Below, in pieces: positions 1 through 64,000 of a DNA stretch of 64,000 nt. The DNA comes from Eutreptiella sp. 'Long Island Sound 2002' (Eukaryota > Euglenozoa > Euglenophyceae > Eutreptiales > Eutreptiaceae). Under the pieces are notes generated by a model, which was given only the letters and a program-made list of their open reading frames with translations, ran no database searches and was not told the DNA's origin. The position numbers were made by a program, and so were the translations under genes. Numbering within the stretch: position 1 is the first letter of the stretch; every line of letters begins with the position of its first letter. The stretch lies in NCBI GenBank assembly GCA_964036045.1, contig OZ038393.1:45376429-45440428 (forward strand). The letters run 5' to 3'.

Positions 1-636
1 AAGGAGTCCAGTCGGTGCCCTGCCCTCGTGGGCCTCCTGTCCTCCTTCCCGTTCCGGGCCTGCCCTGTGGAAACCACACTGTTCCCTCAGGGCTTGGAAC
101 CTCCTCGTGGTAGGGTGCCACGGGGACTCCAGCCACACGTTGAAGTCCCCTCTGAGGACCACGGCCCCGGTGCCACCCGCGCTCTTGGCCGCCGCGTACA
201 TGGCCACGTCAGCCCAGAAGGACGCCTTAGACGCCCAGGAGTCGCCGCCGCTACCCGGGCCGTGGACGTTGATGACCGTGAGGGTGCCACCTGCGGTCAC
301 CACATCGAGGGCCATGGCCTTGCCCGGCACGATGTCCACGATATCTCGAACTTCCTCCGCGGCGAACACGTCCGCCCGAAGGGCAATCAAGAGCCCGCCG
401 CGCACCGCCGCCGCCAACGCCGCCTGGGCATCCACCCCTGGGTACGCATGATACCCGTGGTGACGCCATTGGTTCTCGGAGTGCACCACACCTTGTGGGT
501 CCTGCAGGCCAGTCTCCTGGAATAGGCCCAGGATGGCACCCTCGGCCTTCATGATGCCCGCCGCCACCGCTTCACCGTCGAGCATACCTGGGGCCACTGG
601 TACGCCGTTCCCCCGCATCGAGCCCTGGACGTTCCA
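1..636 (-). pseudogene. APE-type endonuclease/exonuclease/phosphatase domain, N-terminal part of LINE1 ORF2
   Basis: The frame is open from just after the TGA at 637-639 to the window edge. It begins with WNVQG, the usual first strand of EEP nucleases (TWNVxG), followed by a Glu-containing FQETG motif. A NVHGPG strand comes next, and then GDFNV at about 130-145, the canonical EEP motif that carries the catalytic Asp and Asn. This endonuclease nicks target DNA to prime LINE reverse transcription. The domain is in the same frame as the upstream reading frame, interrupted by two TGA codons 12 codons apart, so it was probably part of one polyprotein. No ATG precedes WNVQG in this frame, which supports readthrough or a decayed continuous frame. 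Confidence 0.8.
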
Positions 637-672
637 TCACACCGCCGCTCGGGTGTCGGAGGCTGGGCCCCT

Positions 673-3600
673 TCATGGCTGCACGTGTGGATCGGGGCCC
701 CCCGCCGGATCCGGATCACTGGACGGAGAGGGGCCACCAACAGGTTCAGGGGAACCACCCGCACCCGGCGCGGGCGGCCGGCGCGGTGGCCCCTGACCCC
801 GTGGGCCTCCGCCCGAGGCGGTCGTCGCCTGCTGAGACCCGGCAGATGCGGCGGGCTCCCCCTCTGCCTGTCCGCCGGATGTACTTGCCGCCGTACTCCC
901 TGTTGAAGTCACCGCCCCATTCCGTGCTGCAGACCCAATCGCTCCAGATCGTGCCGCCGACGGCGACGCCCCGTGCACCGCCGCAGGGCGGGCACCCGTG
1001 GGCAGCGTGAGCGCTCTGGACCCCGCCTGGGCCGACGCGAAAGGCCCCGCCTGGCCCCCCGGCATAACGCCAGCCAGCATGGCCAGCGCCTGGTCCCGTT
1101 GCGCCGGATCAGTCGCATGGTCCCGCTGGATGTGGTCGAGCAGGTCCTTGGGGTGGAGGTGGGTAGGCCGGCAGTGCGTGCCAGCTTTCCAAGTGCAGCG
1201 ACCAGCCCCATCCAGCCGAGACCAGGGGCAGACATTGATCGTCTTTGTCCCCCGCTGATCCGTGGCCAAGTCACCACCGAAGTGCTGCAGCACGTACCGA
1301 ATGTTGGCATAGGCGCCATATTGAGGCGGGGGGCTCCTCTTGGGCGGCGGCTTGGGCGCCGCTTTCGGGGCCTGCCTCGCCGCTGCGGCCGCAGGCCGTA
1401 CTGGTGGCACGCTTGGTGGTTGCGGCAGGTGCAGCATTCCCCCCACGGGAAACTGCTCCTCCACTAAGCGGCGCCACGCGTCGGCGAACTTCTCCCGGTC
1501 GCCCTCGACCTTCCACCTGGACGTGGAGAACGCCCGGAGCCACGGCCCCATGTTCTCCGCCATGACCAGGCGGAGGGCATCTCCTCCGCTCTGCCGGCGG
1601 AAGCGTGTCGCGGCCGCGCCTGCCACGGTCCCTTGGAGGTACAGCGCGTCGCCCCCGTCGCCACTCAGTGCACTAAGGTGCAGGGCCTCCAGGTCGGCGG
1701 GGCGGACCGTGAGCACCGTGCCCTCTCCGCGATCGTACAGGCGCAGCGCCGAGGAGTGGGGCTCCAACGCCGCCACAACCCAGTACCACGCCCGCGACGC
1801 GCTATGCAGCAGTGCCAGCGAGGCTGCCGGCCTGTGGCTGGAGGACTGCGGCGCCGGGGCCCTGGGGAGGGCCGCCGCGTGACCCTGCAGCGCCCTGCAC
1901 ATGGCAGCTGCATGCTCAGCCTGCCACACGTTGCTCGGGGCCACGGGCCAGACGTCCTGCCCTTGGATCACCGGCGGCCGCGTGACCTCCACGAAGACCG
2001 CCGGCGCCGGCGGGATGTCCTGGGCCGTGCACCTGTGCGCCCTGCGCGACGGCCCCAGCCCACTGAGGCACTCCCGGAACACCCGGTAGCAGGCCGGGCC
2101 CCTGGACTGCTGCCTCCTGAGCCGGCACGCGGTGACTACGACCCACTCCAGTCCCCCTGTTTCCACCCGAACACAGGCCCAATACTCCGCCCCCTCCAAC
2201 ACCACCAGCCGCCCCATATCCGCCATGCCCACCGCATGGGTGGAAGGCACGCTCTCCACCCTCAGCCACCGCTTGGCGCTTTCTTCCCACGGCTGGGGGG
2301 CATGCATCCGCTGCTGCTGCATCGCGTCCTGCACGTGCTGCAGGGACACCGTCGCCAGCATGAACATCCCCCCGTCCGCCGCCGCCGTCGTACACAGCAG
2401 GGCATGTTGCATGCGCGCCCCGGGCAGCCCCACGTTGTGCGGGACGTTCGCGAGGTCCAAGGGCGTGCGGGGCGCCGGCAGGGCATCCAACACCGCTGCA
2501 GGCAGCTCCCCCAGGGACGGCAGCCGCGCGATGGGCCCCATGTCCCTGTTGAGGAGCACCGCCGCCACCCACCGCCTGTCCAGCGCGGACAGGAGGTTGC
2601 CCGGCCTCGGCACCCTGAGGAGGGTACCGACGGCGGACATGAGGGCGCACACGCCACAGTCCTTGGTGTTGCCGGCCGGCTGCTGCACCTGTGCCGCCCG
2701 GGCCTCCGCCAGCAGTTGCTCTTCACCCGGCCATCCCGCCCTCTGGCCCCTGGGTGCCATGCGCATCGTCCGGACCGCCATGTCCCACGTGTGCGGCCAT
2801 TGGGGCGGGGCCCCCGACACCACAGGCCGGCCCGGCGGGTCCACGGCCAACAGCACGTCAGGGGCCACGAGGTGGTGGGCCGTCCAGTGCCGCATGCCCG
2901 GCGTCTCCAACCGGTCGAGGTACACCGCCTCTGAGCCCCCCAGCTCGACGTACCTCGCAATGAGGAGGGCAGCCAGGGTTTGGTCGTGCCGGTGGCCTTC
3001 CCACCCCTCCCTCGGGAGCATCATGGCATGGGGGGCCAGGCACTGCACCACGTCGGCTGCCAGCGCGACCACGTCGTCGGTGAGCTCCACCCCATGGTCC
3101 GCGGCCACCAGGAAGTGGTGCCTGGGCTTGGAGTACACGTGCTCCAGGGCGCCCCGCAACCCAGCTGGCGGGGGAGAGGCGTCTCCGCAGCCCCGCAGCC
3201 ATGGGAGTGCGCCCGGGAGATGCCGCCCCGCTCCTCCTGACCAGACGGCGGCCTTAAGGACCGGCAGGTCCCGGCAGACAGCCCTAGCGACCTGATCGCG
3301 CCAGGGCTGTGGCTTGTTTGCACCCCACTGGAGGACGGCCACCACAGCATGCGTGGTCAAGGGCTCTGCCGTGAGCTGCAACGATGTCCCCCCGTCGGTC
3401 TCGATCACCGTGCCCCTTGGGGCAGTGAAGACGTGGCCATCGGCCCCACGGACCGCCACCCATCCCCACAAGACCGCCACTGTCTCCCAGCTGGGGTGGT
3501 TGGTTCTCCTGGGCAGGACCACCACCGGTGGGCACGGGCCGTTGGCGGCCCACACGCGCCATTCCACTCCCACCAGACGCTCGTGACCAGGGGGCCGGTA

Positions 3601-4128
3601 CACCTGGGGCCACCCGTCTGGGAGCTGGCGATGGACAGCGGTCCACACATAAGCCCCGCCAGCCCGCGTGAACTGGAGTCCCCCCAGGATGTCCCCGTCC
3701 ACAGGGCTGGGGAGGCGGGCCGTGCGAACTTCCAGCCCCTGACCCAGGCGAAGCCCTGGCCCCTCTCGGTCTCCCAGCAGCGAGACCTCCGGGTCTGTGG
3801 CCGCAAGACGAGCCGCCACCGTGGGGAGATGCAGGGAGACAGTCCACGGCTGGACTGAGACGGGCTCGCGCGGGAGGTCAGGGCAGGCCGCCACAGCACT
3901 GCCATCCCTCGCCCAGCTGAGCGCCCTGTCCCACCACTGCGCCCACGCACCCGGCGCTGCCGGCAACGACCAGGACAGGTACGTCACGACCACCTTAGCC
4001 TGCCACTCGCGAGGGTCCATGCCGGCGGGGTGTGTGTGCCACGTGCACGCCCATCCCAGATTGGCTTCCTGGACGGCGACCACGTCTCTCCACGGGACCA
4101 CCGGGAACGGAGTGAGCAGGGCTGCCAT
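673..4128 (-). CDS. LINE1 ORF2 N-terminal region: C48/Ulp1-like protease signature and zinc finger
   Basis: This is an open frame of 1151 codons starting at ATG 4128, three bases after the TGA that ends the upstream frame. Around residue 411 it has HW followed by an Asp-Pro (AVDPPG), and near residue 489 it has NTKDCGVCAL. This His-Trp / Asp / Asn-x-x-Asp-Cys-Gly layout is that of C48 (Ulp1-like) cysteine proteases, as inferred from motifs only. Near residue 966 is a Cys/His cluster (CPWSRL, GRCTW, THCRP, LLDHIQRDH) that reads as a C2H2-type finger. The C-terminal 150 residues are low-complexity Ala/Gly/Pro/Ser. It is in frame with the endonuclease at 1-636. Protease domains are known in some algal LINEs, but I cannot assign this one to a clade. 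Confidence 0.65.
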   Translation of the reverse strand: MAALLTPFPVVPWRDVVAVQEANLGWACTWHTHPAGMDPREWQAKVVVTYLSWSLPAAPGAWAQWWDRALSWARDGSAVAACPDLPREPVSVQPWTVSLHLPTVAARLAATDPEVSLLGDREGPGLRLGQGLEVRTARLPSPVDGDILGGLQFTRAGGAYVWTAVHRQLPDGWPQVYRPPGHERLVGVEWRVWAANGPCPPVVVLPRRTNHPSWETVAVLWGWVAVRGADGHVFTAPRGTVIETDGGTSLQLTAEPLTTHAVVAVLQWGANKPQPWRDQVARAVCRDLPVLKAAVWSGGAGRHLPGALPWLRGCGDASPPPAGLRGALEHVYSKPRHHFLVAADHGVELTDDVVALAADVVQCLAPHAMMLPREGWEGHRHDQTLAALLIARYVELGGSEAVYLDRLETPGMRHWTAHHLVAPDVLLAVDPPGRPVVSGAPPQWPHTWDMAVRTMRMAPRGQRAGWPGEEQLLAEARAAQVQQPAGNTKDCGVCALMSAVGTLLRVPRPGNLLSALDRRWVAAVLLNRDMGPIARLPSLGELPAAVLDALPAPRTPLDLANVPHNVGLPGARMQHALLCTTAAADGGMFMLATVSLQHVQDAMQQQRMHAPQPWEESAKRWLRVESVPSTHAVGMADMGRLVVLEGAEYWACVRVETGGLEWVVVTACRLRRQQSRGPACYRVFRECLSGLGPSRRAHRCTAQDIPPAPAVFVEVTRPPVIQGQDVWPVAPSNVWQAEHAAAMCRALQGHAAALPRAPAPQSSSHRPAASLALLHSASRAWYWVVAALEPHSSALRLYDRGEGTVLTVRPADLEALHLSALSGDGGDALYLQGTVAGAAATRFRRQSGGDALRLVMAENMGPWLRAFSTSRWKVEGDREKFADAWRRLVEEQFPVGGMLHLPQPPSVPPVRPAAAAARQAPKAAPKPPPKRSPPPQYGAYANIRYVLQHFGGDLATDQRGTKTINVCPWSRLDGAGRCTWKAGTHCRPTHLHPKDLLDHIQRDHATDPAQRDQALAMLAGVMPGGQAGPFASAQAGSRALTLPTGARPAAVHGASPSAARSGAIGSAARNGAVTSTGSTAASTSGGQAEGEPAASAGSQQATTASGGGPRGQGPPRRPPAPGAGGSPEPVGGPSPSSDPDPAGGPDPHVQP

Positions 4129-4131
4129 GCC

Positions 4132-6471
4132 TCATGGCAACGCCACCGCCCACTCGGTCAGGCCCCCACTCTCCACCGCATACCCCACCGCCGGGAGCCC
4201 TCCCCCTTGCGCCTTTGCCACTGCCTCCTGCAACAACGTTCCGTGGCCCCGGCCGTGGTCCTGGCTGCGGTCCAGGCTGAGGGCCCCCACACGGGCCATG
4301 GCCTGGAGGATCAGGAGTAATTCCTGGGGTACTCCCCGCGGCACCGGCGGCTGGGGGTGGGCGAACCGGCAGGCATCTGCCCGCATGCACCACCCCTTGG
4401 CCCAGTGCCTGCAGGTTTCCACCTCCCCCGTCTTCGGCCCAGCCTTATCCGCCACCCCCAGCTCCCGTGGACCCACCTCACGCGCCTCCTTCGCCCCCAC
4501 GATCACCAGCTCCTCGTCCTGCTCCCCGGCGCCCTGTGCCTCTTCACCCTTGAACTTCGGCTCCTCATCCTGCTCCATGGCGACTTGTGCCTCCTCACCC
4601 CTCCTGCGTTGGTCCTCCTCCTCCAGTGCCTCCGTCGTCGGCGGCGGGCCCGCAGCATCCGTGAACTTCGCCAGGGCCGCCGCCACAATGGCCTGCACGT
4701 CCACCTTCTCTCCGGCCACCTCTGGCTGGTCCTGCTGCTGCTCCTCCCCCGTGGGTTGCTCTTGCCCCACCCCGTCACCGCCACGGCCTGCTTCCTCGTC
4801 ACCCCCCACCGGGATCGCGTGTTCGGACCCATGGGGGGCGGCGCTCCCGTCGAGGCGCGTGCCCACCACCACCAGCAGCTTGAGGTCACCGCCGCGGCTC
4901 TCAAGGCGGTAGCTGCTGGTGGTGGGGACGAGGACCGCCCAATCCCCGGTCAGCAGCAGGCGGTCCGCGTCGAACACGACCTCTGCACCCTCGGGGTGCA
5001 ACGCCACCAGGAGCGCATGGGACCCCAGCGCCTGGGGTGTGAGGGGCCGCACGGCCTGCTCGCGACGCCAAGCGTCAGTCCCACCTCGCCACAAGGCCAC
5101 GTACAGGCCTTCGTCCCGCCGCACGTCCTCCAGCCCTGCCTCGTCCAGCAGGCGCCCCACGGACAGGCGCACCGACAGGGGGAGGCCTTCCTGGGGCTCG
5201 GCCGCCCGGACATCACCGGGGTGGTGACCCAGGACCGCCGCATCCCCCAGTTGGACACAGCGGACCTGGCCGTTGTCCGGGGACGCTGCCGCCAGGGCCA
5301 TCTCCCGGGCGGCCTGCCCTGGGCGCTGGAGCTCATAGCGCTCCAGGGCGCCCGCCAGCATCCCTGCCTCCCGCTGCCCTGTGCCCGTGAGGCGGTGCCT
5401 GTGGGCGCCCTCGGCCGCATGGTACCTGCAGTGCCGCCTCTCACAGCTCCCCAGGGGAGGGGGCGGCACCGCAGTGGGCATGGGCCGCAGCGGCTCTTTG
5501 GCCGGGTCCTCGTCCATGCAGGCGTAGACGTCGGGCCCGGCGTCGTCCTCAAACATGAGGGCCAGCGCCGACTCGCCGGGCCCGTATGCCTCCTCGCCCC
5601 CCTCGCACTCCTCCTCCTGCTCCCCCTCCACCCCTTCTCCATCCGCGACCACCGCCGGCGGCGTTTCCGGCCGCGGCGGGAAGGGCGCCAAAGGCCACTC
5701 GTCGGCGCCCCCGCCCCTTGCCGCCTCCGCCGCGTCCAGCCGTGCCCGCAGGTTGGCGGGCAGTTGGGCCCAGCTGGTGCCCGCATGGAGATCCATGCGG
5801 TACGCCAGCCCCGCCGGACACGGCTCACCGGGTGCCACCTGGCGCCACTCCCGCCACTCCCACATCCAGTCCTCCACTCCTTCCCCCGTGGCACATCCCC
5901 CACTGGGCTCCACAGCCCCGCCGCCCTCCGCCGGCGTGTGCGCCTTCGGCACACCCCGCCCCGCGTCTTGTCCCCCCGAAGAAACCGCCTCCGTCGGCGT
6001 CTCCTTGGCCCCTTCCGTCCTCGGGGCGACAGCCGCGAGCGCCTGCGCTATCAGCTCGCCGGCGTCAGCCCCTTCCGGCGCGGCTCCCCCACTCCCCACG
6101 GCTGTCCGCCGGTACTGCTCCAGGGCCTGCGCGAGCAGCTCGCTGATGTCTCGCGGGCCAGCCACTGCCGCCTCCTGCGTTGCATCCCCCGCTCGTTCCC
6201 CCGCCGTAGTCCTCCCCATGGGGGCCGCGCCTCGCATCCCATGCGTCGGGGGCAGACCCCCACCCGGCACCACTGGCTCAGGATCCGTCGGCACCACGGG
6301 CGGGGCTTCGCGCGGCACGGCTGGGTCCGTCACCTGGACCGTCCGCGGTGGTGACCCCGCCGCGGGAAACTCCGGCTGGGGCACCGCCAGGGGTGGCGCA
6401 GCCGCAGGTGCCCCCATTCTCCTCGCCTCGCCCGGGGGCACGCCACGTGCCTCCCCTTGCGACACCCCCTG
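4132..6471 (-). CDS. LINE1 ORF1, C-terminal part with CCCH zinc finger
   Basis: The frame is open for about 780 codons and ends in TGA at 4132-4134. It has no ATG at its upstream end because it continues from the repeat region through a TAG at 6472-6474. The C-terminal part holds a CCCH zinc finger (CRHWAKGWC, then DACRFAH; spacing C-x7-C-x5-C-x3-H) at about 4358-4417, typical of RNA-binding proteins and suited to an ORF1 RNA chaperone. An upstream Trp-rich stretch (WMWEWREWRQV, 5830-5870) and long acidic Glu/Gln-rich segments (4550-4770 and 5560-5640) are visible. ORF1 proteins of LINEs bind the element RNA. The role is inferred from position and the finger. Confidence 0.65.
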   Translation of the reverse strand, partial: QGVSQGEARGVPPGEARRMGAPAAAPPLAVPQPEFPAAGSPPRTVQVTDPAVPREAPPVVPTDPEPVVPGGGLPPTHGMRGAAPMGRTTAGERAGDATQEAAVAGPRDISELLAQALEQYRRTAVGSGGAAPEGADAGELIAQALAAVAPRTEGAKETPTEAVSSGGQDAGRGVPKAHTPAEGGGAVEPSGGCATGEGVEDWMWEWREWRQVAPGEPCPAGLAYRMDLHAGTSWAQLPANLRARLDAAEAARGGGADEWPLAPFPPRPETPPAVVADGEGVEGEQEEECEGGEEAYGPGESALALMFEDDAGPDVYACMDEDPAKEPLRPMPTAVPPPPLGSCERRHCRYHAAEGAHRHRLTGTGQREAGMLAGALERYELQRPGQAAREMALAAASPDNGQVRCVQLGDAAVLGHHPGDVRAAEPQEGLPLSVRLSVGRLLDEAGLEDVRRDEGLYVALWRGGTDAWRREQAVRPLTPQALGSHALLVALHPEGAEVVFDADRLLLTGDWAVLVPTTSSYRLESRGGDLKLLVVVGTRLDGSAAPHGSEHAIPVGGDEEAGRGGDGVGQEQPTGEEQQQDQPEVAGEKVDVQAIVAAALAKFTDAAGPPPTTEALEEEDQRRRGEEAQVAMEQDEEPKFKGEEAQGAGEQDEELVIVGAKEAREVGPRELGVADKAGPKTGEVETCRHWAKGWCMRADACRFAHPQPPVPRGVPQELLLILQAMARVGALSLDRSQDHGRGHGTLLQEAVAKAQGGGLPAVGYAVESGGLTEWAVALP

Positions 6472-7514
6472 CTACTGGGCGCCCCGCCCCGGCCCAGGTG
6501 CCGGTACCGGTACCGGCACTGGCATGGTGTGCTGAGGCACCGGCCGTGAGTGCTGCTGGGGCAGGGGGTGAGGGTACTCCACATGCAGGTGCGGACGGTG
6601 ATGGTGATGGTGATGGTGAGGGTGGACGGGGTGCTGTGGCACAGCCCCTTGCGACACCCCCTGCTGTTGGGCGCTCCGCCCCGGCCCAGGCACCGGTACC
6701 GGTTCCGGCACCGGCATTGTGTGCTGAGGCGGTCGTGGGTGCTGCTGGGGCAGGGGATGTGGGTACTCCACATGCTGGTGCGGATGATGATGGTGATGGT
6801 GATGGTGAAGGTGGACTGGGTGCTGTGGCACAGCCCCATGCGACACCCCCTGCTGCTGGGCGCTCCGCCCCGGCTCAGGCACCGGTACCGGTTCCGGCAC
6901 CGGCATCGTGTGCTGAGGCGGCCGTGAGTGCTGCTGGGGCAGGGGATGCGGGTACTCCACTTGCTGGTGCGGAAGGTGATGGTGACGGTGATGGTGAAAG
7001 TGGACGGGGTGCTGTGGCACAGCCCCTTGCGACACCCCCCGCTGCTGGGCGCTCCGCCCCGGCTCAGGCACCGGTACCGGTTCCGGCACCGGCACTGTGT
7101 GCTGAGGCGGTCGTGGGTGCTGCTGGGGCAAGGGATGCGGGTACTCCACATGCTGGTGCGGAAGGTGATGGTGACGGTGAGCTGCCCGTCGAGCTGCCCG
7201 AGATCTTGTAGACATCGGAGTAGTCGGTTGAGCAGGTGCACCCCGAACGGCACCGTGCCCGCTGCAAACCGCGCCTGAACGTCGGGCGCGTTGTACGGGT
7301 GGGGATCGCGGGCCAACATCTGCCGCAAGCAGACGTCGACGAAGTGGTCCCATCCGTTGTCCCTGGCCGGACGGTCCGCGTCCACGCGCGCCTGGAACGC
7401 CGCATACTTGTGCGGCCCGTGTTTGACGAGATCAGACACTGTGTCTACCAGGCGCCGGGCACGTCGCCGGAAGGTTGGCAACTCCGCGGGATTGGCGGGG
7501 ACAGATAGCGACAT
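6472..7514 (-). pseudogene. LINE1 ORF1, N-terminal part with His/Pro/Gln repeat; frameshifted
   Basis: Translation starts at ATG 7514 (MSLSVPANPAEL) and about 108 residues look like normal protein. At about 7190 the natural frame changes: the next residues that make sense (VEYPHPLPQQ, PVPEPVPVPEP, HHHxHHH) are in the frame that runs into 4132-6471. That frame reaches a TAG at 6472-6474 where the parallel repeat units have CAG, so the stop is a C-to-T change at a Gln codon. The segment is therefore the disabled front half of ORF1. No known domain was recognised in the first 108 residues. Confidence 0.6.
6529..7190 (-). repeat. 189-bp coding tandem repeat (63-residue His/Pro/Gln/Glu unit)
   Basis: About 3.5 copies of a unit of about 189 bp lie within ORF1. 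Each copy carries a His run, VEYPHPLPQQ, alternating Pro-Val/Pro-Glu and AQQQGVSQG. The period is a multiple of three, so the frame is kept from copy to copy. The Val-Pro-Glu-Pro block comes from repeated GGTACCGG-type DNA. Confidence 0.85.
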
Positions 7515-8400
7515 TTAGCTAACGAACGCTGTGTGAGCTAAGGACACGGGAGAACGGGTGGACTGTGTGGCCCGTCCCGCCTGCTGCTGGGTTATTGTTG
7601 CACGACACTTCGCACGACACAGTTGCGCACCCCTCTTGCGTGCCCCTCTTCCCTTCCGTGTTCCTTTGCCCCCGGTTGTGCCCTTTAGGTGTGCCCCTTG
7701 GCCCAGCCCGGTTGCTGGCGGGCTTGTCGCCAGGCAGGGTTGGGGGGGGGGGGGGGCGCCCGACGCTGGCTCTGGTCCCTCTCTCCGGGAGTTTCCCCAC
7801 GGGGGGGCCGATGCATGCTCTCCCCGTCAGGGTGTAACTCTGTTGTACGGGCCGTCCATTTGTACCCGCTTAGTACAAATGGACCTGCGTCGTAACCAGG
7901 TACGTCGGCGCTTCCCCACACCGGGGTCGGGTACACTGTGGGTCTCTGGGGAGTCATTGCGGGATAGGCACGTCTCTTGCCTACCCCGATGGGGGTGTGC
8001 CCTACCCGCAGCCCCTCACAGGACACGAACCGCAGTACGTGCCGTGGGGAGTGCTCTTGGTCAGGCCCATTGGCCAGCCCCCCAGGCCGGTGCCACCTCG
8101 GGCCGCTGGCCAACGGTCCCGGGCGTAACCCACCTTATTGCCTGCGCTCAGGTGGGGCCGATACGGACACCGGGGGGGCCCCCAAACCCCAGAGGTCGGG
8201 TACCTCACCAGCGTCTTTCGCGGGCTCTTGTCACCCCGGGTCCCCCCCGTTCGTTGCGGTGTTGGTCCGTGCCTCCTTGCTTTCGTCCCCAGGGGCGTCC
8301 CCCTGTCCCGCGCCCCTTGCCGTGCCCCCTGGCCCCCGCCATGTCCCGTCTGCCCCTGCTGTCTGCCCCTGCTCTGGCGTGTGGGTGTCCTTTGTTGTTT
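7515..8400. other. Stretch without a gene; LINE1 upstream region with a short perfect hairpin
   Basis: No convincing coding frame is seen on either strand. A perfect 12-bp inverted repeat, GTCCATTTGTAC / GTACAAATGGAC, lies at 7854-7865 and 7873-7884 with a 7-base loop. Part of this stretch may be the 5' UTR of LINE1, but I cannot place the element end. Confidence 0.5.
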
Positions 8401-8539
8401 GTTTTTTTTTTTGGTCCCCTGCCCCCCCCCACGTCCCCTCGCTATCTCCTCGCTGTCCTCTCCCTTTTCGTGGGTGGGTGGAGGAGTAGGGGGAGGGGGG
8501 GGGGCGTCCTCGCTGTCCGCCCTATTGCGCAAGCACGTC

Positions 8540-9655
8540 GTAAGCACGGCGCAGGCACGAGGCGCGGCACTTGTCCCTCCGCTGGGGGGGGGGGGCTTGC
8601 CGTGTGGCTCCCGCCGTCACCCTACCCTTCCTGCGGTTGCACCCCCGGTGGTCCCCCCGTTGGGGCCTGCACGGCGCGTGCTTCCTTTGGGCACGGTCGT
8701 GTGGTTCGTCCCGCACTCTGGTTTCTCTGCCTCCCCACCCTGCCGCGGCGTCCTCGGGGGGGGGGGTCCGCTTCCCACTACCGTCATCCCCCATGTCCCC
8801 TCGCCTTCCCCTCGCTGCCCTCGCCCCTTTCCTTGGTGGGTGTGGGAGTTGGGGGTGGGGAGGGGGGGGCGCCCTCGCTGCCCTTCCTCCGGCGTAAGCA
8901 CGTCGCAGGCACGGCACTGGCACATGGCGCGGCACTTGTCCTTCTGCTGGGGAGTGGGGCACGCCGCGTGGCCCCCGTCTTCGCCCTTCCCACTCTGCGT
9001 TCGCTCCCCCGGTGCCCCCCCCGCCGGGGCCTGCACGGCGCGTGCTTCCCTTGGGCACGGTCGTGTGGTCCGTCCCGCACCCTCACCCCGCCGCCCCCCC
9101 TTCTTGCCGCTTTGCCCTCGGGAGGGGGGGCCGCTGTCCGCCCCTCCCTTCCTGCATCCCCCACCCTTGGGGGGGCGGAGGCGCGTGGGGGGGGGGGGGC
9201 TTGTCGGTTTTCCTTCGTCGCTCTCATGTCACAGGCACGAGGTGCGGCATCCGTCTCTCTGCAGGGGGGGGGGGGGTATGCCTCGTGACTCCCGTTGTCG
9301 CCCTTTCTACCCTACTCCCGCCCTCCCGGTGGTCCCCCCGCCGGGGCTTGCACGGCGCGTGCTCTCTTGGGGCACGGTCGTGTGGTTCGTCCCGCTACCG
9401 CTGCCTCCCCACCCTGCCGCGTTGCCCTCGGGGGGGGGGGGGGTGTCGCTTGTCGCCTCCCCCCTTTCCGCACTCCCCGCCCTCGGGGGGGCGGGGATGG
9501 GTGGGGGGGGGAGGTGCGCCCTTTTCGTCTCCCCTCCGTTGCACGCACGTCGCAGGCAAGACGTAGGCACGACACAGTCACGGGGTGAGGCACTTGGCTG
9601 CTGCGGGAGGGGGGGGGGGGTTTCTGTTTGGGCCTTCCCACCCTGCTCCATGGTT
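8540..9655 (+). repeat. G/C-run tandem array, left arm
   Basis: Three to four related units of roughly 330-360 bp follow one another. Each has a long G run, the block GCACGGCGCGTGCTT followed by GGGCACGGTCGTGTGG, and ends in short repeats of the CACGTCGCAGGCACG type. The same units occur inverted at 16095-17060. No gene is seen; open frames here are shadows of the repeat. Confidence 0.75.
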
Positions 9656-9714
9656 TAGGCCCCGCAGCCCAGGATAACCAGCCGCTGTTGCCCCTCGGCG
9701 GCAGTAGCCACGTC

Positions 9715-10412
9715 TCCGCATGGTTCTCAGTGTCCCGTGCCTGCTCCCTCCTGTGCCCATACTTACTGGAGGAGGTACGTATCCGGGTGGAAACGGAAGA
9801 TGAGGAAGTGCGGGCAGCGGGGAGGACTTACTGTACGCCTCGAAGGCTTCTTGCGCCATCCGCCGCCCCGGTCGAGGGGAGGGCCCCTGTTTCGGCACCC
9901 AACAGCCCGGGGGGGGCCGACCGCCCATCCTTTCCCTGGTGCCTGTGTATCCACTTCCGAGCGGCCTGATACCGGTGCCGTGGTATCAGTCCGCTGGAAG
10001 TGGCGGCTACAAAGCGGCCGGGCGCTCTCGTCCCCCGGGCCTCTGCCACCCCCGAGCGCGATGGAGGCCCCTAAGGTCCTATGGCACAGACGCGGGGAGA
10101 CGGACGGGGGATTCATTTGTGGCATCCCCTGGCCACCTAGTTAATCAGTCCAGCACAATCTACGCCGCAGGGGGCCCACCGGTTGGCGCCGCTGGTGCCC
10201 GTCCCCTCTGCGTCACACTTACTGCAACAGGCGCAGGGGGTCCAGTGGATGGCGCCACTGGCGCGTGTCCCCTCTGCGCCACTGGTTGGGTCATAGCACG
10301 GGAGGCCCTACGGATGGTGCCGCAGGTGCCCGTCCCCCCGTGTCGCTTTCTGCCTCCTGCTCCAGGCTTGACGGACGTGACATGACGCATGATTGAGGTC
10401 AGAGTTGGGTTC
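9715..10412. other. Left-arm-specific segment without a gene
   Basis: This segment interrupts the left arm relative to the mirrored right arm, where the flanking blocks are adjacent near 16020. It contains three degenerate copies of a roughly 70-bp unit with GTCCCCTCTGCG at about 10160-10340. No coding frame is supported. Confidence 0.5.
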
Positions 10413-10782
10413 AGGACGCGCACGGCGCATGGCACGACGTTTGGCAACTATCCCCTACCCTGCCCCCGCTGCTCCCTCCCTCGCCCTCTGTGCTCGCCTA
10501 ATGCTGAGCATGCCCCTATCTCCCTCGTCGCTCCCTCTCTCTGCTCTGGCTAGCACGGGGCGAAGCAATTCGCGAGGCAACCCTCCCTCCTTGCTGCCCC
10601 CCTCCACTCCCGTTCTCTGGCCTAGCCCTGCCCCTCGTGTGTTCGTTCCCCCTCGTCCTCCCTCGCCCACTTTCCCAGGCCCCTGGGTCCTTGGCCCTCT
10701 GTCTCCTTGTCCCCGTCCTCGCTGTTCCCTCCGTGCATACACACCGCGGAGCAACACACGGCACCTCACCCTTTCCCTCTTC

Positions 10783-12216
10783 TCAGGAGCTGTACCAGAC
10801 TGGCACCCGGTTGGCGCTTTATCAGAGGTACCCCACAGCCCTCGTGCGCCCGTGGCACCCCTCAGTTCTGCGGGCCCTGAGCGCTGACAGCCTCCCCCTG
10901 CTGCAGCTGCAGCGCATGACCCTGCTGCGCCTGCTCGAGGTCCGCAGACCGCCACAGGGGTATGGCGCGTCCGACTGCCCTTTCTGCCACGGTTCAGCTC
11001 TGGATCTGAACGCCCACCTGGCGGGGGGATGCAGGGCCTATTACCTGATGGGCGTTGACATGTTCCAGACCCTCCTGTACCACCTGGTGCGGGTGACCAC
11101 ACTGCGGCCTGCCCGCAGCCACCGGGGACTGGCAGTCTGCGACGCCACAGGGATCGAGTACACTATCCTGGACCCAATACAACGCACAGCACCACTGGTG
11201 TCCCCCAGCGTGGACATCAGCCCGAGCGGCCACGCCCAAGCGAGCCCCGGGCGACCAATGGCCGGGTGCGACGCCGACGACATCGTACAGGGCGTCCTGG
11301 CGGCGGCTGCCCACCCCGACCACACCCTGCTGTGGGCCCTTGGGCGAAGTGGCGTGGAGCCCTCGGCAGATGGAGCGGGGCCATGGCTGTCCTTCGGGGA
11401 CGAAGTCCTACTCCAATATGTATTGCGGGCGCTGGACCGATGGGTGCTGCGCGTCCGATATAGGCTACAGCAGCCCCTTCCGGCACTAAGCGGGGTTCTA
11501 GGGCGGCCGGCCGCGGTGGTGTATATGTGTATTCAAGCTACAGATTTAGATTTGCTCTCAGCCAGCCCACGGAAGCGGCAAGCGCCGCCCACGTGTTCCT
11601 CATAGACACGGACCTTGAGTGGGCGGTACGCCACGCCCATGCAGACCATTTGCACTTGACAGGCCTAGCGCCGCGGAGGTGCGTCCTCTGGGACCCTCGT
11701 ACTCCCTGGGCGGAGTAAAAATGAGTAACCCGACCAGTGCTCGTGCCCGCGACCAGGGAGGGGACAGGGAGGGAGCAACGAGGACGCGCGGGCCCCGCAG
11801 GGGGGGGTGCAGGGCGCTAGGGCCAGCGCCGAGGGCGAGCCTCCGCGCCCACCCCTCCCTCAGAACGGAACGCTCCGGGGCGCCCCAGCCGGTGGGCGCC
11901 GGCACGAAAGCTCGGGGCGCACCACGGACACACCACCGACGGGGCGGGGGGAGACCGAGGAGGCCGGAGCGACGACGAACAGCCAAGGTACGAACGGGCA
12001 AGGCGCCGCGCGCAACGCGGTGGACCCGGGCGTGCCTTACACGGGGACAGGGAAAAAGCGAGAGCGCGCCAGAGCGACACGCGCGAGCCCCAGTGCGCGT
12101 GGTTCATGCGACATATAGCGTGTCACGCTGCCCCTGCCGCCCGTGGCCTACAGCCTAGGGGGCCCTGGCCTAGCGCCGGGACATAGCAGCAGCAACCAAC
12201 CAACCAACCAACCAAC
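10783..12216 (+). mobile_element. 5'-truncated LINE insertion with (CCAA)n tail and 12-bp target duplication
   Basis: CTTTCCCTCTTC occurs at 10771-10782 just before the insertion and again at 12217-12228 just after a (CCAA)n tail (about 12191-12216). Removing the insert restores a sequence like the paralogous repeat units at 12830-12850 and 13570-13600. The insert carries the 3' end of a LINE ORF2 and about 500 bp of 3' UTR. It is absent from the matching place in the right arm, so it arrived after the inverted arms formed. Confidence 0.88.
10784..11718 (+). pseudogene. C-terminal end of a LINE ORF2 (zinc-knuckle region)
   Basis: The open frame begins at the truncation point with no start codon of its own. 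It has an LTLLRLLE-like helix and the Cys-His cluster CPFCHGSALDLNAH followed by GGC, the C-x2-C...H...C knuckle typical of the end of LINE ORF2 proteins. The frame stops at 11605. From about 11530 a second frame gives protein-like sequence (HVFLIDTDLEWAV) up to 11718, so a frameshift near 11530 is likely. The product is only the tail of a reverse-transcriptase polyprotein and is not expected to work. Confidence 0.65.
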
Positions 12217-12228
12217 CTTTCCCTCTTC

Positions 12229-13845
12229 ACCTTGCCTCCCCCAGGCGCCCTGGTCTCTAGGCTTGTGGCACGCATGCCGCACCGCACCCTCCTGCGGCCT
12301 CCGTCTCTCTATGTCCCCTGCCCTGTTACCCCTCTACCTCTTGCAGGACACTGTATAGGCAGTTCGCACGCATGTCGCAGGCACGCACCTGGCCCTCGTT
12401 GTATGACTCTACGCAGGACACTGCACCCATGGGGGTGGACCGCTTTGCGGCAGCGCGCCGCGGCGCTCCGCCTTGTCCAGTGCCCCCGCGCACTGCGGGC
12501 GGCTCGCTCGGTTGTGGGGCACCTTTGTGCTTCTGCCCCACGCTCGCTCCTTCATGCCGCCGTGGCGCGCCCTCTTCCCTACCCTGCCTTCTCTGCCCCT
12601 CTGCCCTCCGGCCAGCGCGTGTAAAATGTGGGGCAATTCGCGTTGCAGCGCTCCCTCTTTGCCCCCTCTCTCTGCCCTGGCCCCTTGGCCCTGTCCTGCC
12701 CCCTGTCTGCTCGCCCTCCCTCGTCCTCATGTGCCCCCCTTCCCTTGTCCCTTGGTCCCTGGCTCTCGGTGTCTCTGTCCCCGTCCTCCCTTTACCCTCC
12801 CGGCATACAGTTCGCGGAGCAACACGCGAGGCACCCCTCACACTCCCCCTTCACCTTGCCGCTCCCAGGCGCCCTGGTTCCGTCCGCACCAGCCCGCAGC
12901 CTGCGGCCCTCTTCTCCCGCCCTACCTCCCCCTCCCTCCCCTGCCCTTTTCCCTCTCTACACTTACATTTATACACTACGCAGGACACTTTGTAGGCAAG
13001 TCGCACGCATGTCGCAGGCACGCACCCGGCCCCTCCCTCCCTGCCCTGCCCTTTCCCTTCCCTCCCTACGCAGAACACTTCGCAGGACACCGTGTAGGCA
13101 TGTCGCACGCACGTCGCAGGCACGCACCTCACCTTTGTTGTATAACTCTACGCAGGACACTGCACCCATGGGGGTGGACCGCCTCGCGGCAGCGCGCCGC
13201 GGTGCTCCGCCTTGTCCAGTGCCCCCGCGCACTGCGGGCAGCTCGCTCGGTTGTGGGGCACCTTTGTGCTTCCGCCCCACACTGGCTCCTTCATGCCGCC
13301 GTGGCACGCCCTCTTCCCTGCCCCGCCTTCTCTGCCCCTCTGCCCTCCGGCCAGCGCGAGCACAATGCGGAGCAATTCGCGTGGCAGCGCTCCCTCTTTG
13401 CCCCCTCTCTCTGCCCTGGCCCCTTGGCCCTGTCCTGCCCCCTGTCTGCTCGCCCTCCCTTGTCCTCTCGTGCCCCCCTTTCCAGGTCCCTTGGTCCCTG
13501 GCCCTCGGTGTCTCTGTCCCCGTCCTCCCTTTACCCTCCCGGCATACACTTCGCGGAGCAATACGCAAGGCACCCCTCCCCCTTCCCCTCTCACCTTGCC
13601 GCTCCCAGGCGCCCTGGTTCCGTCCGCACCGGCCCGCAGCCTGCGGCCCTCTACTCCCGCCCTACCTCCCCCTCCCTCCCTTGCCCTTTTCCCTCTCTAC
13701 ACTCCGCAGGACACTACGCAGGACACTTTGTAGGCAAGTCGCACGCATGTCGCAGGCACGCACCCGGCCCCTCCCTCCCTGCCCTGCCCTTTCCCCTCTC
13801 TTCACTACGCAGAATACTTCGCAGGACATTGTGTAGGCATGTCGC
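12229..13845 (+). repeat. Tandem modules of about 730 bp, left arm
   Basis: Two long related units (about 12410-13080 and 13150-13790) share a block starting GCAGGACACTGCACCCATGG, a CCAGTGCCCCCGCGCACTGC dyad, and a pyrimidine-rich tail. Related units are inverted at 14171-15870. The open frames in all three frames reflect the C-rich composition and are not taken as genes. Confidence 0.7.
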
Positions 13846-13846
13846 A

Positions 13847-13856
13847 AAAAAATAGA

Positions 13857-13939
<83 letters not shown>

Positions 13940-13945
13940 CTATTT
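13847..13945. repeat. (TA)n palindromic centre of the foldback region
   Basis: A (TA)n run is bounded by an A7-TAGATA block on the left and TCTA-T8 on the right, which are inverted copies of each other. It separates plus-oriented modules from minus-oriented ones. Confidence 0.9.
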
Positions 13946-13959
13946 TTTTTCGATGTCTT

Positions 13960-14170
13960 GCAGATTTTTGTGATGGATCCCCCCCGGCGACCAGGCGCCG
14001 AGGGGGGTACAGTGAAACCCTGGCCGGGGGGCAGCCGGGGCCTACCAGGGCCGCGCCCCCCGCGGCATTTGGAGTGGCTGCCCGCGGCGGCGGCTCCTGC
14101 GGGGGCTGTGGCAGCGGCGGGCGGCCACAGCGTGGTGCCAACCAGCCCGACGACGCCGCCGATAGAGGCT
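13960..14170. other. GC-rich spacer right of the foldback centre
   Basis: This stretch has no mirrored partner in the left arm. It holds short dyads such as GGCGACCAGGCGCC and many GGC/GCG runs. No gene is seen. Confidence 0.4.
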
Positions 14171-15870
14171 AGGTGCGTGCCTACGACATGCCTGCGACGT
14201 GCCTGCGACTTGCTTACACAGTGTCCCGCGTGGTGTCCGAGGGGGAAAAGGGCAGGGGAGGGAGGGGGGGGCAGGGCGGGAGTAGAGGGACAAAGGCCGC
14301 AGGCGGGTGCAGTGCGACGTGCGTGCCACAAGCCCCGGGACCAGGGCACCAGGGGGCGGTAAGGTGAAGAGGGAGTGGGAGGGATGCCTCGCGTATTGCT
14401 CTGCGAAGTGTATGTCAGGGGGGTAAAGGGAGGACGGGCACAGGGGGACAGAGGGCCAGGGACCCTAGGGGCATGGGAAGGGGGGCAAGGGAGGACGAGG
14501 GAGGGCGAGCAGACAGGGGGCAGGACAGGGCCAGGGGGCTGGGGCAGAGAGGGAGGGCAGAGAGGGAGCGCTGCCTCGCGAATTGCTCCGCATCGTGCTC
14601 GCGCTGGCCGGAGGGCAGAGGGGCAGAGGTGGCAGGGCAGGGAAGAGGGCGTGCCACGGCGGCATGAAAGAGCAAACGTGGGGCAGGAGCAAAAAGGTGC
14701 CCCACAACCTAGCGAGCCGCCCGCAGCGCGCGGGGGCACTGGACAAGGCGGGGCGCCGCGGCCTGCTGCCACAAGGCAGTCCGCCCCCGAAGGTGCAGTG
14801 TCCTGCGTAGTGTCATGCAACGAGGGCCGGCAAGGACGAGGGAAGAGGGCACGAACAGGGCGAAAGAGGTAGGGCACTTAGGAAAAAGGCCACAGGCGGG
14901 TGCAGTGCGACGTGCGTGCCACTAGCCCAGGGACCAGGGCACCAGGGGGCGGAAAGGTGAAGGGGGAGAGGGAGGGATGCCACGCGTATTGCTCCGCGAA
15001 GTGTACGCCGGGGAGGTAAAGGGAAGACGGAGACAGGGAGACAGAGGGCCAGGGACACAGGGGCCTGGGAAGGGGGGCAAGGGAGGACGAGGGAGAACGA
15101 GCACACAAGGGGCAGAGCTGGGCCAGGGAGCGGGAGCAGAGGGGGGGAGCAGGGAGGGAGGGTTGCCTCGCGAATTGCTCCGCACCGTGCTCGCGCTGGC
15201 CGGAGGGCGGCTAGTGTGAGCGGACCAGGGGCAAGAACGACGAGGGTGCCCCGCGACCGAGCTGACCGCCTGCGGCGAGCGGGGGCCCTGGACGTGCCGC
15301 GGCCGCTAGGCAGCCTGCCTCCGGAGGTATCGTGTGCGGTACAAGGTGCGTGCCACAAACCGGGAGCTCAGGACACCAGAGGGCAGCAAGGGAGAGAGGG
15401 AGTGGGAGGGTTGCCATGCGCATTGCTCTGCACGGTGCACGCCGAGGGAATAGAGGGAGGAGGGGGACAGAGAGACAGGAGGCCGGAGACCCAGCAACCA
15501 GGGACGAGGGGGCAAGGTGAGGGAGGGCGAGCGGACAGGGGGCAGGACAGGGCAGGGGGGCCGGGGCAGAGAGGGGGGCAGAGAGGGAGCGCTGCCTCGC
15601 GAATTGCTCCGCACTGTGCTCGCGCTAGCCGGAGGGAAGAGGGTCGGAGATGGCAGGGCAGAGAAGGGGGCAACATGGTGCCCCACAACCGAGCGAGCCG
15701 CCCGCGGCGCGCGGGGGCTGTGGGCAAGGCGGGGTGCCGCGGCGTGCTGCCACAAGGCAGCCCGCTGCCAAAGGTGCAGTGTGCTGTGTGCCTGCGTAGT
15801 GACAAGCATCGAGGGCCGGCAAGGACGAGGGAAGAGGGCACGGGCAGGGCGAAAGAGGTAGGACACTTAG
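14171..15870 (-). repeat. Tandem modules, right arm (inverted)
   Basis: Three partial units read on the minus strand match those at 12229-13845, including the GCAGGACACTGCACCT-type start and the CCAGTGCCCCCGCG block. They differ by many small changes and by deletions. Confidence 0.65.
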
Positions 15871-16094
15871 GAGGCGAGCGAAGGCCGGACAGCCGGAGCA
15901 GAGAGAGAGAGCGACGAGGGAGGCAGGGGCATTGCTCAGCACCATGCGAGCAGTGAGGGCGAGGGAGGGAGCAGAGGGGGCAGGGTAGGGGATAGTTGCC
16001 ATGCGTCGTGCCGTGCGCCGTGCGCGTCCTGGCGACTACCGCCAAGGGGCAACGGCGGCTGGAGATCGTGGGGTGCGGAGCCTATACCGTGGAG

Positions 16095-17060
16095 GAGGGC
16101 GGGAAGGCCCAAAGGAGAAACCCCCCCCCCCCCCGCTGCAGCCAAGTGCCGCACGCCGTGCTTGCGTCGTGCTTGCGTCGTGTCTGCGACATGCGTGCAA
16201 CGAAGGGACGACGACAAGGGCGCCCCCCCCCCCCCACACACCTCCGCCCCCCCGGGGGTGCGCACGCAAGGTAGGAGGGGCGACGACGGGTGAAACACGG
16301 CAGCCCCCCCCCCCTGCATAGGGACAAGTGCCGCGCCTCGTGCCTGCGCCATGCTTGCGTCGTGCCTGCGACGTGCGTGCTACGAAGGGAAGACGACAAG
16401 GGTGCCCCCCCCCCCCCCCCCCCACACACCTCCGCCCCCCCGAGGGTGGGGGATGCAGGTAGGGGGGGGCGAAAAGCGCCCCCCCCCCCCCGAGGACAAA
16501 GCGGCAGGGTGGGGAGGCAGCGGCGAGAGGGTGCGGGACGGACCACACGACCCTACCCGTAGGAAGCACGCGCCGTGCAAGCCCCAGCGGGGGGACCACC
16601 GGGGGTGCGAACGCAGGGTAGGAAGGGCGACGACGGGAGCCACACGGCATGCCCCCCCCCTGCGGAGGGACAGGTGCCGCGCCTCATGCCTGCGCCGTGC
16701 TAGCGTCGTGCCTGCGACATGCGTGCAACGAAGGGAAGACGACAAGGCCCCCCCCCCCCACACACACCTCCGCCCCCCGAAGGGTGGGGGGTGAAGGTAG
16801 GGAGGGGCGGACAGCGCCCCCCCCCCCCCCCGAGGACAAAGCGGCAAGGTGGGGAGGCAGCGGAGAGAGGGTGCGGGACGGACCACACGACCGTGCCCGT
16901 AGGAAGCACGCGCCGTGCAAGCCCCAGCGGGGGGGGCACCGGGGGAGCGAACGCAGGGTAGGAAGGGCGATGACGGGAGCCACACGGCAAGCCCCCCCCC
17001 GCCCCGCGCCTCGTGCCTTCGCCGTGCTTGCGACGTGCTTACGCCAGAGGACGGACAGCG
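16095..17060 (-). repeat. G/C-run tandem array, right arm (inverted)
   Basis: Units with C runs of 10-17 bases match the left-arm array at 8540-9655 when reverse-complemented, including the GCACGGCGCGTGCTT block. The array ends about 160 bp before the LHC exon. Confidence 0.75.
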
Positions 17061-17221
17061 AGGACGCCCCCCCCCCCCCACCCCCTTCTCCCCCACCCAC
17101 CCAAGAAAGGGGCGAGGACAGCACGGAGACGGCGAGGGGACACGGGGGGGGGGGGCAGAGGACAGACCGAAACGCCGGGGGGAGAGACAAGTGGCGAGCG
17201 GTGGAGGTAAAAAAAAAAAAA

Positions 17222-17755
17222 CCGCCGAGTTGGCCAGCCAAGTTGTCGTGAAGGGTGCCATCGAGGCTTACCGTGAGAACGGTGGTCCATTCAGTGGACG
17301 GGACCTTGATCTGGTGAACCCTAGTGGCAAGCAATTTGACCCTCTGGTTTCGGCCGACGACCCTGACACGGCTGCCGAACTGAAGGTGAAGGAGATCAAG
17401 GAGGGCCGAATGGCGATGCTCTCCTTGTTCGGCAACTATGTGCAGGCTGCCGTCACCGGCGAGGGCCCAGTTGAGCACTGGGCCTCCCACAATGCTGATC
17501 CGTTCGCGGTGAACGGGTTGACCCTTGAGCGAGCTGGCCAGTACACGCCGTCTGTGGCCAAGTTCACAGATGCTTGGAAGCAGAAGGAGCCCCAGGTGGA
17601 TTTGTCGGACTGTTTTGGTCCTCACCGCAAGACGTGGTTGGGCCCCAACGCTGCGGACAGCAACGTCCCAGACTACTTGACCGGTGAGTACCCTGGTGAC
17701 TACGGTTGGGGCAGCGCTGGGCTTGCTGCAGGCCCCAAGGCCTTCGAGCCAGCAC
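17222..17755 (+). CDS. Internal exon of a multi-domain chlorophyll a/b-binding protein (Lhcp/LHCII-like)
   Basis: The frame encodes the second half of one light-harvesting domain and the start of the next. The first part has VKGAIEAYRENGGP, the FDPL turn, then the third helix KVKEIKEGRMAM, NYVQA and SHNADPF, which match LHCII helix A, the Gln ligand (Chl a613) and the His ligand (Chl a614). The extension ERAGQYTPS recalls prasinophyte Lhcp tails. After a short linker, RKTWLGP, YLTGEYPGDYGW and AGLAAGPKAF match the N-terminus of a new LHC domain, so the mature proteins probably come from a polyprotein, as in Euglena and some other algae. It lacks a start, and the frame ends at a GT (17756, GTGGGTAG) just where the LHC reading would go on, so I read it as an exon. 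In the ExxNGR motif the Asn (a chlorophyll ligand) is Glu (EIKEGR). The upstream edge abuts the foldback A-run, so a disrupted gene remains possible. Confidence 0.82.
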
Positions 17756-17884
17756 GTGGGTAGCATCGCCATCTTCAATCTCGTCTTGTGCCCATGCTTG
17801 CTGCTTTGTTTCTTGGTTGCTGCAGTGCTGCACCCCTAGGAGTTGTGCTTGCTTGTTGCAGTGCTGCAGCTCTGCCATGCCTTG
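17756..17884 (+). other. Probable intron start after the LHC exon
   Basis: Non-coding sequence rich in TTGCTGC and TGCAG follows the putative donor. It merges at about 17885 into a copy of the Z repeat family. No further LHC exon is recognisable in the window. Confidence 0.45.
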
Positions 17885-18426
<542 letters not shown>

Positions 18427-18428
<2 letters not shown>

Positions 18429-19565
18429 CTACACCCCTTTCCCCTTAAATCCAGCTTACAAGCAACAAGCAACAAGCACTTCTCCTTTTTGTTTTGGCCA
18501 TTGCTCCGCCTCATCGCTCGGGGCTCTACTCTACTCTAGACATCCTAGAGCCTAGGTGGTGGCCTTGCCAAATCCAAGTTTCGAGCCAAAAACTCACCGG
18601 TGGCGCCCCGGGGCAGAGGCGCCAAGTCGGCAGGTGCCCTCCCAAAACTGCGCATTTTGTGCCCCAAAACAGCCTTTTTTGGCCTAAAACGGCCCCGAAA
18701 CCCAGTCATAACGGCCAAACCAACCCAGACGGTTCGTACACTCCACCTGCGCCACCATTGCCCGGGGAACAAGAGCCCTTTCTTGCCCTCTAGCTCCACG
18801 ATATGTCCGAGAAACGGCCCAAAAATGGCCCAACCTGGCCAAACTGTGCGTTATCGGTGTCCAACACAGCCAACACCAAGAAAGGGCCGCATCTTGGGTT
18901 ACGTGGCTCAAAACCAAGTTCCGAGGGCACCTATTCCGCCCGCAACCCCCCACTTTTTGTGGCTTCCAAGCCTCACGATCGCCCAACGAGATCCCTACAC
19001 CCTCGTACCAGTGGTCACTTCGTGTAGCCGGAGCGGAGCACAGCCCGCGCACAGTGGGGGCCAACGGTGGGTCCACCGGGGTCCCCGGGGCGAAAAAAAT
19101 GATTTTTTTCAAATTTGTTCTCAGACCACTTGGGATGCTCAAACAAGTGTTTTTGGCCTGTTTTGAGCCCGTGGTGGCGTGTTTTGGGCCACGGAAAAAC
19201 CCAAAATGCCTTGAAAATGTGCCATTTTGGGACCAAAAATGGCTCAAAAATGGGTCAAAAAAGCGTTTTCTCAAAAGTGATCCTAGCCCATTTCGGATGG
19301 TCAAACAAGTGTTTTTAGGGCATTTTGAGCCAGTGGTGCCGCGTTTTGGCCCATGGAAAATCCCAATATGCCTTGAAAAGGGGCCATTTTTGGACGAAAA
19401 GAGGGTCAAAAAATGGGTCAAAACGCATTGTTCTGAAATTGATCCTCGGCCATTTGGGAGTTTCAAACAAGGGTTTTTGGCTTTTTTTGAGCCCGAGATC
19501 ACGCGTTTTGGCCCATGGAGAATCCCAAAATGCCTTGAAAATGGGCCATTGTGGGACAACAACAA
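18427..19565 (+). mobile_element. Y-family non-coding element, copy 1 (right end missing)
   Basis: It starts with ACTACACCCCTTTCCCC after (TA)n. The family landmarks follow in order: GTTTTGGCCATTGCTCC, CTAGGTGGTGGCCTTGCC, GGGGCGAAAAAAATGATT, and tandem 150-bp units with CAAACAAGTGTTTTT and ATGCCTTGAAAATG. It lacks the right terminal block and stops where the Helitron satellite begins. No coding potential is seen; long AAAA/TTTT-GGCC blocks give shadow frames. Confidence 0.75.
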
Positions 19566-19664
19566 GTGACATTTTGAGTCCTCTTTGGTACAAGAGGGAT
19601 GAGTAATCCTTGCTGTGTTTAGCTGTTGTGTGCTTCGTTCATGGTGCTCTTTGCTCCTACTGAT

Positions 19665-20543
19665 TAGACTTTCAGAACAGGTGTACTCTTAACGGAGTTA
19701 CCTTCACATTCGCGCCACGTCTAATCATGGGAGCAAGACTTGCAACAATAGTGTGGAGTGTTTGGTACAAGAGGGACAAGTAGTTCCTTGTCTTTTTTTG
19801 CCGTTTGTGTGCGTTGTTCTTCCGTGCCCTTTGCTCTTAGTGATTGGACTTGGAGTACAGGTGTACTCTTAAAGGAGTTACCTTCACATTCGCGCCATGT
19901 CTAATCATGCGAGCAAGAGTTGGCAAAGAGGGACGAGTCGTTCCTTGCCGTGTTTTGCCGTTTGTGTGCTTTGTTCTTCTCTGCCCGTTGCTCTTAATGA
20001 TTGGACTTGGAGTACAGGTGTACTCTTAACGGAGTTACCTTCACATTCACGCCATGTCTAATCATGGGAGCAAGAGTTGGTACAAGAGGGACGAGTAGTT
20101 CTTTGCCGTGTTTTGCCGTTTGTGTGCTTTGTTCTTCTCTGCCCGTTGCTCTTAGTGATTGGACTTGGAGTACAGGTGTACTCTTAACGGAGTTACTTTC
20201 ACATTCACGCCATGTCTAATCAAGACGCAAGAGTTGCAGCAAAAGGCTGGAGTGTTTGGTACAAGAGGGACAAGTAGTTCCCTGCTTTTTTTTGACGTTT
20301 ATGTGCTTTGTTGTTCCAAGGGTACCAAAAGGTGAGGTTCTGCCTGGGCTTGGGTACTAGTTGGTAGGAATGGGGCTCATTCTTTGGGAGGATAAGCCCC
20401 ACCAACGCAAAACAAGATACTGCCATCCGGTTGGGTTTGAGGCTATACAAGTATATACGCCACCAACATTATCAATGATGCTTCTACGCCCCAAGTAGTC
20501 ACTTTTTTTCCCCCCAACTAATGTTTTTTCCTGCTCGCGGCAG
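19665..20543 (+). repeat. Tandem copies of the Helitron 5' end (about 157-bp units)
   Basis: Four units carry GTGTACTCTTAACGGAG, the following TTACCTTC, and a conserved ATGTCTAATCATGGGAG or close variant. Those bases match the start-codon region of the Helitron ORF at 20597. Motif copies fall at about 19683, 19866, 20024, 20181 and, in the element proper, 20566. The middle spacings are 157-158 bp. From 20230 to 20540 no gene is seen. Confidence 0.85.
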
Positions 20544-20596
20544 TTGGACTTGGAGTATAGGTGTACTCTTAACGGAGTTACCTTCTATTTCGCACC

Positions 20597-23500
20597 ATGT
20601 CAAATCGCTGGGAGCACGAGTGGCATCAATGCTTGGACAAGGAAATTGACCTCCCGGTGGCCGAGTTCATCAAGCTGCATAGCGAAGTACCCAAGCTTAC
20701 GATCCGTCGGCGACATGCGCAACTGCGCGCAACGCGAATGAAGCGGTTGCAAAAGCGCGCCGCACTTGGGATCCAAGCGGCAACGGTGGCAAGTTTGAAC
20801 ACTCCTGAGTCCCAAGCGGCCAAGGGTTCGTCTGGAGGTAAGAAGAACACCGCGGAGTCCCAAGCCAACAAGGGCAAAAAGAACACCGCCGGCCAAGGGT
20901 TCGTCTGGAGGCAAGAAGAACACCTCGGAGTCCCAAGCCAACAAGGGCAAAAAGAACACCGCGGAGTCCCAAGCGGCCAAGGGTTCCTCCGGAGGCACAA
21001 ATAACACGCCAGAATCGCAACGGAATAAGGGCATCGTGGGTGGACACGGCAATACGCCGGAGAAGCAACACATCAAGGCATCGGGGCGTCGTTCTTCTGG
21101 GGTCGTTCGTAGAGTGTCTCGGGAGTTGTTCCGTGTCAATCCCTCATCGCCGTCCAACATTTCTTTGAAGTGTGTTCGAGAGTATTGGCTTGATGGTTTG
21201 GACACTTTGTACTCACCACTTTTTGATGCGCTTTGCTACCGGTGTGGTCAACTCCTTTGGGGCCCAATAGGTGGGGGACACAAGTTTACGGTTCCACGCA
21301 ATACTAGCGAGATACGTACACAAACTTTGTTTGGCGTGCCACCCACCTATTTGGTTACAAGTGGGATATTTGTGTTCCGCAATGAGTTGTTCGCCAATTG
21401 TTTGCAGTATAAGACTGCACCGTTTCCGATTCCGCCGCGATTTGTTGCACCTAGCAGAAGTCGCTTTGTGGTGTATGACACTCCCGTTTTGCACTCAGCT
21501 ACACGTATGTATGCTTGCCACGTGTGTAGCAAGTATTCGTCGAAGTATGGCCCATCAAGTATGGCTACACTTTGGATGGGGACATCCATTACAATATCCC
21601 CTCAAAGATTGCGGACCTCACCGAGTACTAGAAGCGACAAACTGCTCTTGGGGCCCTCTACTCAACATGCAATTGGTACCGTTGGTGTCGGCCGGAAACC
21701 AAGCCAACACTACAATGCACTTTATGGTTTCATGACAATGAAAGAGGATATTTTGCGTGATTACCAGAAGCCCAAGGACAGTGAGCAAAGCACCCGCCAA
21801 ATGAACCACGCGTTGTTGCTGCTCAAGAAAATTCACCCTTTTTATTCTCGATTCTTGGTGCACTATGAGACGCTGTACCGATACTTGGAGAATGCGGCCA
21901 CCACCATGGGCACATTGACACAGCGTTTCTACGAAGACAAGTACGGGAAACGCTTGGAATACCATCTACAAGATGAGTACGTTGCTTGGGTTGTGGGGTG
22001 TGACGCCCCACGAAATATCATTCCGGATTTTGCTCGTCACTCGGACAAAGTGGGCTTCCTCCATCGGACACTCTTCCAAGGAGCGGGTGGGAACGTTACC
22101 ACGGCCGCTCAATTCTTGGCCAATAACACTTATTTGCATTTTAACGACCCCAAGTTGGAACCGTGTGTATGCCCCGATTTGTATCCTGGCGGCGTTGGTG
22201 GATATGCCGTAGGTCGCGGAATTGGATGTGCTGCCTGCTACTCAAGTCGTTATCTTGCCTTTGATAGCCGATGGCGTTGTGACCGGTGGTGGTCCTTTTT
22301 CCAAGTGAGCAAAGAGATGAAGAACCAATTGATTTGGAATCAACAAAATTTCAAGGCTCAACGTGCGAATCGGGCAGAGGACATTACTGCAGCACATTTG
22401 AGAAGTGCGAGGAGTTCCACGGGTCCAAAACCGGCGCCAAAAAAAGTTTCCTCACAATCTCCACACATGTCCTCACAGTGTCCGCAAGCAAGTCAATGCA
22501 CCCAGCCGAGTCAATCTTCACAATCTGCCACTCAAAGCACCCAATACCCTCCATTTCGTTCCCAGTATGCATCAACGTCAACATCGCCATCAACTCCGCC
22601 TACTAGTCAAGGCAAAAAGCCGCGTGCTTGCTACCAAGACGGTGTAAATTCTATGAACCACAATCTCGAGCGCGAAGGGACCGATAAAGGTACGGCCAGC
22701 TCAACCCGTATTATCGGTATGGAACTTATGTGCCTTCAAAATTGGTTGGCAGCCGTTCTTATTGGGCCTCACGACGTTTAGATCTTACCGCCATGAGTCG
22801 TGAACTTGGCAAAGGTGACCTTTTCATCACGTTGACCATGAATGACAACTGGGCCGATTTGCAAGCTGCTGTGCAAAAAGGGTGCCGTGCAGGGGCTGTG
22901 TGGCCTGGAGAATACCCCAAAAACACAGGGCCAAACAAGCCAATCCAAGATGGCCAAGATATGGAGGCTTGTGTGGTGTTTCACAAGCGGGTGGAGATAT
23001 TCAAGCGGGAGTTCTTGGCTATTGGCAAAAATGGTCCATTTGGAAAGGTGCGGGATTATTGGTTTCGATTTGAATATCAAGAGCGAGGCCGGGTGCATTT
23101 GCATGGTGTTGTATGGTGTGAAGCGAACAGCATCCCAGAACGATGTGATTTGCGCAACAATGCCTCGTGAAAGTGACGGCTTTGATCCGAAGTTCACAGC
23201 ATACCTACAGGATCTGTACAAGGAATGCAACATGGTGCATCAATGCTAACCCGACAAGTGTTTCAATATTGGTTGTGGCCGTGTATCCACCAAGTGCAAG
23301 TCGCGTTATCCCTTTAGTGTGCCATAGCGGAGAGAAGAATTGGATGACGGCGGAGTCCGCTTGCTTTATCCCAGATATGAAGCCGAAGATGCATGTGTTG
23401 TTCCGCACAATCGCCGTTTGTTGGTCCGGCTCCAGTGCCACAATAATGTGCCACGCATAACATCTTTGGGTTGGGAAAAATATCTCGCCAGATATCTCAC

Positions 23501-26500
23501 AAAGCCAGCAAAGTCATTGACAGTGCCCATCACCACCTCGCCCGATGCAAGTGATGTGGAGCGTCTGCTCAAGTTGCGTTCATTGGGACGCATGGAGAAT
23601 GGCATGATGCTCTTAGGAATTCATCAATGTCGAGGCAGCCGAGAGGTTGTATGGATTCCAACTGATCCATGGCCAAAACTAGGACGGCTCAAGCGTCGAA
23701 AGCATCTCCCAAACGATGATACGTCCAATACGTTTGGTATTTGGATCGCTATGACCACTATTTGGAACGCCCCATTGCTGCCATCCCCATCAAGTACCCC
23801 GACTACTATTGCTATTATCGTCGAACACAACTTGAACCCGGAGGCTCCACTACTATAGCAAGTAATCCAGCAGAGGACTTTGGACATGTTTCTCCTTCTA
23901 GCAAATCTGATGATGCAGTGAGCGGAGATCGTTTTCAAGCCAATGTACGCCCGAATGAGGGCGAACGACCATATTGGTGGCCATCACCACCACAAAAGTT
24001 GGAGAAGACATTAACGGACGAGGTGGGAAAAAAGTGGATTCTGCAAAGGCGAACTGCGATCCCGAGGTGGAATTTTTACCTCCCGTATGGAGAAGATGCA
24101 CAATTGTATTTCTTGCAAAAGATATTATTGTCACAGCCCTTCACAAACGGAGACCACGAGCGAAAATTCCTCTCATCCAACAATCTCACTAAAACATACA
24201 TGGAGGAGTGTATTCATCAAGGATTGTTTCGCGGTTATGAGGCAGAGGCAAGAGAAACTTTAAACAATGCCCAAGCACGTGGGTATTCCGTTGAGCGTTT
24301 GCGACTTCTTGAGCAAGTTCTTATGGCCGAAGAGATCATAGACTCTACCTTCCTCAATACCTACATGTCCGATTTAGATGAGCTGGAAAAGCACCGGTTT
24401 GGAGAAGATGAACCAGCAATGGCCGGGGAAGCCGAACTGGATCTCCAATTGGCGGAGGAGTTAAGGGCATTCATGGATGCCGACGACACGCGTGCAGCGA
24501 AGGAACTTGTGAATCCTTTGCACCAAGGGCAACGCCGGGTATTTGACATTTTTATTGCACATTTTCAACGGCAACCTCTTGAGAATGGTCCGGATATTTT
24601 CCAACATTGCCGCACATCAAGTGGAAGTAGTGTTCGGCAATTGTGTGCTGTTTTCACGGGGGTTGCGGGAACCGGCAAGTCTTATGTCGTTCGCTTGCTA
24701 ACTGCCAAGTTACGAGCGCTTGGTTTCGGCATCCTAGTTTGTGGTGCTGGTGCGGTAGCCGCCCTAAATGTTGGAGGACACACAATCCACAGCCTCTTCT
24801 CATTATCTTTGGACTTGGAGTGGCAAATAAAGGAAGGCACAACCTTGTGGTGGACGATTCGAACTGCCAATATGATTATTGTCGATGAGTTCTCCCTCTT
24901 ATCCAACAAGCTCCTTCACATGCTCCACGATGTGCTACACAAGGTATGCCGCGACAAGCGCAATCCTTTTAGTGGTATTACGGTGCTCCTCGTAGGTGAT
25001 CCATTGCAACTACCCGCTGTTGGTTTGGCTATATTTGACAGTGCACTCTTTCGAAATCATTTTGTTCCGTTTGTGCTGACGGACGTAATGCGCCAAGACG
25101 ATGCACATTTCATTAACTTGCTCAATCGTGTGCGCGTTGGAGAGGAGACTAACGAGGACCACTTAATTCTGCAACAACGCATTGCGCCAAATTCCGATGT
25201 GTCGCTACAAGCCTTGGAGGACGCCCCCATGTTGGTTGGGCGTAGAAATGCTATGAACCGATGGAATGAACATTTCATGGCTCAATTGGGGTCAAGCATT
25301 GTAACTTTCGATGCTAGCTACGTTGATATGGGTGGTGCCCCTACCAATCAAGCAATGTGCGACTACATCAATTCTCCCAATCGTCGTGTGCTGCCTCAGC
25401 AAGTGTGTGTCGCAGCGGGCATGAGGGCACGGCTTATTCGCAATGTCTCCATCAAAAATGGACTGGTTAACTCAACAGTTGTTGTGATCAAAAGATGGTC
25501 AAATGATGTCATTGTGGTAAGCCCGGTGGGGCGCGCAAGGGAGTACCCCATCTGCCGTTTCCAGCAAATTATTCCGGTGTACGGCCCGTCCGTGCAAGTC
25601 AAGATAATCCAATTTCCTATGCTTCCCGGATACTCATGTACAGTGCACAGTACGCAAGGCTGCTCTTACGACCGCGTATGGGTGGACATGGTAGCATTCT
25701 TTGCCGCAGCACACGCATATGTTGACTTATCACGCGCTCGTTCACTTCAAGGCCTATTCATCCTCAATTACCGTCGTGACGCTTTCTTTGTTAATCCATA
25801 TTACGTGCAATTATGGAATTGGTTTGTGGCCACAAACGTCTTGTCTCCCAAACCACCAAGCCAAGTTCCTCCTTATCCACGAAGAACATTTACAACATCA
25901 CTCATAATTGTAATTATGTGTGTCCATAGTGCTTGGAGTGTCGTAAGTCAACTCCCACAGCGATTGGATGCTCGGATATTGAAGGTCAACATGCTCCACA
26001 TTATTCAATATGTGTCATTTCCGTATTGGTCGTATATTGAGAGACAATTGCGTGGAGACAAGCTGTCCTTGGACATTGATGCTCTAAACGAGGATGGAAT
26101 GGAGCAAATCCGCAAACAAGGACGACCCGTTGGTACTTCGCGGCAACCGGCACAAGGCTTCGACTTATTGGACGCGTGTAATAACCCACGAGTGTTTGCG
26201 GCCCAAAACTTGGCTCAAATGTCAGTTGTGCAATTGGGGACATTGTGTGCCGCACACGAGCTATCGACTTCTGGAACCAAAGCCCAGTTTCAAAAACGCA
26301 TCCTACAAAAGCAAAAACACATTCAACCTCCGTCATCTACACCATCGCCTACGCGTTCACGGGCACGTGTACAACTTGTACTGTCATCCATCGATGATTT
26401 TCCCCATTTGCAGCCACGAGTTACTTACTTTGGAGAGGTTTTTTGGCCACAAGAAAGAAGCGATGCCATGGAGGACAATGTGCACTTATTGGAGTGTGCA

Positions 26501-27841
26501 TGGTTGTCTTGCGCAGCGGTGCAATGCTTACTAGAGGTCTTGTTGCCACAGGGCAATTCCTCCGTTAAGCCCGTCATCCAAGATGTGACATTGGCGGTAA
26601 TATTGCAGCATGCTCCGACGTCACGGGTTGTGTATACTCTCGGAGATGCCCTACTCGTACTACTCACCTCGCAACGCTCGAGTGTAGGAGTTCACTACGT
26701 GTTGGTCACAGACATTTCCATTGCAAACAAGACCTTGGTCATCCACGATCCTAAAGATCACGCGTCTACATGTGGCGCATGGTTCCGGGCAATTATGAGT
26801 AAAATGGGATCGTCTTTTACATGGCATCATTATGGAACTCAACCAGATTCCGATACATGTGGCTTCCGTGTCGTCATGCTCGCCATGCAATGGGGTCATA
26901 CAAATCGACTCACGGGGCAACTCCCATGGTGGTTCTTGACATATTGTGCAAGCGTTCTCCAGCTTTTTGCCGACGATACGAGCAACTTGCATTCCACAAT
27001 GAATACGTTTCAAGATTGGGCATATGAAGATGGTTTTAGAGAGTATGATGAACCGGTGGACTGGGCAATGACGGAGGCTGGGCGGCCTCCTACCGTCACC
27101 AACAGCGACATGGAAGCTGCAATTCATAGCCACCAATACATGGCATCATCATTGTCCAATTTGGCAAGTGGTCCATCTTCAACGTCCAATGACCCGCTGC
27201 CTCCACATCCGTCAACACGTAAGAAGTGTGGCACAAGTAAAGGGACTACGGGGGCAACCCCACAAACCAAAGCGCCACAAACCACGCCTACAAGAAGAAT
27301 TCCAAAGTCGAGAAAGACAAATATGCCTCCACATACCCGAACTTGCGAACCACCATCCTACCGGTCACACCGTCAACCACCTCCCAAGAGTGGACAAGAG
27401 GCCGACCAAACTTCCCGCAACCACTCCTCAAAGAAGCGGTCATCCAACTCCTAGTCCGGGCCGAGGTCCAAGAAGAGCTGACCAAAGGACCACGAAGAGT
27501 CTAATACTAGACACAAGAGATCAACTTCGAGCCGTCCTTCCGAATCAACACGCCAAGAGCCGCCAACAGCAAAGCAACGACAACAAAAACCTCCGGTAAA
27601 TCATGCTACACTATCCGAGAAGGAAATCAAGAAGTGGTTAATCCTTATCACGGACGACAATTTAAGTCGACGCCAACGCCGCGAGCATGCTTTGCACTTC
27701 TTGGGAGCCGCTGATAGTACCCTGGCAACATTACAGTACCGCACTTTGAGTCTCCAACTGCATCCCGACAAAAACCCGTCGGACGCACTAGCAAAGCAAT
27801 GATTGCAGGTTCTTGGTTGTGCAAGAGACATGTTCTGTTAG
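20597..27841 (+). pseudogene. Helitron Rep-helicase polyprotein with SAP, C48-like and J-like domains (copy 1)
   Basis: The protein starts at ATG 20597 (MSNRWEHEW). Frameshifts lie near 20890, 21570-21650, 22700, 23150-23340 and 23740, and stops at 27454 and 27800. Still readable are the HUH motif HLH at 23096-23104 in YQERGRVHLHG, the two-tyrosine motif YLARY at 23481-23495, and Pif1-type helicase motif I GVAGTGKS at 24658-24681 with VDEF and GDPLQLPAV. A SAP-like helix pair lies near 26200. A C48-like His (GVHY), Asp (IHDP), Gln (GTQPD) and Cys (TCG, 26858-26860) set follows, then HPDK at 27761-27772. Rep nicks and rejoins DNA and the helicase unwinds it during rolling-circle transposition. 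Copy 1 keeps both Rep tyrosines and the protease Asp, which copy 2 has lost, so the two copies complement each other as evidence for the ancestral protein. Confidence 0.88.
27602..27841 (+). pseudogene. DnaJ-like (J) domain at the end of the Helitron protein (copy 1)
   Basis: The frame reads through helix-like REHALHFLGA, then QYRTLSLQLHPDKNPSD. The HPDK tetrapeptide between two helices is the hallmark of J domains, which stimulate Hsp70 ATPase. A TGA at 27800-27802 falls where copy 2 has a Lys codon, after which LQVLGCARDMF matches the copy-2 end KVLGAAKDLF. The domain is thus conserved in both copies and nearly complete. Confidence 0.75.
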
Positions 27842-28103
27842 CTAAGCTGTTGCCATACATGAACAAACGTCTTTACATTATTTCTTCCAACCTGGCTAAT
27901 GCTCCTTGTATGGTGCCCACCCACACGAAACAGCTTCTGTTGCATCTATTACACATGTATTTGGGTCTTGCGTGCAATTGCGTGTACTCTGAAATTGTAA
28001 TTTCCGACGTTGTTTGCCATGCATTAGAGAGGTACGAATAACAGACTTACAATCAAACCTACATACAATTAGTGCACGACGTAGGATGCAGGTGTACTCT
28101 TAA
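27842..28103 (+). repeat. 3' flank of Helitron copy 1, ending in the satellite motif
   Basis: There is no gene. The end (about 28073-28103) has ACGACGTAGGATGCAGG followed by the first half of the GTGTACTCTTAACGGAG motif, cut after TTAA by the DNA transposon. The missing half resumes at 44323. Confidence 0.8.
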
Positions 28104-28160
28104 TGTACCTGCGGCTCACTTGGAAATGTGAAGTTGGGGCTCATTTGGGGCTAAAACGGC
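28104..28160 (+). repeat. Left terminal inverted repeat of the DNA transposon
   Basis: It starts TGTACCTGCGGCTCAC and contains TGGAAATGTGAAGTTGG then GGGCTCATTTGGGGCT. It matches the right end inverted, apart from a short deletion after the first 16 bases. Confidence 0.92.
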
Positions 28161-28308
28161 TCATTTGGGGCTAAGTGGTGTTTTTCAAGGGGTTTAATGT
28201 GAAAAGTTGTGGCTTTCGGGGGTGGGTCGGGGTTTTGGAATGTCCCCAAAGGGATACCAATCCCTAGGCCAAGAGGATTTCACCGGGGGGGTTTCTTTTT
28301 TTCGACGG

Positions 28309-28475
28309 CTCAGTTGACTGAGCATCCCGACTGAGCCGTCACTGAGCCGTCACCGAGCCGGCTCACTGAGCGCTCACTGAGGGCTCACTGAGCGCTCAGT
28401 GAGCGCGCCAAATGGCTCAGTGAGCGCTCAGTGAGCGCTCAGTGAGAGCTAATTGGGGGCTCACTGAGGGCTCAC
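28309..28475 (+). repeat. Left subterminal array of GAGCGCTC palindromes
   Basis: It begins GACGGCTCAGTTGACTGAGC and continues with repeats of CACTGAGCGCTCACTGAG and GCGCGCCAAATGGC. The same order occurs inverted at 43975-44135. Such dense short palindromes near the ends are candidate transposase binding sites. Confidence 0.85.
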
Positions 28476-28512
28476 TTAACATGCACGGGCACAAATCATC
28501 CATTATAAGCAC

Positions 28513-30261
28513 TTACTTGGTCCTTTGTCGCAATGCACGTTCCACAATCCTCCTCACCATGTTCTCTCTCCCCTTCCTCTTCTGCCGGGCACGTGACCAA
28601 GTCATGCACCGTCGTTGGAACCCCCTTTGCTTGGTCACGGCCCTACTCTCCACCTCCCAACCTTCCTTGCGGAGGTGATCATCTAGTGTGTGGTTATCCA
28701 CCACACTCTGCAAGCCGGACCTATCGTTCAGCAAGCTAACCCCCCCACTATTCCTAAGCAACCGTTTCAGTGGCATGTGGCTGCCCTCCAATGCAAAGCA
28801 ACTAAACCTTGCAATGGTCCCCCACCGTGCAACATACGCATACATGTGGTCAACCCACATGTGCGTCCACAACGTCTTCCCCCATCCCAAGTCAAGGTGC
28901 TTTGCCCCCATGGTCCGTTGCCGTTGCAGCAAGGCACGTTGCTCTGCACCACTCACAAAGTCGGCCTTCCAGGCCACCTCGGCCATGGCCGCAAACGCCT
29001 CCCACCACTCCGTGCACACATCAACCCATGGCCTGCCCCCCACTTGATGGTTCCCAATCACCGGTGCAACCAGCTGCAACAGTGGGGCCCACAGCCGGGC
29101 CTTGACAAAGTGCGCAGCAGCCCCCAACTCCATGCGCACCTGTCCTTTGGCATTTGCCTTGTCCGCCCCCCACTTTCCAGGCCGCACCGTGCGGGCCACT
29201 TTCCGTGCCCCGTTTATAACCCCCTGCACCATGGTGGCCGCACTCTGCCTCGATACCCCGCCATGGGTCACCAGCCCCCGCACAATTCCATTGACCCCCG
29301 CAATGGCAACATGCATGACTCCATGCGCACCGAAGTCAGGAATGCGGCGGTCCGCCGGGATGTCACGAAACACCCCGGTCAGCCGTACATGTCCCTTGAT
29401 TCCTTCCAGGGCAACCTCTTGTCCCCCGAACTTGCGCAAAACCGTTTCACTGTTTGCCCCGCAGCAGTGGCACACCATGGCCCCGGGGCTCTTCTTGGTG
29501 AAGCCGTCCCCGCCGGCCAGCATGATGTGGGCCTTGCCATCGGCCCGGACGAAGAATAGGGGGCTGCGTGCCACCCCATCCGCATGCGGCAGTTGCAGGG
29601 CCGTAGCAGCGCGGAGCTGCGTATCGAAGTCACACTCCGATTGCATGCTTTACACCGTGGCCCACATCTCGCTACCCTCGAACAGCCACCAGCTAGCAAG
29701 CTGTGTGGGCCCACAACCGGGTGCAGCCACTGCACAGTGCACGTAGGCCCGATTCCACCGGTTGGTGCCGTCAACGCCGATGGTCACCCAGGTGTTGCGC
29801 TGCGCGCCCGGTTGCAAGGCTTCCGGTGTGCGTACGGCACGCGCTTCATAGAGCAGGGCTAGCCGCTCAGCAATATTGCAGTACGCACCTTGCATCTCAT
29901 ACTCCCCCTCAAGGATACAAACCCGCCGGCTAGCAGGTTGGCGGAGGTGCTTCAGCCACGGGGCCACGTCGGCCCAGCTAACGGTGCTGTCCAGGTCGGG
30001 CAGTAGGTAGGCCATGTCGCGGCGCGACATCTGTGAACTACGCATCCGCCACAGCACGCGCAAGGCCTCCGACTTGATGTCGGGGGTGGTGTCCGTGGGC
30101 CGGCTATAGTCCTCAGGGACTAGGAGTATGCTACCATCGGGTTGCAGCTCGGCCCGATATTCCTCACATAGGGAGGCCGCCACCGCGGCCTCCAGATGCT
30201 CAATCCGGGTTGCGCGCTGGCGCTGTGTTCCCAACAAGGAAAAGGGCCGCTTAGGTGGCAT
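28513..30261 (-). pseudogene. Putative DDE-type transposase, split by one in-frame TAA
   Basis: Two open frames in the same frame, 30261-29650 and 29646-28513, are separated by a single TAA (29650-29652) and one codon. The first contains VTIGVDGTN (candidate catalytic Asp). The second has AGGDGFTKK (second Asp), the zinc pair CHCC 12 residues later, IPDFGAHGVMH, and near its end ALEGSHMPLK (candidate Glu). This order of Asp, Asp, Cys pair and Glu recalls KDZ-like and related eukaryotic transposases, but I cannot place the family. ATG 30261 (MPPKRPF) is chosen as the start, because the upstream codons contain a GT donor-like AGAGGTAAGT at about 30316 and no ATG. It lies next to the left TIR, as expected of a transposase. 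Confidence 0.6.
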
Positions 30262-30335
30262 TTTGTGTAGGACGTGTGGTAGAGGTGTATTGCCACATGC
30301 AGTCCCCGTGCTTGCGGCACACTTACCTCTTTTCA

Positions 30336-30702
30336 CATCTCTTTGCTATCCCCCCCCACCTGTTTCCCCTTGATTGTTGTCCCTAGCCTTCCCCCCCCTT
30401 GCCCCTGCAGGATTCACACTCTTCGTCGGGTTGGGGTAGTGGGGTTGCACCAGGGTGTTTGTCCCATCCCCCCCCCCCGGGGGGGATGCCGCCATGGTGT
30501 TTGCCCCCCCCTCCCCCCCGGGGATGCCGCCAGCGTGTTTGTCCCGTCGTACCCCCCCCCGAGGATGCCGCCAGGGTGTTTGTCCCATCCTCCCCCCCCC
30601 CCCCCACCCCCCGCAGCGTCTCCCATGTCCCCTTTGATGCCCCCCTCCGCCCGGTTGATGCCGTAATATGCGCTGCAGCCCCCCCCCCCCCCCCCGCCCT
30701 GG
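30336..30702. other. Upstream region of the transposase with a C-rich minisatellite
   Basis: Three to four copies of a roughly 50-bp unit (GGGGATGCCGCCAGNGTGTTTGTCCC type, with C runs) lie at about 30445-30600. Another C run (30679-30695) forms part of the LINE2 target site. No gene is seen. Confidence 0.6.
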
Positions 30703-31032
30703 TCGAGTCGGATGGGCCTAAGTGGGCCCCCACCACCGGGACACGCAAGAAGCGGGGGCCCCTCCCGGGGACGGTGCTATCCGGATGAGGCAGACGCACC
30801 ACTGCCTAACCAAGTGTGTTAAAGCGTGCAGTTTCTGCACACAGGACGGTAACGCACACTGGTCCCCCAGACATTGGATGAGATCAATGGTGCCAGCGGA
30901 GACTCGTTTGAAACTCTGGTCACTGCCAATGCATGCTACTAATGAATGGTGGATGCTCTGCTGGTGTCTAAACTTCTCTACACTGTTCAGTTCTACCGGT
31001 GTCTTCCTGTCTCCCTGCTTCAGTGATAAATT

Positions 31033-31175
31033 AGGCCCATGGGCGGATGACTCCGGTGGTCTGACCGCAACAGGGCAGGAGAGCCTCTTAAGAATGTCGG
31101 TTGCCGGTTTATTGAGCGCGTTTAGGCCCATGGGCGGATTATCCGAATGGTCTGACCGTGAGGGGCTAGCGTATG
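31033..31175 (+). repeat. Two copies of a 50-bp motif in the LINE2 5' UTR
   Basis: TAGGCCCATGGGCGGA followed by a variable TCCG and GGTCTGACCG occurs at about 31033-31080 and 31122-31172. A third copy is in the 3' UTR at 38716-38763. GCCCATGGGC is itself a palindrome. Confidence 0.8.
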
Positions 31176-31324
31176 CGACACGTAAAATCGACAGCAGATA
31201 ACATAGAACTGTGAGCGGTGATGTAGTGCCTGTGATGTAGTGCCTGTGTCCTGGATTTCAACCTGGTGTGTGGAATGATCTGTTGTCTATTCAACCACAG
31301 CTTTCTGTGACTCGTAGTTGAGCA

Positions 31325-33424
31325 ATGACAGAGTACACCGACCTCACAGGCGAAATGAGGTCCCGCGTCGTTCTACCGCAGCATGTATATCCAGCACTAT
31401 CAATAGGGAAATCTGCGAATTCAGGAGACCTTCAATTATCAGTGAGACTTTATCAAGCGAAGAAGGATGTTCATCACGTGCCCTATAGCTCAGCAGTGTT
31501 CACTTCACCAGCGGTTGGCTTTCCAATGTTTGCCGGGCAACTACTAGCGTGTTCAATTGTGACTTACAGAGTAAGTGCTCCTCAGTGTCTGGTGCTGACT
31601 TGGTCTGACTTCTTATCTGAATTGAGGCCTCAATTTGCACAGTGGTCTAACTCTGAGCGAATTCTGTGGCAAGCGCAGGTTTCTGACCAGATTTCTGATG
31701 TTCATGTGCAACGTTTTGTTGCAAATATGGCGCTTGATGATTTTCTAACAGCGGTGTCTGGAACTCAGCCCCTGAAAGTAAAACCACTGGCTCAAGTTCT
31801 TCTATGGTATGCTCTCTATTCACAGTGGGCCAAGCGTAAGTCTCTGCAACCCGCGTTCCAGATTCAGGTGGATTCTGACTGCACCTATCTGGAGAATTGC
31901 CCCCTGAAAGCAGGGGACTGGACGGCCCTCATCAAGTCGCTATTGAAGGACAGATTTAAAATTGATCCGCCCCTGTTGACTGATTCTCCTTCTGGTGTCG
32001 ACTCACGCAGGTTATCTGGAGATGCAGGTGGTTCCAGGGAGCCTGCAGTACCGCTGTGGAAGAGTATGTTGGAGCCCAACCTGGCTAGCTCATCCGAGGA
32101 AGACCCGTATGCCAAAATTTTAGAGGATGTTCAATTCTACCCGGAGAGTGCAGTGCCTACCGCCAGCAAGGCCTTGAAGGAACTACTGATGACACACAAT
32201 GTGGACAGTAGACTGGCAGGGGCCCTGTCAGCCGCTCGAGTACCAGCTCAACTGCATACCTCCCTTAAAATGATCCTGGCTAAGCAAAGTCCTATCGTGC
32301 GACGCAACCTACTGCCTGATGTCAAAGAATGGAATGATCTCTGCGTCCAGTCTGTACCGTCAACAATCCGTACCATTGACAAACAATCGTTTCTAGTGAA
32401 GGCAGGGGATATCTTGAAAGGTCTGAAGGAGGAGGCTGACTGCCATGCTATTGTTTTCTCATTACTATCTGAAGCTCCTGATGGCCTCGATATTACCCCG
32501 TTGGAAGCAGTCATGGACATTAAGTCACTGAGAAGGGCTGTAGCATTAATTGCCAGAAAAGCAGTGAATTCGCTGGATCTTCGCATGTTTCTGCGGGCCA
32601 TAACTAATGCCTGTGCGCTGGATTGCATGGGCAGTGATGAGCCTGATGATGGTATTTCTGACTCTTTGGTTGAATCGTTTGTCGCTGGTGGGGGGGGTTC
32701 AACCGAATCGGCTCCATCTTCCGCATCCAAAAATCCCTCAGTGCAGGCAGGAGGTGATAAACCTATTTCTCTGCTACCTACAGATTCTTATGAAGCTGTT
32801 TCGGTTCCATCAGTCAAAGACTCTGCAGTGATCAGGTTGCACGGCTTGACCCCCTCCATCTCTCCTGCACGCTACAATAAAGCTATCCATGACATTTTCA
32901 GTGTTCGTGCAGGGCTAACTGAGGCACACACTGCTCGTGGATTTTATCATCTCACTTTGTCTAAAGCCACAGTAGAGAAAGTGTTCCAGGGTGAACATGC
33001 AATGGAATGGCGAGCAGCCTCTGGTTTTAATTTACGGGCACGGTCTCATGATCACTCGGGTGAACCCTATAGGCACATTGGGGCTCCGCGTAATCGCGAC
33101 GAGACTAATCAACAAGGCCCCAATGCGAAGCAACCATATTGGGGAACATCTAGCCAGGGGAAGGGCTCGAACAGTTCTTCTGATTATGGTTGGGAGTACG
33201 ACCAGTGGTATGCACCTCCTCTGAACAGAAATTATCAAGCCTCAGGGTTCAAGGATCATTCCGGTCAGTGGCAGTGGGATGCACCGACGACCCATGCATC
33301 ATCGTATGATCAGGCACCAACTCAGCACAGGCCCACTACATTTGTAGAACCTCGGAACATGCCTCCTGCAGCTGGTGCTGATCATGCTCTCCCTCAGTAT
33401 CAACACCAGCGGCAATGGCTGTGA
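31325..33424 (+). CDS. LINE2 ORF1 protein
   Basis: The frame opens with ATG 31325 (MTEYTDLTGEMRSR) and runs 699 codons to a TGA at 33422-33424. The first 230 residues look globular. A region near residues 500-560 (VIRLHGLTP, ... GFYHLTLSKATVEKVF) has a pattern that could be an RRM-like fold. The tail is rich in Gly, Gln, Ser and Tyr (GWEYDQWY, GQWQWDAP), as in RNA-binding proteins. LINE ORF1 proteins coat the element RNA. It is in the same frame as ORF2, with only the TGA between them. No zinc knuckle is seen. Confidence 0.75.
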   Translation: MTEYTDLTGEMRSRVVLPQHVYPALSIGKSANSGDLQLSVRLYQAKKDVHHVPYSSAVFTSPAVGFPMFAGQLLACSIVTYRVSAPQCLVLTWSDFLSELRPQFAQWSNSERILWQAQVSDQISDVHVQRFVANMALDDFLTAVSGTQPLKVKPLAQVLLWYALYSQWAKRKSLQPAFQIQVDSDCTYLENCPLKAGDWTALIKSLLKDRFKIDPPLLTDSPSGVDSRRLSGDAGGSREPAVPLWKSMLEPNLASSSEEDPYAKILEDVQFYPESAVPTASKALKELLMTHNVDSRLAGALSAARVPAQLHTSLKMILAKQSPIVRRNLLPDVKEWNDLCVQSVPSTIRTIDKQSFLVKAGDILKGLKEEADCHAIVFSLLSEAPDGLDITPLEAVMDIKSLRRAVALIARKAVNSLDLRMFLRAITNACALDCMGSDEPDDGISDSLVESFVAGGGGSTESAPSSASKNPSVQAGGDKPISLLPTDSYEAVSVPSVKDSAVIRLHGLTPSISPARYNKAIHDIFSVRAGLTEAHTARGFYHLTLSKATVEKVFQGEHAMEWRAASGFNLRARSHDHSGEPYRHIGAPRNRDETNQQGPNAKQPYWGTSSQGKGSNSSSDYGWEYDQWYAPPLNRNYQASGFKDHSGQWQWDAPTTHASSYDQAPTQHRPTTFVEPRNMPPAAGADHALPQYQHQRQWL

Positions 33425-36400
33425 ACCCCAGTACTCCCTCCTGGCTACATAACTCATGCAGAATGTGAGTGGGTGCTGTATCAGTGCATTGCTGCGTTTC
33501 CGAGACGGCGACTCAGTGAGTTGTTGCATCATATGATCTCAACTGTTTCCGATTCATTCTCTTTACAGTCATCTGGATTGGACTCCCCTGTGAGTGAACA
33601 AGTAAAAGCCTGTTGGGAATGTGGAACAATCATGTGCTTTCAACAGCACACTGCATGCCCAGAGTGTGGTAGCATGATGTTTCTGTGTTTACCTGTAGCA
33701 TCCCCTGCCCCTGATAGAGCTGTCCTACCCTCCTGGGTTCCAACTGTAGTAGCGAACGTCCTCCGACACTTTCTGGCTGAGGAGTTACGTCATCTGTTTG
33801 GATTACTGAGGGTGTGGGCGACAGAGGTTCAACGGCGATTCCTCTACAAATTGCGAATGAAGGACATTGCAGTGTCCCCTCCTATTTTACATGTTAATCA
33901 TGTTTTGGTTTTCTGTACTCGTCTTCCTGATGTAGCACAGGGTACTGGCTTGATACCTTGTTCCCCTCCTCAGGCAGGTAAGCTGTCAATTGCATGTCCG
34001 TCTCTTTGCCCTAATTGTGCCCGCCCGATGATCAGTGAAGCATATTGTTTATCTCTGCCCGCAGGAATATGGGCGCAGGCGCTGTGTGTGTGCCAATCAC
34101 GTGGACAAACATATGCCGTCAGAGCCCTGGCCTGTCGTTCCAGAGTATCTGTACATGGCATTCATCTCGGTAAAATAGTTCCTATCACAACCACTGCTAA
34201 AGCCTTGTGTGCCACTACCGTGTCCAGTGAGAAGTGCTTGTCTGTCCCGGGTTGGTCTGAACAATTTCAGTCACTGATTTTTCAGCAACCCACTTCTGTC
34301 CAGGCAGAACCCCTTAGGACCTTGTCCATTAACTGTGGTGGAACTGCTGCCAATATTGCTCCTCTTCTGGGAGCAGTTTTGATTCATGATCCTGATGCAG
34401 TGGCTATGCAAGAGCTGTGGGATGTGTCACTGCATGATGAAGTACCACTGAAGGCTTATGTAGTGGTTGCAGGTACAGTGCAGGGTCCGGGCTGTGGTAT
34501 GTGCTTTCTCTTTCACAGAAGGCTGTTTGCACCTGGTGAATATTCATCACAACGTATTCAGGTGGTCAACGACTCACGCAGCTGGCTGGCTGTGATGGTT
34601 CATCATGGAACTGGAGATGTGGTTCTATATACTAATGTGCATATGGATCCTGAATTTAATGCCACGCGAAAAGAAGATGTTCTCACTGAAATTGGAGGAG
34701 TGCATAGAAAGCTCAGGCCCTCGGCCGCTATCTGTTTAGGCGATTTCAACGTCCCACGCAGTAAGACCAACTGCATTGCGCGTCAGCTTGAAAAAGGTGG
34801 GGCTCTAGACTATTTGAAATTAGACTATCCATCAGGTTCGTACACTAATATAGTTCATTCTGCTGCCGGAGTGACTGAGACTAAGATAGACTACATCCTG
34901 GTTTCTCGTCACCTTTCTATTGAGGATTTTCGAGTTTATCCTGGTGTCTGTACCCATGGTGTACTGTTGGCTGAAGTTCATGGTCTGCGGGGTACGGTCT
35001 CATCTTTTCAGAAAAGGTATAAGCACAGGGTTACAACCCGGGACACCATGAGTACTCTATCATGTCTGGTTGCAGTCTTCTGGTGGTGGATGAGTCAAAT
35101 ATCCGCTCCCCCCGATGACTGGATTCATGCATATTGGGTATTGGCTGATCGTTTTCTGTTTTCCCACTCCCTGCGCCGTAGCGCAGAAGGCCTGATGAAA
35201 AAAGGACGGCAATTGGCTAGGAAACAGGCCCGACAAGATGATATCACGGAATGGAAAACAGCAGTCCAGGACCACCTGTTCGCTCGCGGTCTCAAACTGA
35301 CACAAGAAATTCTGAATCAGGTGTCCATTACTTCCCATACTACATCTGCCTTGCGACTCAAACGTGGTATGCCACAGCCGTATCCCAATCTGGCTATGGA
35401 CTCCTTGGGTAAGGACACGCCAGAGCTGCTGTCTATCGCCAGACAGCAACTTCGATTTTATCACTTGTCTAAAGGTGAGTGTATGAATTTACCGGTGCTA
35501 CTGTTTAATGCCCTGCCGCATGACCGACTCTGCATTCCTGATGACCTGCCATTTGCTATCTTGTTTCGCCAGCTGCGAGATGGGACATGGTCTGCTGATC
35601 AGGAGAAGTATGCTTTCAATATTCGGTCCCTACCCAAGCAGCCTCTTTTCAATGCGAAGGCCATTAGAAATGGTCTGGATCGCGGCGGCTCTGATGCTGC
35701 CTCGTTGGATGATGTACCATTTTCCTTGCTGCAAGCTCTGCCTTTTTGTGCTATGGAACCGCTCTTGCATTATTCCAAACTTCTCTCATTGCATGAGACA
35801 GCGCTTTCCAATGTGGTCCTTCAAATGGGAATATTGAAGGGAGGGCCGCCACACCTGTTCAACTCCTATCGTCCAATTAAGATGGGGTCCAGTTTTAGCA
35901 GACTGTTTGCAGGAGTTGTGCATGATGATGTGGTCACCCGGGGTGAATCATTGGGCACTTGGTGTGGGGGGCTTTTCTCGTACAGAAAAGAACTCTGTCC
36001 TGCGTACATGGCACTGTCTGCCCGGGCTGCTGTGGCTTTATCCCTCTGGGAAACAGGCGAGTGCCATATTATAGACGGGGACGAAAGCGGTGCATTTGAC
36101 ATGCCTGTGCGTGATGATGTGGCAATTTTTTCCAGGTTGTGGCCGGGGCAGTGCGCTTACGGGGACTGGGCGAGGGGGTTTTACGGGAGGCAGCAAGTTA
36201 GACTTTGGACTGTCTGTGGCCTGGCTTCACCTATCACTCCCGAGCTGGGATTTGCACAGGGTTGTACCCTTGCGGCTACAGCTTACACTGATTTAGGAAT
36301 TCTGAGATCTCGCTGTCTGCAGTCATTATGCGAGGGATGGTGGTTACAGCCAGGGGTTCCTCTGTTTGAATTTACGTTTTCGGATGATAGGCGCTGGTTT

Positions 36401-38662
36401 GGGCGCACGGCTGCAGAGGCCTCGAGGGTAGCGACAGTGGCACACATCTTGTCTGGTGATGCCTGTGCTCCGAGCAACCAGGCTAAAATGGCATACACCA
36501 TTCTCAGAGTGCACACAAGTGGGGGAGTTCAGCGTGGAACTGGGGTTCTCGATGTGCATGGAACTTGTGTTTCGGCCTCTCGAGATGTGCCTGTCATAGT
36601 AGGCATTACACTTGAGCCACTATCAGCGTCTCCTGAGCTTGTGCGTCGGTTCTTAAAACGAGCTCGGACTCTGCGCACGTTCGTTAGGCGGTTTCAGCCC
36701 AATATGCTTCTGGCGTTGCGTGCGACTATGGCTTATTTGGTAGCCATTCTGGACTCTGTGGCAAAGGGCTCCGCCTTGCCTCTCGCAGTGATTACCGAAC
36801 TGCAGATCCCGGTTAATGATGTGATGCGTAGTCTGCTTTTGCTTCCTCGGGATATTGGTGTAGAAGTGTTGCACACTCCTATGTCGTATGGAGGTTGGGG
36901 ATCTGTTTGGCTTCCAGTGCGATGTGAGCTTAATTTTCTGTCTGGCTATCTCTCTGCCCTTGAGTGTCGCAGTTATTTAACTCGCACTGTATTACGTGAA
37001 CAACTACAGCACCCATTGCCTGGAGTTAATGATGATGGGAGTGTCTTTCGTCGTCTCTGCCGGAAGTACCATGTTTGTGTGGGCGCCCCGCCTCATGTTT
37101 ATCCTGCAGCTGATTTATCGTTACCCTTGAATCTTTTACGTGTGCCAGTTTTGTTTGTCACCACTGATGCTGGGCATGTTCCTGGTGAGCTCAGTGAAGC
37201 AAAGGAACGAGGTGGTCTGGGGATCATATTTTCCACAGGTGACAGGGTGCGGCACAGGGTGGTTCTGGGCATTCGGTGTGCAGCGGGGTCCTCCACGATC
37301 CTGGAGTGGTTAGCCAAAATTATAGCTTTGTGGATGCTGGCTCGTGCAGGGTTTCGGGGACGTGTTTGTTTGCTGTGTGACAATGCAGCAGTACAATTGT
37401 GTCACTTCAGTAGATGGGTACGAGCAGCCACCTGGTTCGACAGATTAGCCAAGTGGGTGTTTCAACAGCCTGTGGCCCAGTTCCTCACTGAGTTTTGGTT
37501 GCCAGCACAACATGACTCCGGTGATCGGGGGGTTGCTGCTGAGTGGCAGAAACAGGCAGATGCAGCAGCTACGAGGGGGCTGGATGATCCGGATCGGTAT
37601 CCCGTCCCGTGGGACGTCCTCCTTCAAGTGCTCGACGCGTCTCCTAGGCCGGTTTGTTATCAAGGGCTGGTGGTGCTCAAGATTAACGTCTTCATGGACA
37701 GATTGTATGATATGTCTGTGGGGCGGTCCTCGGCTCTGGGGAGGTGGGTGCTAGAACAGGGGTTTGATGTCTCCTCCTGGGTGCAGGTCTGTCATGACCC
37801 CAGCATTACTCTGTCTCAGCATCGGCAGGCCGCCTACCTTCGTATGCTGCAGTTCCTTCCTCGTGTCTATTTTGAGGTGCCAGACTGTCGTTACTGCGGG
37901 CTGTTCCAGGGTAACGAGCAATCTCATATGAGTGCCTGTGTAGAGCTTTACACTAGACAATGCCGGGCCATCAGGGCTATCGGGGAATGGCTGGCTCGCG
38001 ACGAGGGTTTTACAGTGGTCGCTGTTTGGGACACTGTTTTGCTAATTCGTCGCTCTGGACTTACGTTTTGGGTGGCCGTGGAGGCCGACACCTGCATCAG
38101 CGAGCGACGGTCCTCTCTGTGTTCCATGCCTGGTCATCAGGTGGTTCTGCTGTCCATGTCAGGCCTTGTGTGGGTTTCACAGTCCTCTATTCAGTCTCAG
38201 GTGTATGTCCATACCCGAGTGCGTCAACAGATGTCTCATATTGTCCTCCGATGTTTGCATGAAAGGGTTGATAGCTCGCTGCCTGTTACTGATGGGCTTT
38301 CGCCTGACCTGAGTCTATCGCCGTATGCTGAAAACGGTCCAGTTGCTGCACCTGTCCCTTTTTCTCAGCAAGCGGTCATGGCGTGGGTGGTACGGCGGGA
38401 TCCGCGGTTGGCTGTAACTTATCGTGCCCGCTTTCATGTGAATCTGCCTCCGAGGGTGTTTCGTGATCCTTCTCCCCTGGAATATGTCCTATCCCTGTGC
38501 ACAGACAATCAGTGCATGTTGCACTGTCCTCGACAGTCCCGCCGGGCTGTCGTGCTTTGCGGCTGTCATACTGCTCCGGCGCCCGTGTGGCAGGTGGTGA
38601 TGGCGGGCCCCGGATGGGTACTGGCAGCGGACCATAATTACTCTATGCCGCAGATACAATGA
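33425..38662 (+). CDS. LINE2 ORF2: APE endonuclease, reverse transcriptase and RNase H
   Basis: The frame is open from the codon after the ORF1 TGA to the TGA at 38660-38662, about 1745 codons. Its first in-frame ATG is at about 33533. Domains in order: zinc-ribbon pairs CWEC/CPEC and CPNC (33610-34030); EEP endonuclease from LRTLSINCGG (34315) with AMQELWD and GDFNV (34739-34753); reverse transcriptase with YRPIKMGSSFSR, DGDESGAFD (about 36073), GFAQGC and the FSDD box (about 36378); RNase H with TTDAG (37160), a Glu, LLCDNAA and AEWQKQAD; and a C-terminal CCHC knuckle CRYC...H...C (about 37885-37940). This enzyme nicks target DNA and copies LINE RNA onto it. No disabling change is visible, so this copy may be young. 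How it is translated after the TGA is unclear. Confidence 0.9.
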   Translation, partial: TPVLPPGYITHAECEWVLYQCIAAFPRRRLSELLHHMISTVSDSFSLQSSGLDSPVSEQVKACWECGTIMCFQQHTACPECGSMMFLCLPVASPAPDRAVLPSWVPTVVANVLRHFLAEELRHLFGLLRVWATEVQRRFLYKLRMKDIAVSPPILHVNHVLVFCTRLPDVAQGTGLIPCSPPQAGKLSIACPSLCPNCARPMISEAYCLSLPAGIWAQALCVCQSRGQTYAVRALACRSRVSVHGIHLGKIVPITTTAKALCATTVSSEKCLSVPGWSEQFQSLIFQQPTSVQAEPLRTLSINCGGTAANIAPLLGAVLIHDPDAVAMQELWDVSLHDEVPLKAYVVVAGTVQGPGCGMCFLFHRRLFAPGEYSSQRIQVVNDSRSWLAVMVHHGTGDVVLYTNVHMDPEFNATRKEDVLTEIGGVHRKLRPSAAICLGDFNVPRSKTNCIARQLEKGGALDYLKLDYPSGSYTNIVHSAAGVTETKIDYILVSRHLSIEDFRVYPGVCTHGVLLAEVHGLRGTVSSFQKRYKHRVTTRDTMSTLSCLVAVFWWWMSQISAPPDDWIHAYWVLADRFLFSHSLRRSAEGLMKKGRQLARKQARQDDITEWKTAVQDHLFARGLKLTQEILNQVSITSHTTSALRLKRGMPQPYPNLAMDSLGKDTPELLSIARQQLRFYHLSKGECMNLPVLLFNALPHDRLCIPDDLPFAILFRQLRDGTWSADQEKYAFNIRSLPKQPLFNAKAIRNGLDRGGSDAASLDDVPFSLLQALPFCAMEPLLHYSKLLSLHETALSNVVLQMGILKGGPPHLFNSYRPIKMGSSFSRLFAGVVHDDVVTRGESLGTWCGGLFSYRKELCPAYMALSARAAVALSLWETGECHIIDGDESGAFDMPVRDDVAIFSRLWPGQCAYGDWARGFYGRQQVRLWTVCGLASPITPELGFAQGCTLAATAYTDLGILRSRCLQSLCEGWWLQPGVPLFEFTFSDDRRWFGRTAAEASRVATVAHILSGDACAPSNQAKMAYTILRVHTSGGVQRGTGVLDVHGTCVSASRDVPVIVGITLEPLSASPELVRRFLKRARTLRTFVRRFQPNMLLALRATMAYLVAILDSVAKGSALPLAVITELQIPVNDVMRSLLLLPRDIGVEVLHTPMSYGGWGSVWLPVRCELNFLSGYLSALECRSYLTRTVLREQLQHPLPGVNDDGSVFRRLCRKYHVCVGAPPHVYPAADLSLPLNLLRVPVLFVTTDAGHVPGELSEAKERGGLGIIFSTGDRVRHRVVLGIRCAAGSSTILEWLAKIIALWMLARAGFRGRVCLLCDNAAVQLCHFSRWVRAATWFDRLAKWVFQQPVAQFLTEFWLPAQHDSGDRGVAAEWQKQADAAATRGLDDPDRYPVPWDVLLQVLDASPRPVCYQGLVVLKINVFMDRLYDMSVGRSSALGRWVLEQGFDVSSWVQVCHDPSITLSQHRQAAYLRMLQFLPRVYFEVPDCRYCGLFQGNEQSHMSACVELYTRQCRAIRAIGEWLARDEGFTVVAVWDTVLLIRRSGLTFWVAVEADTCISERRSSLCSMPGHQVVLLSMSGLVWVSQSSIQSQVYVHTRVRQQMSHIVLRCLHERVDSSLPVTDGLSPDLSLSPYAENGPVAAPVPFSQQAVMAWVVRRDPRLAVTYRARFHVNLPPRVFRDPSPLEYVLSLCTDNQCMLHCPRQSRRAVVLCGCHTAPAPVWQVVMAGPGWVLAADHNYSMPQIQ

Positions 38663-39136
38663 GAGTTTCAGCCCAGTGCATGTGGTGACCTCGAGGCGGT
38701 TCAGTGTAGTGTGCAGTAGGCCCATGGGCGGAGGATCCGGGTGATCTGACCGTAAACGGGCTAGAGGGCTTCCCTAGGACCGCGGTGCGCGGTAGCACGA
38801 ACCCAACAGCACCCCCCCACGGCCCACGGAGACCGGCACGAACGATCGGCAACACGCCAGACCAGCAGCGGCAACACGACACACCAACCCCTGCGGCTAG
38901 GAGGGACGGAGCGCCGTGCGCGAGTGCGGCTGATGGTGAGCGGTTTGGGAGAAGCACAGGGCCGCCGTGCCCGACACTGCCTTATCGGGGAACGGCCCCG
39001 GTGAACCAGAACCAGAACCAGAACCCCCCCCGCCCTGGCACACACCTGTTTTCAGTCCCTGGTGGTAGGTGGCACATCCCCCTTGCACCCCTTGCCCACA
39101 ACCACCTGTTTGTGGCGGCCAACAATTCCATCCACC

Positions 39137-39357
39137 CGACTGAGAGCCCACTGAGCCGTTTGGCGCGCTCACTAAGCGCTCACTGAGCCATTTGGCGCGC
39201 TCAGTGAGCGCTCACTGAGCGCTCAGTGAGCGCTCACTGAGCCATTTGGCGCGCTCAGTGAGCGCTCACTGAGCGCGCCAAATGGCTCAGTGAGCGCTCA
39301 GTGAGCTCAGTGAGCGCTCAGTTAGCTCTCACTGAGCTCTCAGTTACCTCTCAGTCA
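39137..39357. repeat. Internal GAGCGCTC palindrome array A
   Basis: Dense repeats of TGAGCGCTCACTGAGC and GCCATTTGGCGCGCTCA resemble the subterminal arrays of the same DNA transposon. It separates the transposase module from the next genes. Confidence 0.85.
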
Positions 39358-39429
39358 CTGCACACCAAAAGACAGGCAGTACACATGCACCACACAAGAG
39401 GCCAATACTGTTTTCAAATACTGTTTGCG

Positions 39430-39735
39430 GTCTGTGTGGCCTGTGTGAACAAAGGCAGCACACCCCTGCTCTTGTTCGTGCCCGTAACAGGGCTGAAAGA
39501 CGTGGCCTCTGGCCTGCATAAAAAATTGAAAGAAAAAAAAAGGGTCGCAATTAACATACCACAGGGGCCAGAGTCGGCCAAGGTCTTGAACACAGGCCCA
39601 CAACAGGGCTGAAAGTTGTGGCCATTGGCCTGTGTGAAAAAAGGCAGCACAGCCCTGCTCTTGTTCGTGCCCATAACAGGGCTGAAAGTTGTGGCCACTG
39701 GCCTGTGTGAAAAGAAGCAGCACATCAGAGCTGAA
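39430..39735. repeat. Tandem repeat with CAGCACAGCCCTGCTC unit
   Basis: About three degenerate copies of a unit with AAAGGCAGCACACCCCTGC, TTGTTCGTGCC and AACAGGGCTGAAAG lie here. No gene is seen from 39358 to 40002. Confidence 0.7.
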
Positions 39736-40002
39736 AGTGGTGGCCCCTGGCCGCCTTGGAAAATTTTCAGCTCCGTCAATATTTTTGGAATAACATACAA
39801 TTGCAATCGGTACACGGCCACAATCACGGCACGTTTACCTGTGAAACAAAGGCACAGAGCAGGGCAGAAAGTGGTGCAGGAAGTGCACAGCACGCTGCAA
39901 TCTGTGGCCCTAGCCCCCCCAAAAGAAATTTCAGCACCATGAAGTGCTCAACAACAATATATACCATACATATATACGAACCACGTAGTGGGGGTCCAGC
40001 GG

Positions 40003-41454
40003 CTACCACAGAGCCGCAGTTCCAGGGAGAGAACCCGGACTGCCAACGACGGGGTCTGGCTCCCAGCCAGGCTGCTGAGCAGCCGCCACCACATCCGACC
40101 GGTACCGGCGGTCGGCGTTCTGCAGGCGGGTTGACACTTCCGCCTCAACCTTCGGCAGGCTGTCCACGCTCAGGTCCGACATCGTGGTTGTTCGAGCCAA
40201 CGCAGCAATGGTCTGCAGCTGCTGGCACGACGACTTGGTGTCGGCCATCAGCCGCGTGGCCAAGTGGGCGTACTCCAACAGTCCCGATGCCAGGAATTGC
40301 ATGGACTGCGCGCTGTAGGTGGCGGGGGGTTCAACCGGAACCCCTGACTGGGAGGGGGATGCAGCCCCCGGCCCGGATTCAATGTGCTTCCAGCCCTTGG
40401 ACCGCTGCAGCACCTCCAGGCGTGCCTCAGTGGCAGCCCCTTGGCGCTCAGCGTCCACGAGCTTCGCCTGCAGGTCGTCCCGCTGCCGCTTGACCGTGTC
40501 CAACTCCTCCTTGAGACGGGTGGCTGCTTCCGCTGCCAGACGGGCAGCATCCCGCTCCTGGCGAAACTGGTCACGGTCACGGCATGCCTCCCGGTACACG
40601 ATCATGGGCACAGTGCCCGGTGACCCAGGCTCACGAAGGGGGCTCCCCAGGGCCGCCTTCTGAGGTGCGGCTGCATTTCCCTTGCCCGCCAGCTTTTTGG
40701 GGGGGGCGGGGGGGTTACTGTCCTTGGCTGCCCGTTTTTTTCCTTTTGCGGTCCCACTGCGGGCACTCCGATCACTGCGGCCGCCATCACTCTTCCCCCC
40801 ATCCGTCACCTCCCCATCACTGACCACCTCCGGGTCGATGACGTCCCCCCCCAGAGCGCTGGCACGGAAGGTGGAGACATGGCCACGCATGGCGTGCCAA
40901 GCCTCCGAGAAAAACCCCTCCCCCTGCACGTCCCATGACAGCACCTGCTTAAAAGCAATTGAGCCAGCGCGCGCCAGCAACCCCCCCTCCTCCGACCCCA
41001 CGGCTAGGTCCAAGCACCAGTGTTTGGACCCCAGCCGGTAGGCAAAACGGGCTACAAAAAATCCCCCCTCCCCTGCCACAAGCCCACAATCCTCGGACAG
41101 GGTCACCCTGCACGGCAGGTGCATCTGGGTGGCCGTCGTTTGCTGCGCGGCGGTGACCGCGTTGAGGGTGACGCTCCAATACCACCTCTCGGTGGAGTGC
41201 CGCGGTACCCCCTTCACGTTCACCGTCCTGTTGAGGAGGTAGGCCGGTGCGGGCTGCTTGTTGACCGGGGCAATGTACAGCCCGAAGAAGCCCGCGCGTA
41301 CATCACTGGCCCGGGGTGGCTGCACCGCGGGAAAAGGGACCGGGGACCCGATGGCCAGGTCGGCGAGTGATGGGCCCACCGGCCCCCGAGCCTTGTCAGC
41401 CGCCGCTGCCATCGCGGGCTCCGCTCCCGATGCCCCTGGCACCGGCTCCTTCAT
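40003..41454 (-). CDS. Transposon-borne gene of unknown function with a coiled coil
   Basis: Starting at ATG 41454 (MKEPVPGASG) it encodes 483 residues. The frame continues upstream without ATG to 41745, but that part contains a 62-bp inverted repeat and is not trusted. The N-terminal half looks globular (RWYWSVTLNAV, HLPCRVTLSEDCG, GSKHWCLDLAVGSEEGG). The middle is Lys/Ser/Asp-rich and low in complexity. Residues of about 280-350 (RDRDQFRQERDAARLAAEA to QRDDLQAKLVDAER) form a heptad-like coiled coil. I recognise no family. It lies between two palindrome arrays on the same strand as the other transposon genes, so an accessory or assembly protein is a guess. Confidence 0.55.
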   Translation of the reverse strand: MKEPVPGASGAEPAMAAAADKARGPVGPSLADLAIGSPVPFPAVQPPRASDVRAGFFGLYIAPVNKQPAPAYLLNRTVNVKGVPRHSTERWYWSVTLNAVTAAQQTTATQMHLPCRVTLSEDCGLVAGEGGFFVARFAYRLGSKHWCLDLAVGSEEGGLLARAGSIAFKQVLSWDVQGEGFFSEAWHAMRGHVSTFRASALGGDVIDPEVVSDGEVTDGGKSDGGRSDRSARSGTAKGKKRAAKDSNPPAPPKKLAGKGNAAAPQKAALGSPLREPGSPGTVPMIVYREACRDRDQFRQERDAARLAAEAATRLKEELDTVKRQRDDLQAKLVDAERQGAATEARLEVLQRSKGWKHIESGPGAASPSQSGVPVEPPATYSAQSMQFLASGLLEYAHLATRLMADTKSSCQQLQTIAALARTTTMSDLSVDSLPKVEAEVSTRLQNADRRYRSDVVAAAQQPGWEPDPVVGSPGSLPGTAALW

Positions 41455-41514
41455 CGCTGACACCAGTTGCACTTGCCGTCGCGTTGCCAGTAGCGGTGGT
41501 CGTGAGGAGCTGCT

Positions 41515-41721
41515 GGCACCTTCGGTGGGCGGCGCGAACGTTACCGGGCGCAAATGTTGACTCTGTGTTTTGCTGCCGTTTGCATCAACCAAAGGCTCGT
41601 GCAGGGGGAATTGAGCCTGCAAACGTAGGGGGGGGGGTCCAAAAATAAAGATGGAAACAGCAGCAAAGCACAGAGTCAACGTTCGCGCCCGGTAACGTTC
41701 GCGCCGCCCACCGAAGGTGCC
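41515..41721. repeat. 62-bp inverted repeat with a roughly 80-bp spacer
   Basis: CCTTCGGTGGGCGGCGCGAA at about 41519 and its continuation to 41577 are inverted at 41657-41721. One small difference is an extra CGTTCGCGCC-type block in the right arm. It sits just upstream of the ORF at 40003-41454. Confidence 0.8.
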
Positions 41722-41741
41722 AGGTAACGTTCGCGCCTCCC

Positions 41742-41945
41742 CCACTGAGAGCTCACTGAGCCGTCAGTGAGAGCTAATTGGGCTCACTGAGCGCTCACTG
41801 AGCCATTTGGCGCGCTCAGTGAGCGCTCATTGAGCGCTCAGTGAGCGCGCCAAATGGCGCAGTGACCGCTCAGTGAGCGCTCAGTGAGCGCGCCAAATGG
41901 CTCAGTGAGCGCTCACTGAGCGCACCAGACGGCTCAGTCAGGTCT
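41742..41945. repeat. Internal GAGCGCTC palindrome array B
   Basis: It has the same unit types as the subterminal arrays, including GCGCGCCAAATGGC. It is followed to about 42158 by short CATACAGGCC repeats and a 35-bp duplicate around CTCGTGGGGCAC, with no gene. Confidence 0.85.
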
Positions 41946-42158
41946 CAGTTGCACCTCCAGACTGGCAACTGCATCTGGCGGCAGGATGCTGGAGCCGCCT
42001 GAGCACAGCCCCATGCAGGCCACACACAGGGCCCATACAGGCCCCCATACAGGCCCCGTAAAGGCCAGCAGCAGACTGGCACGGCCTGTGCAGTAGGCCC
42101 GCGCGCTGGCCAGCCTCTGTACATGTTAAACCCACTCGTGGGGCACCATGTGCACATG

Positions 42159-43886
42159 TTAAGCCCGCTCGTGGGGCACACAGAGAACCCCCTGCCAGCC
42201 CACAGCCCCACAGGCCCACAGCCCTAGACCCACCTTTCCAAACACCCTGGTGCACCCCACCACCACCCTGTCGCGCCCCCTACCAATATTCCCCCCAACA
42301 CCCCGGTGTGAATCCTGCAGGGCAGGGGGAGAAGGGAGTAACACCTTGCCGCTGCAGATGCAGCGCATCAAAAGCGGGACCTCGGCGCCCGCATCGCTCC
42401 TTGTACACCGCTTCTCCGGCCCGCGATGCCACGAGAAGCCGAGCAGCAAAGCCTGCTGTGCGGAGATGAGGCGGGAGCAGGGGGCCCAATACTGCTGCAG
42501 CATGGCGGCCTCCCCGGGTCCACTATTACCCAGGTCGAGCCATGATGGCCCGCTTGTCCACAGGACGTCGCCTTCCTCCACGTACACGTGGCACATAGGG
42601 TCGGCGGCGTCCAGGGCAGGCCTGGCCAGCAGCAGTGAGTGGTATGGGCAGCCGGGGCCTGACGCGCCCACGGGGGCCAGCCAGTCGTCCAGCTGCTCAA
42701 ACCGCGGCAGACCGACCGCGCCCTGCAGTCCCTCGCCGAAGGCGAAGTATCGCCCCCAGTGGCTGATAGCCCTGGGGTTGGGCAGCGGCCCGTCTCCCCG
42801 TGGCCGTGAAGCCAGCTCATCCTTGGCCCCTGGCAGAGGGTCAAGGATGAACCGCTCCACGTCAGTGTGCCAGGTCTGCTCCCTAGCATCTTCCCCGGCG
42901 GCAATTGCCGACCACTGCGTTGGGAAGAGACCCCTCATCTCGGGCCAGCGAGCACTGCACTGCTGACTAGCCCGTTGCAAGGGGTCCCTTCCCAACACAG
43001 AGATAAGCTTGCCGGGCCGAGTACCCCAGCGCCGTGGCAGTTTGGGATCAGCCAAGCACTCCTCGCGAGAGTGTGCATTGGACAGCAGATCCCAAATTGC
43101 ATCCGGCTGGGTGCCGCAGGAGTCGACGAGAATGCGGTACCAGTTCTCGCACTCCTTGGCCTCTACCGCCCCCCTAACCACCCGGAGCCCCAAGTCGCAC
43201 AAGGACTCATCCGACTCAAGGTCATGAGCCAAGAGTTCATGTGAGAACACCGGGGCAGCCAGGGAAATGTAGGGTGGAGGGGAGGCGGCACCGCGGAGGA
43301 ACACGGGCTCCTTGGTCCTGTACAAGGCTGGGGTGGTGTAGTCGGGCACCACATGGCACCACTCAGGAATGATGGGACAAGCCGAAAGGCTTTCCCACCA
43401 TTCCCCTGACACCACCCCGACCCCGAAAGGCAGGGGCTCAAGGAGTCCCTTCTTGGGTGCCACGTGGCTGACACCAAGATCTGAAGTCCAACCGTGTTGG
43501 AGATCTTTGGTGTCATGAACCCGTGTCCCAAGCTCGTGGGGGGTACCGATCAGCTTTCCTGAGGACTGCTGCACCAAATCTTGGACAGCAGCCACAGGAA
43601 AGCGGAAGCGTACGGCACGAAGAGCTGGATGCACCTGGCGCAACATTTGGTTGCACCGGTGCATCCAGCTCTTTCCAAGAAGGGTCACATCGGACACGTT
43701 GATGTGGACCACTTCTGGGGAAGGGGCAGGGAGCTGCTGGGCCCACAGCTTCAAGGGCTCTAGGTCCGTCGAAGGCACCCCCGGGTACGCTGCCTCTATG
43801 AAAGCGGTAGGTACCCGGGGGCGACTAAGGAAAGACGCGAGAGCCTTTGAAGCTGCCGGTTCCAGGCCTGGGACAACAATAGACAT
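42159..43886 (-). CDS. Transposon-borne gene, possible 2OG-Fe(II)-dioxygenase-like fold
   Basis: The frame runs 575 codons from ATG 43886 (MSIVVPGLEP). Residues of about 338-350 read QTWHTDVERFILD, an HxD motif as in 2-oxoglutarate/Fe(II) dioxygenases. About 95 residues later comes VEEGDVLWTSGPSW followed by LGNSG, the usual place of the distal His, but here no His is found at the expected position. The last 60 residues (Gly/Val-rich, from about 42330) look like read-through of an intron or a non-coding tail. TET/JBP dioxygenases are known cargo of KDZ transposons, so the idea has a precedent, but the match here is by motif only. It could equally be an unrelated protein. It is the gene nearest the right TIR. 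Confidence 0.4.
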   Translation of the reverse strand: MSIVVPGLEPAASKALASFLSRPRVPTAFIEAAYPGVPSTDLEPLKLWAQQLPAPSPEVVHINVSDVTLLGKSWMHRCNQMLRQVHPALRAVRFRFPVAAVQDLVQQSSGKLIGTPHELGTRVHDTKDLQHGWTSDLGVSHVAPKKGLLEPLPFGVGVVSGEWWESLSACPIIPEWCHVVPDYTTPALYRTKEPVFLRGAASPPPYISLAAPVFSHELLAHDLESDESLCDLGLRVVRGAVEAKECENWYRILVDSCGTQPDAIWDLLSNAHSREECLADPKLPRRWGTRPGKLISVLGRDPLQRASQQCSARWPEMRGLFPTQWSAIAAGEDAREQTWHTDVERFILDPLPGAKDELASRPRGDGPLPNPRAISHWGRYFAFGEGLQGAVGLPRFEQLDDWLAPVGASGPGCPYHSLLLARPALDAADPMCHVYVEEGDVLWTSGPSWLDLGNSGPGEAAMLQQYWAPCSRLISAQQALLLGFSWHRGPEKRCTRSDAGAEVPLLMRCICSGKVLLPSPPALQDSHRGVGGNIGRGRDRVVVGCTRVFGKVGLGLWACGAVGWQGVLCVPHERA

Positions 43887-43974
43887 GGTGTGAAAGAGAG
43901 GACCTATGGGAGCGAGAAGGAATGGATGGGTAGGCGGATAGGGGGGCGGAGGAGAGGCGGAAAGGGGGGGGAAC

Positions 43975-44135
43975 CCTCTGAGTGAGCCCCCAATTAGCTC
44001 TCACTGAGCGCTCACTGAGCGCTCACTGAGCCATTTGGCGCGCTCACTGAGCGCTCACTGAGCGCTCAGTGAGCCGGCTCAGTGACGGCTCAGTGACGGC
44101 TCAGTCGGGCGCTCAGTCAACTGAGCCGTCGCCAA
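43975..44135 (-). repeat. Right subterminal array of GAGCGCTC palindromes
   Basis: This is an inverted copy of the left subterminal array. It ends in GTCAACTGAGCCGTCG and a run of A, as the left one begins with T run and CGACGGCTCAGTTGAC. Confidence 0.85.
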
Positions 44136-44261
44136 AAAAAGTACCCCCCCCCCTTGAACCTTGACCAAGTGAGTATCTAAAACTTCTAAAAACATTAAAT
44201 GCACATTACCTAGCATGCAAAACGCACAACAAACAAGCACAAAGACATCGCAATGCACAAA

Positions 44262-44322
44262 TGAGCCCCAAATGAGCCCCAACTTCACATTTCCACTTAG
44301 CCACCAGTGAGCCGCAGGTACA
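44262..44322 (-). repeat. Right terminal inverted repeat of the DNA transposon
   Basis: Read inward it begins TGTACCTGCGGCTCAC, then GGTGGCTAAG (missing in the left copy), then the shared GGAAATGTGAAGTTGG block. Confidence 0.92.
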
Positions 44323-45045
44323 AACGGAGTTACCTTCACTTATTAGTACACGACGTAGGATGCAGGTGTACTCTTAACGGAGTTACCTTTACTTACTTGC
44401 AACAAAAATACAAACCAAGGTGTACTCTTAACGGAGTTACCTTCACTTACTTGCAACAAATGTACTCACCAAGGTGTACTCTTAACGGAGTTACCTTGAC
44501 TTACTTGCAGCAAAAGTACAAAGCACTCATCCTAGACAACGTTGTGCGCGCGCCTTCTATTGTTGCAAACGGTTTGTTACAACACCCTAAAACAAAGGGT
44601 GATCCATTTTCTAAAACGTACGGTGAACATTTCGGTAGCAAAGCAGGTGTACTCTGAACGTAGTTACCTTCAAATATTGGCGATAACATCGCACTCCATG
44701 CATGGCCACCACATGAGTATAGCCTCAAGAACGCTCAAACAAAGGGTAAGCCATTTTCTAAAACGTACAATAAATAATTCGTTAGCAAAGCAGGTGTACT
44801 CTTAACGGAGTTACCTTCACTTATTTTCGTTCGTTTCAAACCATCCATGACAAACCACGCTAGTGTAGGCACAACAACGCTCAACCAAAGGGTGAATCAT
44901 TTTCCAAACAATACGGTGAACGTTTCGGTTGGAGAGCACGGGTACTCGAAACGGAGTTACCTTCACTTACTTCCCATGTCATTGCACACCATTCATGGCA
45001 AACCACGTTGTGCGCGCATCCGCCATCTTTTCCATCACTTATGTT
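44323..45045 (+). repeat. Helitron-associated satellite, right of the transposon
   Basis: The GTGTACTCTTAACGGAG motif with TTACCTTCACTTA recurs at about 44363, 44420, 44472, 44645 (variant), 44793 and 44935 (variant), spaced 50-170 bp apart. Spacers include CTTGCAACAAA and CAAAGGGTGAATCATTTTC. There is no gene. It continues the array cut at 28103. Confidence 0.85.
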
Positions 45046-45102
45046 TATGTTTCAAACTTCCATGCCTGGCACTGAGGAGGAAATGAAACCATTTCCTAAA
45101 GC

Positions 45103-45880
45103 ACCTTAGAGCCGCATGGTGGAGCCACGTAGAGTTGGGGAGAGGGGTGTAGATTGGAGGAAGTGGTCTAGGAACAACTTTGGAAAAAATGTTTTTTTTC
45201 GCCCTGGGGACCCTGGTGGACCCATCGTTGGCCCCCACTGTGTGTGGGCTGGCCGGCCCTCTGGCTGCACCAAGTGAACACTCGTACAGGGGTCTACATG
45301 TCTCATTGGGCCATTCTGAGGCTTGGAAACCATAAAAAGTGGGGGGTTGCGGGTGGACTAGGTGCCCTCGGAATTCGTTTTTGAGCCACATAGCCCAAGA
45401 TACGGCCCGTTCTTGGTTTCGGGGTGCTGGTGCACATTGCGCAGTTTTTGGGGCTTTTTGGCGCCTTTTTGGGCCGTTTCTCGGACATATCGTGGATTTA
45501 GAGGGCACCAAAGGTCCCTTGGTCACGAGAAAGTCGAGCCGCACGTGGAGTGTAGCAGCCGTTTGCCTTCGTTTGGCTGTTTTGAACCCTTACTAGGGCT
45601 GTTTTGGGCGGAAAATGGCTGTTTTTGGCCCAAAACTGCGCAGATTTGGGAGGGCACCTCCCAACTTGGCGCCACCGCCCCGGGCCGCCACCGGTGAGTT
45701 TTTGTCTCAAAACTTGGATTTGGCAAGGCCACCACCTAGGCTCCAAGATGGCTACATGGGCAAAAGATCCGAAGCGTTGGGACGGAGCAATGGCCAAAAC
45801 GGCAAGGAGACGTGTTGTTGTTGTTGTTGTTGGTGCTTGTTGTTGTTGTTAGCTAAATTTAAGGGGGGAGAGGTGTACTA

Positions 45881-45884
<4 letters not shown>
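45103..45884 (-). mobile_element. Y-family element, copy 2 (rearranged)
   Basis: 45163-45884 matches Y on the minus strand, ending at the left terminal block against (TA)n. 45103-45162 is a plus-oriented Y right end (AGAGGGGTGTAGATTGG). The two pieces are fused head to tail, so about 400 bp of Y is missing. Confidence 0.75.

Positions 45885-45967
<83 letters not shown>
45885..45967. repeat. (TA)n array between Y copy 2 and Z copy 2
   Basis: It is an almost pure TA dinucleotide run with a few TACATA interruptions, bounded on both sides by transposon termini. Confidence 0.95.
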
Positions 45968-45972
<5 letters not shown>

Positions 45973-47778
45973 ATAGTCATAGTCATAACCACTTATCATG
46001 CCGTCTACTGGAGTTACCGGGCATCTTGCGCCGACAGGTGGTTCCTGCCTCGCTCGATCCCGTGGGTCCCAGGGCTGCCTGAGGTGGCCCACAGCATGAC
46101 GGAGGACCCAGAGGACCGGGGATACCGGGCAACCAGGCTTTGGGGGCAGTGGCAACTGCAAAGCGTTAGCATTAGCAACGGCGACGGACGCTGGCCCGTT
46201 TGTTCGCCGGGGGTAAGGGGGCAAGGCAAAGCAGCGCAGCAGCATCGCAACAAGCAGAAAGCAAGGGCACCTCTGTCCGTCGCAAAGCAACAACCAAGGA
46301 ACAAAGCAGCATGCATGCGGCGAAGCGAGAGCTGACCCTCCATCGTTCACGTAGCCCCGCCACTGTGGAGACACCCAACACCCATGACCCCACGTAATCC
46401 ATTGTCGTCCGCGTCCTCGATACTGCCCACCACCCCTGACTCCACGTATCCCTCTGCCAGCACGCAATAGCCCGTATGTGCATAGCCAGGATTTCTGGGA
46501 GGCTCCAGCCTAGCCTGGCCCTCAGCTTTCATCGCCCCCATGTCTCCACATTGTACGCCATCTTCCCACCGCACCAGTCCCCTAGTATAGTACAGAAGCA
46601 CGTTATCAACTCCACGTCCCCGTGGCCCCGTGCTGCCCCCACACCCCAGATATATACCATGCTGGCATCCCATGTCAGGGGCCAGCGCCCAATCTGCTTC
46701 GAGGTATTCATTTGCCCACATATAATATATCTTGAGGGTCTACAGGGGGGGACGCCGGCCGCTTTGCGACGGGAGTGGCGCAACCCGTGAATATCGCTGG
46801 CTGGGATTCGGGCTGGTGGGTGCCGTAGCTTGGTTATCGACCCCCTGTAGGGGTACCCACCAGAGGCTCGCCCCGGGCTGTGGTTACCAGGTGCACCTCA
46901 TCTGCCCTGGCGCCTACCCTTGACCCTTACCTGCACTGATTGGCCAGCTTCCGTGGTTGCGCCTCTTCCGCCACAGCAGCGGCCAGGCCGCAGGTTCGGC
47001 CCCCACCGACGACGTGGCGAGCCTACTTATAGCATTGGCCCGCGCGTCACCCCCCGGACCACTCAGCATGCCGCTCCCCTGCCCTCCTCGCCTCTAGCCG
47101 ACCGGACTGGCGCCCCCCAGGGGTAAGCCGTTACAGTGGTGAGGCGGCTGCATACTCTTCACTACGACGCCGCGCAGTACCGCCGTTGCCACGCCGACGC
47201 TACCTGCTAGCCGCCACGACACTCACCACTGCAACCACAAGGCCATGGTCAGAAGTTAGACTATGTACATGCCCGCAAGCACGGTCCCTCTAGTTTGTTA
47301 ACGGGGCCAGGGGATGCCCCTGCGCTCCCCCTGAGTTGTTAGAGGGGTCGGGGGGACACCCCAGTACCGCCATGCATCCCCGTGCTCCCCCACTGTACGG
47401 CTCCCCAGTACCGCAGCGTTCCCCCACCGTACGGACCCCAGTACCGCCGCGCACCCCCATCATACGGTCCCCTGTACCGCCGCGTACACCCCCACGATGT
47501 CAGTACACCGTCATCTGGAACTTCCCCGCTGCTCCCCCACTGTACGGCTCCCCAGTACCGCCGCGTACCCCCACCGTACGGGTCCCAGTACCGCCGCGTT
47601 GACCCCCAAGACTCCAGTACTCCGCCACCTGGAACTCCACGTGCCCCCTGTGAGCGCTCCTTCCAGGCTGCCATGCCGTCTCCATGACGCCCGCCATACT
47701 GTCCCCCTGATGACCCCACCGTCATAACCTTCCACGCATAGACGGCATGATAAGTGGTTATGACTATGACTATGACTA
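45968..47778. mobile_element. Z-family element, copy 2, with 40-bp terminal inverted repeats
   Basis: Left (45968-46007) and right (47739-47778) ends are perfect 40-bp inverted copies (TAGTCATAGTCATAGTC ... TTATCATGCCGTCTA). Both abut (TA)n arrays. The first 1.76 kb is nearly identical to 61655-63440. The right terminus is joined at ACGCA (47738), where the longer copy continues, so this is a deletion derivative. A CAGTACCGCCGCGT minisatellite spans 47395-47620. Confidence 0.88.
47339..47740 (-). pseudogene. Gly/Tyr/Trp-rich repeat protein fragment in Z copy 2
   Basis: On the minus strand the minisatellite reads as repeats of RRYWGPYGGG. The frame is also open in the longer Z copy. It enters from the terminal repeat with no start of its own, so only a fragment remains here. 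Confidence 0.4.
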
Positions 47779-47782
47779 TATA

Positions 47783-47850
<68 letters not shown>

Positions 47851-47976
47851 CATTACTACACCCCTCTCCCCTTAAATCTAGCTAACAAGCAACAAGCAAG
47901 CAACAACAAGCAAGCAACAACAAGCAACAAGCACTTCTCCTCACCACAATCTATATATACATATATATATATATAT

Positions 47977-48063
<87 letters not shown>
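47779..48063. repeat. (TA)n arrays around a short Y end
   Basis: (TA)n runs at 47779-47850 and 47953-48066 flank a 100-bp Y left-end fragment with CAAGCAACAAGCAAGC repeats. Confidence 0.9.
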
Positions 48064-48066
<3 letters not shown>

Positions 48067-48067
<1 letters not shown>

Positions 48068-49279
48068 TACTACACCCCTCCCCCCTTAAATCTAGCTAAC
48101 AGGCAACAAGCAAGCAACAACAAGCAAGCAACAACAAGCAACAAGCACTTCTCCTCACCGTTTTGGCCATTGCTCCGCCTCATCGCTCCGGGCTCTACTC
48201 TACTCTAGCCATCTTGGAGCCTAGGTGGTGGCCTTGCCAAATCCAAGTTTTGAGCCAAAAACTCAGCGGTGGCGGCCCGGGGCGGGGGCGCCAAGTCGGG
48301 AGGTGCCCTCCCAAATCTGCGCAGTTCTGGGCCAAAATTAGCCATTTTTCGCCCAAAACAGCCCCAAAACCCGGCTGAAACGCCCAAACGAAGGGATACG
48401 GTGGGTACACTGCACGTGCGGCTTGCCTTCACCGTGTCAAAGAGCTCTCTAGTGCCCTTCAATTCCACGATATGTCCGAGAAACGGCCCAAAAAGGCGCC
48501 AAAAAGCCCCAAAAATTGCGCAATGTGCACCAACACCCCGAAACCAAGAACGGGCCGTATCCTGGGCTAGGTGGCTCAAAAACGAATTCCGAGGGCACCT
48601 AGGCCACCCGCAACCCCCCACTTTTTATGGTTTCCAAGCCTTAGAATCGCCCAACGAGACACATAGACCCCCGTACCTGTGGTCACTTGGTGCAGCCGGA
48701 GGGCCGGCCAGCCCACGCAGAGTGGGTGCCAACGGTGGGTCCACCAGGGTCCCTAGGGCGAAAAAAATGATTTTTTCCAAAGTTGTTCCTAGACCACTTG
48801 GATGCTCAAACAAGTGTTTTTAGGCCGTTTTGAGCCCGTGGTGGCGCGTTTTGGGCCATGGAAAATCCCAAAATGCCTTGAAAATGGGCCGTTTCGGGAC
48901 CACCAATGCGTCAAAAATGGGTCAAAAACGCGTTTTTCCAAAAATGATCCCCGACCATCTATGATGCTCAAACAAGTGGCTTTAGCCCATTTTGAGCCCG
49001 TGGCCACGGGTTTTGGGGCATGGAAAATCCCAAAATGCCTTGAAAATGGGCCATTTTGGGACCAAAAATGGGTCAAAAATGGGTCAAAAACGCGTTTTTC
49101 CAAAAGTGATCCCGGACCATTTGGGATGCTCAAACAAGTGTTTTTAGCCCGTTTTGAGCCCGTTTTGACCGAGTTTAGCCCCTTCCACCACATGTATGCA
49201 CCAAGTTGTGCCCTTCGCACGTACCTTAGAGCCGTATAGTGGAGCCACCTAGAGTTGGGAGAGGGGTGTAGATTGGAGG

Positions 49280-49280
<1 letters not shown>
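48067..49280 (+). mobile_element. Y-family element, copy 3, full length
   Basis: It starts ACTACACCCCTCCCCCC and ends AGAGGGGTGTAGATTGG-AGGA, with (TA)n on both sides. The ends share CTACACCCCTCTCCC as short inverted repeats. Three tandem 120-150 bp units (CAAACAAGTG, CCGTTTTGAGCCCGTGG, TGCCTTGAAAATGGGCC) lie at 48800-49170. There is no coding sequence. Confidence 0.85.
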
Positions 49281-49332
<52 letters not shown>

Positions 49333-49341
49333 ATATATTAC
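49281..49341. repeat. (TA)n array
   Basis: The dinucleotide run lies between the right end of Y copy 3 and the left end of Y copy 4. Confidence 0.95.
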
Positions 49342-50562
<1,221 letters not shown>

Positions 50563-51000
50563 GACGTTGCTATTCGTCTCAAATGCCTCACAAGGAAAGT
50601 AGGGGTGTTGCTCATGTGTGGGTTGTGGATAAGTGGAGAGGTTGACCCCATTCTTCCACCTTTGTCGGGCACCTCCGAACTGTTGGCTATGCGGCCCAGG
50701 TGTGATCCGCCGGTTCGCACCGCCCCTCACCCCAATGTGTGGGAGGGTAGCATCGGCTTGGGTATTCGCAGCCCTACTGCGAACCTCAGGGGGCTGGGCT
50801 CCTGAGGCGGGCAAGGGGTTAGATTCACAACAGACACACATATAAAGGGGGGGGTTGAAAGGCTAGTGCGGATGTGTGGCCATAGCAACTCGGGTCGGTG
50901 GCTTTGGACCACATCGCCATGAAGGTACATCACACCTCCCCGCTTACACCCCATTTGTGTTGGCAAAAATCCTTACACGGAAAAATACCTTGCCAACCGG
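50563..51000. other. Stretch without a gene
   Basis: The sequence is of mixed composition with no repeat partner in the window and no supported coding frame. It includes the 3' flank of Helitron copy 2. Confidence 0.5.
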
Positions 51001-51115
51001 GAATTGGACTTAGGGAAGAAACGAAGGTAACTCGATTAAGAGTACACCTGTTTTCCAAGTCCATTCGTAGAGCACCTTGTGACGCATTAAGTGTTGCCAT
51101 CCGATTAATGGGCTA

Positions 51116-51330
51116 GTCAAACAAATCTTTTGCCGCACCCAACACTTTGAATTTCTCGGTCGCCATTGGGTCGGTCTTGTTCTTGTCCGGATGAAGAAGT
51201 AGAGATAAAGAGCGGTATTGCCCCTTTACTGCGGTTGCATCTTGGGCCCCCAAGAAGTGCAAGGCATGTGCCTTTCGCCGGCGAAGACTGGTGTTCTCAT
51301 CTGTGATCCTTGTGGACCACTCGGTGATTT
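51116..51330 (-). other. J-like domain of Helitron copy 2
   Basis: KAHALHFLGAQDATAV is followed by GQYRSLSLLLHPDKNKTD, with HPDK at 51183-51194, then MATEKFKVLGAAKDLFD and the stop. Helix-HPD-helix-helix order and the FxxLxxA-like third helix match DnaJ J domains. It ends the protein exactly, as a modular C-terminal addition would. Confidence 0.8.
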
Positions 51331-51999
51331 CTCTCTTCGTTAAAGCCAAATGATCCACCGGGGTACCGGCCGCTCGAGGACGTGACCGGGGGGGTTCGCT
51401 TGATGGTGCCGTTGGATCTTGGTGTGGTCGAGGGCGTTTGCGACTACTCCGTTGCTCGCTGCCCGTTGCACGTTGTCTCTTGGAATGTGGCCCGTTGCTT
51501 TGTTGGGATGTCCTTTTTCTTGAGGAGTGGTTGTCCTCGGAGTTGGTTGACTTTTTGCGCCCTCCTTGGGGTGGATGTGGTTGCGAACGATATGGTACTT
51601 GGCTTGGAGCTTGATGTCGTGCTGGCATAGTAGTTCTTCTGGACTTGGGAACTTTTCTCGAAGGTTTTGCTGTTGGTGTTGGTGGACTTGGGCGCCCAGC
51701 TTTTTGTGTTGTGTTAGGGGTAGGCTTTCTGCTGGCACCTCCCTTTGACCTTGATGTTTCGGAGCGTTGAGCTTGATGTGTTTGTGATGGATCTGGATGA
51801 GCCTGGTTGCTGCCTACCGTTGGGTGTGATGGCCCACGGTTGGTGGCTTGTGGAGAGCAGGTCCAATGGTGTTCGGTTGTGTGGGCATCCAATTCAGCAG
51901 CGGTGACGTCAGGTAGGGCCCCACACTCCGTCATTGCCCGAATGACGGGTTCATCATACATGGTCAAAGCATCCTCGTATGTGGCGTCCTGGAACGTAT

Positions 52000-52640
52000 T
52001 CACTGTGGATCGCAACGTCGTGGAATCAACAGCAAACATTTGAAGGATGCTTGCACAATATGCCAAGAACCATCGTGGGAGCTGTCCCGTCAACGTTTTG
52101 GCGGCGCACCATTGCATGGCGAGCATCACCACGCGGAACCCACAAGTATCAGAATCAGGTTGGGTTCCGTAATGGTGCCACACGAAAGACCAGCCAATCT
52201 TTTTCAACATGACTCGAAACAGAGCCCCGCATTCTGACGAGGCGTCTTTGGAAATGTGAATGACTAGGCTCTTGCAATCCACTTGGAGATTTGTGACCAA
52301 CACGTAGTGGACCCCTATCGTGGAATTTCGGGACGTTAGCAATAATGGTAACGCGCATTTTTCTGTACAAATGAGGCTTAGTGTAGGAAAATGTCGCATG
52401 AGTTGGGCCAGCTGCATGTCGATAATAACAGGTTTCACCCAGTTGGTTCCTGGGGGCAAGAGAACTTCAAGGAGGCACTGGACTGCTGCAGTGGACAACC
52501 ACGCACATTCTGCAAGATGGACATTGTGCCCGATGGAATCATTTCTCTCATCCGGCCAATATTCAATGCTGAAGTGGCAATTACGTGCATCCAAATGCGG
52601 GTAGTCACCAATGGAGGACGGAGGCGGAGACACATGCGAT
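52000..52640 (-). other. C48/Ulp1-like protease domain of Helitron copy 2
   Basis: IGVHYVLV, the following strand LVIHISKD, and WHHYGTQPDSDTCGFRVV give the His, (lost Asp), Gln and Cys order of Ulp1-like proteases. Copy 1 keeps Asp (IHDPKD). Ulp1-type domains cut SUMO or other proteins; a role in processing the element's own polyprotein is only a guess. Confidence 0.7.
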
Positions 52641-55600
52641 TTAGTCGGGTACTGTTTTGGTGGACCCTCAATGTGGTCTTGCTTTCGAAGAATGCGCTCC
52701 CGGAAAACGGCCTTTGTACCACAAGTTGATAGTCCATCAGCCGCACACAAGGTCCGCAACTGAACAACGGACATTTGGCTCAAGACATCGGCACTAAAGA
52801 CATGTGGCTTGTTGTTGCCATCCAACAACTGCACTCCAACATTTGGTTGCTGAGATGTGCCATGAGGCCGTCCGCGCATACGTGGCAACTCCGTTCCGTC
52901 CTCATTGAGGTCGTCAATGTCCAATGACAACTTGTCTCCTTGTAATTGTCTATCAATGTAAGACCACCATGGATATGACACATACTGCAAGATGAGCAAC
53001 ATGTTCACTTTTAAAATGCGGGCATCCAAATTTTTGGGGAAATGAGATTTGGTGTGCCATGAGCGGCATACACACATGATCCCGGCAATGAGAGTGGATG
53101 TGAAGGTTCTACGTGGGTAAGGAGGAATGTGCTGAGCGGGCTTGGGTGCCAAAACATTTGTCGCCACAAACCAATTCCACAGCTGCACGTAGTAGGGGTC
53201 CACAAGGAATGCCTCGCGGCGATAGTTAAGGATATATAGACCTTGCAGGGACCGTGCCCGTGACAATGCAACATACGCATGTGCCGCGGCAAAGAAGGTT
53301 GCCATATCAATCCACACAATCCGGTACGAGCAGCCTTGCGATCCGTGAACAGTACATGCATATCCTGCGAGCATCGGAAATTGTAGTATTTTGAGCTGCA
53401 CGGATGGCCCGTACACGGGGATTATTTGTTGGAACCGACAAATAGGGTACTCCCTAGTGCGACCAATGGGGCACACAACGATAACATCATTGGACCATCG
53501 CTTGATAACAACCATTGTCGAGTTCACCAAACGATTCTGAATACTAACGTTGCGAATTAGCCGGGCTCGCATACCGGCGGCCACAAAAACCTGTCGCGGG
53601 AGCACGCGGCGATTGCGAGAATTGATGTAGTCGCACATGGCTTGATTGGTAGGAGCACCACCCATGTCCACATACGTGGCGTTGAAGGTCACAATATTGG
53701 ATCCCAATTGTGCCATGAAGTGTTCGTTCCACTGATGCATAGCATTCCTGCGTCCCACTAACATGGGGGCATCTTCGAGATCTTGTAGCGAAACATCATT
53801 GTTTGGAGCGATGCGTTGTTCTAGAGTGAGATGATCATCATCTGTTTCCTCCCCAATGCGTACACGATTGAGCAAGTCGATGAATTGTGCATCGTCTTGG
53901 CGCATGACCTCCGTCAACACAAACGGCACAAAATGGTTCCGGAAGAGGGCACTATCGAAGATGTCGAGATCAACAGCGGGAAGCTACAATGGGTCGCCAA
54001 CAAGAAGCATTGTAATTCCTCTGAAAGGATTCCGCTTGTCTCGTCGCACCTTGTGTAGTATGTCATTCAACGTGTGGAGGAGCTTGTTCGACAAAAGTGA
54101 GAACTCATCCACAATAATCATGTCGGCATTACGAATCATCCACCAAAGAATTGTTCCCTCTTTGATTTGCCAATCAAGGTCCAAGGACAAAGAAAACAAG
54201 CTGTGGATGGTTCGGCCACCAACGTTCAGCGCTGCCACGCCACTAGCACCGCACACGAGTATTGAAAATCCACATGCGCGTAGCTTGGCAATCAATAAAC
54301 GTACGACATGAGACTTCCCAGTTCCAGCAACTCCTGTGAGAATGGCACACAACTGAGGTCGGCTACCATCGATGCTAGCCCGACAATGTGTCGATATATC
54401 TAGTGCATCCTTCGGTTGTCGTTGTTGAAAGTGTGCCACAAAGATTTCAAAAACCATGCGTTGCCAATGATTTAGAGCATTGACCAAGGTTTCGGCAGCT
54501 GCGGGGTCATTGGCATTCATAAATGCCTTCAACTCCTCAGCCAACTGGGGATCCAATTCCGCCTCATCAGCAACCATTGGTTCATCGTCACCGGCCCGAT
54601 GCTTGTTAAGCTCATCCAAATCGGACATATAATTGTTGAAGAAGGTTGCGTCAATTATGTCCTCAGCCCGGAGGACCTCTGCAAGAAGACGCAACCGCTC
54701 AACTGAATAACCTCGAGCCTGGGCATTGTTTAGTGTTTCGCGTGCTTCTTCCTCATATCCTCGGAACAGCCCACGAAGGATACACTCCTCCATGTAGGTC
54801 TTCGACACATTGTCCTTCGAAAAGAATCGCTGTTCGTGGTCTTCTTTCGTGAAGGGCTGGGAGAGGAGAATCTTTTGTAAGAGGTACTTTTCGGCGTCCT
54901 CACCGTAGGGAAGGTAGAAATTCCACCTTGGAATAGCAGCGCGCCGGCGCAATCTCCACTTATTGCCCATGTTGTCTCTAATTTCCCGCTCCATGCGCTC
55001 TGGAGGGGACGGCCACCAGTACGAGCGCTCCTTGCCATTGTCAGGAGGGTCGGCTTTATACCGATCACCGTCTACTGCGTCGTCGGAATCACTAGACAGT
55101 GATTCGTTGGCCATATCCTCTGCCGGATTGCTTGCCAAGGCGCTGGCCTCTGAGGGATTGCGCCGTGTACGACGGTAATAGCGGTAGAAGTCGGGGTACT
55201 TCAGTTGCAAACCATCCGGAAGCTCCAAATAGAAATCGTACCTATCTAGGTACCAAACATCTGTAGACGTGTCATCCTCCGGTAGGTGTTTGCGGCGTTT
55301 CAAGCGCCCCAACTTAGGCCATGGATCCGTTGGAATCCATACAACCTCTCTGCTACCCCTACATTGATGAATGCCGAGCAGCATCATTCCATTCTCCATG
55401 CGTCCCAAAGAACGTAGCTTCAGCAAGCGCTCAACGTCAGTGGCATTTGGTGACAGGTTCATTGGAACGGTCAATGATTTTGCAGCTTTGGTGAGATGTT
55501 TCGCAAGGTACAACTCCCGTCCCAAAGATGTGATCCGTTGCACATTGTTGTGGCATTGCAAACGTACTAGAAGACGACATTTGTGAGGCACCACACAAGC

Positions 55601-57989
55601 ATCTTCTTGTTCCTGTCGGCGGTACAATAGGCGTACACCCTTACTGTCCAACTCCTCCTTATGTTGGGGAACCGTAAACGGATACCCTGCCTTGCACTCG
55701 GTAGATACGCGCCCTTGGCCAATGTTGAAACATTTGTCCGGGTAACACTGGTACACCATATTGCACTCCTTGTATAAACTCCGTAGATATGAAGTGAATT
55801 CCGGATCATAGCCATCACTTTCGCGGGGCATTGTAGCGCAGATGACATCATCCGGGATTGAATCTGGTTGGCACCAAACAACACCATGCAAGTGCACTCG
55901 GCCGCGCTCTTGGTATTCAAAGCGGAACCAATAATCGCGAACCGTTCCAAATGGACCTCTCTTGCCAATGGCTAAGAACTCACGCTTGAAGATCTCAACC
56001 CGCTTATGAAATGCAACACATGCCTCCATATCGTACCCGTCTTGAATTGGCTTGGTGGGCCTTGTGCCCTCGGGATATTGTCCGGGCCACACCGCACCTG
56101 CGCGACATCCCTTCTGCACTGCGGCTTGCAAATCAGCCCAATTGTCATTCATCGTCCAAGTAATGAATAGGTCTGCTTTTCCAAGCTCGCGGCTCATTGC
56201 AGTTAGGTCAAGATGCCGTGAGGCCCAATAGGATCGTGTCCCAACTAGCTTGGATGGGACATAAGTTCCATATCGATAGTATGGGTTGAGTTCCGCAGTA
56301 CCTTGATCAACCCCTTCGCCTTCCAAATTCCGATGCATAGAATCAACACCATCGTGGTACGAAGCACGGGCCTTCTTATGTTCGTGTGCGGGGCGTGCTG
56401 ATGATTGGCTCGGGGACTGTGTGGATGATTCGGTACTTGGACATGGAGTTGATTGGCTTGGCTGACCGGGTGATTCAGTGGATTGCGAAGAAGATTGTGC
56501 GTTATGTGATGATTGTCGCTTAGGAGGGGGCTTGGGTCCTGCGGAGCTTTTAGCAGCACGCAAATGTTCCGCAGTGATATCCTCTGCGCGACCACCACGT
56601 TGCGCTTTGAAATTTTGCTGGTTCCAAATAAGTTGATTCTTCATCTCCTTACTCACTTGGAAGAAGGACCACCATCGGTCAGGGCGCCAGCGCTCATCAA
56701 ATGCAAGATAGCGGCTACGGTAATACGCTGCACATCCAATTCCACACCCAACCTTGTATCCACCAACTCCACCAGGATATAAATCCGGCCAAACGCACGG
56801 TTCCAATTTTGGATCGTTGAAATGCAGATACGTGTCGTTCGCCAATGATTGTGCTGCAGCGGTAACGGTCCCCCCTGCACGTTGAAATGGTGCTCGGTGC
56901 ATTAATCCCACTCTGTCTTGGTGAGGGGCAAAATCGGGAATAATGTTCCGCGGTGCATCACACTCCACTGCCCAAGCCACATACTCGTCTTGTAGATGGT
57001 ACTCCAGGCGTTTCCCGTACTTATCCTCAAAAAAACGTTGCGTCAACGTCCCCATTGTAGAAGCGGCATTCTGTAGGTAGCGGTACAATGTCTCATAATG
57101 CGCCAAAAACCGGGAATAAAAGGGGTGAATTTTCTTCAGCAACAGCAATGCTTGGTTCATTTGCCGCGTGTTTTGGGCACTATCCTTCGGCTTTTGATAA
57201 TCGCGAAGCACATCTTCTTTCATGGTCATAAACCCATATAGTGCATTATAATGCTGGCTAGGCTTGCGGCCCACACCAACGGTCCCAATAGCATGGTGCC
57301 ACTGTCGATGACGCAGATCCACGTGCTTAAGGGTATTTGAATACAAAGCACCCAACGCGATTTGCCGTTTTTGATATTCGGTGAGATTCGCCAGTTTGGT
57401 TGGGACATTGTAATGTGTCGTGCCATCCAATTCGTACCCATAATTTATAGGATCGTACTTGGCACGATACTTGCTGCAAACGAGGCATGCATACATACGA
57501 TGTGTCGAATGCCACACCGGCGTATCATACACTTTGAAGGGGCCAATACTCGTGGGATGCAACCGAGGCGGAACGCGAAAAGGTGGTCCTTTGTATTGTA
57601 CATAGTTGGCAAACAAGTCATTTCGGAACTCGAAGATCGCACTAGTAATCACATCTGTGGGTGGCACCCCAAAGAGGTTGGTGGTACGGACTGCACTATC
57701 ATCTCGGGAAACAAGAAACTTGTGCGCACCAACCGGGCCCCAAAGTAGTTGACCACATCGATGGCAAAGGGCATCGAACAGTGGCGAGTACAAAACATCC
57801 AAACCATCAAGCCAATACTCTCGGACAGATTTCAAAGAAATGTGAGATGGCGGCTGGTGTTTCCGGCTGAAAAGCTCTTTCTTAGCGGCACCAACGACCC
57901 CCCGCGATCGAGGATGTGAAGCTTTGGCATGTTGCTTCTCCGGTGTATTGGCGTGTCCACCGACAATGCCCTTGTCGCGTTGCGACTCT

Positions 57990-58360
57990 GGCGTGTTCCT
58001 TGTACCTCCAGTAGAACCCTTGGCAGCTTGTGCCGCAGAGGTGTTCCTTGCACCTCCAGTAGAACCCTTGGCAGCTTGTGCCGCAGAGGTGTTCCTTGCA
58101 CCTCCAGTAGAACCCTTGGCAGCTTGTGCCGCAGAGGTGTTCCTTGTACCTCCAGTAGAACCCTTGGCAGCTTGTGCCGCAGAGGTGTTCCTTTCACCCT
58201 TGGCAGCTTGTGCCGCAGAGGTGTTCCTTGCACCCTTGGCAGCTTGTGCCGCAGGGGTGTTCCTTGCACCCTTGGCAGCTTGTGCCGCAGAGGTGTTCCT
58301 TGCACCCTTGGCAGCTTGTGCTTGTGAGGTGTTCCTTGCACCCTTGGCGGCTTGCGGTTG
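57990..58360 (-). repeat. Coding tandem repeat (AAKGxRNT units) in Helitron copy 2
   Basis: Units of 11 codons (AAQAAKGARNTS type), four of them extended by STGG, repeat about ten times. Copy 1 has shorter related units (ESQAAKGSSGGKKNT) in a frameshifted stretch at 20800-21000. The Ala/Lys composition resembles DNA-binding tails such as histone H1. Confidence 0.85.
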
Positions 58361-58570
58361 TGCCGTGTTAAGACTTGCCATGGATGATGATTGCAGTCCA
58401 CGCTTCGCTCGCTTGTTCAACCGCTTCATGAGAGTGTGCCGCATACTAGCATGGCGACGGCGAATGGTTGGTGGCGCAATTTGGGGGTGCTGCACAATGA
58501 AGTCCCCAACATCGAAGTCTACGCCGGCTTCCAAACATTGTTGCAACTCTTGTTCCCAGCGATTGGACAT

Positions 58571-59088
58571 GGAGAGTATGAACGTAACTCGGTTAAGAGT
58601 ACACGTATATTCCAAATCCAACCGCGAAGAACAGAGCACACAATGAAAGAAAAGGGTCCTGTAGCAGAAGAAGTAGAGGGAAATGCAAATGTATTGGTAC
58701 AATGCACATCTCACAACGCAGCACCACAGTACCCATGTTCCATGTCCCATTTCCCACTATCCCATGCCATGATGCCACAATCATGACCTACATGGTGTCA
58801 CATTCATTACCTATTATGCTCGCCATGGTCCCATGTCCCTTGTCCCAAAATCCCATGATCCACCAATCATTACCTACATGATGCCACAATCATTACTTAC
58901 TATGGTCCCCTGTCCCGCCTGCAACCCTTGTTACCAGCAATTGGATTGGACATGGAGGGTATGAACGTAACTCGATTAAGAGTACACGTATACTCCAAAT
59001 CCAACCGCGCAGAACAGAGCACACAATGAATGAGAAGGGTCCCGCAGCAGAAGAGGTAGAGGGAAAAAGTAACTAGGCTCTAGGATAG
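58571..59088 (-). repeat. Helitron 5' end and a second tandem copy of it
   Basis: The motif with the ATGTCCAATC start region occurs at 58560-58610 and again at 58945-59000, about 385 bp apart and both on the minus strand. A TCCCATG-rich stretch lies between (58735-58920). No other gene is seen. Confidence 0.8.
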
Positions 59089-59089
59089 C

Positions 59090-60400
59090 CACCATACCAT
59101 ACCATCAGCACGCAACAAACGACTTTTGTATAGCGCCTCGTCTTGCGGAATCTGCCGCTCACAGCATGGATGGTTTGATCAACCCGGATTTTTTGATGAA
59201 AGAACCTAGTGCACAAGTTCAGCACGCAACAAACGACGTTTGTATAGCGCCTCGTCTTGCGGAATCTGGCGCTCATAGCATGGAGGATTTGATCACCTTG
59301 AACTTTTCGATGAAAGAACCTAGTGCACAAATTCAGCACGCAACAAACGACTTTTGTATAGCGCCTCGTCTTGCGGAATCTGGCGCTCATAGCATGGAGG
59401 ATTTGATCACCTTGAACTTTTCGATGAAAGGACCTAGTGCACAAGTTCAGCACGCAACAAACGACTTTTGTATAGCGCCTCGTCTTGCGGAATCTGGCGC
59501 TCACAGCATGGATGGACTTTTCGATGAAAGACCCTAGTGCACAAGTTCAGCACGCAACAAACGACTTTTGTATAGCGCCTCGCCTTGCGGAATCTGGCGC
59601 TCAAAGCATGGAAGATTTGATCACCTTGAACTTTTCGATGAAAGAACCTAGTGCACAAGTTCAGCACGCAACAAACGACTTTTGTATAGCGCCTCGTCTT
59701 GCGGAATCTGGCGCTCACAGAATGGATTGACTTTTCGACGAAAGAACCTAGTGCACAAATTCAGCACGCAACAACCGACTTTTGTATAGCGCCTCGTCTT
59801 GCGGAATCTGGCGCTCATAGCATGGATGATTTGATCACCCTGAACTTTTCGATGAAAGAACCTAGTGCACAAATTCAGCACGCAACAAACGACTTTTGTA
59901 TAGCGCCTCGTCTTGCGGAATCTGGCGCTCATAGCATGGAAGATTTGATCACCTTGAACTTTTCGATGAAAGAACCTAGTGCACAAGTTCAGCACGCAAC
60001 AAACGACTTTTGTATAGCGCCTCGTCTTGCGGAATCTGGCGCTCACAGCATGGATGGACTTTTCGATGAAAGAACCTAGTGCACAAATTCAGCACGCAAC
60101 AAACGACTTTTGTATAGCGCCTCGTCTTGCGGAATCTGGCGCTCATAGCATGGAGGATTTGATCACCCTGAACTTTTCGATGAAAGAACCTAGTGCACAA
60201 ATTCATCACGCAACAAACGACTTTTGTATAGCGCCTCGTCTTGCGGAATCTGGCGCTCATAGCATGGAGGATTTGATCACCTTGAACTTTTCGATGAAAG
60301 GACCTAGTGCACAAGTTCAGCACGCAACAAACGACTTTTGTATAGCGCCTCGTCTTGCGGAATCTGGCGCTCACAGCATGGACGGTTTGATCACCCCAGA
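59090..60400. repeat. 12-copy satellite with 114- and 100-bp units
   Basis: GTATAGCGCCTCGTCTTGCGG-type blocks start at 59128, 59242, 59356, 59470, 59570, 59684, 59784, 59898, 60012, 60112, 60226 and 60340. The shorter unit lacks 14 bp between GGA and CTTTTCGATG. Identity between units is high. Both strands are open in some frame through each 114-bp unit, since 114 is divisible by three; I do not take these as genes. Confidence 0.95.
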
Positions 60401-60404
60401 CTTT

Positions 60405-61360
60405 TTGATGGTTGCCATTTTCCATGGGCCAAAATGCATCACCACGGGCTCAAAATGGGCTAAAAACACTTGTTTGAGCATCCAAAATGGTCTAGGATCA
60501 CTTTTGGAAAAACGCGTTTTTGACCCATTTTTGAGCCATTTTTGGTCTCAAAACGGCCCATTTTCAAGGCATTTTCAGATTTTCCCTGGCCCAAAACACG
60601 CCACCACGGGCTCAAAACGGCCTAAAAACACTTGTTTGAGCATCCCAAGTGGTCTAGGAACAACTTTGGAAAAAATGATTTTTTTCGCCTTGGGGACCCT
60701 AGTGGACCCACCGTTGGCCCCCACTGTGCGTGGGCTGGCCGGCCCTCTGGCTGCACCGAGTGACCAGTGGTACGGGGGTCTACATGTCTCATTGGGCCAT
60801 TCTGAGGCTTGGAAACCATAAAAAGTGGGGGGTTGCGGGTGGACTAGGTGCCCTCGGAATTCGTTTTTGAGCCACATAGCCCAAGATACGGCCCGTTCTT
60901 GGTTTCGGGGTGCTGGTGCACATTGCGCAGTTTTTGGGGCTTTTTGGCGCCTTTTTGGGCCGTTTCTCAGACATATCGTGGAGTTAGAGGGCACCAAAGG
61001 TCCCTTGGTCACGAGAAAGTCAAGCCGCACGTGCAGTGTAGCAGCCGTTTGCCTTCGTTTGGTTGTTTTGAAGCCTTACTAGGGCTGTTTGGGCGAAAAA
61101 TAGCTGTTTTTGGCCCAAAACTGCGCAGATTTGGCAGGGCACCTCCCGACTTGGCGCCACCGCCCCGGGCCGCCACCGGTGAGTTTTTGGCTCAAAACTT
61201 GGATTTGGCAAGGCCACCACCTAGGCTCCAAGATGGCTACATGGGCAAATGATCCGAAGCGTTGGGACGGAGCAATGGCCAAAACGGCAAGGAGACGTGT
61301 TGTTGTTGTTGTTGCTTGCTTGCTTGCTTGTTAGCTAGATTTAAGGGGAGAGGGGTGTAG

Positions 61361-61362
<2 letters not shown>
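60405..61362 (-). mobile_element. Y-family element, copy 5
   Basis: On the minus strand it begins at ACTACACCCCTCTCCCC next to (TA)n at 61362 and runs through the same landmarks as copies 3 and 4, with two internal 150-bp units. It stops without the right terminal block at the satellite border. Confidence 0.8.
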
Positions 61363-61659
<297 letters not shown>

Positions 61660-63048
61660 ATAGTCATAGTCATAACCACTTATCATGCCGTCTACTGGAG
61701 TTACCGGGCATCTCGCGCCGACAGGTGGTTCCTGCCTCGCTCGATCCCGTGGGTCCCAGGGCTGCCTGAGGTGGCCCACAGCATGACGGAGGACCCAGAG
61801 GACCGGGGATACCGGGCAACCAGGCTTTGGGGGCAGTGGCAACTGCAAAGCGTTAGCATTAGCAACGGCGACGGACGCTGGCCCGTTTGTTCGCCGGGGG
61901 TAAGGGGGCAAGGCAAAGCAGCGCAGCAGCATCGCAACAAGCAGAAAGCAAGGGCACCTCTGTCCGTCGCAATGCAGCAACCAAGGAACAAAGCAGCACG
62001 CATGCGGCGAAGCGAGAGCTGACCCTCCATCGTTCACGTTGCCCCGCCACTGTGGAGACACCCAACACCCATGACCCCACGTAATCCATTGTCGTCCGCG
62101 TCCTCGAAACTGCCCACCACCCCTGACTCCACGTATCCCTCTGCCAGCACGCACTAGCCTGTATGTGCACAGCCAGGATTTCTGGGAGGCTCCAGCCTAG
62201 CCTGGCCCTCAGCTGTCATCGCCCCCATGTCTCCACATTGTACGCCATCTTCCCACCGCACCAGCCCCCTAGTATAGTACAGAAACACGTTACCAACTCC
62301 ACGTCCCCGTGGCCCCGTGCTGCCCCCACACCCCAGATATATACCATGCTGGCATCCCATGTCAGGGGCCAGCGCCCAGTCTGCATCGAGGCATTCACCT
62401 GCCCACATATAATATACCTTGAGGGTCTACAGGGGGGGACGCCGGCCGCTTTGCGACGGGAGTGGCGCAACCCGTGAATATCGCTGGCTGGGATTCGGGC
62501 TGGTGGGTGCCGTAGCTTGGTTATCGACCCCCTGTAGGGGTACCCACCAGAGGCTCGCCCCGGGCCGTGGTTACCAGGTGCACCTCATCTGGCCCACATA
62601 CAATGCCCTGGCGCCTACCCTTGACCCTTACCTGCACTGATTGGCCAGCTTCCGTGGTTGCGCCTCTTCCGCCACAGCAGCGGCCAGGCCGCAGGTTCGG
62701 CCCCCACCGACGACGTGGCGAGCCTACTTATAGCATTGGCCCGTGCGTCACCCCCCGGACCACTCAGCACGCCGCTCCCCTGCCCTCCTCGCCTCTAGCC
62801 GACCGGACTGGCGCCCCCCAGGGGTAAGCTGTTACAGTGGTGAGGCGACTGCATACTCTTCACTACGACGCCGCGCAGTACCGCTGTTGCCACGCCGACG
62901 CCACCTGCTAGCCGCCACGACACTCACCACTGCAACCACAAGGCCATGGTCAGAGGTTAGACTATGTACATGCCCGCAGGCACGGTCCCTCTAGTTTGTT
63001 AACGGGGCCAGGGGATGCCCCCGCGCTCCCCCTGAGTTGTTAGAGGGG

Positions 63049-63672
63049 TCAGGGGGACACCCCAGTACCGCCATGCATCCCCGTGGTCCCCCACTGTACG
63101 GTTCCCCAGTACCGCCGCGTTCCCCCACCGTACGGACTCCAGTACCGCCGCATACCCCCACCATACGGTCCCCTGTACCGCCGCGTACACCCCCACGATG
63201 TCAGTACACCGTCATCTGGAACTTCCCCGCTGCTCCCCCACTGCTCGGCTCCCCAGTACCGCCGCGTACCCCCGCCGTACGGATCCCAGTACCGCCGCGT
63301 TGACCCCCCAGACTCCAGTACTCCGCCACCTGGAACTCCACGTGCCCCCTGTGAGCGCTCCCTCCAGGCTGCCATGCCGTCTCCACGACGCCCGCCATAC
63401 TGTCCCCCTGATGACCCCACCGTCATAACCTTCCACGCACACATCTTCGCCCCGTCGCCGCTCCTGGGGCCTGCAGGCTGACCCCGCAACCCCGTGTAAC
63501 ACTCCCAGGGGGCGCCGCAGCGCTGTAACCCCCAAACAACTCCGTGCACCCCCGGTGTATCCCGAGCAACCACTCCCAAGACTGCCGTAGCCGGGCCGCC
63601 AGTAGAGACCCCGGTGCCATGGGAATACCCTACAGGCGTTTGGGCCTTATTACCCTGGTCGGGACGACCCAT
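63049..63672 (-). CDS. Gly/Tyr/Trp-rich repeat protein fragment in Z copy 3
   Basis: This is an open minus-strand frame of about 207 codons. Its second half is repeats of RRYWGPYGGG or close variants, encoded by the CAGTACCGCC minisatellite. The first half has no recognised domain. The start (63672) is not an ATG, so the frame probably continues from upstream coding sequence near the OTU-like remnant. The same frame is kept in copy 2, a weak sign of coding. Function unknown. Confidence 0.4.
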   Translation of the reverse strand: MGRPDQGNKAQTPVGYSHGTGVSTGGPATAVLGVVARDTPGVHGVVWGLQRCGAPWECYTGLRGQPAGPRSGDGAKMCAWKVMTVGSSGGQYGGRRGDGMAAWRERSQGARGVPGGGVLESGGSTRRYWDPYGGGTRRYWGAEQWGSSGEVPDDGVLTSWGCTRRYRGPYGGGMRRYWSPYGGGTRRYWGTVQWGTTGMHGGTGVSP

Positions 63673-63678
63673 GACACC

Positions 63679-63960
63679 TCACTGTTGTATGCGGCGACCC
63701 GGGGCAGGCGGGTGAAGCATCCCTGTCCGACCCTCATGCACGGGGGCAGTACGGCTCACCATCAGGCCGGCACGACCTGTCACATCGCGTTGGCCGTCAT
63801 ACGCCGCCTGCCAGTACCGCACAATCAGGCCGCGTAGGCACTGCTTCTCAGGCGCCACTCCCTCCGCTGCGTCCAGCGTAGGGATGGTAGCTGGTGCACC
63901 CACAATTCCCATCCCCATCAACCTGCACCCCCGGCACCCACCACTCCGTCACCATTTCCT
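63679..63960 (-). pseudogene. OTU-like cysteine-protease remnant
   Basis: On the minus strand QVDGDGNCGCTSY at about 63890-63927 matches the catalytic-Cys motif of OTU proteases (xDGNCxxxS/A), with Cys at 63902-63904. The frame then stops near 63870. A neighbouring frame gives protein-like CLRGLIVRYWQAAYDGQRDV, so a frameshift is likely. The matching His region was not found. OTU domains occur in several transposon polyproteins, so it may be part of the autonomous Z element. Confidence 0.45.
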
Positions 63961-64000
63961 CCGTGATGCCACAACCAGAGTATCCGTGAGTCGCCCTCCA

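Follow-up and report, generated by a model that had tools for sequence, protein, structure and literature searches.

The window, by which we mean the whole stretch of 64,000 nucleotides of Eutreptiella DNA analysed here, carries a member of a family of Helitrons, rolling-circle transposons whose single long protein ends in a J domain, and the domain architecture of this family is real and family-wide. We think it probable that this is a lineage-specific family in which a single-ORF transposase gained a SAP domain, an Ulp1-like protease and a C-terminal J domain, and that the J domain recruits Hsp70. J domains are the co-chaperone segments through which Hsp70 is recruited, and the likeliest role of this one would be to bring in Hsp70 for the remodelling of Rep-DNA complexes.

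The gene in the window

The gene of this member (copy 1) lies on the minus strand from 58570 to 51113, the plus strand of the interval being crowded with stops, and it reads as a polyprotein of 2485 residues from MSNRW to a final TAG. This start is backed by a second copy in the window (MSNRWEHEW) and by P0014 (MSWQSE), an unbroken relative of 2420 residues on another contig. The original prediction had all the motifs in one frame, and their order held: HUH Rep, Pif1 helicase, SAP domain, Ulp1-like cysteine protease with its His, Gln and Cys, basic linker, and J domain with HPDK follow each other in one register that ends at 51113. What did not hold is the unbroken reading of 2485 residues, which is interrupted at residue 1529 by an in-frame TAG (53984..53986, minus strand) at the conserved Gln of the helicase motif GDPL(Q)LPAV, whereas GDPLQ is intact in all three unbroken copies found elsewhere in the genome (L009, L010 and L012). 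Copy 1 is very probably a dead member of the family. A reassigned TAG codon, as the stop on a conserved Gln could suggest, was rejected because the final stop of copy 1 is also TAG and because the stops of copy 2 sit at Glu, Arg and Tyr positions of the relatives.

Rep and helicase

In a Pfam profile search, run on the copy 1 polyprotein as two halves, Helitron_like_N matched the HUH Rep region (55271..56293, minus strand; HLH at residues 893-895) with an E-value of 1.4e-23 and PIF1 matched the SF1 helicase (53051..54403, minus strand) with 1.6e-21; PDB profile matches of the helicase were to PIF1 and Helraiser. Of the five profiles named in the original prediction, DnaJ was also recovered, whereas SAP stayed just below its cut-off and Peptidase_C48 was unmatched. 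A Helitron_like_N Rep and a Pif1-type helicase within a single protein, the combination that we took as defining a Helitron, occur in copy 1, in P0014 and in L009, L010 and L012. Regarding the two tyrosines of the Helitron Rep, the family has them and copy 1 does not: its second tyrosine (55496..55498, minus strand) is replaced by His (YLAKH), where copy 2, P0012 and P0014 have Tyr, and the YxxxY motif as searched is present in P0014 and in 19 of the 20 relatives fetched from the genome.

SAP domain, protease and linker

The SAP domain (52682..52792, minus strand) scored 22.2 bits in copy 1 (E 1.1e-4), under the Pfam cut-off of 23.9. The score was above this cut-off in L009, L010 and L012 (29.6-30.7 bits) and below it in P0006 (16.9 bits) and P0014 (12.3 bits, a weak match).

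The protease region follows at 51986..52543 (minus strand), with His2088, Ile2106, Gln2137 and Cys2143. Taking the catalytic spacing of Ulp1 as the yardstick, the order His-Asp-Gln-Cys is found in P0001, P0009 and P0014 among others, with Asp 18 residues after the His, and Gln and Cys six apart; P0006 departs from it with His in place of Gln, and in P0002 the Gly that follows the Cys is replaced by Glu. Of the C48-like protease originally proposed for copy 1, the His, Gln and Cys are present, whereas Ile takes the place of the Asp that the aligned relatives have 18 residues past the His, and Peptidase_C48 gave no Pfam match at E<=10, a threshold to be read with the HMMER filters in mind, which discard most matches above about 0.1. 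A PDB profile search with the protease sequence retrieved no protease. In the first AlphaFold2 model the protease was mostly below pLDDT 50; the modelled fold is of low confidence, and the fold matches that bear on a Ulp1/adenain fold were weak. As Peptidase_C48 was unmatched, we do not class the protease as C48, the basis for that label being the spacing of the motif residues and a fold modelled with low confidence; the residue spacing together with the weak fold matches suggests that it belongs to the same clan as C48 (CE).

Between the protease and the J domain there is a basic low-complexity linker (51341..51880, minus strand), the least constrained region of the protein (pN/pS 0.68-0.70), in which the alignment reveals a short conserved TP(T/S)RK(V/I)PK-like motif.

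The J domain

The last domain (51116..51340, minus strand; HPD at residues 2460-2462) matched the DnaJ profile PF00226 with 34.4 bits (E 2.4e-8), the Pfam cut-off being 27.8. P0001 (32.9 bits), P0004 (31.5), P0014 (29.2) and P0009 (27.9) also exceeded the cut-off, while P0003 (24.5) and the unbroken copies L009, L010 and L012 (26.7-26.8) fell short of it. The original prediction depended on these residues folding as a J domain, and AlphaFold2, applied to the relative P0001 and followed by a fold search, does model the C-terminus confidently as one, with helices I-III and the HPD between helices II and III, as expected of a J-domain protein. The polyprotein stops at helix III, helix IV being missing.

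The family in the host genome

We fetched 20 copies from the host genome of 2.28 Gb for inspection. Three of them have unbroken frames (L009, 2527 residues; L010, 2495; L012, 2623) that contain all the parts and end in the J domain. J-domain DNA lies in the expected place in 17 of the 20, and HPD is intact in 16 of these 17, the other (L021) having HPE; in L011 a stop codon falls within the J domain. Past the fetched stretches of L014 and L023 there is a same-strand J copy that is a candidate for assignment to them, and for L019 none was seen. When the J segment of the second subfamily was used as the query against the genome, the 40 matches scored, from 173 candidates, were all full length, 98-100% identical and located on many contigs.

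P0014 is more distant. Its helicase is 64% identical and its J domain has just 28% identity to that of copy 1, yet YR.L...HPDKN is kept; Helitron_like_N, PIF1 and DnaJ are all above cut-off, and the protein ends in HPDK. In the tree, the family and P0014 form one clade with a support of 100. The expectation that full-length members retain the J domain was borne out by the three unbroken copies and P0014, all of which end in it. That the architecture is a chance match, a one-off fusion or an assembly chimera, as the broken frame of copy 1 and its SAP score under the cut-off might suggest, is refuted by the unbroken copies, by P0014 on its other contig, by the 40 scored matches over many contigs and by the confident J fold, and we give it practically no credence.

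A search with the full-length query including C-terminal words gave no match at E<=0.01 and missed P0014 too, therefore such searches cannot prove absence. In a peptide-pattern search of viral contigs and prokaryote genomes no close relative was confirmed. Within the window, the pattern of a dinoflagellate spliced leader matched nowhere, and Rfam likewise gave no match at its gathering score.

The second copy, the repeats and the element ends

Copy 2 (20597..27841, plus strand; J domain at 27614-27832) is degenerate and belongs to another subfamily. Its alignment with copy 1 consists of four long matching stretches of 64-88% identity and an N-terminus of 39%, with frameshifts and stops, and it confirmed the same domain order in both copies, as originally noted.

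Palindromic repeats of 27 nt flank the gene on both sides, one with 2 mismatches 3' of copy 1 (51023..51049, minus strand) and five 5' of copy 2 (19679..20585, plus strand). There is also a tandem array with spacings of 114 and 100 nt 5' of the copy 1 gene (58959..60470, minus strand), and the 5' flank of copy 1 (60417..62004, minus strand) recurs at copy 2 (17793-19361) with 84% identity, its orientation relative to the gene being unchanged. Long inverted repeats at 49292-50253 and 60447-61410 were dropped as element termini because the repeat recurs at 45161-45969, at 47949-49028 and upstream of copy 2. When the three unbroken copies were compared with their flanks, the 3' sides parted at slightly differing points within the repeat array, so we do not claim an element boundary. 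Helitron1 elements are recognised by a 5'-TC, a CTRR-3' end and insertion between A and T, and Helitron2 elements by asymmetric inverted repeats at the termini and a hairpin at each end; the palindromic repeats on both sides of the gene may bear on the latter.

Selection and the role of the J domain

Between copy 1 and L009, pN/pS was 0.10 for Rep, 0.13 for Pif1, 0.31 for the protease, 0.33 for SAP, 0.40 (0.28-0.54) for the J domain and 0.68 (0.57-0.80) for the linker; constraint on the J domain is weaker than on Rep and on the helicase. Judged by this substitution pattern, the J domain is under selection. Synonymous divergence between the subfamilies is nearly saturated (pS about 0.7), and the J domain is common to both. 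Between L009 and L012 pS is 0.01, therefore movement has been recent.

In the mechanism that we propose, Rep would nick and circularise the element, Pif1 would unwind it and SAP may contribute additional DNA binding. The J domain would draw the nuclear Hsp70 of the host to the repeat arrays, where Rep-DNA complexes would be remodelled or released, and the putative protease might strip ubiquitin or SUMO off the transposition proteins or cut the polyprotein. DnaJ and DnaK act on iteron-bound plasmid initiators and Hsc70 acts on the SV40 T antigen, and by analogy with both the remodelling of Rep-DNA complexes is the likeliest role of this domain. If so, a built-in co-chaperone would be a direct handle on the dismantling of covalent Helitron Rep-DNA complexes, and would have its counterpart in the way a DNA virus initiator employs its J domain. 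A more far-reaching reading is rather doubtful: this would be a distinct Helitron class with its own Hsp70 co-chaperone, its rolling-circle transposition dependent on the chaperone state of the host and perhaps responsive to it, as under heat stress, and with an Ulp1-like protease in the OTU slot that shields the complex from ubiquitin or SUMO.

The SV40 large T antigen also uses Hsc70 against Rb-family proteins, so the J domain could target host regulators instead of the transposition complex, for instance so that a window for replication opens. The N-terminal J domain of T antigen is required for its association with Hsp70 (PMC7356129), but in the Helitron family the domain is C-terminal, and we regard this explanation as unlikely. 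A similarly low probability goes to the idea that the J domain just aids folding or solubility of a 2500-residue polyprotein without serving a specific transposition step; the protein is indeed very large and a long linker of low confidence and low complexity precedes the domain, but two Helitrons of the same genome (L035 and L036) do without it, and among the remaining 83 proteins of the search that gave P0014, eight of which exceed 3000 residues, none is listed with DnaJ. Finally, Helitrons capture and mobilise host sequences (PMC4778049), and the J domain might be a piece of a host gene that was captured and rides along with no role in transposition, in keeping with its place at the extreme C-terminus and its evolving faster than Rep or helicase. 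This is less probable still, since the domain has kept its reading frame in P0014 and the three unbroken ORFs, is common to subfamilies with nearly saturated synonymous sites, has a lower pN/pS than the linker and keeps its signature residues when the remainder has changed.

Comparison with known systems

L035 and L036 also have Rep and Pif1, but SAP, protease and J domain were all unmatched in them (Pfam, E<=0.1; L036 has a frame of 1558 residues, and that of L035, 1955 residues, runs open to where the fetched stretch stops). Both fall in a separate clade. Helraiser is, to our knowledge, a Rep-helicase without J domain, SAP or protease. Like the present family, it has a HUH domain with two tyrosines and an SF1 helicase (PMC4778049), and its PDB chain 7lcc was matched by profile.

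Accessory domains and genes are already known from Helitrons, namely OTU, herpes-tegument-type deubiquitinase and AP endonuclease in Helentrons (PMC9741609), RPA (PMC4289320) and TET/JBP dioxygenase (PMC12730594). A Helitron J domain was not described in the titles of the literature matches listed, which is weak evidence as subscription journals and Repbase were mostly outside them; 'J domain' is absent from the main text of PMC2575219, and 'J domain', 'DnaJ' and 'Ulp1' from the main text on Helentrons in PMC9741609. Helentrons resemble our family in having accessory proteases, there of deubiquitinase type, on the Helitron ORF, and three zebrafish domains were shown to act on ubiquitin and two of the three on NEDD8 as well (PMC9741609). 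In contrast, the J-domain family has a protease that we place with another clan and lacks the C-terminal AP endonuclease that marks Helentrons, PF03372 being unmatched in copy 1 (E<=10), P0014 (E<=1) and L009, L010 and L012 (E<=0.01).

The SV40 large T antigen, an initiator helicase of superfamily SF3 with an N-terminal J domain, also joins a J domain to a replication initiator helicase. It differs in being viral, in its helicase superfamily and in the position of the J domain, and we do not claim common ancestry.

The nearest clade in the tree is the OTU group P0015-P0018 (joint clade of 8 rows, SH-aLRT 99). These Helitrons share the plan of Rep, Pif1 and cysteine protease, the protease being C-terminal in P0015 and P0016. 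Nevertheless, their helicase is about 30% identical to that of the J-domain family, DnaJ was unmatched at E<=1 in P0015, P0016 and P0018 and not listed for P0017, and they have OTU (in P0018 with 19.2 bits, below cut-off) instead of the Ulp1-like protease, a difference suggesting that unrelated protease classes have replaced one another in the protease slot at the C-terminus of Helitrons.

Unbroken copies of the family

Unbroken copies of the J-domain Helitron exist in the host genome. We searched the host genome (2.28 Gb, 2205 contigs) for Helitron_like_N and scored the best 150 of 863 candidates, among which at least about 53 rows, counted by eye, showed this family's characteristic partial match. 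From these rows we fetched 20 copies, picked among the longest frames, and in three of them the frame runs without interruption from MS through to the J domain (lengths of 2495, 2527 and 2623 aa). All three passed the Pfam cut-offs for Helitron_like_N, PIF1 and SAP, whereas their DnaJ scores of 26.7-26.8 bits fell just short of the required 27.8. The synonymous divergence (pS) between two unbroken copies, L009 and L012, was only 0.01; therefore, the family moved recently.

J-domain DNA was in place in 17 of the 20 fetched copies. For L014 and L023 a same-strand J copy beyond the fetched stretch is a candidate for assignment to these loci, and none was seen for L019, including beyond the fetched stretch. 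L011 is open over 2482 aa, yet has a stop within the J domain. When the host genome was searched with J-segment DNA, the best 40 of 173 candidates were all full length with 98-100% identity, a count that covers the second subfamily, the source of the query, as opposed to that of the 51113-58570 gene.

A protein search with the C-terminal part as query gave 12 relatives. P0001, with 37 member sequences, and P0009, with 39, both scored above cut-off for SAP and DnaJ, and no DnaJ match was found by this search or Pfam in P0002, P0005, P0006, P0007, P0008, P0010, P0011 and P0012. P0002 and P0011 end in other reading frames at the place expected for the J domain, and the other six are shorter pieces or rearranged.

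The copy at 51113-58570

The predicted one-frame polyprotein gene is real but lies on the minus strand, from MSNRW at 58570 to the stop at 51113 (2485 residues), and is interrupted by a single in-frame TAG at 53984-53986 (minus strand). The Pfam matches to Helitron_like_N and PIF1 are upstream of the TAG; downstream are DnaJ (34.4 bits, cut-off 27.8) and SAP, which at 22.2 bits stays under its cut-off of 23.9. The second tyrosine of Rep is replaced by His, and at position +18 from the His of the proposed Ulp1-type His/Gln/Cys set this copy has Ile where relatives have Asp. In Helraiser, according to passages of PMC4778049, changing the second tyrosine abolished in vitro cleavage, and changing either tyrosine abolished transposition. 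Therefore, given the TAG and both altered residues, this copy is very probably inactive. Corrected for strand, TAG and these residues, the observation of a fused Helitron polyprotein holds in substance.

Within the N-terminal part of the gene, a 36- and 48-nt tandem repeat of AAQAAKGARNTS type (57921-58390, minus strand) may through its copy number underlie the differing protein lengths (2485-2623). A short TPTRKVPK-like motif (51641-51673, minus strand), kept across subfamilies within the otherwise variable linker, is perhaps a localisation or binding signal.

A second line and its relationships

A helicase search, with candidates limited to about 1370-4350 aa so that broken frames were missed, returned 84 proteins, and DnaJ was listed for P0014 alone. 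This relative is one frame of 2420 aa on an 8321-base contig, with 64% identity in the helicase and 49% overall. It retains YxxxY, the helicase motifs and the protease His/Asp/Gln/Cys, its SAP is a weak match (12.3 bits), and RKSYRKLAIQFHPDKN is kept near its end. In the J domain, identity with the 51113-58570 gene is 28%, as low as in the linker, with the J signature retained, which is the pattern that would be expected under selection for J function.

In a quick 38-row tree with long branches, the J-domain family and P0014 formed one clade (support 100), which joined P0015-P0018 (99), the fork uniting these four being drawn open (91). A C-terminal OTU was above cut-off in P0015 and P0016, listed for P0017 and weak in P0018. 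Two Helitrons of the same genome, L035 and L036, fell in another clade, and Pfam detected nothing but Rep and Pif1 in them. Together with L001-L008 they make up a second Helitron group of the host genome, with many long frames, often of about 1924 aa.

Selection

Between the 51113-58570 gene and L009, pN/pS was 0.10 in Rep, 0.13 in Pif1, 0.31 in the protease, 0.33 in SAP, 0.40 [0.28-0.54] in the J domain and 0.68 [0.57-0.80] in the linker; with synonymous sites almost saturated (pS about 0.7), these ratios are compared between regions only and are not exact values. The six regions ranked the same when the 51113-58570 gene was compared with the degenerate copy at 20597-27841.

Other features of the window

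With up to 3 mismatches allowed, the 64-kb window contains 12 instances of a 27-nt palindrome, AGGTGTACTCTTAACGGAGTTACCTTC, against 0 in shuffles; it is present on both sides of the family's genes. In DNA folding the two fullest forms tried gave -4.1 and -6.9 kcal/mol (8/200 and 3/200 shuffles as good) and the other two -2.7 and -3.4 kcal/mol (24/200 and 18/200), thus the hairpin is modest. As a guess, the palindrome might serve as a site where Rep binds or as a stop signal. Five 27-nt palindromes (44364-44818, plus strand) adjoin a block at 45161-47738 that repeats parts of 60647-63439 with 94-97% identity; together they look like a remnant or non-autonomous copy. A GCTCACTGAGC-type repeat array with 11-nt spacing (28326-28493) recurs near 39200, 41800 and 44000.

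Two long plus-strand frames in a row, 33425-38662 and 31322-33424, are perhaps a non-LTR retrotransposon, because an endonuclease/exonuclease/phosphatase domain (7.4e-9) lies in the second of these; no reverse transcriptase profile matched either at E<=0.01. Two adjoining minus-strand frames of 378 and 231 aa (28513-30345) had no Pfam match at E<=0.01.

Proposed mechanism and known systems

Rep and helicase would act as established in Helraiser, and SAP probably adds further DNA binding. By analogy, the likeliest role of the J domain would be to bring Hsp70 to Rep-DNA complexes, since DnaJ/DnaK convert plasmid initiators that bind iterons and also strip the initiation complexes of phages. The same role is suggested by SV40 T antigen, whose Hsp70 association requires its J domain, as part of PMC7356129 describes. 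The protease may deubiquitinate or deSUMOylate, or else cleave the polyprotein; deubiquitination is described in passages of PMC9741609 for different proteases, carried by Helitrons of zebrafish. Finally, a wheat Helitron is mobilised by heat stress with reduced methylation, according to a portion of PMC13286980, which does not demonstrate a chaperone link but makes one worth testing.
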